53,890 nt of DNA, taken from NCBI GenBank assembly GCA_944391065.1, contig CALXSH010000008.1:1-53890 (forward strand), given 5' to 3'. Positions within the stretch are counted from its first letter, which is position 1. Each line of letters opens with the position of its first letter. Below, one piece after another: positions 1 through 53,890 of this stretch. The translations under genes and the position numbers were made by a program. The DNA comes from an uncultured Kiritimatiellota bacterium. GTDB lineage: Bacteria; Verrucomicrobiota; Kiritimatiellia; RFP12; DVOR01. The notes beneath the pieces were generated by a model, which was given only the letters and a program-made list of their open reading frames with translations, was not told the origin of the DNA and did not search any database.

Positions 1-505
1 GTGTAGCATTTTCGGCCTTTTATACCAATTTCGCGCCTAAACACCCGAATTATACCACATCCAAGAAGTCGTAACAATTTTAATATAATCACGTTACGAC
101 TAATTCAGGGGCGACTTCCATAGTGGGAGCCCTTTCTGGTTTGCTTAGTACGGGCGCTAGCCCGTTTGGAGGAAGTAAATGCACCCCTCCCCCTCGAGGG
201 GGAGGGGGCCTCCATCAACCTTATCTCCAATAATCCGCCCTCTTGCAAGAGAAAATGCGCTCCCACTCTTGCAAGACTAAATGCATCCCCTCATTCGGAA
301 GGTTTAAGTGCGCCTACGCGCTTAGGCCGTAGGCTCACCTCGGATGGCGAGTGATTGGCATAACGCCTGTAACATCATTAGATTATTTTAATGTTGACGG
401 GGGGTAGTGTGGTATGGTATTGGCCGTCACTGGAAGACGGCGCGGGTGCGCGGCGGACGGTGCAGCAATCGGCGCACACGGTGTGGGCCGGAAAGGAAAG
501 AAAAG
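1..505. other. Non-coding region with several palindromes
   Basis: No convincing gene is seen before the PEP-CTERM gene at 506. The stretch holds an inverted repeat with 9-bp arms (AGTCGTAAC at 67-75, GTTACGACT at 93-101) around an AT-rich loop, a hairpin ACGGGC-GCTA-GCCCGT at 150-165, a perfect 24-bp palindrome at 184-207 centred on CTCGAG, and a 12-bp palindrome CTCTTGCAAGAG at 240-251. A 62-codon open frame at 166-354 crosses these palindromes, lacks a ribosome site and resembles nothing known, so I do not call it. Confidence 0.5.
176..316. repeat. Degenerate repeat with ~26-bp spacing
   Basis: Four related 12-mers of the form WAARTGCRYCYM occur at 176, 252, 278 and 305. The last three are spaced 26-27 bp, and the first is 76 bp (about three periods) before the second. 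Two of the units also carry CTCTTGCAAGA upstream (240 and 266). It could be a decayed tandem array, protein-binding sites or a mobile-element end. The function is unknown. Confidence 0.4.
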
Positions 506-1183
506 ATGAAGAAAGCTATGATGGCCCTTGCGGCCCTTTGCGTCGCCGGCGCGGCGAGCGCGGTGAACTTGCAGTGGTCTCAAGATGCCAAGCAACTCCC
601 GAGTGCCGGTGGCACAGCGTCTCAGACGAACGTCGCTGCAACGACGCAGGGATTCTCGGTGGCGGTAGTTCTGACTACGGACTGGGATGGTGTGTTCAAG
701 CGCGGATCCGATGTCTGTATCGTCGATATGGATGGCAACGGACATGTCTATGCCTATGGCAATGGAGATGGTGGCCTTGGCGCGAATCTTGGCGCTGGCA
801 ATGGTGGCCTTTGGACGGACTCTGCGGCAGTTACTGCCGGTCGACACTCTATCGTGCTGACGTATACGCCTACCGGGACAGAGGGACAGTTTACACTTAG
901 GCTCTACATTGATGGCGATTTGCAGGGTAAGGATGGTGTGACATCCCACAATGTGACATATGGTGACGGTGTTCTGAGTCTTACGTTCAATGGCAGCGAC
1001 ACGAGCGTTGATGGCAAGGGCTGGACCTATCGTTCTGCGGCTGTCTATGATGACGTGCTGACGCAGGATCAGATTGACACGATTCACACTACCGGCAATG
1101 CGGCCGCTCTTCCCGAGCCGACGGCGCTTGCGCTGCTGGCGCTGGGCGTGGCCGGTCTGGCGTTGCGCCGCAAGGCGGCCTGA
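506..1183 (+). CDS. PEP-CTERM sorting-domain protein
   Basis: This 225-aa exported protein starts with a signal peptide (MKKAMMALAALCVAGAASA) and ends in a PEP-CTERM signal: Pro-Glu-Pro, a hydrophobic segment (LALLALGVAGLAL) and the basic tail RRKAA. Proteins with this tail are sorted to the cell surface by exosortase systems. The middle (about residues 60-195) has the look of a LamG/concanavalin-like beta-sandwich, with an IDG strand motif (LYIDGDL) and the YDDVLTQDQI segment typical of such domains; that fold is inferred. The start at 506 is chosen because GGAAAGGAAAG lies just upstream and the signal peptide begins there; the frame is open for 33 more codons upstream without a ribosome site. 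It is monocistronic, with a terminator at 1207. Substrate or role is unknown. Confidence 0.85.
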   Translation: MKKAMMALAALCVAGAASAVNLQWSQDAKQLPSAGGTASQTNVAATTQGFSVAVVLTTDWDGVFKRGSDVCIVDMDGNGHVYAYGNGDGGLGANLGAGNGGLWTDSAAVTAGRHSIVLTYTPTGTEGQFTLRLYIDGDLQGKDGVTSHNVTYGDGVLSLTFNGSDTSVDGKGWTYRSAAVYDDVLTQDQIDTIHTTGNAAALPEPTALALLALGVAGLALRRKAA

Positions 1184-1206
1184 TCGGGCGAAAGCCGGCA
1201 CATTCG

Positions 1207-1238
1207 GAGAGGCTCCGCGGATGCGGGGCCTCTTTTGT
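1207..1238 (+). terminator. Rho-independent terminator after the PEP-CTERM gene
   Basis: GAGGCTCCGC and GCGGGGCCTC pair around a GGAT loop and are followed by TTTTGTTT. It lies 24 bp after the stop codon. Confidence 0.8.
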
Positions 1239-1461
1239 TTGGGCCTCCGGCGAGGCTCGGCTGCGCCTGCGCTTCAACCCCGCGGACACGCCTGCCGATG
1301 CCTGCTTCCTGAAACTCCCGGCCTATCCGTCGGAGTAAGCGGGACGGCTTCGCGCTTTCCTTGGCCCGGGCGACACTTTCGGTCGTCGCCCGGGCCGATT
1401 CTTCTGTGCTTCGAAGTGTGGCCGGACGGATTGCTTTCTTACAGGTATGGTGCCTGCATCT
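1239..1461. other. Intergenic region with a 12-bp perfect hairpin
   Basis: No gene is seen here. The only strong structure is an inverted repeat GGCCCGGGCGAC (1363-1374) and GTCGCCCGGGCC (1385-1396) with a 10-nt loop. The downstream sequence is not a clean T run, so it may be a weak terminator or a structural element rather than a classic terminator. Confidence 0.4.
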
Positions 1462-1469
1462 GGTATAAT
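1462..1469 (+). promoter_or_regulatory. Extended -10 promoter for the Septu-like operon
   Basis: TGGTATAAT has a perfect TATAAT (1464-1469) with the TGn extension. There is no good -35 at 17 bp, as is common for extended -10 promoters. It would leave a leader of about 215 nt before the ATPase start, including a small hairpin at 1641-1665 (TGCT/AGCA and CGGG/CCCG). Confidence 0.5.
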
Positions 1470-1693
1470 GTCTCAGAAGGCTTATTGGAGGCGGGAGCGC
1501 TCTGTGGGTCTATTGGCAACACACGCTCAGGAATACCCTTAAGGCGTTGGCGGTTGACTCCGGCACGCGTTGGAGGGGCGATTGGGCTTGAGGATGCCGC
1601 GTACAGGCCGCGGGATAGCGCGGCAAAGGTGTCAAACCAATGCTTCGGGCGCTAACCCGAGAGCAACATTACGTGACGCAAGGAGGCAACCGG

Positions 1694-2998
1694 ATGCATC
1701 TGAGTCAGATAAGTCTGCGCAATTTCAAATGCTTTGAGGATATAACCGTTGAGCTCCATGAGAAGCTTACGCTGATCGTGGGGGCCAATGGCGCAGGCAA
1801 GACGTCGCTTTTGGAAGGCGTCGCGATTGCGCTGAGCACGATGTTTACGGCTTTGGATGGGGTCAAAAGTCGCGGTATCGACAAGTCTCAGGCCCGGTTG
1901 AAAGCGTACGCGATGGGCAGTACAAGCGATGTGCAACCGCAATATCCGGTTGTTATATCCGCGCGTGCCGTGTGTGACGGGAAGACGATTGATTGGATGC
2001 GGAGCCTGAATACCGCCACGGGCGCCACGACGGTCAAAGAGGCCAGAGCGTTCATTTCCGTCGCGGAGGCTTACCGGCGTCGGCTGCGGGATGGGGATAC
2101 GACATTGGTGCTCCCGATTGTTGCCTATTACGGTACGGGGAGACTGTGGGACTATCATCGCGAAAAACAAAGCGATGTCTTTGAATCCAGCACCAGAACC
2201 AATGGCTATATCGACAGTGTCGATGGGACCGCCAACATCAAACTGATGATGAATTGGTTTGCCAAAATGACCGTTCAGAAATATCAGAATCAGGAAAATG
2301 GGCTGGGTGGCGTCCCGGAAATGGATGCCGTGTTTTCGGCCATGGAACGGTGCTACAGCCGGATTACCGGTGTCGATGACGTGAAAATTCAGTACAACAT
2401 GGCTACGCGGGAGCTGGATATCCTCTATACCGATGAGGGCGACGCAAGAATGCGCATCCCAATTAATCAGCTGAGCGATGGTTACAAGACGACAATCAGC
2501 CTCGTCGCGGATATTGCCTATCGCATGGCGGTCCTGAATCCACAGCTGTTGGGAAAGGTTTGCGATGAAACGGACGGTGTTGTCCTGATTGATGAAGTGG
2601 ATCTGCATCTGCATCCTGTGTGGCAGCAACGCATCATTGGGGATCTTACCGGTATCTTCCCCAAGGTTCAGTTTATTGTCACCACGCATGCGCCGGCGGT
2701 TATCAATACGATACGAAGCGAAAATCTCGTTGTGTTGGATAATCGCGATGCGTATTACCCGTCAGGCGAGGTCTACGGGAAGGATGTGAATACCATTCTC
2801 CGCGGAACCATGAGGGCGGATGAACGTCCGGCCGACATCAAAGCCAAGTTCGACAAGTTCTACGATTTGCTGGCCGCAGGAGAGTATCTTCAGGCGGAAG
2901 GCGTCCTGAAGGAACTTGATGACAGAATCAAGAGTGACGATGCCGATCTTGCTGCCTGTAAATTGAAGTTGAAACTGAGAAGACACCGGGGAGCTTGA
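1694..2998 (+). CDS. ptuA: AAA/SMC-type ATPase of a Septu-like defence operon
   Basis: This 434-aa ATPase of the OLD/RecF-like AAA class opens with the N-terminal strand typical of the family (ISLRNFKCFEDI) and a Walker A motif GANGAGKTS at residues 30-38. A signature-like LSDG lies near residue 263, a Walker B with paired acidic residues (VVLIDEVDLHLHP) near 295-310, and a switch His in VTTHAP near 332. An ATPase directly coupled to an HNH gene is the layout of Septu (PtuA-PtuB), an anti-phage system; the ATPase is thought to control the nuclease. The start at 1694 is set by AGGAGG at 1681-1686; an in-frame ATG at 1640 has no ribosome site. The stop is next to the HNH start. The same ATPase-HNH pair occurs in some retrons, but no reverse transcriptase is present here. 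Confidence 0.8.
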   Translation: MHLSQISLRNFKCFEDITVELHEKLTLIVGANGAGKTSLLEGVAIALSTMFTALDGVKSRGIDKSQARLKAYAMGSTSDVQPQYPVVISARAVCDGKTIDWMRSLNTATGATTVKEARAFISVAEAYRRRLRDGDTTLVLPIVAYYGTGRLWDYHREKQSDVFESSTRTNGYIDSVDGTANIKLMMNWFAKMTVQKYQNQENGLGGVPEMDAVFSAMERCYSRITGVDDVKIQYNMATRELDILYTDEGDARMRIPINQLSDGYKTTISLVADIAYRMAVLNPQLLGKVCDETDGVVLIDEVDLHLHPVWQQRIIGDLTGIFPKVQFIVTTHAPAVINTIRSENLVVLDNRDAYYPSGEVYGKDVNTILRGTMRADERPADIKAKFDKFYDLLAAGEYLQAEGVLKELDDRIKSDDADLAACKLKLKLRRHRGA

Positions 2999-3000
2999 TT

Positions 3001-3714
3001 ATGATACCGATAAAAAAGAAGGCCCCTCCGACGCTATTGTTGGAAAAGCAGGAAATCGCCCGTGAGCAAGGCCTGAACTCCAGTGAGGCCTATAAGTTGC
3101 TCAACCATGAAGAAAAACAGGCTGTCTTGAAAAGTCTGATGGAAGAGCAGGGGCATCTCTGCGCTTACTGTATGCGCCGAATCCCGGATGAAAGAGCTTT
3201 GCCCGACGACATTAAGCCGATGACGATTGAGCACTGGTTCCCGCGGAATCCTCCTACTCACGAGGAGAGAGGCCAAGGGTTGGATTATGGCAATATGCTT
3301 GCGGTCTGCTCGGGGAACAGGGGCCGCAGACATACACGAAAGACAAGAGATCTCACTTGTGATGCAAAGCGCAAGTACAACCATCCACAGCTCACGCTGA
3401 ATCCGTGTGATCCGGCCACCTTGGTCGGTATCCGATACAAGGAGAACGGGGAAATGTACTCGCCTGATCCTGTTATTCAGGATGATATCGATGTGAAACT
3501 CAACTTGAATTGTATCTCGGACGCGGTTCAGTTGCCGGAGTCCAGGCGGAAGGTGCTTGAAGCGCTGCAATCGGATTTACCCTTGGATGATGAACAGAAG
3601 ACCAAGGAATACTGCGTATCTGTTCTTAAAATGCTTGAACAGGATTCAGATCCAAAGATTGAATATTCCGGAATTCTTATCTGGTGGCTGAAGGACTATA
3701 TCGGGCCGATTTAA
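3001..3714 (+). CDS. ptuB: HNH endonuclease of a Septu-like defence operon
   Basis: This 237-aa protein resembles the TIGR02646-type HNH nucleases that partner Septu ATPases. It has a CAYC zinc-knuckle motif near residues 56-59, the IEHWFP segment carrying the metal-activating His near 76-81, LDYGNMLAVC near 95-104, and a second Cys-containing segment (LTCDAKR) near 116-122. It is presumed to cleave nucleic acid when the ATPase partner is triggered. GGGGAG at 2988-2993 is well placed for ATG 3001; a TTG at 2995, overlapping the ATPase stop, is an alternative. The tight coupling argues that the two products act together. The target is not shown by the sequence. Confidence 0.78.
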   Translation: MIPIKKKAPPTLLLEKQEIAREQGLNSSEAYKLLNHEEKQAVLKSLMEEQGHLCAYCMRRIPDERALPDDIKPMTIEHWFPRNPPTHEERGQGLDYGNMLAVCSGNRGRRHTRKTRDLTCDAKRKYNHPQLTLNPCDPATLVGIRYKENGEMYSPDPVIQDDIDVKLNLNCISDAVQLPESRRKVLEALQSDLPLDDEQKTKEYCVSVLKMLEQDSDPKIEYSGILIWWLKDYIGPI

Positions 3715-3848
3715 GAATGCGGTATGAAATCAGCGGACATTGATGTCCTTGTACGGGACTTAAACATACGCTCTGTTACGCCCCCGTCGGAGTCTCGTCG
3801 GCGGAGGATTATTTCCCGGTAAGACGAGGGATCCAAAAGGAGACTTCT

Positions 3849-4460
3849 ATGATAGAAGGCGTGGTTTTTGATTTCGGCGGCGTGCTGGTGAAGCCGCAGG
3901 AGGAGTCTTTTTACGGGATGATGGAGGCGCGGTTCGGCTGGACGCGGGCGTTTCTGCGCGCGGGGTGGGCCCGCTACCGGGCGCAGATGGACGCGGGGAC
4001 GCTGACGGCCGAGGATATGTACCGGAGGATCGCGGCGGACGCGGGACGGACCCTCACGGATGAGGAGGCGGCCTTCTGCCGGCAGGCCGATTACGATTCG
4101 TGGGCGCATCCCGACGCGGAGACCCACGCGTGGGCGAAGGAACTGAAGGCGGCCGGCTATAAGATCGGCATCCTGACGAATATGCCGCCGGATTTCATGC
4201 CGTGGTTTGACCGCGGGGCGGGGGCGGTGCGGGCGCTGGCCGATGCGGAGGTGGTTTCGGGAGCGGAGCGGCTGGTCAAGCCCGATCCGGCCATTTACCG
4301 TCTGATGGAGTCCCGGATCGGTCTGCCGCCGGAGAAGCTTTTCTTTCTGGACGACACGCTGGCTAATGTCGACGGTGCGCGGGCGTGCGGCTGGCGGGCG
4401 CATCGCTTCACGGATGCGGCCTCGGCGCGGCGGGCCTTTTCGGCGTGTGCCGGGGCCTGA
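3849..4460 (+). CDS. HAD-family (IA-type) hydrolase
   Basis: This 203-aa HAD-superfamily phosphatase-like protein has motif I DFGGVL (residues 8-13; the second Asp of the usual DxD is replaced by Gly, as in many haloacid dehalogenase/epoxide-hydrolase-type members). Motif II is ILTNM near 114-118, motif III the Lys in LVKPDP near 139-144, and motif IV LDDTLANV near 165-172. A helical cap lies between motifs I and II. The nearest common description is a hydrolase acting on small phosphorylated or halogenated substrates in the cytoplasm; the substrate cannot be read from sequence. It has its own ribosome site (AAAAGGAG) and no evident operon partner. Confidence 0.8.
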   Translation: MIEGVVFDFGGVLVKPQEESFYGMMEARFGWTRAFLRAGWARYRAQMDAGTLTAEDMYRRIAADAGRTLTDEEAAFCRQADYDSWAHPDAETHAWAKELKAAGYKIGILTNMPPDFMPWFDRGAGAVRALADAEVVSGAERLVKPDPAIYRLMESRIGLPPEKLFFLDDTLANVDGARACGWRAHRFTDAASARRAFSACAGA

Positions 4461-4653
4461 GCCCGGGATCCGCGGATGCGCGGGGGCCGCGTGCGGCGCG
4501 GCGGAACGGTCGCGAACGTCTCTGCGGGTCCGGGAGCCGGGGACGGGCGGGATGCCGGACGCGCTCTTGGTGCTCTATCATCATGGCATTCAGCGGGTTG
4601 CGAAGAGGATGGGGAGCGGCGGGCAAAAAGTTTTGGGAAATGTGATTTTTTGC

Positions 4654-4681
4654 TTGCGCGGCGCTGCGGGGCTTTGATACT
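4654..4681 (+). promoter_or_regulatory. Promoter of the tRNA cluster
   Basis: TTGCGC (4654-4659), a 16-bp spacer, then GATACT (4676-4681) preceded by TTT. The same CTTGC-N17-18-TTTGATAC layout precedes the other tRNA genes in the window, which supports it by repetition. Confidence 0.7.
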
Positions 4682-4703
4682 ATCTGTTTCGCTTTATTTG
4701 GCA

Positions 4704-4780
4704 CGGAGCGTAGCGCAGCCTGGTAGCGCGTTTGGTTCGGGACCAAAAGGTCGAGGGTTCAAATCCCTCCGCTCCGACCA
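4704..4780 (+). tRNA. tRNA-Pro (CGG)
   Basis: A 77-nt cloverleaf with acceptor CGGAGCG/CGCTCCG, anticodon loop TTCGGGA (anticodon CGG), T-loop TTCAAAT and encoded CCA. First gene of a five-tRNA cluster. Confidence 0.95.
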
Positions 4781-4797
4781 TGGATAAAGATTGCCGT

Positions 4798-4882
4798 GCA
4801 CCCGTGGTGGAATTGGCAGACACGTAAGATTCAGGTTCTTATGCTGCGAGGCGTGTGGGTTCGAGTCCCACCGGGTGCACCA
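4798..4882 (+). tRNA. tRNA-Leu (CAG)
   Basis: An 85-nt class II tRNA with acceptor GCACCCG/CGGGTGC, anticodon loop TTCAGGT (CAG), a long variable arm and encoded CCA. Confidence 0.95.
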
Positions 4883-4890
4883 ATTTTTTA

Positions 4891-4965
4891 GCCCCCATCG
4901 TCTATCGGCTAGGACACAAGGTTCTCATCCTTGGAAGAGCGGTCCGACTCCGCTTGGGGGTGCCA
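4891..4965 (+). tRNA. tRNA-Glu (CTC), copy 1
   Basis: A 75-nt tRNA with acceptor GCCCCCA/TGGGGGT, anticodon loop TTCTCAT (CTC) and encoded CCA. Identical to the copy at 4985, so it is a recent tandem duplication. Confidence 0.95.
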
Positions 4966-4984
4966 TTTCAAAGCATGAACCTAT

Positions 4985-5059
4985 GCCCCCATCGTCTATC
5001 GGCTAGGACACAAGGTTCTCATCCTTGGAAGAGCGGTCCGACTCCGCTTGGGGGTGCCA
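4985..5059 (+). tRNA. tRNA-Glu (CTC), copy 2
   Basis: Second copy of the same tRNA, 19 bp after the first and identical over its length. Confidence 0.95.
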
Positions 5060-5062
5060 TCC

Positions 5063-5152
5063 GGAGAGGTGGCAGAGCCTGGTTGAATGCACATGACTCG
5101 AAATCATGCGTGCCGCAAGGTACCGGGGGTTCGAATCCCTCCCTCTCCGCCA
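5063..5152 (+). tRNA. tRNA-Ser (CGA)
   Basis: A 90-nt class II tRNA with acceptor GGAGAGG/CCTCTCC, anticodon loop CTCGAAA (CGA), a long variable arm and encoded CCA. It starts 3 nt after tRNA-Glu, so the cluster is processed from one transcript. Confidence 0.95.
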
Positions 5153-5209
5153 CTTGCCAGTTTCCGGCCATCTCAGTCTTTGGGGTGGCCTTTGTTTTGG
5201 AGAATTGCC

Positions 5210-6550
<1,341 letters not shown>

Positions 6551-6628
6551 ACGCGGACGGTGGGCGCCGCGGGGGATATGCCGCCTTGGGCTGCGGGGAA
6601 TGACCGCCCTGAACCCGTGGGCAATACT

Positions 6629-6671
6629 AAAAACCGGGGGCCGTGACGCGGGAGCGCCACGGCCTGTTTTT
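6629..6671. terminator. Bidirectional terminator between clpX and the MBL gene
   Basis: GGCCGTG (6639-6645) and CACGGCC (6658-6664) form a stem flanked by an A run on the left and a T run on the right, so it can end both converging transcripts. Confidence 0.7.
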
Positions 6672-7468
6672 CACGGACAGCTGAAGGCGTCTCCGACGCT
6701 CGGGGTACGGATGTCGCAGGCCGGCAGCAGGCGGCGGAGTTCGGCGACGGCGTCGGGGCCCGTGCAGTGCATCAGCCAGAGCGTTCGGATGCCGGCCTGC
6801 TCGATGCGCGCGGCCGTGTCGGCAATACGCTTCGGCGTGGCGCCGGAGAGATGAAGCCCGCCCACGAAGGCCCGTATCGGAACCTCCGGGCAGCTCCGCG
6901 CGCAGGCCGCGAGCGTGTTGCCAAGTCCCGCGTGGCAGCATCCCTGAATCACCGTCCCGCCGGATGTCAGCAGCGCGCATTCGTCATCCAGGGGATCGGG
7001 GCGCGTTCCTTCCGCGTCGAGAAAGAAGGGGCCGCCCGTTCCCTCGCCCGTAATCCGGGGAATCGGCGCGATGGCCGTCAGGGTCGGTGTCAGGCGCGTC
7101 GGCGCCGTAAGCACCCGTACGGATGTGGCGTCGGTCCAGGCTCTGTCCGCCGCGCGCATCCCGTTCTCCCGCACGGGACGGTCCGGATGTCGGCTGAACC
7201 GCGTCCGTCCCGCGGCCCGTCCGCAGACGAGCGGCAGGGGCGGCAGGAGATGTAACCCGCCCGAATGGTCATCATGGCCATGTGAGAGAATGACGCCGCC
7301 AAACTCCGTGGGCTCAAAGCCCGTGAGCCGGAGATTTTCCGTCAGTGCCTCCCCCGCGCCCGTGTCAAAGAGGAAGCGGTTTCCCTCCGTCCCGAGAGCC
7401 AGGGCGAGCCCGTGCTCCTGTCTGTACGGCGCCTTGGCGCCATTGTCGCTGATGACCGTGATATCCAT
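6671..7468 (-). CDS. MBL-fold metallohydrolase (COG1237-like)
   Basis: This 265-aa metallo-beta-lactamase-fold enzyme has the metal-binding signature SHGHDDHSGG near residues 61-70, a later His in GCCHAGLGN and a third in GGLHLSG, followed by LMHCTG near the C terminus. The HxHxDH motif and the short GCCHxG segment are typical of the COG1237 branch (related to the enzyme annotated as a dihydropterin ribofuranosyl-aminobenzene phosphate synthase). The reaction cannot be assigned. The start at 7468 gives MDITVISDNGA; a start five codons upstream is also possible. It is convergent with clpX and shares its terminator. Confidence 0.8.
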   Translation of the reverse strand: MDITVISDNGAKAPYRQEHGLALALGTEGNRFLFDTGAGEALTENLRLTGFEPTEFGGVILSHGHDDHSGGLHLLPPLPLVCGRAAGRTRFSRHPDRPVRENGMRAADRAWTDATSVRVLTAPTRLTPTLTAIAPIPRITGEGTGGPFFLDAEGTRPDPLDDECALLTSGGTVIQGCCHAGLGNTLAACARSCPEVPIRAFVGGLHLSGATPKRIADTAARIEQAGIRTLWLMHCTGPDAVAELRRLLPACDIRTPSVGDAFSCP

Positions 7469-7530
7469 GCGCCTATTATACATCCCGGCTGCCCCCGGCG
7501 CCGCTCACGAAAGATTTTCGAAAAAACGGC

Positions 7531-7558
7531 TTGCCTTCTGGGTGTCGTCTTTGATACC
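7531..7558 (+). promoter_or_regulatory. Promoter of tRNA-Ala(GGC) copy 1
   Basis: TTGCCT (7531-7536), 16-bp spacer, GATACC (7553-7558) preceded by TTT; same layout as the other tRNA promoters. Confidence 0.65.
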
Positions 7559-7576
7559 TTATGCGCCATTCCGCAA

Positions 7577-7652
7577 GGGGGTATAGCTCAGTTGGTAGAG
7601 CGTTTGAATGGCATTCAAAAGGTCAGGAGTTCGACTCTCCTTACCTCCACCA
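7577..7652 (+). tRNA. tRNA-Ala (GGC), copy 1
   Basis: A 76-nt cloverleaf with acceptor GGGGGTA/TACCTCC, anticodon loop ATGGCAT (GGC) and encoded CCA. Identical to the copy at 8033, including short flanks on both sides. Confidence 0.95.
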
Positions 7653-7672
7653 TAAAGGAATAAAGGGAAAGA

Positions 7673-7697
7673 GACCGGTCCGCGCCGGTCTTTTTTG
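7673..7697 (+). terminator. Terminator of tRNA-Ala(GGC) copy 1
   Basis: GACCGG and CCGGTC around a TCCGCG loop, followed by TTTTTT. Confidence 0.8.
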
Positions 7698-7986
7698 TTT
7701 TCCGGGGGCGCTCTCACGGCTGCGCTCCGCCGCTGAGGCGGCTGCGCTCGCCGGGACGGCGGCGTCCGCGCACAGCGGCCGGCACGCTCACACAGCGGAG
7801 CCGTCCCGGCGGGGCTGTGGGGCGGCGCATCCCCGACGGTGCCGTCCGCATGGCCGTATCAGAGCGCGCTGTGTGCGCCGTAATTTTAATGGCCTGTCAG
7901 CCCGGGAGAACCACAATGAGAAAATCCGAGAATCCGTGTCAAAATGACTTGTAACGCTCCAAAACAAAAAAACCTCAAATTTTTGC
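7698..7986. other. Non-coding spacer between the tRNA-Ala copies
   Basis: No gene with a ribosome site is seen. An 11-bp inverted repeat (GCCGGGACGGC at 7750-7760, GCCGTCCCGGC at 7800-7810) could form a long-looped hairpin. The region is very GC-rich up to about 7880 and AT-richer after it. Confidence 0.4.
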
Positions 7987-8014
7987 TTGCATCCGAGGCG
8001 GCCGGTTTGATATC
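7987..8014 (+). promoter_or_regulatory. Promoter of tRNA-Ala(GGC) copy 2
   Basis: TTGCAT (7987-7992), 16-bp spacer, GATATC (8009-8014) preceded by TTT. Confidence 0.65.
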
Positions 8015-8032
8015 TTACGTGCCATTCCGCAA

Positions 8033-8108
8033 GGGGGTATAGCTCAGTTGGTAGAGCGTTTGAATGGCATTCAAAAGGTCAGGAGTTCGACTCTCCTTAC
8101 CTCCACCA
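8033..8108 (+). tRNA. tRNA-Ala (GGC), copy 2
   Basis: Second copy, 456 bp after the first. Identity extends into the 5' flank (GCCATTCCGCAA) and the 3' flank (TAAAGGAATAAAGGGAAAGA), so a whole tRNA unit was duplicated. Confidence 0.95.
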
Positions 8109-8128
8109 TAAAGGAATAAAGGGAAAGA

Positions 8129-8152
8129 GGCCGGTGCAAACCGGTCTTTTTT
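8129..8152 (+). terminator. Terminator of tRNA-Ala(GGC) copy 2
   Basis: CCGGT and ACCGG around GCAA, then a T run; a diverged version of the terminator of copy 1. Confidence 0.75.
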
Positions 8153-8264
8153 GTTTTTCGGGGGGTGTCTGACAGCGTGGGGTGGGATTCCCGCAGGGCG
8201 GCTTGATTCTATTCTGATTACAATAAGATGTTTTGGCCCTGAGGGCGGTATCGGGGCGGTTTTC

Positions 8265-8293
8265 TTGCCCTCGGGGACGGATTTTGGTATCTT
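8265..8293 (+). promoter_or_regulatory. Promoter of greA
   Basis: TTGCCC (8265-8270), 17-bp spacer, TATCTT (8288-8293), preceded by TTTTGG. It resembles the tRNA promoters and lies 36 bp before the ATG. Confidence 0.55.
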
Positions 8294-8329
8294 CCCGCGT
8301 TACATCACCAGACATCAGAGGAATTTTTT

Positions 8330-10483
8330 ATGGACAAAGTCGCTTTCGGAATGCAGATTCAGACCCTGTTGGACACGGACAACGTCGACGTTTCGGCTGC
8401 GCTGAAGCTTATCGCTGAGCAGCTCGGGGAGGACGCCAAGAGCGCGATCCGTGCGTTTGCCACGCTGACGGAGGTCGTGGTCGGCAAGAAGCTGCTCGCC
8501 GGGGCGGTGGATTGCGTGGCTTTCTATGCGGCGCACAGCGCCCAGCTGACGGGGGTCGATCTGGCGCAGATGCGCGAGGTCGTGCGTCGCAGCGCGGCGA
8601 CGTCTGAAGAGAAGCTCTTCGTTGATTCAATCGGGCTGAACACGGCGATTGCGACGGCGATTGTGAAGCGTCTGCGTGTGCTGATGGCGTTGCGTCCGGG
8701 CGTCTATGTCTGCAGCCAGTCCTGGGGCTTCGGCTGCGTGCAGGGGATCGACGCCTTCTATGGCAAGGTCATCATCGATTTCCAGACCAAGAAGGGCCAC
8801 GCGATGTCGCTGACGGTGGCCGGTCAGAACCTTGAAATCGCCGATGAGAACCATCTGATGACCCGTTATTTCAAGGATCCCGAGACGATCACGACGATGG
8901 CTAAGAAGCATCCGGCCGAACTGACGCGCCTGGCGATTGCGAGCTACGGTCCGATGCCGGTGCAGCGTCTGGCGGACCGTCTGGCCGAGGTCGGTCTGGT
9001 GGCTCCGGCGGACTGGAAAGGGTTTTGGGACGCCGCGCGCCGCGGCCTGAAGGCCGACAAGGCCCATCCGGTCGAGATTCCGACGAAGCGCACCGAGCCG
9101 ATCCGTCTGCTGGAGTGCGAGGAGGATTACGGTGACCGCTGGCTGAACAGGTTTGCCCGCGAGCGCGACATCAAGACGATTTACACCCAGACGCTGGAGC
9201 TTCTGACGGAGAAGAAGGGCGAGCTTCCCGACGGCTACCGCGATACGGTGGCCGCCCGCCTCAACTTCGCCCTCAAGGGCGCCGACCGCGTGGATTACGC
9301 CCGCTACGCCCAGATTGCGATGCTCCTGGCGAAACTGGAGCTCTCCACGCCCGAGGAGCGCGCGGTGCAGGTCGACACGCTGCTGGACGGCGACGAGGAG
9401 GATAACCTGCTGCAGGCGATGCGCGGCCTTTCGGCCCGTGACGTGGGCTCCTTGGTCGGCTTCACGCTGGCGGTGAAGCCTGAGGCGAAGGCGATGTTCC
9501 TCGAGCGTCTGCCGCAGATGAACAGCGTGGCGCTGACGGCGACGCTGAAGGCGCTGGCCGGCGACGACGAGACCGGCGCGGCCGTCCGCTCGCTGCTCTG
9601 CCGCACCACGACGCCCGTGACGACGCTGGTCGTCTGGGCCCTGCGCAACCGCGACGAAGCCCAGGCCTGGAAGGTGCCCGGTCTGCCGGAACTCGTCATG
9701 CAGGCCATTCACATCATTGAGCAGCGCCACACCGGCGAGAATCTGAAGATGCGCAACGCGCTGCAGGCCTTCTTTGACAGCGCCCGCTGGCTGGAAGAAC
9801 TTTGCAAGACGCTTTCGGCCTTTGACCGCAAGGTGATTTTCGAGCGTATTCAGGCCTCTTCCGCCTGGGAGACGAGCTCTCAGCGCAACGTGCTGGTCCG
9901 TATGGCCCGCTTCGATCCCGCGCTGGCCTCCCTCCGCCGTACCGTCAAGGCGCAGCAGGAGCATCAGCACCTCACCTCCCGTCGTTCGCTCGAGGCCTTC
10001 AAGCTCGCCTACGATCACCTCATCAACGTCGAGATCCCGGCCAACACCAAGGATATTGCGACGGCCCGCAGCTACGGCGACTTGCGTGAAAACGCGGAAT
10101 ATCAGTTCGCCAAGGAACATCAGCACGTGCTGCTCTCCAAGCAGGACGAGATGGACCGCACGCTGCGCCTGCTGAAGGTGACGGACTTCTCCGAGGTTTC
10201 CTGCGACACGGTGGGTCTCGGTACCCAGGTCACGGTCAACACGGCCGCCGGCGAATCGCTGACCTATTCGATTCTCGGCGAGCTCGACCGCGACGAATCC
10301 CTCAACATCATCTCCTGCCGCTCCCGCCTGGCGCAGGCCCTGCTGGGCAAACGCGTCGGCGACACCGCCGAACTGCCGGGTGAGCGCAAGACGGTCGACG
10401 CGACGGTCACGGCGATCTCGCCGCTCTCCGACGCGGTCCGCACCTGGCTGGCGCAGATTCCGACCGAATACACGGCTGACTGA
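8330..10483 (+). CDS. greA: GreA-type transcription elongation factor with long N-terminal extension
   Basis: This 717-aa protein has a standard GreA only in its last ~160 residues: the coiled-coil motif GDLRENAEYQFAKEHQ near residues 585-600, carrying the acidic tip that stimulates RNA cleavage by stalled RNA polymerase, followed by the FKBP-like C-terminal domain (LGTQVTVNTAAGESL onward). The first ~540 residues are helical and have no recognisable enzyme motif. Free GreA is about 158 aa; Chlamydiae carry a similarly long GreA, so the extension is a PVC-group trait and not a fusion peculiar to this genome. GAGGAA precedes ATG 8330. The stop overlaps the nrnA start (TGATG), so translation of the two is coupled. 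Confidence 0.9.
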   Translation: MDKVAFGMQIQTLLDTDNVDVSAALKLIAEQLGEDAKSAIRAFATLTEVVVGKKLLAGAVDCVAFYAAHSAQLTGVDLAQMREVVRRSAATSEEKLFVDSIGLNTAIATAIVKRLRVLMALRPGVYVCSQSWGFGCVQGIDAFYGKVIIDFQTKKGHAMSLTVAGQNLEIADENHLMTRYFKDPETITTMAKKHPAELTRLAIASYGPMPVQRLADRLAEVGLVAPADWKGFWDAARRGLKADKAHPVEIPTKRTEPIRLLECEEDYGDRWLNRFARERDIKTIYTQTLELLTEKKGELPDGYRDTVAARLNFALKGADRVDYARYAQIAMLLAKLELSTPEERAVQVDTLLDGDEEDNLLQAMRGLSARDVGSLVGFTLAVKPEAKAMFLERLPQMNSVALTATLKALAGDDETGAAVRSLLCRTTTPVTTLVVWALRNRDEAQAWKVPGLPELVMQAIHIIEQRHTGENLKMRNALQAFFDSARWLEELCKTLSAFDRKVIFERIQASSAWETSSQRNVLVRMARFDPALASLRRTVKAQQEHQHLTSRRSLEAFKLAYDHLINVEIPANTKDIATARSYGDLRENAEYQFAKEHQHVLLSKQDEMDRTLRLLKVTDFSEVSCDTVGLGTQVTVNTAAGESLTYSILGELDRDESLNIISCRSRLAQALLGKRVGDTAELPGERKTVDATVTAISPLSDAVRTWLAQIPTEYTAD

Positions 10484-11559
10484 TGACATCCGGTTTCAAT
10501 CACGCGACGCGCGGCAGCGCCAAGCAGGTCCTCGAGGCCCTGAAGCGCTACCGCCGCATTCTGATCACCGGCCACATCCGTCCGGACGGCGACGCGACCG
10601 GCAGCTGCGTGGCCATGGGGCGCCTGCTGAAGGCGCAGGGGTGGGAGACCACCGTGGCGCTCAGTCCCGTCGGGATGGGCCCCGTGAAGTTCCTCCTCGA
10701 CTATGCCGACTGCCTGGCTCCGACCAATGTCCATGCCCGCGATTACGACTGCGCGCTGGTGCTGGACTGCGGCGGCTTGGAGCGTCTGCCCGACGGCCCG
10801 CTGCGCGACGCGGTTTCCCGTCTGCCGGTGGTCAACATCGACCATCACGTTACCAACGCGAAGTTCGGCGAGGCCCGCTGGGTCGTGCCGACGGGAAGCA
10901 GCACGGGTGAGCTCGTTTACCGCTTCGCCAGGCGCTGGAAGTGGACCTTCGACCGTCAGACGGCCGAGGCCCTCTGGGTGGCGCTGGTGACGGACACGGG
11001 GCGCTTCGCCTATTCCTCCACGCAGCCGACGACGCTGCGCGCGGCGGCGGAGCTCCTCGCGTGCGGGGTCGACTCCTCGGCAATCAACGACCGCCTCTAC
11101 CTCTACGCCAGCGAAGGCGCCATGTATCTGCGTCGGCGCGCGTACGATTCGCTGCAGACCTTCTTCCGCGGCCGCGTCTCCCAGATCGTCCTGACGGCGC
11201 GGGACTTCCGCCGCGCCGGCGTGCCGAAGAGCGAGGTTGAGGATGTCATCGATATCCCGCGTTCCGTGCCGACGGCGCAGATCGCGCTCTTCTTTTACGA
11301 GACGAAGGACAAGCCCGGCATTACCCGCGTGAGCGTCCGCTCGCGCGCCGACAGCCCGTCGGCCGTGGCCGTGGCGCATCATTTCGGCGGCGGCGGCCAC
11401 CTCCGTGCGGCGGGCTGCGACATCCCCGGCCCGCCCAAGGTCGCCGTGGCCAAGGTGAAGGCGTACCTGACCGAACTCTTCGAGGAGGCCGCCAAGGCGG
11501 CTCCCGCCGAGGGCGGTGCCGCTCCGGAACCCCACCGCGTCTCGTCGCGGCGCGTGTAA
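10483..11559 (+). CDS. nrnA: DHH/DHHA1 phosphoesterase, NrnA-like
   Basis: This 358-aa cytoplasmic phosphoesterase of the NrnA type degrades nanoRNA/cyclic-dinucleotide products and/or pAp. DHH motifs are RPDGDATGS (residues 27-35), DCGG near 92-95, NIDHHVTN near 114-121 and TDTGRFAYSS near 171-180; the DHHA1 RNA-binding domain ends in GGGGHLRAAGC near 300-310. Length fits NrnA (~320-340 aa) with a short Ala/Pro-rich tail. The start overlaps the greA stop. Linking GreA, which creates short RNA fragments, with an oligoribonuclease that could clear them is suggestive, but the coupling may only reflect local gene order. Confidence 0.9.
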   Translation: MTSGFNHATRGSAKQVLEALKRYRRILITGHIRPDGDATGSCVAMGRLLKAQGWETTVALSPVGMGPVKFLLDYADCLAPTNVHARDYDCALVLDCGGLERLPDGPLRDAVSRLPVVNIDHHVTNAKFGEARWVVPTGSSTGELVYRFARRWKWTFDRQTAEALWVALVTDTGRFAYSSTQPTTLRAAAELLACGVDSSAINDRLYLYASEGAMYLRRRAYDSLQTFFRGRVSQIVLTARDFRRAGVPKSEVEDVIDIPRSVPTAQIALFFYETKDKPGITRVSVRSRADSPSAVAVAHHFGGGGHLRAAGCDIPGPPKVAVAKVKAYLTELFEEAAKAAPAEGGAAPEPHRVSSRRV

Positions 11560-11566
11560 AAATCCC

Positions 11567-11596
11567 TTGCGCGCGGTAAGAGGCTTTTGCTATCAT
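11567..11596 (+). promoter_or_regulatory. Promoter of tRNA-Thr
   Basis: TTGCGC (11567-11572), then TATCAT (11591-11596) with a spacer of 18 bp, preceded by TTTTGC. A slightly divergent member of the tRNA promoter set. Confidence 0.55.
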
Positions 11597-11608
11597 ACAC
11601 GCCAATCA

Positions 11609-11685
11609 GCCAACTTAGCTCAGCTAGGTAGAGCAGCGCATTCGTAATGCGCAGGTCGTCGGTTCGATTCCGTCAGTTGGCTCCA
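11609..11685 (+). tRNA. tRNA-Thr (CGT)
   Basis: A 77-nt cloverleaf with acceptor GCCAACT/AGTTGGC, anticodon loop TTCGTAA (CGT) and encoded CCA. Confidence 0.95.
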
Positions 11686-11691
11686 TATTGG

Positions 11692-11722
11692 CCTCGGCAG
11701 ATACTGCCGGGGTTTTCTTGTT
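11692..11722 (+). terminator. Terminator of tRNA-Thr
   Basis: CCTCGGCAG and CTGCCGGGG around ATA, followed by TTTTCTTGTTTTT. Confidence 0.8.
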
Positions 11723-11780
11723 TTTAACGGGCCGGAGGGAGGCCGCCGTCTGCTGTCGGGAGCCCCCGGGGTGTCTCATA

Positions 11781-11802
11781 TCTCACGCAATTCTCACACT
11801 AG
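11781..11802 (+). promoter_or_regulatory. Candidate Pho box before the porin
   Basis: Two 11-bp direct repeats, TCTCACG-CAAT and TCTCACA-CTAG, have the 7+4 spacing of PhoB half-sites; a third TCTCA lies at 11774. Placed about 70 bp before the porin start. Assignment to PhoB is by spacing and context, not by an exact consensus match. Confidence 0.4.
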
Positions 11803-11871
11803 CGTGATAAGGGCAAAACATGGCCTTGGCATTCTATGCGGCGTTTCATACATCAATCAAAGGAGTATCCG

Positions 11872-13245
11872 ATGAAACAATCGATGTTGATGCTGACCAT
11901 GGCCCTGGCAACGCTCGTGCCGGCCGGGATGGCGCGGGCCGCCGAGGCGGTTCCCCTGAAGCAGGACAATGCCCTGAAGTTTGATTTCGGCGGCGACATC
12001 CGCCTCCGTTACGACGCGACGAACAATCTCCCTGACGACGGTCACGGCGAGAAGGGGCACACGGATTATATGCGTCTGCGCACCCGCCTCTGGGGTAAGG
12101 CGACGGCCGGCAAGCTGACGGCCTTCGTGCGGGTGGCCGATGAGTTCCGCTACTACAATTCCCGCGAGAGCGACAAGGGCAAGCAGCGTTTCCCCGATGT
12201 CGTCTTTATCGATAACCTCTATCTGCAGTACACCGATCTCTTCGATATGCTCGACGTGAAGGTCGGCCGTCAGGACATGGCCTTCGGCGCCAAGCGCATC
12301 ATCAGTGACGGCAATGGCGGTGACGGCTCCCGTTCGACCAACTTCGACGCGGTCCGCCTGACCTTCGACTTCGGCAACAAGCGTACGCTCGACGCCTTCG
12401 CCGTCTATCAGGCCCGCGAGGACTGGATGCCGACGCTCGGCAAGACCCACGACGCCAAGAGCAAGCACAACAAGAGCTACGATTACGACACCACCGGCTA
12501 TAACCACAATGAGTACGGTGCCGGTCTTTACTGGCAGGACCGCAGCGCCGATGCGTTCGGTTGGGATGCCTACTATGTCTACAAAGTCGAAGACGGCGAA
12601 CATTCCGATGCGATTGCTGCCTCCGGACTGGACAAGGATTCGTTCCAGACGCACACCTTCGGCGTCCGTCTGTTGCCCAAGTTTTCCGAGACGGTCTCCG
12701 GCGAAGCCGAATTGGCCCTGCAGACGGGTACCGACTCGCTCTTTGCCGCGATGGCGTACGGCGGTCTGACCTATGCGCCCAAGATGGACTGGAAACCGAA
12801 GTTCACCCTCGGCGTCCAGTATATGAGCGGCGACGAGGACGGGTGGCGCGGTCAGAATGCCTGGCATCCCGTCTTTAACCGCGAGACCGGTGTCGGCGAG
12901 GCGGTTGCCCCGATGTTCGACAAGTACGCCTACAACAACTTCCTCTATCCGCACCTGAAGGTCGATTTCGTCCCGGTCGCCAATCATAAGGTCTCCTTCC
13001 AGACCGGCCCGATGTTCGCACCCGTCAGCGAGAAGGACGGCGAGGGCGGCAGCTACGGCAATTTCCGCGGCTATTATGCCCAGGTCAAGTACAGCATCGC
13101 TATCGGCAACTATTTTGACTCCGATGTCATGAAGGGCCTCGCGATGGCCTTCACGGGTGAGTATCTTGGCAAAGGCGATTACTTCGCCGACGAAGAGGAC
13201 GGCGACGCGTTCTTCGGCCGCGCCGAAATCACCTACAAGTTCTGA
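11872..13245 (+). CDS. Outer-membrane beta-barrel porin, possibly phosphate-related
   Basis: This 457-aa protein has a signal peptide (MKQSMLMLTMALATLVPAGMARA) and then a series of amphipathic beta strands rich in aromatic and acidic residues, ending in the C-terminal Phe (EITYKF) that marks outer-membrane barrels. The N-terminal FDFGGDIRLRYDA segment and overall layout recall the alginate-export (AlgE)-like porins. AAAGGAG precedes ATG 11872. It lies upstream of the pst operon on the same strand with its own terminator at 13253, and 11-bp repeats upstream suggest phosphate control, so it may admit phosphate or phosphorylated solutes. That role is inferred from context. Confidence 0.75.
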   Translation: MKQSMLMLTMALATLVPAGMARAAEAVPLKQDNALKFDFGGDIRLRYDATNNLPDDGHGEKGHTDYMRLRTRLWGKATAGKLTAFVRVADEFRYYNSRESDKGKQRFPDVVFIDNLYLQYTDLFDMLDVKVGRQDMAFGAKRIISDGNGGDGSRSTNFDAVRLTFDFGNKRTLDAFAVYQAREDWMPTLGKTHDAKSKHNKSYDYDTTGYNHNEYGAGLYWQDRSADAFGWDAYYVYKVEDGEHSDAIAASGLDKDSFQTHTFGVRLLPKFSETVSGEAELALQTGTDSLFAAMAYGGLTYAPKMDWKPKFTLGVQYMSGDEDGWRGQNAWHPVFNRETGVGEAVAPMFDKYAYNNFLYPHLKVDFVPVANHKVSFQTGPMFAPVSEKDGEGGSYGNFRGYYAQVKYSIAIGNYFDSDVMKGLAMAFTGEYLGKGDYFADEEDGDAFFGRAEITYKF

Positions 13246-13252
13246 TGAGAGA

Positions 13253-13280
13253 GGGGACGCCGCGGGCGCCCCTTCTTTTG
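13253..13280 (+). terminator. Terminator after the porin gene
   Basis: GGGG-A-CGCC and GGCG-CCCC pair around a GCG loop, then TTCTTTTG. Confidence 0.7.
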
Positions 13281-13288
13281 GCTCCGAT

Positions 13289-13314
13289 TTAACGAAAAGC
13301 TAACACGGTTAACA
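13289..13314 (+). promoter_or_regulatory. Candidate Pho box before pstS
   Basis: TTAACGA-AAAG-CTAACAC shows 11-bp spacing of TAAC-type half-sites, with a third GTTAACA following. A -10-like CATACT lies at 13337-13342. The site differs in sequence from the one before the porin, so the binding protein is uncertain. Confidence 0.45.
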
Positions 13315-13368
13315 TTCCCCCGAAACGTGCCCCTGCCATACTATGGGGCACAAACAAAGGAGAAAAAG

Positions 13369-14316
13369 ATGAGAACGATTCCGCTCAAAACCCTTGCCGC
13401 TGCCGCTCTGGCCTCCCTGGCCGTGGCCTGCTCCCCCTCCGGTGACGGCGCTTCCGCCGAACGCCTGACGCTCAACGGCGCCGGTGCGTCCTTCCCTGCG
13501 CCTGTCTACAACGTGTGGACCTACGCCTACACCAGCGCCAACCTCGGCGCCAAGGTCAACTATCAGTCCGTCGGCTCGGGCGCCGGCATCAACCAAATCA
13601 AGGCCAAGACCGTTGACTTCGCCGGAACCGACTCCCCGCTGACGCCTGCCGAATGCGAGGAGGCCGGCCTGATCCAGTTCCCGATTCTCCGCGGTGCCGT
13701 GGTGCCGATTGTCAATCTGCCCGGCATTGCCGCCGACCGGCTGAAGCTGGACAATGCCCTGCTGGCCGATCTCTTCCTGGGGCGCGTCACCCGCTGGAAC
13801 GACGCCCGCATCGCCGCGCTCAATCCCGGCCTGAAGCTGCCAGACCTAGCCGTCTCGGTGGTGCACCGCAGCGACAGCTCCGGCACCTCCTTCGTCTTCA
13901 CCGATTACCTCTCCTCCGTCTCGGCGGACTGGAAGACGGCCGTCGGCGCCGGAGCGAACGTGAAGTGGCCTACGGGCATCGGCGGACAGAAGAATCCCGG
14001 CGTCTGCAATGCCGTCGCCAAGATCGCCGGCGCCATCGGATACACCGAGTACACCTACGCGCTTGAGGCCAAGCTCTCCACCGTGCTGCTGCCGGATGCC
14101 CAGGGCTCGTTTGTGGCCGCCGACGCCGCGGCCTGGCCGATTCTCGGCACGACCTACATCCTGGTGCGCAAGGACACCGAGCCGACCAAGATGGATGCGC
14201 TCAAGGCTTATTTCCGCTGGTGCTATGAGCAGGGTGCCGGTCATGCCGTCCGCCTCCATTACGCGCCGCTTGCCGCCGAAGAGGCTGCCCGGGTAATCGG
14301 TTCCGTCCTGAAGTAA
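13369..14316 (+). CDS. pstS: Phosphate-binding protein PstS
   Basis: This 315-aa periplasmic phosphate receptor of the Pst ABC transporter begins with an export signal ending in LAVACSPSGD, consistent with a lipoprotein anchored at Cys20. The mature part starts with the family signature LNGAGASFPAPVYNVW, and other PstS hallmarks are VNYQSVGSGAGI, DFAGTDSPLT near residue 84 and RSDSSGTSFVF near 164, which line the phosphate pocket. ATG 13369 follows AAAGGAG. First gene of pstSCAB-phoU-phoBR. Confidence 0.95.
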   Translation: MRTIPLKTLAAAALASLAVACSPSGDGASAERLTLNGAGASFPAPVYNVWTYAYTSANLGAKVNYQSVGSGAGINQIKAKTVDFAGTDSPLTPAECEEAGLIQFPILRGAVVPIVNLPGIAADRLKLDNALLADLFLGRVTRWNDARIAALNPGLKLPDLAVSVVHRSDSSGTSFVFTDYLSSVSADWKTAVGAGANVKWPTGIGGQKNPGVCNAVAKIAGAIGYTEYTYALEAKLSTVLLPDAQGSFVAADAAAWPILGTTYILVRKDTEPTKMDALKAYFRWCYEQGAGHAVRLHYAPLAAEEAARVIGSVLK

Positions 14317-14338
14317 ACCGTCCGCAAGGGATTCTCCC

Positions 14339-15247
14339 ATGGAAATCTGTCACGCCGCCGGCATGAAGCGCCCCTCCGCCTGGAGCGACCCGGTCTTCCG
14401 TTGGCTCTGCCTCGGATGCGCCGCCCTCTGCGGCCTGCTGATGGTCGGCTTCTTCGTCCAGCTTGCGATCGCCTCCGGCGATGCGTGGCGGACCTTCGGC
14501 CTCGGGTTCTTCTCTTCCGCGGAGTGGGACCCGGTGGCCGAGCGCTTCGGCGCGCTGCCGGCCATCGTCGGCACGCTGCTGACCACGGCCATCGCGCTGG
14601 TCATCGCGTTGCCGCTGGCTTTTGTCTCCGCCCTCTTTATCGTCGATGCCCCGCCGTGGCTCTCGCGTCTCCTCGGGCAGGCCGTGGATCTGCTGGCGGC
14701 GATCCCCTCCATCATCTATGGTATGTGGGGGCTCTTCGTGCTGACGCCGATCATGCAGCGCATCATGGCCTCCTTCGGCATTGAGACCAACGGCTTCGGC
14801 CTCTTGACCTCCGCGCTGATTCTGACCCTGATGATCCTGCCCTATATCTGCGCGGTGATGCGAGACGTCCTGCGCATGACCCCGCCCATGCTCCGCGAGG
14901 CGGCCTTCGGCATCGGCTGCACGCGGTGGGAGACGGCCCGCGACATTCTGATGCGCTACGGTATCCGCGGTCTCCTCGGCGGCGTCTTTATCGGGCTGGG
15001 GCGCGCCCTGGGCGAGACGATGGCCGTGCTCTTCGTCGCCGGCAACGTGATGCGCGTCCCGCACGCGCTGACGGATGGCTGCACCACCATTGCCGCCACT
15101 TTGGCCAACAACTTCGCCGAGGCCGACGGGCTACAGCGCAGCGCGCTCTTTGCCCTGGGCCTGATCCTGCTGGTTATGGCCTTTCTCATTCAGCTGCTCG
15201 CGCAGTACTACCTGCGCATGACCGGCGCCAAACGCGGAGAACGCTGA
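14339..15247 (+). CDS. pstC: Phosphate ABC transporter permease PstC
   Basis: This 302-aa inner-membrane permease has about six hydrophobic segments and the ABC-permease coupling loop (EAAFGIGCTRWETARDIL near residues 183-200) that contacts PstB. It also shows the conserved GRALGETMAVLFVAGN segment near 222-237. It pairs with PstA to form the channel. The first ATG (14339) follows AAGGGA; ATG 14363 is an alternative. It lies 22 bp after pstS and 1 bp before pstA. Confidence 0.93.
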   Translation: MEICHAAGMKRPSAWSDPVFRWLCLGCAALCGLLMVGFFVQLAIASGDAWRTFGLGFFSSAEWDPVAERFGALPAIVGTLLTTAIALVIALPLAFVSALFIVDAPPWLSRLLGQAVDLLAAIPSIIYGMWGLFVLTPIMQRIMASFGIETNGFGLLTSALILTLMILPYICAVMRDVLRMTPPMLREAAFGIGCTRWETARDILMRYGIRGLLGGVFIGLGRALGETMAVLFVAGNVMRVPHALTDGCTTIAATLANNFAEADGLQRSALFALGLILLVMAFLIQLLAQYYLRMTGAKRGER

Positions 15248-15248
15248 T

Positions 15249-16121
15249 ATGATTCCTCCCACCAAACCCAAATACCGCCCTCTTTTCTGGCGCAAGGCCA
15301 AGGACAGAGCCGTACAGGTCTTCTCCGTCATCTCGCTGTCCATCGCCGTCGGGGCCATGCTCTGGATTCTCGGCACCATCCTGGTGCGCGGTGCGGAGGT
15401 GCTCGGGTGGGACTTCCTCTCCAACCCTTCCAAGCCCTACGGCATGCCTGACGCCGGCATCGCCAACGCACTCCTCGGTACGCTGATGATCACCGGTTTC
15501 TCCGTGCTGATCGCGGTGCCGCCGGCTTTGGCCGCCGGCATCTGGCTGGCCGAATTCGGCAAGCGGATGCCGCGTGCGGCGGCCGCGATCCGGTTCTGTG
15601 CCAACGTGCTGATGGGCATGCCCTCGGTCATCGTCGGTCTCTTCGTCTACATGATTCTGGTCGTGCCGATGCGGGGCTTCTCCGGCCTCGCCGGCGCGGT
15701 GGCCCTGGCCATCCTGATGTTCCCCGTCGTGATGCGCACGACCGAGGACATGATGGCGATGGTGCCCGACACGCTGCGCGAATCGGGGCTGGCCTTGGGC
15801 ATGACCCGCTGCCGCGTGACGCTGAGCATCATCTGCCGCGCCGCCCGCAATGGCCTAGTGACGGGCGTCCTGCTCTCCGTGGCCCGCGTCTCCGGCGAGA
15901 CGGCTCCGCTGCTCTTCACCGCGCTTTTCGCCGACGCCTGGCCGACGAACTTCTTCGGCGGCCCGACGGCCAATATCCCCGTGCTGATCACCGAGTACGC
16001 CACTAATTCGCCCTTTGAGGCCATGCACCGGGCCGGCTGGGGCGCGGCGCTGGTCATCACCCTCCTGGTGCTGACGGTCAACCTGTCGGCCCGCGTCCTC
16101 TTCCGCGAGAAGAAACACTGA
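15249..16121 (+). CDS. pstA: Phosphate ABC transporter permease PstA
   Basis: This 290-aa inner-membrane partner of PstC has about six transmembrane segments, the PstA signature [12 protein letters not shown] near residues 118-129, the coupling loop [15 protein letters not shown] near 178-192, and the [14 protein letters not shown] segment near 212-225. Its start abuts the pstC stop, so the two permeases are likely made in equal amounts. Confidence 0.93.
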
Positions 16122-16134
16122 GGTCACACCCTTT

Positions 16135-16905
16135 ATGGACAAGCAGAAGAAAGTCAAGATTCAGGCCCGCAACCTCTCCTTCTTCTACGAAGGCGGTCAC
16201 CAGGCCCTCTTCGATAACAATCTCGACATCCCCGAGAAAGAAATCACGGCCGTCATCGGTCCTTCCGGCTGCGGAAAATCGACCCACCTGCGCATCTACA
16301 ACCGCATCTTCGAGCTTTATCGCGGTCAGCGCGTCGAGGGCGAGGTCCTGCTCGACGGCAAGAATATCCTCACGCCCGAGACCGACGTCCTCGAGCTCCG
16401 CCGCCGCGTGGGTATGATTTTCCAGAAGCCGACGCCCTTCCCGATGAGCGTCTTCGACAACGTCGCCTATCCGCTGCGCCTCCATTTCCGTCTCAGCAAG
16501 TCGGAAATCGCCGACCGCGTCGAGGCGGCCCTGACCGGCGCCTGCCTCTGGGATGAGGTGAAGGACAAGCTGAAGAAGTCCGGTCTGGCCCTCTCCGGCG
16601 GTCAGCAGCAACGTCTCTGCATGGCGCGCACCATCGCGGCCGAGCCCGAGGTGCTGCTGATGGACGAACCAACCTCGGCCATCGACCCCGTGGCGACGCT
16701 CAAAATCGAGGACTTGGTGCTGGAGCTCCGCAAGCGCTTCACCATTGTCATCGTCACGCACAACATGCAGCAGGCCGCCCGCATCTCCGATCAGACCGCC
16801 TTCTTCTACAAGGGCCGCATCATAGAGGTCGGCCCCACTAAGCAGATCTTCACCTCCCCCAAGGAAAAGAAGACCGAGGAATACATCACCGGCCGCTTCG
16901 GTTGA
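16135..16905 (+). CDS. pstB: Phosphate ABC transporter ATPase PstB
   Basis: This 256-aa cytoplasmic ATPase energises PstCA. It has a Walker [10 protein letters not shown] at residues 42-50, a Q-loop [12 protein letters not shown] near 101-112, the signature LSGGQQQRL near 152-160, a Walker [14 protein letters not shown] near 174-186 and a switch His in VTHNMQQA. The [10 protein letters not shown] segment is specific to PstB among ABC ATPases. It is 13 bp after pstA. Confidence 0.96.
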
Positions 16906-16954
16906 GTCGAGCCGTCACCCCGCAACAGATTTTCGTCACGAAAGGAACCGTCCC

Positions 16955-17617
16955 GTGAGAGAACGTTATGGTATCGAACTCGAGTCCCTCAAGCAGTTGC
17001 TTCTGGAACTCTCCGCCATGGTCGAAAACGCCGTCATCCGCGCCCTGCGCGCCGTCTCCGAGCAGAACGCCGACGAGGCCCGCAGGATTATCGACGGTGA
17101 CCGACACATCGACGAGATGGAGGTCCGCATCGAGGAAGAGTGTCTCAAGCTCATGGCCCTCTATCAGCCCGTCGCCGGCGACCTGCGTATGCTGGTGACC
17201 GTGCTTAAGGTCAATGGCGAACTTGAGCGCGCAGCCGACTTGGCCAGCGTGATTGCGGCCCGAGCCCTGAATATGGCAAACTCTGTGGTGCCGTCAGAGG
17301 AGCGCTTCGACTTCTCGGATATGGCCGCACGCGTTCACCGCATGCTCAAGGACGCCTTGGACGCGCTGGTCTACCGCGACGCCACCGTGGCCCGGGAGGT
17401 GATGCGTTCCGATGACGCCGTTGACGCCATGAACGCGGCGACCTTCGCCAAGGCCAAGACCTGCATCGGGGCGAAACCCGAGCTGGTCACCTATGTCCTG
17501 GACTGCACGACCGTCTCCCAGGCGCTGGAACGCATCGCCGATATCGCCACCAATATCTGCGAGGACGTCATCTATCTCGAAGAGGGCAAAATCGTCCGCC
17601 ACATGAAGCGCCTCTGA
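16955..17617 (+). CDS. phoU: Phosphate-transport regulator PhoU
   Basis: This 220-aa all-helical protein with two PhoU repeats carries the metal-binding E/DxxxD-type segments in each (for example RRIIDGDRHIDEMEV near residues 42-56). In known systems PhoU links PstB to the PhoR kinase and keeps the regulon off when phosphate is plentiful. Its position between pstB and phoB fits. The start used gives MRERYGIELESLKQLLLELS; it is a GTG at 16955 with AAAGGA upstream. Confidence 0.93.
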   Translation: MRERYGIELESLKQLLLELSAMVENAVIRALRAVSEQNADEARRIIDGDRHIDEMEVRIEEECLKLMALYQPVAGDLRMLVTVLKVNGELERAADLASVIAARALNMANSVVPSEERFDFSDMAARVHRMLKDALDALVYRDATVAREVMRSDDAVDAMNAATFAKAKTCIGAKPELVTYVLDCTTVSQALERIADIATNICEDVIYLEEGKIVRHMKRL

Positions 17618-17646
17618 GTGCGCGGCGGACCTGAAAGGGACCGACC

Positions 17647-18318
17647 ATGTCCACCATTCTCGTTGTCGAAGACGAAGACGCCATCCGCGATCTCATCTGC
17701 ATGAATCTTGAGGCCAACGGCTTCGCCACCGATGCCGCCGAGGACGGCGAGGAGGCCCTCGTCAAAGCCCGCCGCCATCCCGATCTCATCCTGCTCGACT
17801 GGATGCTGCCCGGTCTCGACGGCCTCGATGTCCTCCGTGCGCTCAAGGCCTCGCCCGAGACGGCCGGCATTCCCGTCATCATGCTGACGGCCAAGGGCGA
17901 GGAGACCGATATCGTCCTCGGCCTCGAGATGGGTGCCGCCGACTACATCGTCAAACCCTTCAGCAACAAGGTCCTCGTCGCCCGCGTCCGGACCCAGCTC
18001 CGCCGCGGCGGCGAAACCGAGAGGAACGACGTCATCCGCTGCGGCGCCCTCACGCTCCTGCCCAACGAACGCCGTGCCCGGCTCGGCGACGACGAACTCG
18101 AGCTGACCTGCGGCGAATTCGATTTGCTTGCCCTGCTGGCTGCCCATCCCGGCCACGTCTACACCCGCGGCCAGATTGTCGCCCGCACCAAGGGTGAGGA
18201 TTACCCCGTCACCGATCGCGCCGTCGATGTCCAGATGGTCACCATCCGCCGCAAACTCGGCGCGTGGGGCGAACACATCGAAACCGTCCGCGGGGTCGGC
18301 TACCGCATGCGCCCCTGA
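17647..18318 (+). CDS. phoB: Response regulator PhoB (OmpR family)
   Basis: This 223-aa two-component regulator has a receiver domain with acidic pocket EDED (residues 8-11), phosphoacceptor D51 in LLDWMLPG, and the conserved Lys in VKPFSN near 103. It is followed by an OmpR-type winged-helix DNA-binding domain (LTCGEFDLLALLAAHPGHVY and the RxVDVQMVTIRRKLG segment). It would bind Pho boxes such as those proposed before the porin and pstS. It lies 29 bp after phoU and 35 bp before phoR. Confidence 0.93.
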   Translation: MSTILVVEDEDAIRDLICMNLEANGFATDAAEDGEEALVKARRHPDLILLDWMLPGLDGLDVLRALKASPETAGIPVIMLTAKGEETDIVLGLEMGAADYIVKPFSNKVLVARVRTQLRRGGETERNDVIRCGALTLLPNERRARLGDDELELTCGEFDLLALLAAHPGHVYTRGQIVARTKGEDYPVTDRAVDVQMVTIRRKLGAWGEHIETVRGVGYRMRP

Positions 18319-18353
18319 ACCGTTGATTCCCCTCTCTGAAAGTCCCGCGTATC

Positions 18354-20102
18354 ATGAAACGCCGCGATCTGATTCTCATCGCTCTTCCCATTACCCTGTT
18401 GGTTGCCGTTCTGGCCGTTGTCATTCTCCTCGTCGCCCAGTACCGAGGTTTCAAGGCCTCTTACATCGCCGACGCCAAAGATGACCTCCGCCTCCGCACC
18501 GAGCTCATTGCCGAAACCCTCGTGCCCGACATCCGTCAGGGGAACTTGGAGCGCATCACGGCCAACTGTGCCCGTTTCCGCCTCCATCCGACACGTGTCT
18601 CCGTCATCCGCGAGGACGGCACCGTCCTGGCCGATTCCAACGCCAACGTCGCCACGCTCGGCAATCACAGCGACCGCCCCGAGCTCGCCGAGGTCGGCGA
18701 GGATGACGGTGACGGATTCGTCGTCCGCTACTCCGTCACCACAGCGTCCTGGCTCCTCATCCACGCCGTGAAGATCGGGGATTGCTACGTTCGCGTCTCC
18801 ATGCCGATGAACGCCATCACCCATACCGTCAGCCTGGTCCGGCGCTCCGTGACGCTGGCCATTCTCCTCGGCGCGGCGCTGGTGCTCTTCCTAACCTTCT
18901 ACGTCATCTTCCGTGTCCGTCCGCACTTCATTGCCCTGCAGACTGCGGCCACGTCCATCGCCAAGGGCCGTCTCGATACGCCCATTGAGATTCCCGCCGG
19001 CGGCATTCTCCGCGAACTTGCCCAGGCTGTTTCCATCATGGCCCGCCAACTTCGTCACCGCATTGCCGACCTCCAGCGGGAGCGCAATGAGTTCGACGCG
19101 CTCTTCAACGCCCTCCGTGAACCCCTCTTGGTCGTCTCGCAGAGCGGCGAGGTCCTCCGCCGCAACCGCGCCGCGGGTCTGCTCTTCACCGTCGACGACG
19201 CGCACGAGACCTTCCGTGTCGAGCGCACGGCCTGCCCTGACCTCATCAAATACGTCCACGAAGCTTTCGAGTCGCCCACGGTCGGCAGCCGCGAAATCGC
19301 TTTTGAGACCGCCGCCCAGACGCGGACGCTGCTGGCCCATGCCGTGCGCATGGAGCGCGAGGGAGAGATTTGCCTCCTGCTGCTCCTGACCGACCTCACC
19401 GAAATCCGCCGTCTCGAGGGGTTCCGTTCCGACTTTATCGCCAATGTCTCCCATGAGATCCGCACACCCCTGACGGCCATTCTCTCGACGGTCGAGACGT
19501 TGCGCGAGAATCACCTCACGGAGGCTCAGTATGCCCGCTGCCTCGACATCCTTGGCCGCCACTCCAAGCGTCTCGGGGATCTGGTGCAGGATATCCTCTC
19601 CTTGGCCGCCATCGAGCGTCGTCAGACCGGTCCGGCCGGCGAAGACTTCGTGCCCTGCCGTCTGGACGCCGTCCTTCGCGACGCCGTGGGTCTCTGCGTC
19701 GACGCGGCCGAGCGGGCCAATGTGAAGCTTGAGGTGCCCGAGACCCTTCCCGAGGTCACCGTCAACGGCGACCCCCGCCTCATCGAGCAGTGCGTCGTCA
19801 ATCTCGTGACTAATGCCATCCGCCATGCCGGCACTCCCGACGTCGTCCTCGGTCTCGGCGTGAGGGAGGGCAAGGCCTCGATCACCGTGACCGACCACGG
19901 CTGCGGCATCGCCGCGGAGCATCTTCCGCGCCTCTTTGAGCGCTTCTACCGCGTCCATAAGGAGCGCTCCCGCGCAACCGGCGGTACCGGTCTCGGTCTG
20001 GCCATCGTCAAGCACGTCGCCATCCTGCATGGCGGCACCATCGATGTCGTCTCCGAGCCCGGGCAGGGCACGACCTTTACCCTCACCGTCCCGGCGTGCT
20101 GA
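18354..20102 (+). CDS. phoR: Phosphate-sensing histidine kinase PhoR
   Basis: This 582-aa membrane kinase has a first transmembrane segment near residues 8-27, an extracytoplasmic sensor region of about 130 residues, a second membrane segment near 162-184, and a HAMP-like linker. A PAS-like domain follows near 240-340. The HisKA box FIANVSHEIRTPLTAI has phosphorylated His367, and the HATPase domain shows N-box LVTNAIRHA, DHGCGI and TGGTGLGLAI. The extended extracytoplasmic part is longer than in E. coli PhoR, which lacks a large sensor, and is more like PhoR of Gram-positive and other groups. Last gene of the phosphate operon. Confidence 0.92.
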   Translation: MKRRDLILIALPITLLVAVLAVVILLVAQYRGFKASYIADAKDDLRLRTELIAETLVPDIRQGNLERITANCARFRLHPTRVSVIREDGTVLADSNANVATLGNHSDRPELAEVGEDDGDGFVVRYSVTTASWLLIHAVKIGDCYVRVSMPMNAITHTVSLVRRSVTLAILLGAALVLFLTFYVIFRVRPHFIALQTAATSIAKGRLDTPIEIPAGGILRELAQAVSIMARQLRHRIADLQRERNEFDALFNALREPLLVVSQSGEVLRRNRAAGLLFTVDDAHETFRVERTACPDLIKYVHEAFESPTVGSREIAFETAAQTRTLLAHAVRMEREGEICLLLLLTDLTEIRRLEGFRSDFIANVSHEIRTPLTAILSTVETLRENHLTEAQYARCLDILGRHSKRLGDLVQDILSLAAIERRQTGPAGEDFVPCRLDAVLRDAVGLCVDAAERANVKLEVPETLPEVTVNGDPRLIEQCVVNLVTNAIRHAGTPDVVLGLGVREGKASITVTDHGCGIAAEHLPRLFERFYRVHKERSRATGGTGLGLAIVKHVAILHGGTIDVVSEPGQGTTFTLTVPAC

Positions 20103-20155
20103 ACGCCGGAACGGTGATCTCTCCCGTCGCCGGGCGAAAAACCTGAAAAAGGGGC

Positions 20156-20183
20156 TTGCGGCGGAAGGAGCGGGTTTGATACA
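20156..20183 (+). promoter_or_regulatory. Promoter of tRNA-Ala(CGC)
   Basis: TTGCGG (20156-20161), 16-bp spacer, GATACA (20178-20183). The string GGGTTTGATACACT at 20172-20185 is identical to the last 14 nt of the CRISPR repeat at the far end of the window. Confidence 0.7.
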
Positions 20184-20201
20184 CTTTGGCCCATCCTTTA
20201 T

Positions 20202-20277
20202 GGGGCGGTAGCTCAGTTGGTAGAGCATCACGTTCGCAACGTGGGGGTCAGGGGTTCGAATCCCCTTCGCTCCACCA
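20202..20277 (+). tRNA. tRNA-Ala (CGC), prophage attachment gene
   Basis: A 76-nt cloverleaf with acceptor GGGGCGG/TCGCTCC (one G-U pair each), anticodon loop TTCGCAA (CGC) and encoded CCA. The prophage integrated across its 3' end: the 10-bp core begins at 20271 inside the acceptor/CCA end, so the tRNA stays intact. On the opposite strand it encodes the last residues of the integrase. Confidence 0.95.
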
Positions 20278-21739
20278 TAAGGAATTCGCCGGAAAAGGGA
20301 CCCTGTGAAGGGTCCTTTTTTGTTTTATATGTGTCGGAATTGCAAGCGGTTAGCTCGTTGAGGAGGTTGGGTTTTTCCGAGTTAGAACTCGGGGAAACTG
20401 ACTTGGCTGGAGTGACGTCGAAACGGCCGAAGAGAAGGCTGAGAAGGGCGGAGCGCTTGGCTGATGGGACGGCAGCAAGCATAGTTGAGGGATCGCGAAG
20501 CTTGGCGAGAGTCTGCTCAAACGTCGTAATCATGCGGTTTGTTTCGACTGTTGTGTCGGTTTTGGCCGTTTCGGCTGCGGCGATGGTGGCGCGGTATTCG
20601 GCTGACTTGCGGGCGTAGGTGGGGGCGTCGATGGTGCCGTCGAGGTGGGCGTCTACGAGGGCGTCGAGGCGGCGGCGGGCGGCTGTGGCGCGGGCTTCGG
20701 CTGCGGCTTGTTTCTGGCGGAGGTGGTCGTTGGCTTCTTTTGCGCGGGCGCGCAGTTTGTCTACGACTTTGTCGAGCAGTTTGGTGAGGAATGGGAGGCG
20801 GTCGATGTGGGTCTGGACCTGGGCGTCAACGATGGCGGCGGAGATGTTGACGTGGCTTGCTGGGCACTTGTAATAGAGGTGACCTTTTGCGGTATAGGCG
20901 GTGAGGGGTTTGCCGCAGATGGAGCAGGTGAGGATGTCGCGGATGTCTTCGCGGATGGCTCTGCGGTTGATGCGGCGGTCGCGGTCGCGTAGGATGGCTT
21001 GTCGTTCTTCTTCGGTGATGAGGCCGTCAAAGGCGGCCTGGATGGGTTGCCCGCCGGTGAGGGTTGAGCGGATGATGCCGGCGTAGATGTCTTTTTCTGG
21101 GATTTTTGCGGCTTGGGTGCGTGTGAGTCCGAGGCTTTCGAGTGTGGCGTAGTAGAGGCGTTTGTCGATGGTGCCGGCGGCGTAGGCGCGGAGGGCCTTC
21201 TGAATGGCGAGTCCGGTGTCGTTGGGGGTAAGGGTTGGGAGTCCGTCTTCGCGCTTCACGAGGTTGAATCCGATAGGGGCTTTCCATACCCAACCGCCGC
21301 GGAGGGCTGTCTCTTCCATACCTCGGCGGCAGCGTGTGGCGCGGAGGGTGTTGTCGTATTGGGCGACGGAGAGGATGATGGAGCTGATGAGGTCGCCGGC
21401 GGCGTCCTGGGCGATGGATTCGGTTGCGCTTAGGACTTCGGTGCCGCCGTTGCGGAGTTTTTGGCGGATGATGAGGCCGTCGGTGGTGTTGCGGCTGAGG
21501 CGGTCGAGTTTCCAGACCACGAAGGCGCTGACGTGCTGCTTGAGGCAGTAGACGATGGCATGCTGAAGGGCGGGACGGTTGGCCGTCTTGGCGGATAGGC
21601 CTGCGTCGGTGTAGACTTTGGCGACGGTGTAGCCGTGGGCTGCGGCGTAGGCGTTGCAGTCTGCGAGCTGCGTGTCGAGGCTGGTGCCGGACACCTGCTC
21701 TTCGGAGCTAACGCGGGTGTAGATGACGGCGGTCTTCAT
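20228..21739 (-). CDS. int: Large serine recombinase (phage integrase)
   Basis: This 503-aa serine integrase recombines attP with attB. The N-terminal resolvase domain has YTRVSSEEQ with the likely nucleophile Ser11, and WKLDRLSRN near residues 70-78. A recombinase domain follows, then a zinc ribbon (LTCSICGKPL ... YYKCP near 285-310), a long coiled coil near 340-420 and a C-terminal segment. The start at 21739 overlaps the stop of the upstream membrane-protein gene as ATGA. The oddity is its end. After Val489 the frame crosses attL, and residues 490-503 (ERRGFEPLTPTLRT) are antisense of the tRNA. In the circular phage the same frame would continue into 51033-50949 and give a 517-aa form. The prophage form is thus a hybrid. 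Confidence 0.92.
   Translation of the reverse strand: MKTAVIYTRVSSEEQVSGTSLDTQLADCNAYAAAHGYTVAKVYTDAGLSAKTANRPALQHAIVYCLKQHVSAFVVWKLDRLSRNTTDGLIIRQKLRNGGTEVLSATESIAQDAAGDLISSIILSVAQYDNTLRATRCRRGMEETALRGGWVWKAPIGFNLVKREDGLPTLTPNDTGLAIQKALRAYAAGTIDKRLYYATLESLGLTRTQAAKIPEKDIYAGIIRSTLTGGQPIQAAFDGLITEEERQAILRDRDRRINRRAIREDIRDILTCSICGKPLTAYTAKGHLYYKCPASHVNISAAIVDAQVQTHIDRLPFLTKLLDKVVDKLRARAKEANDHLRQKQAAAEARATAARRRLDALVDAHLDGTIDAPTYARKSAEYRATIAAAETAKTDTTVETNRMITTFEQTLAKLRDPSTMLAAVPSAKRSALLSLLFGRFDVTPAKSVSPSSNSEKPNLLNELTACNSDTYKTKKDPSQGPFSGEFLMVERRGFEPLTPTLRT
20271..20280 (+). other. attL core
   Basis: TCCACCATAA, spanning the tRNA 3' end and 3 bp beyond it. Identical to the copy at 51034. The exact crossover dinucleotide cannot be told. 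Confidence 0.75.
20293..20322 (+). terminator. Phage-borne terminator for tRNA-Ala(CGC)
   Basis: GGACCCT and AGGGTCC around GTGA followed by TTTTTT. It lies on the phage side of attL and inside the integrase coding sequence (opposite strand), so the phage supplies a new terminator for the tRNA it separated from the original one. Confidence 0.75.
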
Positions 21740-22104
21740 TCCTTCGGCGCCTTCCTGATGGCTTTGGCGCACTCGATGGCGATGCGCTCGATGTCTTCTG
21801 GCGTTGTAATGTGGTCGAGGCCGCACTGCTCCAAGGCGACCTCCAGCTCACAGCCGAAGTCCTGGGCGAGCGCTTCGAACTGCTCGCGATAGCGGTCGAT
21901 GCGCATCTGGCGCCTCTCTTCCTCGTATTTTCTCATAGCTGCTCGGTGGTCTAATACCTTTCCTATTTTAGATCCGACGGCCGTCAGGGCTGTCCCTGCT
22001 GCAGCGGTGATAATGGCATTTTGTACCCCGAACGCTGTATAGGCGATGTATGTCGCGAGTGCTGTAGCGGCTAGCATGGCTATGGTCGTTAAGAACTGTC
22101 TCAT
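21736..22104 (-). CDS. Small membrane protein with coiled coil, coupled to integrase
   Basis: This 122-aa protein has two hydrophobic segments in the first ~45 residues (AMLAATALATYIAYTAF and AIITAAAGTALTAV), then a charged helical stretch (HRAAMRKYEEERRQMRIDRY). I do not recognise a family. Its stop overlaps the integrase start by ATGA, so the two are translationally coupled and share the promoter in the divergent region at 22105-22216. It may be a lysogenically expressed membrane protein such as an exclusion factor; that is only a guess from its position next to the integrase. Confidence 0.65.
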   Translation of the reverse strand: MRQFLTTIAMLAATALATYIAYTAFGVQNAIITAAAGTALTAVGSKIGKVLDHRAAMRKYEEERRQMRIDRYREQFEALAQDFGCELEVALEQCGLDHITTPEDIERIAIECAKAIRKAPKE

Positions 22105-22216
22105 GCCGCGATTGTATCATATATCAAAGATATATAACGGCGATATTGAACAATATAAAAAATGCTTGAAAAGGTATAACTAACCTGTTATCCTATGCAC
22201 CAAGAAAGGAGGAAGT
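22105..22216. promoter_or_regulatory. Divergent control region with two palindromes
   Basis: It separates the leftward lysogeny genes from the rightward early genes. It holds the palindromes ATATATC-AAA-GATATAT (22119-22135) and ATATTG-AA-CAATAT (22143-22156). A rightward promoter TTGAAA (22166-22171)-17 bp-TATCCT (22189-22194) follows, with AAAGGAGG before the ATG at 22217. Such paired sites are what a repressor-controlled switch would need. The binding protein is unknown. Confidence 0.6.
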
Positions 22217-22471
22217 ATGGCTAGCGAGTTTGCCCTGGATCATGTGCAGTTCTCTGTTAATCTGGACGCTGTGGTCGTTCGGAAGGTCGAGCGGATGGCT
22301 CCGCGGCTCGGTGTGACAACTCGGAACGCGGCTATCGAGAAGATTCTCCGGCGCGCGACTGAGGATGTCCAGCTCATGGATGAGGACATCGAGTGGATCG
22401 AGTCGGTCATCCAGCGAAACCGTGAGACGCGGGAAAGGCGTCGCGCGCGTCGCAAGGGTCTCCAGCCTTAA
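22217..22471 (+). CDS. Small basic protein, ribbon-helix-helix-like candidate regulator
   Basis: This 84-aa protein starts with a short beta-strand-like segment (VQFSVNLDAVVVRKVERMA), followed by two helices and a strongly basic tail (RETRERRRARRKG). The strand-helix-helix pattern suits a ribbon-helix-helix DNA binder, but no signature is decisive. It is the first rightward gene after the operator-like palindromes, has a strong ribosome site (AAAGGAGG) and is followed by a 26-bp palindrome and a terminator, so it is regulated as a separate unit. It is the best candidate for the prophage switch regulator. Confidence 0.6.
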   Translation: MASEFALDHVQFSVNLDAVVVRKVERMAPRLGVTTRNAAIEKILRRATEDVQLMDEDIEWIESVIQRNRETRERRRARRKGLQP

Positions 22472-22482
22472 GGCTGGAGACC
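22457..22482. repeat. 26-bp perfect palindrome over the stop codon
   Basis: GGTCTCCAGCCTT and its exact complement AAGGCTGGAGACC abut without a loop across the stop of the 22217 gene. It could be an RNA stem involved in decay or termination, or a dimeric protein site. Confidence 0.6.
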
Positions 22483-22486
22483 AATT

Positions 22487-22513
22487 GAAGGGAGGCTTCG
22501 GCCTTCTTTTTTT
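22487..22513 (+). terminator. Terminator after the first early gene
   Basis: GGAGGC-TTCG-GCCTTC stem with a stable TTCG tetraloop and a following T run. Confidence 0.75.
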
Positions 22514-22519
22514 GGCGAG

Positions 22520-22570
22520 AAAGGGTTAGGCATACCCTTTTTATTTGACCCGGAAAGGTTAGGCATACCT
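22520..22570. promoter_or_regulatory. Two copies of a GGTTAGGCATACC operator-like site
   Basis: GGTTAGGCATACC occurs at 22524-22536 and 22557-22569, exactly 33 bp (three helical turns) apart. The first copy is embedded in a palindrome AAAGGGT-TAGGCAT-ACCCTTT. A -35-like TTGACC lies between them at 22545-22550. This looks like a regulated start for the second early transcript. Confidence 0.55.
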
Positions 22571-22588
22571 CAACAAAGGAGGATAACG

Positions 22589-22714
22589 ATGACTCAAGTG
22601 ATTATTCAGACGGATGCCTTCATGATGGCACACATTCGGGCTGCTGCCCGTGCTGCCGGGATGACGGTGGAGGCCTTCATGGAGCAGGTGCTTGCTCAGG
22701 TGTCCGAGGATTGA
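22589..22714 (+). CDS. 41-aa phage protein of unknown function
   Basis: Starts MTQVIIQTDAFMMAHIRAAA and is preceded by AAAGGAGG at good spacing. The beta-strand then helical pattern (VIIQTDAF...AARAAGMTVEAFMEQ) resembles a truncated ribbon-helix-helix protein. Too short for family assignment, but the ribosome site and the operator-like repeats directly upstream make it a real gene. Confidence 0.6.
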   Translation: MTQVIIQTDAFMMAHIRAAARAAGMTVEAFMEQVLAQVSED

Positions 22715-22722
22715 ACGACAAC

Positions 22723-22747
22723 GCCCTCCCCGGTTGCCGGGGAGGGC
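22723..22747. other. 11-bp GC hairpin before the next gene
   Basis: GCCCTCCCCGG-TTG-CCGGGGAGGGC, 4 bp before ATG 22751 and without a T run. It contains the GGAGGG that would serve as the ribosome site of that gene, so folding would hide it. A translational control element is plausible. Confidence 0.55.
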
Positions 22748-22750
22748 GCC

Positions 22751-22945
22751 ATGGAGACACAGATGGGAAAGACTGAACAGATGACTGTTCCACGCTGTAT
22801 CCGCTTCCCGACGGATGTGTCGGAGGTTTTGGACAGACTCCGGCGGCTCCGGCCGGAGATGACGCTGACGGCGCTGGTGGTCAGTGCCGTCAGAGAGAAG
22901 TATTGCCAGAAGGCTGAGCCGGCTGAGATGGAGGTGGCGAGATGA
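22751..22945 (+). CDS. Small ribbon-helix-helix-like phage protein
   Basis: This 64-aa protein (METQMGKTEQMTVPRCIRFP...) has the pattern IRFPTDVSEVLDRLRRLRPEMTLTALVVSAVREKY, which fits a strand followed by two helices, as in plasmid-type CopG/Arc regulators. ATG 22763 is an alternative start. Its stop overlaps the next start (ATGA). Possibly a second DNA-binding regulator of the early region. Confidence 0.55.
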   Translation: METQMGKTEQMTVPRCIRFPTDVSEVLDRLRRLRPEMTLTALVVSAVREKYCQKAEPAEMEVAR

Positions 22946-23094
22946 ATGTGTTGCTGAAGATTGCGGATGGGCTGAGGTTTTTTCGGGATATGGCGGGGGC
23001 CTTCTGGTATTGCCTGATTGCTGCCGGTTACCGGGCGTGCTGCGGCGCGGACCAGAGCGAAATCTCGGCCGGGCGTGACAACGGAGGATTCTGA
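22942..23094 (+). CDS. 50-aa phage protein of unknown function
   Basis: MNVLLKIADGLRFFRDMAGA... has a moderately hydrophobic centre (AFWYCLIAAGYRACC) and ends GGF. It begins on an ATGA overlap with the gene before it, which supports translation. No family recognised; perhaps membrane-associated. Confidence 0.5.
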   Translation: MNVLLKIADGLRFFRDMAGAFWYCLIAAGYRACCGADQSEISAGRDNGGF

Positions 23095-23097
23095 TCA

Positions 23098-23117
23098 TTT
23101 TCGTGAGGTCACGAAAA
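23098..23117. promoter_or_regulatory. Palindrome TTTTCGTGA-GG-TCACGAAAA
   Basis: A perfect 9-bp inverted repeat with a 2-bp centre between two early genes. It could act as an operator or an RNA hairpin. Confidence 0.5.
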
Positions 23118-23138
23118 AGGTAAGGAGGAGGTTCTGGG

Positions 23139-23285
23139 ATGGATTGTGATCTTGTTGTGCAGCTTCACGAGCTGGCCTTTTGGGTGGCGGTGGTCGTTTT
23201 GACGGCATTTCTTGTTGTTGGATTGGCTGCTGCTCTGCATGGCGTGGGAGAGGATTCGGGCGGCGCGCTTGAGGAGGGGTGCTGA
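23139..23285 (+). CDS. 48-aa single-pass membrane protein
   Basis: MDCDLVVQLHELAFWVAVVV... has one long hydrophobic segment (about residues 13-35) and an acidic tail (EDSGGALEEGC). TAAGGAGGAGG precedes the start by about ten bases, and the stop abuts the methyltransferase ATG. Unknown function. Confidence 0.5.
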   Translation: MDCDLVVQLHELAFWVAVVVLTAFLVVGLAAALHGVGEDSGGALEEGC

Positions 23286-24809
23286 ATGACCAATTGCGAG
23301 AAGAATGCGTGTGAAGTGAACACTGTTGACCTATTCTGCGGAGCGGGAGGTGCTGAGACTGGGTTGTCCCTCGCCCTTCGCGACCTCGGACTTTCAAAGC
23401 GCGGGCTGGCTATCAACCACAGGCAGGTTGCGGTGGATACGATGCGCGAAAATCACCCAGACACGGCGACGTTAAGGATGGACTTGGCGAATACGGTGCC
23501 TTCAGATGTTTCGGCGGCGCACAAGATTGACCTTCTTTGGGCATCGCCTGCATGCACTCATCATAGTCGCGCGAAGGGAGGGAAGCCGCGCGACAATCAG
23601 CTGAGGGCTCAGCCTGAGTTGTTGCTGACCTGGATGGATCAGCTGAATGTGGTGGATTTGGTCGTGGAGAATGTCCCCGAATTCACGGAATGGGGGCCGC
23701 TCTTGGCTTCCGGGATGCCTGACAAGAAGAGGCGCGGGGCGTGTTTCAGGGCCTGGGTTGCTGCCATAGAGGCGCGCGGGTATCGAGTCGAGTGGCGCAT
23801 TCTCTGCTGCGCAGACTACGGCGATGCGACGACGAGGCGGCGCTTCTTCCTTCGCGCCCGCAAGCTCTCCTATATCGGGCGCCTCGGTCCGATTGTCTGG
23901 CCGGAACAGACGCACACGGATGGCGAGACGGATAGCCTCTTCGGGTTGAAACCGTGGCGCGGCATCATTGAGTGTCTCGATCTCTCATACCTGGGCACAT
24001 CCATCTTTCACCGCAAGCGTCCGCTCTCGCCCAATACGATGCGGCGGGTCGAGAAAGGGCTGCGAAAGTGCTACGGGAATGCCTTTCTGGTGGACTTCAT
24101 GGGCACGAAGAAGCCGGAAGACGCTTCGCGGATCCACGGGCTCGGCGAGCCGATTCCGACACAAGCAACCTGCAACCGGTTCGGCCTGGCTCGGCCGATG
24201 ATTGTGCAGCTGAATCGCGGCTGCGATGCGACGCCGGCCGAGGCTCCGCTTCCGACGGTGACGTCGGGAGGCGGTCACTTCATGTTGGCCAATCCGGTGA
24301 TATTCGACTACACCAAGGGCGGCGGGGTTTTGAGCACTGAGAAGCCTCTCCCATCGCAGGTGTGCAAGGCTCACAGCGCGTTGCTCTGCCCGATCATTAT
24401 GGATATGAGCCACCCGGCGGAGGCAGACGGTTGCCGCGTGGCTTCGGCGGAGTGTCCGCTTTCGACGCAGACGGCGAGGCGAAATCACGCGGTGCTGATG
24501 CCGGTGGTGATTGACCACCACTTCCAAAACGAGGCACGCGGCTCTGATGCGCCGATGGGGACCCAGACAGCCGTCCGCAATCATTCCCTCGCTTTCCCTG
24601 TGACGGATGGGCCTGTGATCGTCGATGTGCTGATGCGGATGCTGACGACCGAGGAACTTGCCGCGGCGCATTCGTTTCCGGCTGATTATCGGCTTGCCGG
24701 CAATGTTGCCGACAGGGTGAAGCAGATTGGCAACAGTGTGCCTGTCGAGACGGCGCGGGCTATCTGCCGCGAGATTTTTAGGACCCGTATGAAAGGAGTA
24801 AAGAAGTGA
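23286..24809 (+). CDS. Phage DNA cytosine-5 methyltransferase
   Basis: This 507-aa protein transfers methyl from S-adenosylmethionine to C5 of cytosine. It has motif I VDLFCGAGGAETGL near residues 13-26, motif IV SPACTHHSRAKG with the catalytic Cys (the common PPC is replaced, as in a branch of phage enzymes), motif VI VVENVPEF, motif VIII DATTRRRFF, motif IX/X LTTEELAAAHSFP and QIGNSVPVETA near the C terminus. Between VIII and IX lies a region of repeated units with PLPTVTSGG, PLPSQV, PLSTQTARRNH and MGTQTAVRNH, probably target recognition. With no restriction partner nearby, it likely protects phage DNA from host enzymes. GAGGAGGGG precedes the start. Confidence 0.92.
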   Translation: MTNCEKNACEVNTVDLFCGAGGAETGLSLALRDLGLSKRGLAINHRQVAVDTMRENHPDTATLRMDLANTVPSDVSAAHKIDLLWASPACTHHSRAKGGKPRDNQLRAQPELLLTWMDQLNVVDLVVENVPEFTEWGPLLASGMPDKKRRGACFRAWVAAIEARGYRVEWRILCCADYGDATTRRRFFLRARKLSYIGRLGPIVWPEQTHTDGETDSLFGLKPWRGIIECLDLSYLGTSIFHRKRPLSPNTMRRVEKGLRKCYGNAFLVDFMGTKKPEDASRIHGLGEPIPTQATCNRFGLARPMIVQLNRGCDATPAEAPLPTVTSGGGHFMLANPVIFDYTKGGGVLSTEKPLPSQVCKAHSALLCPIIMDMSHPAEADGCRVASAECPLSTQTARRNHAVLMPVVIDHHFQNEARGSDAPMGTQTAVRNHSLAFPVTDGPVIVDVLMRMLTTEELAAAHSFPADYRLAGNVADRVKQIGNSVPVETARAICREIFRTRMKGVKK

Positions 24810-25171
24810 AGGGTATTGATATGAATGTTGCCAGGATGGGTGTCGGCGTTGCCGGCGCGATGGGCAGGGCCAGGCGGCGTTGGCCGCGGTTTGTCGGCTG
24901 CGTGCCGGCGGCTGAGAAGGTTGCGGCATCGGCGGTGCGTGCGATGACGCAGAAGCTGACGGATCCGAGGTGTCCTCAGGATGCGCAGCGGGCGGCAGTC
25001 TTCGATGCGATTGCGGTGATTGTGCGCATTGCGATGAATGACGGCGGATGCCTTGAGCGGCTTGATGATGGACGTCCTGCCGAGGGGAAGCGGCCTCTTT
25101 GCTGGCTGAGCAGGTTTTTTGTAAAGAAGACGCGTCTGGTGGTGAAAGCAAACAAGCAAGGAGGCAGGTGA
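24806..25171 (+). CDS. 121-aa phage protein of unknown function
   Basis: It starts at GTG 24806, overlapping the methyltransferase stop (GTGA), with AAAGGAG at 24792-24798. ATG 24821 is an alternative. Mostly helical, with Arg/Lys-rich stretches (RARRRWPRF, FFVKKTRLVVKANK). No motif is recognised. Part of a chain of overlapping early genes. Confidence 0.6.
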   Translation: MKGIDMNVARMGVGVAGAMGRARRRWPRFVGCVPAAEKVAASAVRAMTQKLTDPRCPQDAQRAAVFDAIAVIVRIAMNDGGCLERLDDGRPAEGKRPLCWLSRFFVKKTRLVVKANKQGGR

Positions 25172-25458
25172 TGTGCGGGGCTCTGATTATGGGAGAGATT
25201 CGGCCGGCGATGCGGTCGAACGTGCGTAGTGCGCTCTATGTCCGTGAGCAAGAGCTGCGTCAGTTGCTGTCCGACGGTGCAGAAGATGCGCCCAGGAGGT
25301 GGAAGCTGGAGCAGGATAGGATGTGTACCGTCGAGGCGATGAAGATCTTTTCGAGGACCTCGAAGGGGAAGGCTGTTCTGGTCTCGCTCTCGCCCGGCGT
25401 GACGTTGCGTGAGTTTGAGGTGTTCCTTGGTTATCTTGGCAAGGACGCAGAGGCCTGA
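25171..25458 (+). CDS. 95-aa phage protein of unknown function
   Basis: It starts MCGALIMGEIRPAMRSNVRS at ATG 25171, overlapping the previous stop, with AAGGAGG upstream; the frame is open further left but without a ribosome site. A central charged helix (LYVREQELRQLLSDGAEDAPRRW) is followed by an alpha/beta segment. No family recognised. Confidence 0.6.
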   Translation: MCGALIMGEIRPAMRSNVRSALYVREQELRQLLSDGAEDAPRRWKLEQDRMCTVEAMKIFSRTSKGKAVLVSLSPGVTLREFEVFLGYLGKDAEA

Positions 25459-25463
25459 AGGAG

Positions 25464-25835
25464 ATGGCAGGAGGGTATTCGCCTGAGCATATTCCGTTGC
25501 GGGTTCGGCGCGTGCCGGACTTGGATCGGTGCTCTGTGGATGCTTTCTTGGCGTCGTGCGTGCGGCGTTTCGGGCCGAGGCCGTGGAGCAATCACGGGCG
25601 GCCTGCTGCGGCTCCGGCTGAGATGCCGGTGGTGCGGCCGCTCGACTGGGTGGTCGAGTGTTCTGACTGGTGGTATCGGGGGCCTGAGTCGGCCCGCGAG
25701 TGGTCCGGGCTGGCTCGGTTCGAGAGCCAAGAGGATGCCGCGAACTTCTGCCGGCGGATTCGGCAGGCTGAGCGGCGGAATGAGATCGTCAGCCGTGCGG
25801 CTGACGAAGATGACCGATATGGGGATGTGCCATGA
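25464..25835 (+). CDS. 123-aa phage protein of unknown function
   Basis: It carries a Trp/Arg-rich centre (VECSDWWYRGPESAREW) and an acidic end (ADEDDRYGDVP). The first ATG has AAGGAG directly against it, so the true start may be a few codons on. Its stop overlaps the next small gene (ATGA). No family recognised. Confidence 0.55.
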   Translation: MAGGYSPEHIPLRVRRVPDLDRCSVDAFLASCVRRFGPRPWSNHGRPAAAPAEMPVVRPLDWVVECSDWWYRGPESAREWSGLARFESQEDAANFCRRIRQAERRNEIVSRAADEDDRYGDVP

Positions 25836-25930
25836 TGACGCCTGAGCTGACAGAGGCGCAAGAGGCAATCCTGGACATTTTTGCGGCGGCTATCGTGGAG
25901 CTGCTGCTGGGAGATGGAGGCTTGGAATGA
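25832..25930 (+). CDS. 32-aa coupled small protein
   Basis: MMTPELTEAQEAILDIFAAA... is a single amphipathic/hydrophobic helix ending GDGGLE. Both ends overlap neighbours by ATGA (25832 and 25927), so it may serve mainly to couple translation into the primase-helicase, or be a real microprotein. Confidence 0.45.
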   Translation: MMTPELTEAQEAILDIFAAAIVELLLGDGGLE

Positions 25931-28644
25931 CGCTTGATGAGTTGGTTACTAGGTATTGGCATGACGGGCAATACCGGCGCGAGGGCCGAGGGCGGTATAT
26001 GGTCTGCTGCCCGGTCCATGCTGACAAGACGCCCTCGATGTCGCTCGCGGAGGGCGAGGATGGGAAGATTCTGGTGCGGTGCTTCGGTTGCGGTGCCGGG
26101 GTTGAGCAGTTGGCCGAGCGCCTTGGTGTCGATATCAAGGAGTTCTTCGGGCCAAAAAAGGAGCTGACGGAATTCGAGAAGAGCCACGGCGTGAGGGAAT
26201 GTGTATACGTCTACACGGATGCCCTTGGTCGGAAGCTTTTTTGCAAGGAACGCCGACGGAAGCTCGACGGGTCAAAGACTTTTCTTCAGTCGGTTCCGGC
26301 GCCTCCCGGGTCACGTTTCGAGTGGATGATGGGCAGTGTCACAAAATATCTGGATACGCTCGGCGTGGACAAGCCGCTGTATCGGCTGCCGGAGCTTTTG
26401 CAGGGGATCCGGGATGGGCTGCCGGTCTACTGGGTAGAGGGTGAGAAGGATGTGGAGACGCTGCGCGATCACGGCTTCATCGCGACTACGACGGCAGACG
26501 GTGCAAGCTCGAAGTTGCTGGAGCATTATGCAGGGTATTTCAAGGGCGCGAGCATGGTTTACATCGTGCCCGATAACGACAAGCCGCCGGAGTTCCGGGG
26601 CGGGATAGGTTGGCAAGGGCAGACATTCGCTAAGGCAAAAAGGCAGTTGCTCACAGACAAAAAGGTGCCGTGCAGAGTGCTTGAGTTGCCCGATACGGTG
26701 CTTGGCAAGCATGTCAAGGACTCGACGGACTTCTTCGACGCGGGCGGAACCGAGGCCGAGCTGAAGGCGCTCTCTGATAGGTTAGCCGCGGCTGATGATA
26801 TGTGGCTGCATCCGGCAGACCGCCCTGACGCACCAGTGCTGCCTGAGCCCCCAGAGGGCGCAGATACGGCCGATAAGAAGCTGAAGCCAAAGACGGAGAA
26901 GAGCCTCATGAAGGCTTGGAACGATGCCGACACGCCGCTGGATCAGCGCGTGGATGCGTTCGTCGCTTGGCTGACATTCAACATTCTAAAACGAAACGCG
27001 ACGCCGTCCTGGGCGGTAACGCAGGCTGTCGTTTGTGGAATTAAAGGCCTGAAGGATATCCATAGAATCAGAATGATCTCGGAGCCGGTGATTGCGTGGC
27101 TTGGCAAGGTTGGCAGGCTTTACTATGACGAGTCTGACAGGAGCTTCGCTTCTGAGATGTTCTTCAACGAGTCGGACAAGACGCTTGTCGCGTTGCAATC
27201 AGACATCTTCCAGTCGTGGCTCTCGCGGAAGTCAGGACTAAATCGTGAGGACTCGAAGTTCGGTAAGCTGATGGCAGCAATATCCGACGAAGGCCTTCAA
27301 GGCGCCCGTTCCAAGGGGGTCCGTCCTGAGTATTACTTCGCGAGCCGGCCGGAGGCCTGTTATATCAGCTGTGGGGTTGGCCAGATGGCTAAGATAACGG
27401 CAGGGAAGGTGGAGCTGGTAGACAATGGCACCGACGGCGTCCTTTTCGGAGCCGATAAGGTCCTGCAACCTTGGAAGCTCACAAAGACGCCGCGGGATCC
27501 ATTCGAGACGTGCCAGATATGGACGGGCATGGAGACCGCTCCTGCAAATAGGCTCATTTTCAAGATTTGGGCCATGCTGGTACCGTTCGCCTTCGAGAGT
27601 AAGCCGCCTATCTCCGTCACGGGTGGTGCGGGGTCTGGGAAAACAGCCGTCATCCGAGGGCTCTTTAGGCTATTCGGCCTGGTCCAGCGCTCTGTCTCGG
27701 TCGAATCCGACCCATCGAAGGGGGAGAGTAGCCTATGGGTGCAGCTGAATAGCGGCGGTCTGCTGCTACTCGACAACGTTGACTATAACCCTAAATGGTT
27801 CGCCAATACCGTCGAGGCGGCCAGTACCGGCGCGGCCAAAGAAGTGAAAAAGCTTTACACAAATGCCGAAATCATGCGCCTCGAGCCGAGAGCGGCAATC
27901 GCCATCACGTCAATCAAATCGCTCTTTGCAAGCTCGCAACCGCTCAGCGACCGCATGCTTCACATCAAACTCAACCGTGTGCAAGCGAAGGAGACGAAGG
28001 ACAGCGAGCTATATCGTGAGGTGGATGATGTCCGAGACGATGCGCTGACTTTCATAGCCTGGAAGATCGCGTCAGTGCTGGCCGATAATAAGCCGGTGAG
28101 ACACGTCAACCGGCGTCACCCAGACTTCGGCGCATATGCCCTCCGCATGGGCCGTGCCCTTGGCGTCGAGGAAGATGCTTATAGGGCGATGCGATTGGCC
28201 GAACAACAGAAGTTCCTTCAGAACCTCCGCTCCGATACCTTCGGCGAGATGTGGCTCAATCTGATCCGGGCTCCAGAGACATTCACTGCCGCCGACTTCG
28301 TTCTCAAGATGCGGAATCTAGATGAGCGATTCGTCGATCGTGAGGGATGGAACTCCGTACGCGTCGGCCGAGCCATCGAAAAACTGCGTGAAAGTCTGGT
28401 GTTTTTGTACGATTTAGCCACAAAAAAGCGCCAAAACACTACATTTTACACGGTTACTCCGAGCTCTCTGATCCTTGAAATTCTTCGAGACGAGGAAGCC
28501 GCCGCTCAGGCGGATGACAGGAGTGAGGCCCTCCTTACCTCCCCTGATAACCTGAAGGACAAAGGCTTAACCCTAACACAGCAAGATGCATATGCGGCAT
28601 ACGGTTCCGGGGAGGCTGATGCAGATGGTGCCATCTATTTCTGA
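25927..28644 (+). CDS. Phage primase-helicase
   Basis: This 905-aa replication protein has an N-terminal CHC2-type zinc finger (Cys28, His31, Cys52, Cys55: CPVH and CFGC), then a TOPRIM-like primase core with VEGEKD near residue 173 and PDND near 215. A linker follows, then a helicase domain with Walker A GGAGSGKTAV near 565-574 and Walker B GLLLLDNVDY near 609-618. The zinc finger plus TOPRIM plus ATPase layout is that of T7 gp4-like or satellite-type replicative primase-helicases. No separate DNA polymerase is seen, so the phage probably uses the host replisome. The next ~300 bp carry a large hairpin. The start is coupled to the previous gene. Confidence 0.88.
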   Translation: MTLDELVTRYWHDGQYRREGRGRYMVCCPVHADKTPSMSLAEGEDGKILVRCFGCGAGVEQLAERLGVDIKEFFGPKKELTEFEKSHGVRECVYVYTDALGRKLFCKERRRKLDGSKTFLQSVPAPPGSRFEWMMGSVTKYLDTLGVDKPLYRLPELLQGIRDGLPVYWVEGEKDVETLRDHGFIATTTADGASSKLLEHYAGYFKGASMVYIVPDNDKPPEFRGGIGWQGQTFAKAKRQLLTDKKVPCRVLELPDTVLGKHVKDSTDFFDAGGTEAELKALSDRLAAADDMWLHPADRPDAPVLPEPPEGADTADKKLKPKTEKSLMKAWNDADTPLDQRVDAFVAWLTFNILKRNATPSWAVTQAVVCGIKGLKDIHRIRMISEPVIAWLGKVGRLYYDESDRSFASEMFFNESDKTLVALQSDIFQSWLSRKSGLNREDSKFGKLMAAISDEGLQGARSKGVRPEYYFASRPEACYISCGVGQMAKITAGKVELVDNGTDGVLFGADKVLQPWKLTKTPRDPFETCQIWTGMETAPANRLIFKIWAMLVPFAFESKPPISVTGGAGSGKTAVIRGLFRLFGLVQRSVSVESDPSKGESSLWVQLNSGGLLLLDNVDYNPKWFANTVEAASTGAAKEVKKLYTNAEIMRLEPRAAIAITSIKSLFASSQPLSDRMLHIKLNRVQAKETKDSELYREVDDVRDDALTFIAWKIASVLADNKPVRHVNRRHPDFGAYALRMGRALGVEEDAYRAMRLAEQQKFLQNLRSDTFGEMWLNLIRAPETFTAADFVLKMRNLDERFVDREGWNSVRVGRAIEKLRESLVFLYDLATKKRQNTTFYTVTPSSLILEILRDEEAAAQADDRSEALLTSPDNLKDKGLTLTQQDAYAAYGSGEADADGAIYF

Positions 28645-28651
28645 TACGTAC

Positions 28652-28752
28652 GTGAGGGTGATTAGGGTTAGGGGGGTCTTCCCTTATTCTTGCTCTAAAA
28701 ATTTCCACTCCAAAAATCTAACTACAATAAGGGGAAACCTAACAACCCTCAC
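28652..28752. other. Large imperfect hairpin after the primase-helicase
   Basis: GTGAGGGTGATTAGG (28652-28666) pairs with CCTAACAACCCTCAC (28738-28752) at 13 of 15 positions. Inside it, TCTTCCCTTATT (28677-28688) pairs with AATAAGGGGAAA (28726-28737) with one wobble and one mismatch. The left arm has a 10-nt G-rich bulge (GTTAGGGGGG) and the loop is AT-rich, about 37 nt. It could be a replication origin, a structured RNA or a terminator. The rest of 28645-28955 is non-coding. Confidence 0.6.
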
Positions 28753-28955
28753 ACAGCCTGCAGACGTCTTCCGATCTGCTGATCGACGATGCCGGTCCTT
28801 CTGCCGTCCTGTCGCTCGCAGCACTGTACCTGGCGTCGCAACGCCTTCTCACACACCCCAGCACGGGTCCTTCCGCCGGAAGGAATCTCTTGCCCCGCTG
28901 CGCGCCTGAAACTCAGGCCTATGGAGTGACTAACGGTGAAAAGGGAGCAGATGAA

Positions 28956-29504
28956 ATGGTGATGGAATTCGATGAGAGTGCGAGAATATTGACCTCGCGG
29001 GAGGCGAGGCGGGTGGCGGAGGCGGTGGCGGTGCGGCGGTGGGCCGTCCGCGTCGAGGCGTTGCGTGCTGAGCTGGCGCGCGTGCTGGCTACGTGTTCGC
29101 GGCGGTTGCAGAGTGGTGGAGTGGCGACGCGGTCCGAGACTGTTGCCGCTCCGCTTGGTATTGCCGTTGGGGTATCGATGCTGCTGATAAGCGGGGAGGG
29201 GGCGGCGCTCTCTGACCGTTCAGGACGCTTTTGGGTTGTTCGTCGCGGGTCTATGGTGTTGCCGGCCTGGACTGTCGGCTATGCCGGCCTTCTCTCTCGG
29301 CGCTCGATGCAGATCGTGAGTCTTTTCAGGTCGCGCAATCAGCGCTCCGCGGTGATGATCGAGGCTGACCTTCGGAGCGCCCTGCGCCTGCGCTGGAACG
29401 AGGTCGGACGGTGCCTTTCCTTGTTGCCACGCGGCGCGAATGTTGCCGACGCGGTGAAGGCGTTTCCTGACGCAGCTGACCTAGTGCGGAGGGTGGTGCG
29501 ATGA
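28956..29504 (+). CDS. Phage protein preceding terminase, targeted by CRISPR
   Basis: This 182-aa protein starts MVMEFDESARILTSREARRV at ATG 28956, eight bases after AGGGAG. The N-terminal third is a long Arg/Glu-rich helix; the rest is alpha/beta with no known motif. Its place just before the large terminase, with an ATGA overlap, suggests a small terminase subunit or DNA-binding partner, but its sequence does not show it. A CRISPR spacer at 53430-53459 matches 29383-29412 (minus strand) perfectly. Confidence 0.6.
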   Translation: MVMEFDESARILTSREARRVAEAVAVRRWAVRVEALRAELARVLATCSRRLQSGGVATRSETVAAPLGIAVGVSMLLISGEGAALSDRSGRFWVVRRGSMVLPAWTVGYAGLLSRRSMQIVSLFRSRNQRSAVMIEADLRSALRLRWNEVGRCLSLLPRGANVADAVKAFPDAADLVRRVVR

Positions 29505-31804
29505 CGGTTGATGACCGGATTCTTCTTCGTTCGATCTCCGAGTCGGTAGGGCATGGGCATCCGCTGACGCTTCCGCAACTGGAGGCGTTGCAACGTATCG
29601 CGCCATCCGACGCTGAGATCCTGATGCGTCGCTCGGTGCGCCTGGCCGACGGCATGGTCAAGGTTGGCAACGCCCTCAGCCCCGCCGAGGCATCAGCCTA
29701 CGCCTCTATCCGCAAGGAGCTAACCGACCTCTCCGCCACCCGCCGCGGACGAACCGGCGCCGAGCGTGTCCGCGACTACGTTGCCCGCGCCTCAGACATC
29801 GGCCCAATCCCGGAGCCCGCAGACCTCGAACGACGCGAGTCATGCAGATCTGACCTTGTCCGCTTCGGCCTCACCTACTGCTCCGGCATACTCGATCATC
29901 CCCCGTCCGAAGCTATGCAGCAATTCATCCGTGCCATGCAACGCGTCCTTCTCGAAGGTGGGAAGCTACATGTCCGCTGGCCACGCGGAAAGGGAAAGAC
30001 GACCTGGGTCAAGATCGGCTCTCTATGGGCCGCAGCCTTCGGCCATCGCCGCTTCCTGGTTGTCATCTCTGCGACGGCGGACGATGCCAAGGAGATTGTC
30101 GGCGACATTATCGACATCATCGAGGCGTCCGATGCCTTCGCCGAGGACTTCCCGGAGATCGGCTACCCCATTCGCGCCCTTGAAGGCGTCTCACAGCGGT
30201 GTCAAACCCAGCACAGCCTCGGGGCACGCACCAAGATTGAGATCCGCGACACCAAGTTGGTCATGCCAACCGTGGCCGGCGCCCCATCCTCAGGCGCCAT
30301 CATCCGCGCCAAGGGAATCAAGGGCTCGCTCCGCGGAATGGTCAAGGGCTCCCTCCGCCCAGACTTTGTCTATCTCGATGATCCTCAAACGCGCAAAGAC
30401 GCGTCTTCCCCTTCCGAGGTCCGAAAATTCCTGGCCGTCGTCGAGGGCGACATCGACGGCCTTGCAGGCCATCGCAAGCAGATGTCCACCATCTTCGCCA
30501 CCACGCCCGTCTGTGCCGGCGACGGCTCCTCGCAGCTCGCCGACCCCGAACGTTTCCCGAACATCAAGACAATCACCTCACCGCTCATCATCCGGTTCCC
30601 CGACCGCATCGACCTCTGGGAAGAATTCACACGACTCTACCGCGCCGAAGGCATCGCCGGCAACGACCGCCACACCGGATCCCGGGAATTCTACCGCCTC
30701 CACCGCCCCGAAATGGACCGTGGCGCCGTCGTCCTCGACCCCGCCGACGGCGACCCGCAGACAGAGGACAGCGCGATCCACCACGCCATGATCAAGCGTG
30801 CCACCATGTCTCCCGAGGCATTCGACGCGGAATACCAGATGACCGTCACCCGCGCCGCCTCCCTATTCGAGCTCACCCCCGCCCTCATGCTCACCCACGT
30901 CACCGCCATCCCCCAGTTCGCCGTCCCCATCGCCTGCTCAGGCGGTTGCGTCGCCTACTGCGATGTTAACGCCGAGGCCGGCCTCCGCTGGGGCGTCCTC
31001 GCCGTCGGCCCGCGGAACCTCACCCACCTTGTCGCTTACGGACGCTACCCGGCCTCTGGCCGCCTCCTCCCCGAGGCAAGCTCTGAGGCCGCCGTCGCCG
31101 CTGCCGTTGCCCGCGGCCTCAAAGCCGTCGCCCAACACATCGCCGCCCTCCCTCTCTTCCGCAACAAACACCGCATCACTCCTTGGGCTCTGTGCTTTGA
31201 CGGCGGCTGGCAGACCCGCACCGTCAGCGCCTTCTGCCAATCCGTCCGCGCCCCCATGAAGGTACTTTGGTCAAAAGGCTTCGGCGGCCGCAACTACCGC
31301 CCGCCACGCACCTCCGCCCTGGTCCGACTCGGTGACAACTGCCACCTCTCTGAGTCCGTCGACAACGGCACCTTCCTCGCCGTCAACGCTGACTTTTGGC
31401 GCGAATACGCGCAGCGCGCCTTCCTCGCCGCCCCCATGTCCCCAGGCGGCATCTCAATCTTCGACGGCACCCCCGAGCGACACGCCGACCTGATTGCCGA
31501 ATGCTGCGCGGAGCGCCTAATCGACAAAACCGACGGCCCCGACGGCCGCCCCCTCTGGCGATGGGAATCCTCCGGCCCCAACCACTACGGCGACGTACTC
31601 TCCGGATGCTTCGCACTCGCGTCCTGGTTCGGCCTGCTCCAACCCGCCCGCGACCTTGTGCTCGACGCCATCAGCGCGGCGCCCGCCCAGTCGGTCACGT
31701 CACCCGTCCAGACACCCGTCCAGTCGCCCCGCAGATCCGCGCATCCTTCACCCGCGCGCTTCGCAACCCCATTCAGACGACGCAAAAAAGCCTCTCCCCT
31801 GTAA
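29501..31804 (+). CDS. Terminase large subunit
   Basis: This 767-aa packaging motor and nuclease has Walker A RGKGKTT at residues 162-168, a coupling-type segment VVISATADDAKE near 187-198, Walker B DFVYLDDPQ near 288-296, and an RNase H-like nuclease start CVAYCDVN near 483-490. The length exceeds the common 450-650 aa, mainly through a ~130-residue N-terminal region without motifs and a Pro/Ser-rich tail. Codon third positions change from G/T-rich to strongly C-rich within the first ~60 codons. The CRISPR spacer at 52047-52076 matches 30052-30081 with one mismatch. Confidence 0.88.
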   Translation: MTVDDRILLRSISESVGHGHPLTLPQLEALQRIAPSDAEILMRRSVRLADGMVKVGNALSPAEASAYASIRKELTDLSATRRGRTGAERVRDYVARASDIGPIPEPADLERRESCRSDLVRFGLTYCSGILDHPPSEAMQQFIRAMQRVLLEGGKLHVRWPRGKGKTTWVKIGSLWAAAFGHRRFLVVISATADDAKEIVGDIIDIIEASDAFAEDFPEIGYPIRALEGVSQRCQTQHSLGARTKIEIRDTKLVMPTVAGAPSSGAIIRAKGIKGSLRGMVKGSLRPDFVYLDDPQTRKDASSPSEVRKFLAVVEGDIDGLAGHRKQMSTIFATTPVCAGDGSSQLADPERFPNIKTITSPLIIRFPDRIDLWEEFTRLYRAEGIAGNDRHTGSREFYRLHRPEMDRGAVVLDPADGDPQTEDSAIHHAMIKRATMSPEAFDAEYQMTVTRAASLFELTPALMLTHVTAIPQFAVPIACSGGCVAYCDVNAEAGLRWGVLAVGPRNLTHLVAYGRYPASGRLLPEASSEAAVAAAVARGLKAVAQHIAALPLFRNKHRITPWALCFDGGWQTRTVSAFCQSVRAPMKVLWSKGFGGRNYRPPRTSALVRLGDNCHLSESVDNGTFLAVNADFWREYAQRAFLAAPMSPGGISIFDGTPERHADLIAECCAERLIDKTDGPDGRPLWRWESSGPNHYGDVLSGCFALASWFGLLQPARDLVLDAISAAPAQSVTSPVQTPVQSPRRSAHPSPARFATPFRRRKKASPL

Positions 31805-31858
31805 CCATTTCGCTTTTGGTATGAAAATAACATTCACGCACACAATAGATATCTTGAA

Positions 31859-31886
31859 AGAGCAGTGTGAAGATTGACACTGCTCT
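31859..31886 (+). terminator. Hairpin between terminase and the head genes
   Basis: AGAGCAGTGT and ACACTGCTCT, perfect 10-bp stem with an 8-nt loop, followed by ATTCTTTCT. It could reduce read-through into the head genes or process the transcript. Confidence 0.6.
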
Positions 31887-31921
31887 ATTCTTTCTGCCGT
31901 CAACGGCGCTACCCTCGCGCC

Positions 31922-32236
31922 ATGAATTCGGGAATCCGCCTCATCAAGCTCTCGCCCGCCGAATACCGGCAGCGCCTGGCAGCCATCCGCTCCGACTACG
32001 AGCAGACCAGGGCCGCCATCACCGCGCTTGTGACCGGAGCTCAGTCAGCTAGCATCTCCACCGCCGGCGGCTCCCGAACCTTCACCCGCGCGGACCTGGA
32101 CAAACTCCGCGACTACTCCGCCACCCTGGCCCGCCGCTACCGCTCCATGCTCGCCGCGTCAATGACCAAAAACGGGCATCCGCTAAGCGCCCCCAATGTA
32201 CGCCGCATGTGGGCAGACTGGAGCCGCTCCGAATGA
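31922..32236 (+). CDS. gpW-like head-tail joining protein
   Basis: This 104-aa protein (MNSGIRLIKLSPAEYRQRLA...) resembles lambda gpW in its layout: helix, then ALVTGAQSASISTAGGSRTFTRADLDKL, comparable to the DLMTG...V...GR.VEFT..SVSDL pattern of gpW, then a second helix. gpW plugs the portal after packaging. Its position between terminase and portal matches lambda. The stop overlaps the portal start. Confidence 0.7.
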   Translation: MNSGIRLIKLSPAEYRQRLAAIRSDYEQTRAAITALVTGAQSASISTAGGSRTFTRADLDKLRDYSATLARRYRSMLAASMTKNGHPLSAPNVRRMWADWSRSE

Positions 32237-33888
32237 AGCGATCTCTCACCGACACCCTCCGCGACATCTTCCGCCGCGCCGCCGCCTCCCACAAGGCCGG
32301 CGGCTTCCGCGGCGCCAGAGCCCAATACTCTGCCATTGACCGTGACGCCAAGCTCCGCTCTCAGCTCACAGTCGAGACCAAGGGCGAGGACTGGCAGCTC
32401 CGCGGCTACCGCCGCGTCCAGATGCTCGCCCTCATGCGCGATAATTTCCGCAACGCCCCCGAGGCACGCGCCTTGGTCGAGCAGCGCGCCCTCAACATCG
32501 TCGGCCCCTGCGGCGGTACCCTCCAGCTCACCACATCCGACGAAGCATTCAACGCCGCCGCCTCCGCCGTCTTCGCCTCCTGGGCCCGCCGCGCCGAATT
32601 CACCCAGGGCCTCCCCCTCAATGAGGCTCTCCGCCGCATACAGATCTCCCTCGACATCGGCGGCGACTGCGTGGTCATTGTCGACACCCCGGACCGCGCA
32701 TCCGGAGCAGAAGCCCCCTTTACAGGATCCGGCCGCATCCGCGTATTCGATGCAGATGAGATAGGCCCCCTTTCGGAATCAGACTTCGCCCCTCTCAAAG
32801 CCTCCGGCCTCTCCCAGTCCGAAGGCCTCATCTATGACGCCTTCGGCCGCCATGTCGGCGTCATCGTCTCCACCACAGAGCGAGGCAAGAGCGTCTTCCG
32901 CAAGGACGCCTCCATGGTCCTCCTCCGGGATCCCGATAGTCCCATCCCCTCAAACTGGACCTATCTGCAATCCGGCTGGCGCTGCAACCAGGGACGCGGC
33001 GTCACTCCCTTCGCCACAATCGCCGCCACCCTCTCCCAGATCGAGAGCATCACACAGAGCGAGACCGCAGCAGCCCACCTCAATTCCCAGATGCTCGGTT
33101 CCTACGTCCGCACCGATGACCGACGCCGCGACGAAGAGGAGGCCCTCCCCGACAACTTCCGCCCCATCGAGGTCACCGAGAGCGGCACCGCCATCGACGA
33201 AACCGGCGAAACGGTCCCTTCCGAAGAGCTCGAAGATGCCCTGCTCACCGACGAGGCCCTCGCAGAAGAAGCAAAACCCGAGTTCCCCGATGAGCTGATG
33301 CGCGCCAATGGCGTCTTCTGGGATGTCCTCCCCGAAGGCTGGGAGGGCAAGCTCTACGATACTAAGCGCCCAAATGCCAACGTCGCCGCCTTCATCGACT
33401 TCCTCACCGGCCGCGCCGCAGCCGCCCTCAGCGTCGGGAAGCAATACATCACCTGCGACCCCCAGCAGTCTTACAGCGCCTTCCGCGGCTCACAGGTCCT
33501 CACTTGGCCCTCATTCCTCAAAGGGCAGAAAGACCTCGAGCGCAATCTCTGCGACTGGCTCGCCCGCGTTGTCCTCGGCGAGGCCATGCTTGCCGGCATC
33601 CTCCGACCCCCTGCCGTAGGCAACGACCTCGGCGCCTCCCTCTTCTGGTCCTGGCCAAAGATGGCCGAGGCTAATGCCCTCGATGCCGCAAACGTCGAGA
33701 AGACACGCCTCTCCACGGGCTCCCTCACCTATCGCGAAATGTTCGGCCCATCCTGGCGCGAGCGCCTCGCGGAAATCGCCGACGAAGTCGAGGCCTCCCG
33801 CGCACTCGGCATCGCCCATCCCATGACCGTCACCGTCGCCGGCGCTGTTGTCCCGGCCCCTAATGACAAAGGAAACCCCGATGAATAA
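32233..33888 (+). CDS. Portal protein (lambda gpB-like)
   Basis: This 551-aa portal subunit forms the dodecameric ring for DNA entry. Recognisable segments are the N-terminal helices (MKRSLTDTLRDIFRRAA), RDNFRNAPEARALVEQRALNIVGP (close to the lambda-type portal pattern of ARDLxRNNxxARxxxxxxxxNIVG), DADEIGPL near residue 178, and a C-terminal helical region (SFLKGQKDLERNLCDWLARV). It starts on an ATGA overlap with the gpW-like gene. Confidence 0.88.
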   Translation: MKRSLTDTLRDIFRRAAASHKAGGFRGARAQYSAIDRDAKLRSQLTVETKGEDWQLRGYRRVQMLALMRDNFRNAPEARALVEQRALNIVGPCGGTLQLTTSDEAFNAAASAVFASWARRAEFTQGLPLNEALRRIQISLDIGGDCVVIVDTPDRASGAEAPFTGSGRIRVFDADEIGPLSESDFAPLKASGLSQSEGLIYDAFGRHVGVIVSTTERGKSVFRKDASMVLLRDPDSPIPSNWTYLQSGWRCNQGRGVTPFATIAATLSQIESITQSETAAAHLNSQMLGSYVRTDDRRRDEEEALPDNFRPIEVTESGTAIDETGETVPSEELEDALLTDEALAEEAKPEFPDELMRANGVFWDVLPEGWEGKLYDTKRPNANVAAFIDFLTGRAAAALSVGKQYITCDPQQSYSAFRGSQVLTWPSFLKGQKDLERNLCDWLARVVLGEAMLAGILRPPAVGNDLGASLFWSWPKMAEANALDAANVEKTRLSTGSLTYREMFGPSWRERLAEIADEVEASRALGIAHPMTVTVAGAVVPAPNDKGNPDE

Positions 33889-35113
33889 CAGAATCCCCAT
33901 CAATGGCGTCATCCTCGACGCCGGCGCCTACGCCCTCCGCCCCTACATCGTCCGCGACACCGCCACGTTCCCGCAGGACGTCTCCGGAGCCTTGGCCAAT
34001 TGCGACCCCGCCCGTGACATCATACTTGAGGTCAATTCGCCCGGCGGCGTCTGCTCTGCCGGCTTCACCATCATCGACTCCGTCAATGACTGGTGCTGCG
34101 CAAATGGCCGCAAGTGTCACGTCGAGATCGGAGCTCAGGCATGCTCCATGGCCGCCGTCATCGCCTTCGCCTTCGACGGCGACGTCGCCGTCCATGACGG
34201 CACCATGGTCATGTTCCATTCCTCTCGCACCTTGGCGGAGGGCACAGCCTCCCAGATCCGCGACGCCGCCGACTGCCTCGAGGTCATCGACTCGGCCATT
34301 GCCCGCACCATTGCACGCCGCATTGGCAAGGGCGAAGCCGAGGCCCGCGAATGGATTGCCGGAACAAAAGAGACATTCCTCGGCTCCAAGCAGCTTATCG
34401 CACTCGGCCTCGCCGGCTCCGTCATCGGAACCGCCGAAGAGCCTCCCGCCGCCCCCGCCGTCGCCCTCAAAGGCTTCCGCTCCTTCGTCGCGTCCTTCGG
34501 CCTCCGCCGGGATGCCGGCGTCATGGCCGCCGTCGCCTGTGCCGAAGAGCTCGCCGACCCCGAGCCGCCCGCCGACCCCACGCCGCCGGCCGACCCCACG
34601 CCGCCGGCCGACCCCGCGCAGCCTGCCGATCCCGCGCCGCCTGCCGATCCCGCGCCGCCTGCCGAGCCCGCACAGCCAGCCGACCCCACGCCGCCGGCCG
34701 ACCCCACGCCGCCGGCCGACCCCGAGCCTGCCGCCCAGGCCGCCGCGGCCCCCGCCGCAGACATCAAGGCCATCATCGACTCCGCCGTCGCCTCCGCTGT
34801 CGCCGTCGCTGTCGCCCCCCTCAATGACCGCATCACCGCCCTAACCGGCGAACTCTCCGCGGCCACCGCTCGCGCCACCGCCGCCGAGGCAGCCCTCGAC
34901 GCCGCCAAGCGCACCGCCGACGACCTCCGCAAGAACATCGTCTCCGGCGCATGCAAACCCCCGGCCACCAAAGCCGCCCCCGCCGCCAACCGTCCCGCCG
35001 GCGAAGTCCTTTCTGATTGGTACCGCGCCGTCAAGGCCTGCGGCGGCTCCATGCAGGAAGCCGCACGCAAACACCCCGAACTCTTTGAGGCTGCGAAGGT
35101 CGCGGCCCTCTGA
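33881..35113 (+). CDS. Prohead protease fused to scaffold (gpC/Nu3-like)
   Basis: This 410-aa protein has an N-terminal ClpP/S49-type serine protease with LEVNSPGGVCSAGF near residues 49-62, the nucleophile Ser in ACSMAAVIAFA near 89-99, and MFH near 113-115. The family matures the capsid. A Pro-rich tandem repeat of PPADPT/PPADPA (about residues 228-283) follows, then a coiled coil (TALTGELSAATARATAAEAALDA) and a C-terminal segment like a capsid scaffold. The DNA start at 33881 follows AAAGGAAA and overlaps the portal stop by 8 bp. Confidence 0.85.
   Translation: MNNRIPINGVILDAGAYALRPYIVRDTATFPQDVSGALANCDPARDIILEVNSPGGVCSAGFTIIDSVNDWCCANGRKCHVEIGAQACSMAAVIAFAFDGDVAVHDGTMVMFHSSRTLAEGTASQIRDAADCLEVIDSAIARTIARRIGKGEAEAREWIAGTKETFLGSKQLIALGLAGSVIGTAEEPPAAPAVALKGFRSFVASFGLRRDAGVMAAVACAEELADPEPPADPTPPADPTPPADPAQPADPAPPADPAPPAEPAQPADPTPPADPTPPADPEPAAQAAAAPAADIKAIIDSAVASAVAVAVAPLNDRITALTGELSAATARATAAEAALDAAKRTADDLRKNIVSGACKPPATKAAPAANRPAGEVLSDWYRAVKACGGSMQEAARKHPELFEAAKVAAL
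34561..34730 (+). repeat. 18-bp tandem coding repeat (PPADPT/A)
   Basis: About nine to ten units based on CCGCCGGCCGACCCCACG and its GCG variant. It encodes a stiff Pro-rich linker between the protease and scaffold domains. Unit number is likely to vary between relatives. Confidence 0.8.
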
Positions 35114-35142
35114 CACCCCCACAAACCAAAAGGAGCATACCC

Positions 35143-36144
35143 ATGCCTCTGCCTACAGAAAGAACCGCGGCCCCCGAACTCACCGCCGCCGTCGCCTACA
35201 ACAACCTCCCCGGATTCTGCACCTTCCAGCGGATCCTCCCGATCGTCCGCGTCAAGGAGCGCTCCACATACATCTCCTTCACCAAGGCGGTCACCAAGAC
35301 CGAGCTCGGCATCACCGGGACTCTCTCCGCGGACTTCGACGCAGCCCCCACCGACACCAAGGTCTCGACCTCCAACGCCACCGTCGCCCTCAAATCCCTC
35401 AAGCAGCGACGCTATGTGACGTTCAATGAGGAGCAGAACTTTGGCAATATCGACAACGTCAAAATCGTCGGCGGCTCCCGCGTCGCCAAGGCTGAGCTCG
35501 GCAACCTCGAGTGCGCCGTCTGGGCCGCCCTCGCCGCGGCTAAGTCCTATACCGGCACCCAGAACAAGCTCGCTAAGGGCTCCATCCGCTCCGCCCTCGC
35601 CACCGCGGCCCGTGACGTCAGCTGCACCGGCAAGCCCGTGCTCTGGATGGCCCACTCGACCTTCCTCCGGATCACCCAGACACCCGAGATCGCCGACCGC
35701 CTCACGGTGTTCGCCAAGGCCGCCTCCGACCAGGGCTTCATGATCGTAGAGCCCCAGAAGCTCGCCGCCGCCCTCTCCTCGCTCCTGGCCATCGCCGAGA
35801 TCGTCGTCTCCGATGACAATCTCGTCCCCTCCTCCTGCGCCAATGCCATCGTCGTCATCGGCCGCCAGGATGAGATCATGGGCCGCGCGGTCGAGGCGAT
35901 TGACCTGGCCAAGGGCCTCCCGATCGCCGGCGCGCTCCTCTGCCAGGCTCCGGTCGAGGCGCCTGTCGATGCCTTCCCGCTGGCAACCCTCTATTGCTTC
36001 GCTGACAACAGTCAGCAGCGCAACGTCTTCGACGCCCTCGCCTCCCTGGGGATTTTCAACTCGAACTTCGACGTCGGCCTCCAGATCTTCACCCTCGGCG
36101 ACGCCTCCGAATACGTCGACGAGGCGGCTGATGCCGGAGCCTAA
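35143..36144 (+). CDS. Major capsid protein
   Basis: This 333-aa protein is assigned by place (directly after protease/scaffold, strong AAAAGGAG site) and by look. An N-terminal arm is followed by a beta-rich segment (VKERSTYISFTKAV), a long central helix region and a C-terminal FADNSQQRNVFDALASLGIFN segment. Size and lack of signal peptide fit an HK97-fold shell protein. The family cannot be named with certainty. Confidence 0.75.
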   Translation: MPLPTERTAAPELTAAVAYNNLPGFCTFQRILPIVRVKERSTYISFTKAVTKTELGITGTLSADFDAAPTDTKVSTSNATVALKSLKQRRYVTFNEEQNFGNIDNVKIVGGSRVAKAELGNLECAVWAALAAAKSYTGTQNKLAKGSIRSALATAARDVSCTGKPVLWMAHSTFLRITQTPEIADRLTVFAKAASDQGFMIVEPQKLAAALSSLLAIAEIVVSDDNLVPSSCANAIVVIGRQDEIMGRAVEAIDLAKGLPIAGALLCQAPVEAPVDAFPLATLYCFADNSQQRNVFDALASLGIFNSNFDVGLQIFTLGDASEYVDEAADAGA

Positions 36145-36295
36145 TCGTCCCGGCCAAGACTTCCGCACCGCCGGCCGCCGGACTTTCGTGCGTTTTCATC
36201 GGCGGCGGGCGGGCCCCTGCTCTCCTTCAGGGGTATAGAGCATACGGTGAATCAGAAAGCGCACACCCCTTTCCTCCAATGACGGAGACAATGAG

Positions 36296-36637
36296 ATGAC
36301 AGACTCTTGTAACGGCGCGAGTTACAATCCCATGTTCGATTCCCCTGCTGCCTGGCAGGCGTTCATGGATTCACGCGTCGTGGTTGCGTCAGCCGGCGGC
36401 TCCGTCTCCCTCATGGCCTCCGTCATTCTCTCCACCAAGGACTCCGCCGCACTCGCCTACGGCTGCGACGTCTACGGCATCGTCTTCCTCGCCAAGGACT
36501 GGCCCCTGACCTCAGGACCCGCCCGAGGCTCCATGATCACCCTCGACAATGGCCGTCGCCTCTACGTCGCCGACGCCTCGCGTCATGATTCCTGTTGGCA
36601 CATCCGCGCCATGAGCCGACTCACCGCACAACGCTGA
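36296..36637 (+). CDS. Head-completion or connector protein
   Basis: This 113-aa protein (MTDSCNGASYNPMFDSPAAW...) has the second half ALAYGCDVYGIVFLAKDWPL...DNGRRLYVADASRHDS beta-rich, like the small head-tail connector (lambda FII / head closure) proteins. It follows the capsid gene after 151 bp of non-coding DNA. Assignment is by order, not by motif. Confidence 0.5.
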   Translation: MTDSCNGASYNPMFDSPAAWQAFMDSRVVVASAGGSVSLMASVILSTKDSAALAYGCDVYGIVFLAKDWPLTSGPARGSMITLDNGRRLYVADASRHDSCWHIRAMSRLTAQR

Positions 36638-36651
36638 GAAAGGAGCCTCCC

Positions 36652-36993
36652 GTGTCCCGCTTCGTCTGCACTTCGCGCGGCGTCTCCCTCGCTCTCCGCT
36701 CACGCGGCGGACAGATCGCCCGCCGCGTCATGGCCGACTCCGTCGTCTCCGAAATCATGCCCGAGGGACACGTCCGATTCATCATCCAGCCCGTCGAGCT
36801 TCGCGACCGACTCTTCCAGCCAGCCTCCGCCTGGCGCCTCATCGATGAGGTCTCAGGCACGGCCTACCTCGTCACGTCCGATCCCTCCGTCCTCCCCGAC
36901 GGCACCGTTGTCCTCGAGGCCAAAGCCGTCAACCTCTTCAAGGCCGAGCAGGCCTTAGTCCGTAAGCCCATAGGCATCGCCGCATTCGCATGA
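36652..36993 (+). CDS. Head-tail joining protein
   Basis: This 113-aa protein starts at GTG 36652, after AAAGGAG, giving VSRFVCTSRGVSLALRSRGG. Mostly beta, with SAWRLIDEVSGTAYLVTSDPSVLPDGTVVLEA near residues 61-92. By order it corresponds to a connector between head and tail. Confidence 0.5.
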   Translation: MSRFVCTSRGVSLALRSRGGQIARRVMADSVVSEIMPEGHVRFIIQPVELRDRLFQPASAWRLIDEVSGTAYLVTSDPSVLPDGTVVLEAKAVNLFKAEQALVRKPIGIAAFA

Positions 36994-37005
36994 GGGTCTC
37001 CTGCC

Positions 37006-37578
37006 ATGCCCCGTCATTTCTGGTTTGAGGCCCTCGTGGATCCAAAAGACGTCGAGCGCCTCCGCCGCATCGGAAAGCAGCAGCCGGCCGTCATCCGCAA
37101 AACCGTCTCAGGATCCCTCGGCCACGTCCGCGGCAAACTGGTCCAGGCGCTTAAAGAAGGCGGTGGTGTTGCCGGTGTGCCCCCGTTCCAACCGCGCTCC
37201 GACGTCACCCTTCGGATGAAGGGCGGAAAGCGCTGGGGAGGCCTCCTGACTGCCAAACGTGCCAGTCCTATCGGGACGTGGTTCGGACCCGGCCGCAGCG
37301 TGCAGTACATCGGGTTCAAGGACGCGCTCCGACCCGCGCTTCTCTTTGGTCAGACCTTGCAGACCTCTCGCGATCGGTACCTCTCCTCGAGGGCCGCCAA
37401 TATCCTCGCGTGGCGTCATAAGCTCCCGCGCGGATCCGTGCCTAAACTCTACAGCAGGCCGGCCCGTCCCATGATCAGGCCCTTCGCAAGGTGGCTGAAG
37501 AATAACGCCCGCAGCGTCATCTTCAGGCACCTCGCCGAGAACGTCCGCAAATCCGTCCAGGCAGAAGGGAAGAAGTGA
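37006..37578 (+). CDS. Minor tail protein Z-like
   Basis: This 190-aa basic protein matches lambda gpZ in size (192 aa) and place (before the gpU-like and tail-tube genes). It has RLRRIGKQQPAVIRKTVSGSL near the N terminus, like the helical start of gpZ proteins, and a conserved-looking GKRWGGLL turn. Confidence 0.6.
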   Translation: MPRHFWFEALVDPKDVERLRRIGKQQPAVIRKTVSGSLGHVRGKLVQALKEGGGVAGVPPFQPRSDVTLRMKGGKRWGGLLTAKRASPIGTWFGPGRSVQYIGFKDALRPALLFGQTLQTSRDRYLSSRAANILAWRHKLPRGSVPKLYSRPARPMIRPFARWLKNNARSVIFRHLAENVRKSVQAEGKK

Positions 37579-37580
37579 CC

Positions 37581-38129
37581 ATGGCCCTCCCCCTCATCTT
37601 CGACTTCATCGAGACGCTCTCAGAAGAGCTCTCCCGACCCGGCGGCCCAGTCGACGCCGCATCTGTCGCCGCCTTCGGCGTCTCCCCCGTCATCGCCACC
37701 GGTTCCCTCTACTCCGACGGCAACGACCTCAATGAGGAGCACGCCCCCTTCATCGAGATCTATCCGGGATCCGATGCCATCGAGCTGGAGCTCTACCGCC
37801 TCGACGAATCCGGATACACCGCAGCACCGCGCGCCTTCTCGCTCGGTGTCAGAATAGGCCTCCGGATCGACGGCCCTGGCGAACTCCCCCCGCGCAACCC
37901 CGCAACACAAAGCGGCCCAATCCTCTACGCCTCCGGACACGGCCGCGCGGGCGAAGCCTTCGCCCTCCGCGTCATAGCCGCCCTTGTCGACTCCTGCGCC
38001 GCACATGGCGGTTACATACCTACCGGATGCTCCGGCGTCTACGACGGCGCCAGAGACTTCCCCCTCGAGACTTACGTTTACGAACTCACATTCGGCGTCC
38101 CCCGCACCACCGGACGCGGCGCCTATTGA
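37581..38129 (+). CDS. Tail terminator-like protein (gpU position)
   Basis: This 182-aa protein is placed between gpZ-like and tail-tube genes. It carries ELELYRLDE and SLGVRIGLRIDG strands and may cap the tail tube next to the head. ATG 37581 is preferred for its distance from AAGGGA; GTG 37575 overlapping the previous stop is possible. Confidence 0.5.
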   Translation: MALPLIFDFIETLSEELSRPGGPVDAASVAAFGVSPVIATGSLYSDGNDLNEEHAPFIEIYPGSDAIELELYRLDESGYTAAPRAFSLGVRIGLRIDGPGELPPRNPATQSGPILYASGHGRAGEAFALRVIAALVDSCAAHGGYIPTGCSGVYDGARDFPLETYVYELTFGVPRTTGRGAY

Positions 38130-38150
38130 CACACAGAAAGGACCATATCC

Positions 38151-38588
38151 ATGCCTCTCCCCTCCGGCTCCCAGCCCTCCGCACGCGTTTACACCCGCGC
38201 ACGCGTCACCATCGGATCCGTCGCTTATGACACCGTCTCCGTGCCCCCCGGCATCACGGACAAGTGCGATCCCGTCCTCGTGACCACCCTCGACTCCGTC
38301 TACCAGCTCGCCCTCCCCGGCTGCGTGGTCAAGACCGACGCCTTCGAGATGTCCTTCCTCCGCACCTCCGGCGTCACACCGCCCGCCGCGAGAGACACCG
38401 GCAACCTCGTCTTCTCGGCCGACATCTCCGTCAATGGCGGCACCCCCGCCACCGAATCCCTCACCGTCCCCGTCACCGTCACCTCCGTCGGCCCCGACGT
38501 GATCGAAGCCGACGGCAACCGAATCGACACCTGGAAGGTCACCCTCCAGCCCACCAACGTCGGCCGCACGGCCGGCACGGAGGATTGA
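38151..38588 (+). CDS. Major tail tube protein (gpV position)
   Basis: This 145-aa beta-rich protein (TRARVTIGSVAYDTVSVPPG, FEMSFLRTSG, VTVTSVGPDVIEADGN) has its own strong ribosome site (GAAAGGA). The place before the G/GT chaperone pair and its composition fit the tail tube subunit. Confidence 0.65.
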   Translation: MPLPSGSQPSARVYTRARVTIGSVAYDTVSVPPGITDKCDPVLVTTLDSVYQLALPGCVVKTDAFEMSFLRTSGVTPPAARDTGNLVFSADISVNGGTPATESLTVPVTVTSVGPDVIEADGNRIDTWKVTLQPTNVGRTAGTED

Positions 38589-38623
38589 TTCGCATTCGCA
38601 CAGCACAAAAGGAGAAAGCGCAC

Positions 38624-38959
38624 ATGATGACATCCTTCTACGGCTCCCTCTGCCCCCGCCGAGCCAAATCCTTCAATGGTATCAGGCTCTACACGGCAGG
38701 CCTCCCGGTCAAGCTGCTCCGTGACCTGATGGCCATGCCCGACACCCCCGACGGCAATCTCGCACGCCTCCAGACCTTCGCCGAGGCCGCCACCGCCTTT
38801 ATCTGCACCGACACGGCCGGCGGAGATGAACCCGGCCGGATGCGAGACGGCTGCTCAGTCGAGGGAATGGAGGAGTGGCCCGCCGACCTCCTCGAGGAAG
38901 TCTTCCTCTGGGCCCTCAAGGGTGAGGACGGCAAGGAGGGACGCGTCCCTTTGCCCTGA
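38624..38959 (+). CDS. Tail assembly chaperone G
   Basis: This 111-aa helical acidic protein starts MMTSFYGSLCPRRAKSFNGI. It is the short product of a G/GT pair: near its end the frame contains CCCTTTG and stops two codons later (TGA 38957-38959). In lambda-type phages the short form coats the tape measure protein and the frameshifted long form recruits tail tube subunits. AAAAGGAG precedes the start. Confidence 0.75.
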   Translation: MMTSFYGSLCPRRAKSFNGIRLYTAGLPVKLLRDLMAMPDTPDGNLARLQTFAEAATAFICTDTAGGDEPGRMRDGCSVEGMEEWPADLLEEVFLWALKGEDGKEGRVPLP

Positions 38960-39315
38960 TTGCCGGCGGCGGCATCGATCGCCTCCTTCGCGAGGCCTCC
39001 GCCTCCGGCAATCCAATCCCGCCCGGGACTCCCGCCGAGGATGTCGCCGACCTCGTGCCGGCAATTGCCTGGCACAGGTGGCTTCCCCGCGCCATGGCCG
39101 ACCTCATCAGTCTGGTCAATAACCGCCTCAGAGGACACGATGAGGAACCCATCCGCCCCGTCGACGCGCTCGACAGCTGGGGCCTCGTCGCCCTCGCCGA
39201 TGAGCTCCGAGGCGCCGAAGAAGTCCGCCGAAAGGCCGACTTCGTGACCAACCTCAACGCCCTCGCCTGCCGCCTCCGTCAATACGGCACCGTCGAGATT
39301 ACAGTAAAGGAGTAA
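38926..39315 (+). CDS. T extension of tail chaperone GT (-1 frame)
   Basis: This frame is open from 38926 to 39315 in the -1 phase relative to G. It has no credible start upstream of GTG 39055, and that one has no ribosome site. A -1 slip at CCCTTTG (38947-38953) would make a G-T fusion of about 230 aa that continues ALIAGGGIDRLLREASASG. The T part is helical, ending VEITVKE two bases before the tape-measure gene. Confidence 0.7.
   Translation, partial: GRQGGTRPFALIAGGGIDRLLREASASGNPIPPGTPAEDVADLVPAIAWHRWLPRAMADLISLVNNRLRGHDEEPIRPVDALDSWGLVALADELRGAEEVRRKADFVTNLNALACRLRQYGTVEITVKE
38947..38953 (+). promoter_or_regulatory. -1 ribosomal frameshift site
   Basis: C CCT TTG in the G frame fits X-XXY-YYZ exactly. 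After slipping, both codons re-pair as CCC and TTT. The G stop follows at 38957, and the -1 frame stays open for 120 more codons. Confidence 0.75.
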
Positions 39316-39317
39316 CC

Positions 39318-40781
39318 ATGGCCGGACAGGTCGCTACCGCTGTAGCAATCCAAATCAAGGGCAAGGACTCGACCAAGAGAGCCTTCGACTCCGCCGCGAA
39401 GAATGCCGAGGGGCTCGGCTCCAAGATGTCCAAGGCCCTCAAGGTCACCGCCGCCGCCATCGGCGTCGGTACCCTGGGAATGAAGGTCAAGTCCGCCCTC
39501 GATGACATGACCAGGCTCCATGACCTCGCACAGCAGTCCGGCGTCTCCTCATCCTGGCTCACGCAGTTCACCGGCGCGCTCGGCCAGGCAGGCATCAATC
39601 TCAAGATCAACGATATTGTCAACAGCATCCAGAAGCTGAATGCCGGCCTTGTCAACACCGAGAAGATCGCCGCCCTCGACAAGCTCGGCATCGACATCCG
39701 CGACCTTCAGGGCCTCGCCCCCGAAAAGGCCTTCCTAGGATTCCTCGAAAAAGTCGCCGCCGTCAATGATGAGCAGACCCGCTCCCTCGCCCTCATGCGC
39801 GGCATGGAAGAAATGGGCCTCAAGTTGGCCCCCCTCCTCCGCCAGGGACCCGAGGCATTCTCAGAGTCCCTCGGCAAAGTCATGCAGATGATTCCCTCCG
39901 TCTCCGACAAGACGGTAGACCTCGCCACTGGCACCTCGAACGCCCTCAGCGTCGTGTCCCAGGATATGCAGAAAACATTCTGGGCAGGTCTCGGATCCCT
40001 CCTCGGCTATACCGACTCCGCAGCAGGCGGAATCGAGGCGGCAATCCAGAGGTCCTACTTCACCGCGAAGGCCTTCGCCGAAAACTTCGCTGTCATCGTC
40101 GGCTCCGTCATCTCCAATACCGTATCACTGATCAAGGTTGCGACAGCCGACATCGATGCAGCCCTCGGAATCTGTTACAACAAGTTCAGGCAAGTATCCA
40201 CCGCTCTCTCCGGATACATCGCCTACCGCATCGCCGAGGCTCAGGGCTTCAGCCAGGAAGGCCTCGACGCCATCGCCGAGGCCGCAGCCAGAACAGCGTC
40301 CCGATACGGATCGAAGGTCAATGAGATCATCGAGAAGACCGGAGTCTCCTTCAGGGAGGTCGGCGCAACCCTCGCCGAGAATGAGGCCGAACTCCGCCGC
40401 AAGATCGCCGACATCGATGCCGGCGTCGCCGCAAAGGCGAAGCTCTCCGTCATCGCGCCTCCTGAATCCGCGCTTGCGGTACTCTCCGACTCGGTCAAGT
40501 CCGCAACCAAAAAGGGTGTGAAGGACGGCCTCATGGAGGGCATCGAGGCTACCTCCTACGACGCGCTCAAGCAGACCATCAAGAGCGCATCCTCCGCACT
40601 CTCCGCCGCCTGGTCCCCAAGCTCCGCGCCCTCCGCACTCTCCCGCGTCTCCTCCTCCCCCTCTGTCGTCTCATCCGTCCGCTACGGATCGGGTACCGCC
40701 AAAATCGAGGCTCTCATGAAGCAGCTCCTCACCGTCGTCACCGGCGGCGTCAATGCCGTCAAGAAACTGGAGGCCTTCTGA
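39318..40781 (+). CDS. Tail tape measure protein
   Basis: This 487-aa protein has the N-terminal pattern AIQIKGKDSTKRAFDSAAKNAEGLGSK common to tape measures. Two hydrophobic stretches follow (VTAAAIGVGTLGMKV and FAVIVGSVISNTVSLI) among helical segments. It follows the G/GT pair, as in lambda. At roughly 0.15 nm per residue it predicts a short tail of about 70 nm (family rule, not measured). Confidence 0.82.
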   Translation: MAGQVATAVAIQIKGKDSTKRAFDSAAKNAEGLGSKMSKALKVTAAAIGVGTLGMKVKSALDDMTRLHDLAQQSGVSSSWLTQFTGALGQAGINLKINDIVNSIQKLNAGLVNTEKIAALDKLGIDIRDLQGLAPEKAFLGFLEKVAAVNDEQTRSLALMRGMEEMGLKLAPLLRQGPEAFSESLGKVMQMIPSVSDKTVDLATGTSNALSVVSQDMQKTFWAGLGSLLGYTDSAAGGIEAAIQRSYFTAKAFAENFAVIVGSVISNTVSLIKVATADIDAALGICYNKFRQVSTALSGYIAYRIAEAQGFSQEGLDAIAEAAARTASRYGSKVNEIIEKTGVSFREVGATLAENEAELRRKIADIDAGVAAKAKLSVIAPPESALAVLSDSVKSATKKGVKDGLMEGIEATSYDALKQTIKSASSALSAAWSPSSAPSALSRVSSSPSVVSSVRYGSGTAKIEALMKQLLTVVTGGVNAVKKLEAF

Positions 40782-41081
40782 ATGACACGCATCTCCATCC
40801 CCGGCAAGGGCCTCGCCGCCGTCCTCTCCGGCGATCCCCTCCGCAAGAGCAACGACAATAAGGTCGTCTTCGCCGTCTCCGGCAATCCCGGCATTGATCT
40901 CAATTGGTACATTGTCGATCGCGGAGGCCGCTTCCTGCAGGCCGGCGACGCCATTGCAGACGGCAACCCCGTCGACGTCGACCTCCGAGACTTCGCCGCC
41001 GACTCCGTCGTCCTCCTCCAGGTCGCCTGCGACAAAGACATCCTGGTCAATCAGCTCATCCATATCCACGCGGGGGCATGA
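40782..41081 (+). CDS. Small tail protein of unknown function
   Basis: This 99-aa beta-rich protein (MTRISIPGKGLAAVLSGDPL...) has VVFAVSGNPGIDLNWYIVDRGG near the centre. It begins directly after the tape-measure stop and overlaps the next gene by ATGA. No family is recognised; probably a tail-tip or fibre-attachment protein. Confidence 0.5.
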   Translation: MTRISIPGKGLAAVLSGDPLRKSNDNKVVFAVSGNPGIDLNWYIVDRGGRFLQAGDAIADGNPVDVDLRDFAADSVVLLQVACDKDILVNQLIHIHAGA

Positions 41082-42541
41082 CCACCATGCAGCAGACCGA
41101 GATGCTCATCAACTACTCGCGCCTCGGCCTCACGGTCAGGCCCGAACTCTTCGCCGTCCCCGCTCAGATTCGCCTCGCCGTCCGCGGCCTCGCCGCCTCA
41201 TCCACGCTCCGCCTCATCGCATGCGACGGCTCCGTCATCGCCCAGACCGACGTCGCCGCCGACGGCTCGGCAATCCTCAATACCAATACCACCTCAGCCG
41301 TTGCCCTCATCGGCCAGGCACCCGTCGGCGCCGTCGTCATCGCGCACCTCCAGCTCGGAGCACCCGATGCCATCCTCGGGTCCTCCCCTGTCGGCCTCAT
41401 CCGCAATTGGATCGCATCCGCCGTCCCTCCGGAGGCCGTCACACCCGAAGAGCGCGTCCTCACAACGCTCGACTATAACGACCTTGTCGGCAGGCTCATG
41501 GCAGAAACCTCCGCCCGAGTCTCATCCGACAACGCCCTCGCCTCCGTCGACGCCGCCGTCCTCGAAGACCTCCGCGCCGTTGACACCCGAGTCAAAACCC
41601 TCGAGACCGCAGACGCGGCAAAGACCGAGGCCATCGCAGAGCTCCGCACCGACCTCTCCGCTCTCGACTCCGCACTCGCCGCCAAGGCCGACACCGCCGA
41701 CCTCGCCGCGGAAACCGCCCGCGCCAAATCAGCCGAGGCCGGCCTCGCCGAAGCGCAGACCGCCCTCGGTGACCGCCTCACGACGGCCGAGAGCACCCTC
41801 ACTGGCAAGGCCAATCATACAGCTCTCGCCGCAGAGGTCGAGCGCGCCCTCTCCGTCGAGTCCACACTCTCATCCAAACTCTCAACCCTCTCCGGCATCG
41901 TCGGCGGCATCCAGGGCTCCCTCACCGGCAAGGCCTCCGTCGCCGCACTCGAGGCAGAGGCCGCCCGCGCCAAGGGCGTCGAAAACGCCCTCCGCTCAGA
42001 CCTCGCCGCCGCCTCGTCCACGGCCAACGCCGCAGCCGCCAAGGCCGCTTCCAATGAGGTCGCCATCCAGTCCGTCACCGCCGAGATTGACGCCAAGGCA
42101 CCCGCCTCCGCACTCGAGGCAGAGGCAGCCCGCGCCAAAGCCGCCGAGGCCGCCATCGGCGGACGCATCGACCGCCTCGAGACCTCCGTCTCTGGCGCCC
42201 AGTCCAAGGCCGACGCCGCAGCCGCCAAGGCCGCCTCCGTCGAAACCGGCCTCGCCGCGCTCTCCAATCGCGTCGCCGCATCCGCCACAGCCTCCGCCCT
42301 CGCCGCAGAGATCGACCGCGCCACCCTCGCAGAGGAGGCTATCCGCAGAAACGTCTCAGACCTCTCCGCAACCGTCGAGGGCCTCGCCGCCTCCGCCGGC
42401 TCCGTCACCCTCCCCGAATCCACGCGGGCCTATCTCGCAACCCTCTCATCCTTCGACCCCTCCACAGCCTCTGTCGGCGACATTTTCGCCGTCGTCGGTA
42501 TTCTGGCTCAGTTCGTCGTCTCCCTCTATCAGGAGCCCTAA
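41078..42541 (+). CDS. Coiled-coil tail fibre-like protein
   Basis: This 487-aa protein has its first ~130 residues alpha/beta; from about 150 to 460 it is a long Ala-rich coiled coil with repeats such as LAAEVERALSVESTLSSKL, ALEAEAARAKGVENALRS and ALEAEAARAKAAEAAIGG. It ends in a hydrophobic segment (FAVVGILAQFVVSLYQ). Trimeric fibre shafts and tail spikes look like this. The hydrophobic C terminus is unusual for a fibre. Confidence 0.65.
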   Translation: MTTMQQTEMLINYSRLGLTVRPELFAVPAQIRLAVRGLAASSTLRLIACDGSVIAQTDVAADGSAILNTNTTSAVALIGQAPVGAVVIAHLQLGAPDAILGSSPVGLIRNWIASAVPPEAVTPEERVLTTLDYNDLVGRLMAETSARVSSDNALASVDAAVLEDLRAVDTRVKTLETADAAKTEAIAELRTDLSALDSALAAKADTADLAAETARAKSAEAGLAEAQTALGDRLTTAESTLTGKANHTALAAEVERALSVESTLSSKLSTLSGIVGGIQGSLTGKASVAALEAEAARAKGVENALRSDLAAASSTANAAAAKAASNEVAIQSVTAEIDAKAPASALEAEAARAKAAEAAIGGRIDRLETSVSGAQSKADAAAAKAASVETGLAALSNRVAASATASALAAEIDRATLAEEAIRRNVSDLSATVEGLAASAGSVTLPESTRAYLATLSSFDPSTASVGDIFAVVGILAQFVVSLYQEP

Positions 42542-42543
42542 GC

Positions 42544-43485
42544 ATGCCCATCTACGAACAGTATCTGGAGCAGACCGCCGAGGTCGAGATCGGCGGCTCC
42601 AATGCCGCCACCCGCGTCTTCGTCCTCCCCAAGGACTCCCCCGCAGTCCCACTCCTTCCCGATGAGATGGCTGCAGCCGGACTCCCCCGCCTCGGCTCCG
42701 CGCACCCCTCCGTCCCAGGCTGCCGCCTCAGAAGCTACTCCGTCAGCGTCACCGCCGAAGGCGCACACCAATACACAGCCAACTACTCCTCCGACGAATC
42801 CGACGGCCAGACCACCGGCGGGGAAGAGCCGCCCGAAGAGGGCCAGGACCGCCTCATCTCACGCGGATGGGCAGGCAGCTCCGTCGACCGCGACATCGTC
42901 TACGACCAGGTGACGCTGAAGCCGGTCCTCCTCCCGACGGGAGAACCCTTCGACAGCGTCCCCTCCGCCCCCGTCTCGGTCAAGACGCTGACCGTCCGTA
43001 AGCGCGTCTTCTTCGCGCAGACGGCCATGATGATGCTCGCGGCGAACTGCACCGTCAACGCCTCCGACATCACCCTCGCCGGCGTCACAATCCCCAGCCA
43101 CTGCGGCAAGCTCATGGTCTCGGCTGAAGAACTCCTCGGCAATGCCGAATTCACGCACGAGGTCACGCTCAGCGTCGAGGTTGTCTCCCAGATGGTCAGG
43201 CTCGCTCCGGGCGACGCGACAGAGACAGACATCGGCCATGACGTCGCCCTCCTCCTGGCCGGATACCGCAAATTGCAGTCCGACCGATACGGATTCATGC
43301 ATCCCGTACAGGTCACCTCAATTGACTCCGATACCGGCGAGGAAGTCGAGACCGCATCGCCTGTACTCCTCAAAGATGACGGCACGGAATACATCCCGCC
43401 GACAGATCAGAAACCGCCGCGACCCTACTATCTCCGCGTATCCGCCATCCGTGAGGCAGCATGGAACGCGTCTTGGTTCGATTGA
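42544..43485 (+). CDS. Phage structural protein of unknown family
   Basis: This 313-aa protein has no signal peptide and alternating beta and loop segments, with an acidic Gly/Glu-rich stretch (DESDGQTTGGEEPPEEG) near residues 84-100. Located between two fibre-type genes, so a baseplate or fibre connector is likely. No motif is recognised. Confidence 0.5.
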   Translation: MPIYEQYLEQTAEVEIGGSNAATRVFVLPKDSPAVPLLPDEMAAAGLPRLGSAHPSVPGCRLRSYSVSVTAEGAHQYTANYSSDESDGQTTGGEEPPEEGQDRLISRGWAGSSVDRDIVYDQVTLKPVLLPTGEPFDSVPSAPVSVKTLTVRKRVFFAQTAMMMLAANCTVNASDITLAGVTIPSHCGKLMVSAEELLGNAEFTHEVTLSVEVVSQMVRLAPGDATETDIGHDVALLLAGYRKLQSDRYGFMHPVQVTSIDSDTGEEVETASPVLLKDDGTEYIPPTDQKPPRPYYLRVSAIREAAWNASWFD

Positions 43486-43501
43486 TTGAAAGGAACCTGC
43501 C

Positions 43502-46500
43502 ATGGTCCGACTCTACGCTCTGTCGCTCATCATCCTGGCCGTCACCGTCGCCTGCGCCGAGTCCGCACGGTTAGGCTCACTGCGGCCGTCTGACACCGTT
43601 GTCACCGCCGAGGACGACGCAGCGGCGCTTGAGGCCGTCGCCGAACTCGAATCCAACACCGCCGCCGCCCTCACCGCCAAGGCCTCGAAGGCCGACCTCG
43701 CCGCCGAGGTCAACCGCGCCCAGGCAGCCGAGGCCGCACTCGACGCACGCCTCGACGCAGCCGAGCCCGCCATCGTCGCCGCACAGGCCGACGCATCCGC
43801 CGCACTCGGCGCCGCCGCCGAAGCCAAAACCGCCGCCGATGCCGCCGCCGTCCGCGCCAACGCCGCTCACACCGCCGCCTCCAACGCCGCCACCAAGGCC
43901 GACCTCTCCGCCGAATCGGCCCGCGCCCAAGCCGCCGAAGCAGACGCCGCCGCCGCTGCTGCGTCGGCCCTCTCCGCCGCACAGGCCGCCCAGACCGCCG
44001 CAGCATCCGCGAAGACCAAGGCCGACGCCGCCCACACCGTCGCCTCCGCAGCCGTCACGCAATCCCAGCTCCAGGCAGAATCAGCCCGCGCCCAAGCCGC
44101 CGAAGCCGACGCCAGGAACCAGGCCATCAAGTCCGCAGAAGCCGCCGCCGAAGCCATCGGCGCCGCCTCCGACGCCTCAGCAGCTGCATCCGCAGCCGTC
44201 GCCGATATCGCAGCTGCCGTTGAGGCAGCAGACGCCGCCGTTGCGGCGGCAAGCGATGTCATCAACGTCTATTCGGAGATCGAGGAGAGGGCCTATCCCA
44301 GACTTGTCGGAGAAAGCACGCCACTCTTCGCGCAAATTGACACCCGGGACACCTTTGGCCCTGCCTCCGTTGTCGGCTATCTGTCCAGGATCCGTTCATT
44401 CTCAATAAATCCTTTTTCGGTAACAGGAAATGACGCGCTCCAAAGGCCCTTCACGGCCGTCACATCCGTAGCCCTCACCGGGGTCACGCTGGTCTACGGT
44501 GACGGAGTGTCTGCAAAGGATTGCTCGTGGATGGTCTACGGCAGGACTGACGGGAGCGCCGAGGAGGTGCTCGTCAAGACGGTCGCCGTTGATGAGCCGG
44601 TCAATCAGCAGATTATTGACTTCGATCCGCCTCTCGCGGGATACACGGCCGTCAGATTCCGGATCCAGCCGACAGATTGGGCAGGCTCAGACGATTCGCA
44701 GACACTTGTCGATTCTGTCTACATCTTAGCTGATCAGAGATCATGGACAGCCTACGGCGGTTCGGCCTGCACGCCGTCTTCGCTGGGGAATGTGAGCGGG
44801 ACTCCGCGCCTCACCGTCACAGGTCACGTGTCGACGGATGACCCTGGATGGTTCGTCCACTTCGAGGGGGCAGATCGCGACAGACTGGTCACGCGCGATG
44901 ATCTCGACGACGCCCTCGCCGACCTGGATGTCGGAATTGTTGCCGAGACTGACCCCACCGTCCCCGCCTGGGCAAAGGCCCCCGAAAAGCCCGCCTACAC
45001 CGCCGCCGAGGTCGGCGCAGCCCCTGCCGGCGACTACCTCACGGCAGAAGCCGACCCTACCGTCCCCGCCTGGGCTAAGGCCACCGAAAAGCCGGCCTAC
45101 ACCGCCGCCGAGGTCGGCGCTCAGCCTGCCGGCGACTATATCGGGGAAGACGGTGGGACTGTTCACGGCATCCTCCGTCTGGAGAATCCGAGAATTGCAG
45201 CCGACGCAGACGCAGGTCACGATATCGCCATCGTTCCTAACGCCGAAGGCGAAGGCCTTCAGATACAGTTCCCCGACGGCACTACGGCCTACTTTGCCAA
45301 GCGAACCGGCACCGTCGCCATGGTCTCCGACATCCCCAAGGACATCAGCGGGCCAGTCTGGGTTCACCCCGGCGACTGGACACTCGCCGTGCGCCCCCTC
45401 GATGACACCGTCGTCGAGGACAGCGCGACGAACGTGTCGACAAACGTCCTCGGCCAGATCGTCGGCACCAGATCCCTCACCGTCACCCAGGGCAACACCG
45501 TCAGCGTCTCGCCTCAGCCTCTCGATCAGCTCCCCACCGGCACTGCCCCGGAGGCCCTCACCTACACCCTCATCTCCGGCCCCGCAACCCTCTCCACGGA
45601 CGGCAACGCCGCCACCCTCACCGCCACCGGCGACGGCCTCGCCCGCGTCTCCGCCACGGATGGCACCGTCACCCGTACCGTCATGACCTCCTTCCGCCAG
45701 GATGTCACCGACTACGACGACGTCATCACCTATCTCGGCGATGCCGACGGGACCGTACGCGCAGGCGTCAACGACGCCTTCCTCGCCGTCCTTCAGGCCC
45801 GCGACACCTCTGTCACCGTTCCCTCCGGCGTCACCCCCGCCGTCGCCGCCTGTGACTACCTCTACGCGACGAATGGCACCGCGCCGACCGCCTTCTCGCC
45901 GACCCTCCCGCTCGACCCGTCTCTCTGCTGTATGGTCGACACAAAGGTCAGCCAATACGGGCAGCGTCACTTTGCCATAGCGCCTCACTTCGCTCTCACC
46001 GCCGCGCATTGGTGGCCCGGCGGCGTCGGCCGCACCGGCCGCTGGCTGACCCCGGACGGCACCGTCGCCACCACCACGACCACCGGCGGCGTACGCCTCC
46101 GCGACTGGGCCATCGCAAACGGTTACACGACTGAGGAGGCCTCCGCCGTCTCGGACATCTACGTCTTCCGCACCGACAACGCCATCCCCGATGCCTGCAT
46201 CCCCTACGTCATCGATCGCCCCGCCATTGACGCCATCTTCGGCGGCTCGCTGCGCGGCATCAACTGCTACGCCGTCGCTCAGAATGGCTATCTGACCTAT
46301 AGCTACTACCTTTCCGACGTCGGGAGCAGTTGGGCTGCCCCTGGACTGCTCACGCCCTCTTCGCTTGGCCTCTCCAATCTCCCCTGCCGCCGCGACATCG
46401 CCTTGCTCCTCGCGCCGTCCTACGCCGCGCAGATCTACGGCGGTGATTCCGGGATGCCCGTCTTCTTCGTCTACGAAGGCAAGCCCGTCGTCACCTCGCT

Positions 46501-46630
46501 CTTCTGGACCGTCATGGCAGGCTCCTCCCTCGTCACCGGCGCCGACATCCTCGATGCCTACATCCGACAGGCAAGCGGCGGCGCCGAATCACTCAAACGC
46601 ATCACAATCCCTTCGGAGGTCAACGAATGA
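43502..46630 (+). CDS. Tail fibre with C-terminal trypsin-like protease domain
   Basis: This 1042-aa protein begins with a signal-peptide-like segment (MVRLYALSLIILAVTVACAES). A ~200-residue Ala-rich coiled coil follows, then a beta domain (about residues 260-460), a 34-residue repeat based on DPTVPAWAKA.EKPAYTAAEVGA (two copies, 44951-45154), and a fibre-type segment. An Ig-like stretch (LSTDGNAATLTATGDGLARV) leads to a domain with the trypsin triad: TAAHW with His836, SDIYVF with Asp885 and GGDSGMPVF with Ser983. The H-D-S spacing (49 and 98) is close to chymotrypsin (45 and 93). This domain may cut surface proteins or the fibre itself. Two CRISPR spacers target the His and Asp motif DNA. 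Confidence 0.8.
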   Translation: MVRLYALSLIILAVTVACAESARLGSLRPSDTVVTAEDDAAALEAVAELESNTAAALTAKASKADLAAEVNRAQAAEAALDARLDAAEPAIVAAQADASAALGAAAEAKTAADAAAVRANAAHTAASNAATKADLSAESARAQAAEADAAAAAASALSAAQAAQTAAASAKTKADAAHTVASAAVTQSQLQAESARAQAAEADARNQAIKSAEAAAEAIGAASDASAAASAAVADIAAAVEAADAAVAAASDVINVYSEIEERAYPRLVGESTPLFAQIDTRDTFGPASVVGYLSRIRSFSINPFSVTGNDALQRPFTAVTSVALTGVTLVYGDGVSAKDCSWMVYGRTDGSAEEVLVKTVAVDEPVNQQIIDFDPPLAGYTAVRFRIQPTDWAGSDDSQTLVDSVYILADQRSWTAYGGSACTPSSLGNVSGTPRLTVTGHVSTDDPGWFVHFEGADRDRLVTRDDLDDALADLDVGIVAETDPTVPAWAKAPEKPAYTAAEVGAAPAGDYLTAEADPTVPAWAKATEKPAYTAAEVGAQPAGDYIGEDGGTVHGILRLENPRIAADADAGHDIAIVPNAEGEGLQIQFPDGTTAYFAKRTGTVAMVSDIPKDISGPVWVHPGDWTLAVRPLDDTVVEDSATNVSTNVLGQIVGTRSLTVTQGNTVSVSPQPLDQLPTGTAPEALTYTLISGPATLSTDGNAATLTATGDGLARVSATDGTVTRTVMTSFRQDVTDYDDVITYLGDADGTVRAGVNDAFLAVLQARDTSVTVPSGVTPAVAACDYLYATNGTAPTAFSPTLPLDPSLCCMVDTKVSQYGQRHFAIAPHFALTAAHWWPGGVGRTGRWLTPDGTVATTTTTGGVRLRDWAIANGYTTEEASAVSDIYVFRTDNAIPDACIPYVIDRPAIDAIFGGSLRGINCYAVAQNGYLTYSYYLSDVGSSWAAPGLLTPSSLGLSNLPCRRDIALLLAPSYAAQIYGGDSGMPVFFVYEGKPVVTSLFWTVMAGSSLVTGADILDAYIRQASGGAESLKRITIPSEVNE
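44951..45154 (+). repeat. 102-bp tandem coding repeat in the fibre gene
   Basis: Two copies of a 34-codon unit encoding DPTVPAWAKA(P/T)EKPAYTAAEVGA(A/Q)PAGDY. Such units are common near fibre domain borders and are known sites of recombination between fibres. Confidence 0.75.
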
Positions 46631-47808
46631 AGCTCACGTCCTGCATCGCCACGCTCATCGCATCGGTCCTCACCGCCTGCGCGGCTGACACCGTCCCCAT
46701 GACCTCCGAGGCGCAAAACCGCGTCAACCCGCCCGCCGCCGGCAAACTCGCCTATGCCATTTCCGAGGACGGCACATCTGCAACCCTCTACGTCGGCGCT
46801 GACGGCAAAGCCGCGCCCGTCGCTGACCCCGCCGCGCTGCGCTCCGTCATCGTCGCGCCATACCCTGCCGGCTCCTTCGACGTGGACCCGGGCGACGCCG
46901 TCGTCGGCACCGGCGCATCCGGCAAGACCTACGCCTCCGCGTCGAAAAATACGCCCGTCACCATGACCGTCACCATGCTCGACGGCTCGATGATCGGAAA
47001 GGTCGGATATCTGTTGGGCGGCGGCTCCGCCATGACGCCGGGCATCGTGCACGTCGCAACGACCGTCGACGGCTCCGTCGCCACGCTCTCCCTGCTCACG
47101 GACAACGGCGGCTACATCTACGGCATCAGCGTCTACCCGCCTGAGGCAAGCCGCGTCAACGACACCACCGTCAGCGACTTTACCGTGCGAGACTCCCTCG
47201 GCGTCTATCAATTGTCAAACCTCCGCAGTCAGCTCATCAACTACCACAACGGCAATCGCGGCGAGGACTGGTCTGACTACCCCGCTCGCCGTCAGATCCG
47301 CACGGCCGGCAACCCAATCTACTTCGGCGCGGACTCTTCCGCGTCGCTCATTCCGAGGCCCGGCGGTCTCTCCGTCGGCGTCCTCGGCACCAACGTCATC
47401 ACCGTCGAGGCGCTGGCAGGCAGCGCGCCGGCCACCGGCTCCATCGACGTCACCGACGTCGAGGTCGGGACCTCCGCCGTCACGCTGACCGCGACTCTCG
47501 GCGGGGGCCTCCAGCCCTCGGCCGTGACCGTCTATGAGGCTTCGTCCTTGTCGGATGACTTCGTCGGCACGGGCTCGACGGTCACCTCCCTCGGCGGCGA
47601 CTCCTACGCCTTCGCGCTCCCTCGACAGCCTGGCACCGATCACTTTTACCAGCTCCGCGCCGACGGCGGCGTCACCTCCGCCACCGTCAAGGTCTCCGGG
47701 GACCTCGAAGTCACAGGCGGCATCATCCTGACCTCGCCCAATGGCACCAGGTGGCGCATCTCTGTCACGGATGATGGCGTCTTGTCCGCTTCGGAGGTCA
47801 CGCCGTGA
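46627..47808 (+). CDS. Lipoprotein-like tail fibre-associated protein
   Basis: This 393-aa protein starts MKLTSCIATLIASVLTACAAD, with a good lipobox LTAC (Cys18). The body is beta-rich (VALRSVIVAPYPAGS-type strands) with Ig-like segments, and the end (VTGGIILTSPNGTRWRISVTDDGVLSA) is the kind of C-terminal fibre segment seen in many phages. It overlaps the protease fibre gene by ATGA and so is made with it. A lipid-anchored phage protein in the late operon could sit in the host envelope; alternatively the signal is incidental. Confidence 0.6.
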   Translation: MKLTSCIATLIASVLTACAADTVPMTSEAQNRVNPPAAGKLAYAISEDGTSATLYVGADGKAAPVADPAALRSVIVAPYPAGSFDVDPGDAVVGTGASGKTYASASKNTPVTMTVTMLDGSMIGKVGYLLGGGSAMTPGIVHVATTVDGSVATLSLLTDNGGYIYGISVYPPEASRVNDTTVSDFTVRDSLGVYQLSNLRSQLINYHNGNRGEDWSDYPARRQIRTAGNPIYFGADSSASLIPRPGGLSVGVLGTNVITVEALAGSAPATGSIDVTDVEVGTSAVTLTATLGGGLQPSAVTVYEASSLSDDFVGTGSTVTSLGGDSYAFALPRQPGTDHFYQLRADGGVTSATVKVSGDLEVTGGIILTSPNGTRWRISVTDDGVLSASEVTP

Positions 47809-48095
47809 GCGCGGTCTACGAAAAGCTCGTGTCTAAGATGGCGCGCGTTACGGACATCCCCGCGGCAGAGATCAGAGTGATCTATGAGCGGCGTGCGCGT
47901 CTCGAGCACGCACGCGCCGAGACAATCATCCGCGCCGACCTGCAGCAGTTCCGCAGCCAGACGCCCAGGCGCCAGACGAATGCAATCGCCTCCGTGCCGA
48001 AAGTGGCAGCCAATTACGACCGTTACCTCGGTGCATTCAAGGAGCTGCGTCGCCGCATCCGTCACGATGACCGAAAGGAGAGGACAAACGTATGA
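47805..48095 (+). CDS. 96-aa basic phage protein
   Basis: It starts at GTG 47805 on an overlap with the previous stop. Helical and strongly basic (RVIYERRARLEHARAET, FKELRRRIRHDDRKER). No family recognised. First gene of the lysis-type cluster. Confidence 0.5.
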   Translation: MSAVYEKLVSKMARVTDIPAAEIRVIYERRARLEHARAETIIRADLQQFRSQTPRRQTNAIASVPKVAANYDRYLGAFKELRRRIRHDDRKERTNV

Positions 48096-48328
48096 ACGAC
48101 CAGACCACGCGAGATCTCATTGACCGGGTGCGAAGCGGCAAGGCCTCCGAAACTGACCGCGTCATGCTCATCGGCGAGATGGCCAACTGCTTCGCCCTCC
48201 AGCAGGCAAGACTTCAGGATGTGGACAGCCGCATTCAGCGGTTCGAGGGGAAGCTGTGGAAGCTCCTTTTTCTCTCCGTCGCCGGCAATCTCCTTCTCGC
48301 CGGCGTGAAAATCTCCGGCTTTATCTGA
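48092..48328 (+). CDS. Holin-like or XhlA-like small membrane protein
   Basis: This 78-aa protein has an N-terminal charged helix (RLQDVDSRIQRFEGKLWKL) followed by one C-terminal transmembrane segment (LLFLSVAGNLLLAGVKISGFI). This order is seen in XhlA-type haemolysin/lysis proteins. It starts on an ATGA overlap. Role in lysis is inferred from its place before the spanin pair. Confidence 0.55.
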   Translation: MNDQTTRDLIDRVRSGKASETDRVMLIGEMANCFALQQARLQDVDSRIQRFEGKLWKLLFLSVAGNLLLAGVKISGFI

Positions 48329-48352
48329 CACACCACAACAGAAAGGAACACA

Positions 48353-48655
48353 ATGAAAAAAATGCTCGTCAAAATCGCCAAAGCCGCCGCCTCTTGGGCT
48401 CTCGGTTACGCCGGAGCCGCGGCGGCCTGGACGCTCGACCACATCAACGGCAAGTTGCAGGGCAAAGCCTGGGTCGCCTTCGTCGCCGCTTGGGCCCGCG
48501 ACACCGCCGCCTTCCTCACCTCCTTCGCCGGCGCTCTCGAAGATGGGGCGATCACCGAGGAGGAGCGCCTCCGCGTCACCGCCGACGCCCAGCGCCTTGC
48601 CGACCGCGCCAAGGGCCTCATCGAGGACGCGGCAGAAGCCGAAAAGGCCGACTAA
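48353..48655 (+). CDS. Small amphipathic protein, candidate holin
   Basis: This 100-aa protein has an Ala/Trp-rich hydrophobic segment (AAASWALGYAGAAAAWTLDHI) and a second (AWVAFVAAWARDTAAFLTSFAGAL), then an acidic tail. A holin is possible from size and position; motifs do not prove it. GAAAGGAA precedes the start, and its stop touches the Rz-like start. Confidence 0.45.
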   Translation: MKKMLVKIAKAAASWALGYAGAAAAWTLDHINGKLQGKAWVAFVAAWARDTAAFLTSFAGALEDGAITEEERLRVTADAQRLADRAKGLIEDAAEAEKAD

Positions 48656-48922
48656 ATGCTCACCGCCGTCGCCGTCATCGCCGCCGCCGTCTTCGGCAGC
48701 TTCGTCGTCCTCCTCCTGGCCGTCAGACTATGGCGCGACATCCAGGAGGAGGACCGGCGCATCGCAGCCGCGGACGCGATCAGCGAGCAGATTAAACTCC
48801 AGCGAAAGGCCCTCTCAGATGCGATCCATGCTCAGAATCTTGCCGCCATTGCTGATGCTCGCCGCCGCCTCTTCCGGCTGCGTCGCGCATACCGAGATCT
48901 CACCGGCAGCGCCTATCCTTGA
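48656..48922 (+). CDS. Rz-like inner-membrane spanin
   Basis: This 88-aa protein has an N-terminal transmembrane anchor (AVAVIAAAVFGSFVVLLLAVRLW) followed by a charged helical periplasmic part (RDIQEEDRRIAAADAISEQIKLQRKALSDA). This is the layout of Rz-type i-spanins, which join an outer-membrane lipoprotein to fuse the membranes at lysis. A second gene lies inside its 3' part in another frame. Confidence 0.75.
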   Translation: MLTAVAVIAAAVFGSFVVLLLAVRLWRDIQEEDRRIAAADAISEQIKLQRKALSDAIHAQNLAAIADARRRLFRLRRAYRDLTGSAYP

Positions 48923-49070
48923 CGGCGGCGCCTGGTACCCAGACGGCGCCACCGTCACCGGCCGCACCACAATGGACCAGGCCGACGGGCAGACCCCCGT
49001 CCGCGTCTACCCCGTCCCCGTCGTCGTCATTCCGGTCGACACATTCAACTATCTCATGATGACGGAGTGA
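48819..49070 (+). CDS. Rz1-like outer-membrane lipoprotein spanin, overlapping Rz
   Basis: This 83-aa protein begins within the Rz gene in the +1 frame (104-bp overlap). Its signal MRSMLRILPPLLMLAAASSGC ends in a lipoprotein Cys, and the mature part is Pro-rich (PAAPILDGGAWYPDG, VYPVPVVVIPVD). Nested or overlapping Rz/Rz1 pairs of this kind are found in lambda-like phages. GAAAGG lies about ten bases upstream. The presence of an o-spanin implies a host with an outer membrane. Confidence 0.75.
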   Translation: MRSMLRILPPLLMLAAASSGCVAHTEISPAAPILDGGAWYPDGATVTGRTTMDQADGQTPVRVYPVPVVVIPVDTFNYLMMTE

Positions 49071-49072
49071 TC

Positions 49073-49729
49073 ATGGCTAAGCTCGTGGCCAACATCACCG
49101 CCGCCCGTCTCCTCGGCCTTCTCGCGGCAGCTCAGCGATCCGTCCGCCGCATCCCGAGCAGGCGCTTCGCCGCTTCCGGAGGACTCCACCCCTGGAAGGT
49201 CCGTAGGTCCGTCACGGATGGCGCCTTCGTGGTTTACATTCCAGAAGGCGCATTCGTCGGCTACGCCCTCGACACGACCGATCTGACGAAGTCCGAGTGG
49301 CCAACATCTGACAGCTGGTTCGTCGTTCCCTCCGGATCGCTCGGCGCAGCCTCCGACGGAGCGGTCACAGCCGCTCCGGTCGTGGCCAGATTCTTCGCGT
49401 CCGGCGACGGCGCGCTGAAAGTGCGGTTTGCTTTGGAGGGAGACCCGGAGACACCGGTCTTCTCGGCAGCCGTCGCGTCGGTCTCCTTCGTTCCATCCTC
49501 CGCAAAAGCCACCGTCGCGCAGCGCGTCTTCTCTGCGCTCTCCATGGCGGGGGGGATCTCAGAGTTCCTCGGGCCTCCGAGATTCGAGTTCGACCAAGGC
49601 GCAGGCCAATGGATGCAGCGATTCTACCGGAGTTCGTTTGGCCCTGACGGCCTTGTCGAGTCTGCCGACCTCGCCTTTGAGCAGCCGGCCAAAACCCTTC
49701 CGGACGAACTGGCCCAAACGGAGGCTTGA
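49073..49729 (+). CDS. Late phage protein of unknown function
   Basis: This 218-aa protein starts at ATG 49073 with GGAG upstream. Basic N terminus (ARLLGLLAAAQRSVRRIPSRRF), then beta-rich (DGAFVVYIPEGAFVGYAL). Located after the spanins with a structural partner downstream; perhaps a tail or capsid decoration protein. Confidence 0.45.
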   Translation: MAKLVANITAARLLGLLAAAQRSVRRIPSRRFAASGGLHPWKVRRSVTDGAFVVYIPEGAFVGYALDTTDLTKSEWPTSDSWFVVPSGSLGAASDGAVTAAPVVARFFASGDGALKVRFALEGDPETPVFSAAVASVSFVPSSAKATVAQRVFSALSMAGGISEFLGPPRFEFDQGAGQWMQRFYRSSFGPDGLVESADLAFEQPAKTLPDELAQTEA

Positions 49730-49731
49730 CC

Positions 49732-50907
49732 ATGACGAAGATTCTCGAAGACGAACTCCCCGCCTTGGTTGGCGCATCCGGAGGCGCACGCGCGGTGCAC
49801 CTGTGCGCCGCCGGCGGCGAACCTGTAGTCATGGAAAGCGGACACCCGCCTATAGGAGCAGCAGGACCGTCTAACAAGCCTGACCCGCACGTCGGCTGGA
49901 TGTATCTCTACCCCGGAAGCGTGACGCATGAGCGGATGACCGCAAGGCGCAACCTCACCGGCTTCGGCGAGTGGCCCTTCGACCCCTCGCATTACAATGA
50001 CAGACTCTCGGCCGGAACAGGCGCTGGCGGACTCGTCACCCTTGACGCGTCACTCTCCGTCGGCCATTATGACACGATGCCCGCTGGACCGGCGCGCTCC
50101 GCGCTGGACGCCGCTGCCGCGATGGTGGAGACGATTCTTGGCGGCTATGACGCAGATATCCTCCTAAGGCCTCCCGCATCCCTCGTGGCAATGACTCCGG
50201 CAGCGCTTGCTGAGCCTGGCCCCATGAGATGGGGGCCCGGTCCCGCCCAGTGCCCATTCTTCGCCTCCCCCTCCGGAGTCGGGGGCTCCGGCGTCCTCGC
50301 GCTCTCGACATCACTCTCGGTAGACGCCGTTGCGCCTTACGGCGTCTCTTCTGACAATTCTTGGCGAATGAATCTGTCGGTGGCAGCTTCCGACCGCGCA
50401 AGACTCTCCGCGCTCCTCTTCCCGCTTGCATGGCGCGCGGGAATGTCCGTGAGAATCCGCAACCGCCTCCGCGTCACGATCACCAATTCCGTCGGCCAGG
50501 CTGACGCGTCCTTCTCCGGCGAACTCCCGACACTCTCCTCGCTCGAAATGCACATCCTGAGCGGATCGGGAGAGTGGACCGGCGGCCTCGCAGACTTCGG
50601 CCAATACGCTTCGCACAGGAGTCTGAGCGTCCCCCTCGAAACGCCGCTCAGACTCCCGCTCGACGCCTACGGAGAGACGGAGATCTCCTCTGACATCGTC
50701 ATGGACGTCCCCGTCCCACCGTCTCGGCAGATACTCTTTTCCCTCTCCCTCCCCGAAGACTTCGTCGGCACCTTCCGCAATGCGGCGATCCGCAGCTTCG
50801 TCCCAACCTCGCCTGACCGCGTCGCCATCGGCAACCTCTCCCTGGTCATCTACATCACATCGATGCTCTCGATCGACGAAGGTGCAGTCACGCCGCTCTT
50901 CGCCTGA
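49732..50907 (+). CDS. Late phage structural protein, last gene of the prophage
   Basis: This 391-aa beta-rich protein has no signal (MTKILEDELPALVGASGGAR...), with repeated serine/leucine strands such as LALSTSLSVDAVAPYG and LRVTITNSVGQADASF. ATG 49732 follows GGAGG at seven bases. No family is recognised. It is the last full gene before attR. Confidence 0.5.
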   Translation: MTKILEDELPALVGASGGARAVHLCAAGGEPVVMESGHPPIGAAGPSNKPDPHVGWMYLYPGSVTHERMTARRNLTGFGEWPFDPSHYNDRLSAGTGAGGLVTLDASLSVGHYDTMPAGPARSALDAAAAMVETILGGYDADILLRPPASLVAMTPAALAEPGPMRWGPGPAQCPFFASPSGVGGSGVLALSTSLSVDAVAPYGVSSDNSWRMNLSVAASDRARLSALLFPLAWRAGMSVRIRNRLRVTITNSVGQADASFSGELPTLSSLEMHILSGSGEWTGGLADFGQYASHRSLSVPLETPLRLPLDAYGETEISSDIVMDVPVPPSRQILFSLSLPEDFVGTFRNAAIRSFVPTSPDRVAIGNLSLVIYITSMLSIDEGAVTPLFA

Positions 50908-50948
50908 TTCGCATGACACACAAAAGCCTTGCCGTCCACACTCCCGAC

Positions 50949-51033
50949 TCACGCCACGCAGCCGAGTAACCTCCCAAGCCGCTCCATCACCTGGATCAGC
51001 CCGCGACAGATGTTAGATTCACCGTCCGTTTGG
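50949..51033 (-). other. Phage-form integrase C-terminal exon-like tail
   Basis: On the minus strand, in the phase set by the attR core, this stretch encodes DQTDGESNICRG ... GRLLGCVA and a stop (TGA 50951-50949), 28 codons. In the circular phage genome it would follow directly after integrase Val489. In the lysogen it is cut off from the rest of the gene. The remaining bases 50908-50948 hold no gene. Confidence 0.65.
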
Positions 51034-51043
51034 TCCACCATAA
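51034..51043 (+). other. attR core
   Basis: TCCACCATAA, identical to attL. The sequence to the right matches the position expected for the original 3' flank of tRNA-Ala(CGC): a short spacer and a terminator. Confidence 0.75.
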
Positions 51044-51059
51044 ATGACGAAGCAAAGTC

Positions 51060-51088
51060 TGAGGTCCTTTCGGGGGCCTCTTTTTTGT
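51060..51088 (+). terminator. Original terminator of tRNA-Ala(CGC)
   Basis: GAGGTCC and GGGCCTC-type stem around a TTTCGG loop, followed by TTTTTTG. It now lies about 30.8 kb away from its tRNA because of the prophage. Confidence 0.7.
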
Positions 51089-51131
51089 GTCTGTGCGGCA
51101 TGGGGCCGCAGGGCGTCGCGCGCCGTAATGT

Positions 51132-51197
51132 GTCAAATGAAAAGTGCACCGAACGAGGCGTAAGTGCCGCTATTCGTCAAATAGAAAGTGCACCGAA
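51132..51197 (+). repeat. 22-bp direct repeat pair, possible IS end
   Basis: GTCAAATGAAAAGTGCACCG (from 51132) and GTCAAATAGAAAGTGCACCG (from 51176) match at 20 of 22 positions when extended by AA and lie 44 bp apart. The first is preceded by TGT. Several spaced terminal repeats starting TGT are typical of IS21-type ends, but no istA/istB is present. Confidence 0.4.
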
Positions 51198-51198
51198 G

Positions 51199-51377
51199 CC
51201 TATTGCTCCGGCAGTTAAATATCAGCATGAGCGGCATACTGGACGTGCCTGTCCTTGAAGTAGCCTTTTACACGCTCTGGGGTGGATTTGAGCATCTGCA
51301 TATGAGATTCGGCTTTTTCCAGCAGCTTTTCACGCGACCTTCGCGGCTTCCAGATATTTAACTGCCAGAGCAATAGG
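51199..51377. mobile_element. 179-bp MITE-like or internally deleted insertion sequence
   Basis: Ends in 25-bp inverted repeats (51199-51223 and 51353-51377) differing at one base. The interior encodes, on the minus strand, the last ~40 residues of what looks like a transposase (REKLLEKAESHMQMLKSTPE...), with a stop inside the left repeat. The right repeat runs straight into the truncated first CRISPR repeat. Confidence 0.6.
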
Positions 51378-53890
51378 GTTTGATACACTAGTTTCCCGAC
51401 GGAGTTTAGCCACCGGACAGTTGTGAAAAGACACCCATTTAGGGTTTGATACACTGGAACGCCTCGTCTCGGTCGCCCTGACCAGTTGTGAAAAGACACC
51501 CATTTAGGGTTTGATACACTCACGCAGAAGCCCGCCCCTCGGCTATCCTAGTTGTGAAAAGACACCCATTTAGGGTTTGATACACTCGACCCAAAACCAT
51601 CCCCTCGGACTTACAGTTGTGAAAAGACACCCATTTAGGGTTTGATACACTCATAAACGGACATACTAATCCTCATAATCAGTTGTGAAAAGACACCCAT
51701 TTAGGGTTTGATACACTCATAAACGGACATACTAATCCTCATAATCAGTTGTGAAAAGACACCCATTTAGGGTTTGATACACTCGCCGCTACGACCCGTT
51801 TGACGGCCACATGTTGTGAAAAGACACCCATTTAGGGTTTGATACACTTGACGATTACGAGGGCGACGGCCTCGGATAGTTGTGAAAAGACACCCATTTA
51901 GGGTTTGATACACTGCTGATACGACAGGTCCGCACGCACGGAGGGTTGTGAAAAGACACCCATTTAGGGTTTGATACACTGGGCGCTCGGTCTTGCCCTA
52001 AACAACGACGGTTGTGAAAAGACACCCATTTAGGGTTTGATACACTCTTCTTGGTTGTCATCTCTGCGACGGCGGAGTTGTGAAAAGACACCCATTTAGG
52101 GTTTGATACACTCTACGTCTTCCGCACCGACAACGCCATCCCGTTGTGAAAAGACACCCATTTAGGGTTTGATACACTCAAGTAGGGCGTCGGCTTGTCG
52201 GCATAACCGTTGTGAAAAGACACCCATTTAGGGTTTGATACACTCGCAACAGAGTACCCCGCCACCAACCGCAGGTTGTGAAAAGACACCCATTTAGGGT
52301 TTGATACACTGAAGACTAGATCGGAAAGCGTGGTTAGAATGTTGTGAAAAGACACCCATTTAGGGTTTGATACACTTCTTAGCGCAACAATCGAGAAATT
52401 GCACAGTTGTGAAAAGACACCCATTTAGGGTTTGATACACTAAGTTCAAGCGGGTCATCGGCATTCCCCGCGTTGTGAAAAGACACCCATTTAGGGTTTG
52501 ATACACTTTCGGCATCCGAAGGCACCAGAGCCGCCTCGTTGTGAAAAGACACCCATTTAGGGTTTGATACACTTGATCAGATTAAAAATCCTATTGATTT
52601 CGGGTTGTGAAAAGACACCCATTTAGGGTTTGATACACTTTTTACCTGGAGAAGTTCGCGGTGGACGCGTTGTGAAAAGACACCCATTTAGGGTTTGATA
52701 CACTCCAACTACGCGCGCGGCATCTATCCCGACCGTTGTGAAAAGACACCCATTTAGGGTTTGATACACTTCGATGATGGCGTTGGTTTTGACGGCGCTG
52801 GTTGTGAAAAGACACCCATTTAGGGTTTGATACACTTGGCGGTGGAGGAGGGCGATCTGGACGGCGGTTGTGAAAAGACACCCATTTAGGGTTTGATACA
52901 CTCGTCACCGGCATCGCGCGCTCGACCAGCGTGTTGTGAAAAGACACCCATTTAGGGTTTGATACACTGAGGGGGCGGAGAAAGCGACGAACGAGGTCGT
53001 TGTGAAAAGACACCCATTTAGGGTTTGATACACTAGAAATCTCTCGTACGGGGGCCACTTGGGAGTTGTGAAAAGACACCCATTTAGGGTTTGATACACT
53101 CACTATGCCCATCATCATCCCTGACATCCTGTTGTGAAAAGACACCCATTTAGGGTTTGATACACTCAACTTTGCCGGTGCGATAAACGAGATCGAGTTG
53201 TGAAAAGACACCCATTTAGGGTTTGATACACTCTATCAGTGCCATAAAAAGGCAAAGAGCCAGTTGTGAAAAGACACCCATTTAGGGTTTGATACACTAA
53301 AACGCCGTGGATAGTGAAGAGCGTCTGGTTGTGAAAAGACACCCATTTAGGGTTTGATACACTGCCGATTGCGGTGAAGTTCGCTGAGTCGTTGTTGTGA
53401 AAAGACACCCATTTAGGGTTTGATACACTACCGTCCGACCTCGTTCCAGCGCAGGCGCAGTTGTGAAAAGACACCCATTTAGGGTTTGATACACTCCACC
53501 AATGCGCGGCGGTGAGGGCGAAGTGGTTGTGAAAAGACACCCATTTAGGGTTTGATACACTTTATCCCGCAAAACGTTTACCATGCAGTAGTTGTGAAAA
53601 GACACCCATTTAGGGTTTGATACACTCTTCGTCTTCGGCGGAAACAAGCGCCTGCTGTTGTGAAAAGACACCCATTTAGGGTTTGATACACTATAGACGT
53701 TGTCCATGATAGGATAGATAGGGTTGTGAAAAGACACCCATTTAGGGTTTGATACACTCAACGCGGTCAATCGGCGGCTGCTCGCGGAGTTGTGAAAAGA
53801 CACCCATTTAGGGTTTGATACACTTGGTTTTGAGCCGCGCACGGCTGGTTTTTAGTTGTGAAAAGACACCCATTTAGGGTTTGATACACT
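51374..53890 (+). CRISPR. CRISPR array, 38 full repeats plus one truncated; type II-like
   Basis: A 36-bp repeat starts at 51420, 51485, 51551 and so on every 65-66 bp to 53855. It begins GTTGTGAAAAGACACC and ends GGGTTTGATACACT; all copies look identical. Spacers are 29-30 nt. A 5'-truncated repeat (last 16 nt, 51374-51389) precedes an extra 30-nt spacer (51390-51419). The spacers at 51652 and 51718 are identical. Four spacers match the adjacent prophage: 52047-52076 (terminase, 29/30), 52113-52142 (fibre protease, 30/30), 53430-53459 (pre-terminase gene, 30/30) and 53496-53525 (fibre protease, 29/30). Repeat length, spacer length, a GTTGT start and a 3' PAM support type II-C. No cas gene or tracrRNA is seen here; the array runs off the window edge. 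Confidence 0.97.

Follow-up and report, generated by a model that had tools for sequence, protein, structure and literature searches.

A CRISPR array in a gut bacterium of the class Kiritimatiellae carries four spacers (of 38 assembled) against the prophage integrated next to it, two of them identical to their targets at 30/30 positions and two at 29/30. Both elements lie in the window, which is the entire contig C8 (53,890 bp) of a MAG of 1.96 Mb in 79 contigs, a population consensus from a metagenome assembly with estimated completeness of 93.9% and contamination of 1.2%. A previous sequence-only reading had described these self-matches as two adjacent spacer pairs, each directed at one strand, and realignment reproduced all positions, strands, identities and mismatch sites exactly, with 52047/52113 matching the plus strand and 53430/53496 the minus strand of the prophage (Table). 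Aligning all spacers to the window, a check proposed at the time, left every other real spacer with at least 8 mismatches, while shuffled spacers had a minimum of 7 mismatches (190 trials). When all spacers were compared with the whole MAG, these four were the only matches outside the array, so that self-matches are confined to the ~1.6% of the genome represented by the prophage. Self-targeting of the adjacent prophage was thus borne out, and it is strengthened by the PAM shared by the four targets.

The array consists of 38 full, identical repeats and one truncated repeat, giving 38 assembled spacers instead of the 39 counted earlier; 37 of these, of 29–30 nt, follow the oldest spacer. The contig stops on the last base of a repeat, and the array is therefore incomplete. 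There was no second array of the same repeat in the MAG, the repeat core was not found in GTDB genome contigs, and allowing up to 3 mismatches it was not found in other members of the family. Two adjacent spacers (51652-51681 and 51718-51747) are identical and represent a duplicated repeat-spacer unit. Between the prophage and the array, upstream of the truncated repeat, lies an IS-like remnant (51130-51377) with TGTCAAATGAAAAGTGCACC-type subterminal repeats at 51133 and 51177 and a 25-bp inverted repeat (51199-51223 / 51353-51377, 24/25 identical), which abuts and truncates the first CRISPR repeat.

Table. Coordinates of the prophage, its protospacers and the neighbouring CRISPR array in the window
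Feature	Position	Strand	Details
Left attachment core TCCACCATAA	20271..20280	+	at 3′ end of tRNA-Ala(CGC), 20202-20277
Large serine integrase (Resolvase domain)	20228..21826	-	PF00239 1.9e-30; phrog_95 2.2e-61
Cytosine-5 DNA methyltransferase	23286..24809	+	PF00145 2.5e-23; phrog_116 2e-58
Orphan 121-aa protein, operon with methyltransferase	24806..25171	+	no family
Primase/helicase-like replication protein	25927..28644	+	phrog_6088 8.1e-19; PF01807
Protospacer	29383..29412	-	3′ flank GGGCGCT; in 204-aa gene just upstream of terL
Terminase large subunit (terL)	29501..31804	+	phrog_38 4.8e-29
Protospacer	30052..30081	+	3′ flank CGATGCC; in terL
Portal protein	32209..33888	+	phrog_21 2e-24
Head maturation protease	33848..35113	+	phrog_94 3.1e-30
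Tail tape measure-like protein	39318..40781	+	phrog_9483 4e-6; 43% identical to G015 prophage gene
1042-aa tail-module protein, two protospacers	43502..46630	+	phrog_32072 2.5e-5
Protospacer	45986..46015	-	3′ flank AGGCGCT; in 1042-aa tail-module gene
Protospacer	46159..46188	+	3′ flank CGATGCC; in 1042-aa tail-module gene, with 45986-46015
Right attachment core, copy of TCCACCATAA	51034..51043	+	followed by terminator-like sequence
Truncated first repeat, 15 nt	51375..51389	+	cas-distal, oldest; exact repeat 3′ end
Oldest assembled spacer	51390..51419	+	21/30 to G015 prophage primase gene
CRISPR array, open at contig end	51420..53890	+	38 identical 36-bp repeats GTTGTGAAAAGACACCCATTTAGGGTTTGATACACT
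Spacer	51981..52010	+	24/30 to G015 prophage primase gene; directly before first matching pair
Spacer	52047..52076	+	30052-30081 (+), 29/30; mismatch at spacer position 5, PAM-distal
Spacer	52113..52142	+	46159-46188 (+), 30/30
Spacer	53430..53459	+	29383-29412 reverse complement (- strand), 30/30
Spacer	53496..53525	+	45986-46015 reverse complement (- strand), 29/30; mismatch at position 22, 9 nt from PAM side

The prophage measures 30.8 kb, and its right end is 331 bp from the truncated repeat. It has the composition of an integrated temperate phage, with integrase, packaging, head and tail genes located between duplicated attachment cores, and with the reading frames of integrase, methyltransferase, primase-like protein, terminase, portal, protease and tail genes all open it appears intact. 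The tRNA-Ala is found at 100% identity in several relatives, where it is followed by other terminators, and the left boundary can thus be placed with confidence; on the right, the exact position of the boundary depends on the 10-bp core TCCACCATAA. An empty attachment site with the same flanks was not seen in the relatives. Target 45986-46015 encodes HFALTAAHWW within the 1042-aa tail-module protein, which has no Pfam match; the peptide resembles LTAAH, the catalytic-histidine motif of trypsin-like proteases. Scanning IMG/VR with the seeds of all four matching spacers identified no related phage, and two IMG/VR matches to one spacer seed were dismissed as chance, since both phages are unrelated and differ from the complete spacer at 8 and 10 positions.

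All four targets (4/4) share the 3′ motif NGRYGCY in repeat orientation, and their 5′ flanks have nothing in common. For random flanks, at least three invariant columns out of eight have a probability of P = 7e-4, and the motif common to the four targets makes them look PAM-licensed. Type II-C Cas9 usually reads a PAM located 3′ of the protospacer after an N4 gap, and the motif is likewise on the protospacer 3′ side. The GC at positions 5-6 is kept in two further spacer matches to a related prophage in the same-genus genome G015, which points to NNNNGC as the putative PAM core; these two matches were picked post hoc and serve as supporting evidence only. The genome hence contains perfect, PAM-flanked targets of its own spacers. 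Neither target nor PAM mutation has freed the prophage, given that the PAM is retained at all four sites and that two of the sites match their spacers without any mismatch.

No cas9 or cas1 was found in the 94% complete MAG by Cas9, Cas1 and direct protein searches (the Cas9_PI model had no match in any control genome either), an absence that is uninformative because the contig stops within the array, at the very point where the cas genes are expected from synteny. The type of the array can be read from the same-genus genome G003 (Kiritimatiellae bacterium RGIG6510, sheep rectum), with a repeat (GTTGTGAAAAGACTCCCTCTTGGGATTTGATACAAT) that is identical to GTTGTGAAAAGACACCCATTTAGGGTTTGATACACT at 29/36 positions and adjoins an open 1250-aa cas9, cas1 and, where cas2 would be expected, a 115-aa ORF. 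This sister locus fits the type II-C gene set of cas9, cas1 and cas2, without csn2 or cas4, and by synteny with it the array described here is type II-C-like. An anti-repeat is present at the cas9 start in the sister locus (L085, about 7996-8010), and none was found within the window. The G003 cas genes are on the side toward which its array is transcribed, so the cas genes of our bacterium are expected just beyond position 53890. Furthermore, truncated or divergent repeats are cas-distal in both arrays, indicating that spacers are added at the cas side; for the Flavobacterium columnare array, too, transcription is reported to run toward the variable end (PMC10309648). The 3′ end of the repeat, TGATACACT, is extended -10 promoter-like, and the same 14-nt string (GGGTTTGATACACT) is located at 20172-20185 before the tRNA-Ala as a putative promoter. 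Judged from this identity the two probably share an extended -10 promoter element, which fits GGGTTTGATACACT better than a stray repeat or an attachment site. Promoters are embedded in type II-C repeats, and TGATACACT at the repeat end is in keeping with this.

Other CRISPR loci were seen in the genus as well. A different Cas9 locus with Csn2 (G002:C248, L054) suggests that type II-A-like systems are also present, and G015 has a 66-copy array with an unrelated repeat (GTGTTGCTGTACC...) beside a 1087-aa Cas9-like frame (G015:C4, L056); the spacers of this array had no close match to the related prophage in the same genome.

The G015 prophage is syntenic with the one described here, with ~45% amino-acid identity in TerL and primase, and shares with it two early genes (22751 and 25464), while neither the methyltransferase nor the 121-aa gene (24806) had a match there. 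Two further spacers of our array, neither matched by the resident prophage, resemble the primase gene of the G015 prophage, with 5/6 mismatches of spacer 51981-52010 in one codon phase and 8/9 mismatches of the oldest spacer (51390-51419) spaced by threes. Mismatches almost only at every third position are what synonymous substitutions leave behind in a protein common to both phages. In the sister array of G003, one spacer matches the portal gene of the G015 prophage at 28/30 positions, so arrays of two species sampled the same phage family. The suggestion of repeated encounters with relatives of this phage, made in the sequence-only reading, gains strength from the two additional family spacers and from the sister array in another species, and this is read as a long arms race with one phage family. 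A resemblance of spacer 53233 to the G015 terL (8/9 residues, 18/30 bases) was not counted, as its score fell within the control range.

Since new spacers are added at the cas side, 52047/52113 is the older pair and 53430/53496 the younger. The younger targets are 669 and 173 bp from the older ones (P = 0.002–0.004 versus random PAM sites in the prophage, a post hoc comparison on four spacers). The two pairs fit the two separate encounters proposed earlier, and the closeness of later to earlier targets additionally suggests Cas9-primed adaptation, in which new protospacers cluster near older targets, as is seen here with modest statistical support; the later pair was thus possibly acquired in this way. 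Such clustering of targets results from Cas9-primed acquisition in type II-A systems (PMC8265633). Acquisition hot spots, or mosaic relatives matching the prophage in some modules only, are rival sources of the clustering. For the 1042-aa gene no relative was found in the G015 prophage or IMG/VR, and broad gene conservation is therefore no explanation for the matches in this gene.

Perfect PAM-flanked chromosomal targets should be lethal under active Cas9 (PMC6990116), and with four PAM-flanked guides against the resident virus, either the Cas9 defence is blocked, off or lost, or the assembly mixes strains. The ways out had been correctly listed before (an inhibitor, broken or silent cas genes, DNA modification or strain mixture), with none singled out. 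We rank a phage-borne Cas9 inhibitor first, tentatively and as something close to an even bet, followed by loss or silence of the cas genes, then strain mixture, with methylation far behind. The array itself may constrain the order of events: no fewer than 25 of the assembled spacers were added after the first matching pair, which makes the matching spacers old and probably earlier than the prophage. This addition of at least 25 spacers argues against autoimmune acquisition, in which the spacers would have been taken from the resident prophage after lysogeny; it would account for the two perfect matches, but the other two are imperfect, and two spacers that adjoin or predate the matching ones are directed at another phage of the family, making it very improbable.

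In the scenario that we favour, the lineage would have met close relatives of the phage at least twice and stored four spacers with PAM-bearing targets, the later pair being taken 0.2–0.7 kb from the earlier targets, possibly Cas9-primed. A member of the phage family would later have lysogenised the cell, with its serine integrase acting on the tRNA-Ala beside the array, and the lysogen would live through expression by the prophage of a Cas9 inhibitor, an anti-CRISPR of unrecognised family. The lack of escape by target or PAM mutation makes survival through such an inhibitor the likeliest route, and the identical repeats and the contig break at a repeat end, which fit an array that is still growing and differs between cells, place it first. 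Prophage-borne Acrs are an established route to tolerate self-targeting (PMC6990116).

If instead the cas genes were lost, broken or silent, the array would be a fossil record and the prophage would be tolerated without an inhibitor. Loss of cas genes after self-targeting is documented in Lactobacillus acidophilus (PMC6990116), and the reading would agree with the missing cas9 and cas1 in this MAG and with most same-genus genomes also having no strong Cas9 match. However, the contig break falls inside the array at exactly the cas position predicted by synteny and all repeats are identical, and we consider this reading rather unlikely. The same break is viewed differently if strains are mixed, since a contig end exactly at a repeat boundary is a sign of array diversity in a population. 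In a metagenome assembly, spacer-bearing cells without the prophage and lysogens with other array alleles or none could have been merged by the assembler, the 331-bp flank and the older spacers being common to both. A single contig nevertheless spans host genes, both attachment sites and 38 spacers, with the first matching pair only ~1 kb from the right attachment site, and together with the low contamination estimate this renders a mixture unlikely. Finally, the phage cytosine-5 methyltransferase or another DNA modification could hide the targets from Cas9. The enzyme looks intact and is absent from the related G015 prophage, and the PAM core includes a C, but plain 5-methylcytosine is well tolerated by the Cas9 enzymes that have been studied to date, and the prophage proteins searched included none recognisable as a hypermodification enzyme; we regard protection of this kind as improbable.

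Returning to the inhibitor, no known Acr family was found among ten early and late prophage proteins, and none of the tested prophage proteins was recognisable as the product of a canonical HTH aca gene. New Acrs are usually without match to known Acr or Aca families. The 121-aa orphan behind the methyltransferase, which has only weak matches among 346 genomes of the class, is one candidate anti-CRISPR among several, and when this protein and a 123-aa early protein were modelled with AlphaFold, the structures (mean pLDDT of 53 and 56) were too poor for a fold search.

Self-targeting of this type is a classic lead to viral Cas9 inhibitors that are still to be discovered. If cas9 is intact, the Cas9 blocker must be held in ~31 kb with perhaps a dozen small genes of unassigned function, which makes for a small search, and we know of no anti-CRISPR against Cas9 from this phylum. 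With the PAM core, and with the anti-repeat and cas9 of the sister genome, everything required to reconstitute the system in laboratory E. coli is available. Primed adaptation in type II-C, for which to our knowledge there is little evidence, likewise has a natural test case in this array. That the locus holds both a new Acr family acting on a Kiritimatiellae type II-C-like Cas9 (NNNNGC) and a natural record of type II-C primed adaptation is a guarded possibility, and would be the most far-reaching outcome.

The locus is a new example of well-known prophage self-targeting, with the addition of a defined PAM and a reconstructable sister system. Self-targeting spacers are present in roughly 7–18% of genomes surveyed, according to reviews (PMC6990116), and self-targeting served as the logic of anti-CRISPR screening in Rauch et al. 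2017 and Watters et al. 2018, as these are cited in PMC6990116. The Acr-tolerated cases (PMC6990116) share with ours a chromosomal array, PAM-flanked perfect matches and a resident, intact-looking prophage, and differ in that here no Acr was identified, the genome is a MAG of an uncultured member of the Kiritimatiellae, array and prophage lie side by side and the cas genes are unassembled. The later spacers lie within hundreds of bases of the earlier targets, as in the Cas9-primed acquisition of type II-A systems (Nussenzweig et al. 2019, as cited in PMC8265633; Streptococcus mutans, PMC8265633), whereas our case concerns a type II-C-like array in a natural population and four spacers only. 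With the type II-C systems of Neisseria meningitidis, Campylobacter and Flavobacterium it has in common 36-bp repeats, 30-nt spacers, a 3′ PAM after an N4 gap, three cas genes with no csn2 seen (in the G003 sister locus, not its own) and a repeat ending in promoter-like TGATACACT with transcription toward the variable end (Flavobacterium columnare, PMC10309648); compared with these known systems, the PAM core NNNNGC is inferred here, and the array is known without its own cas9 or tracrRNA.
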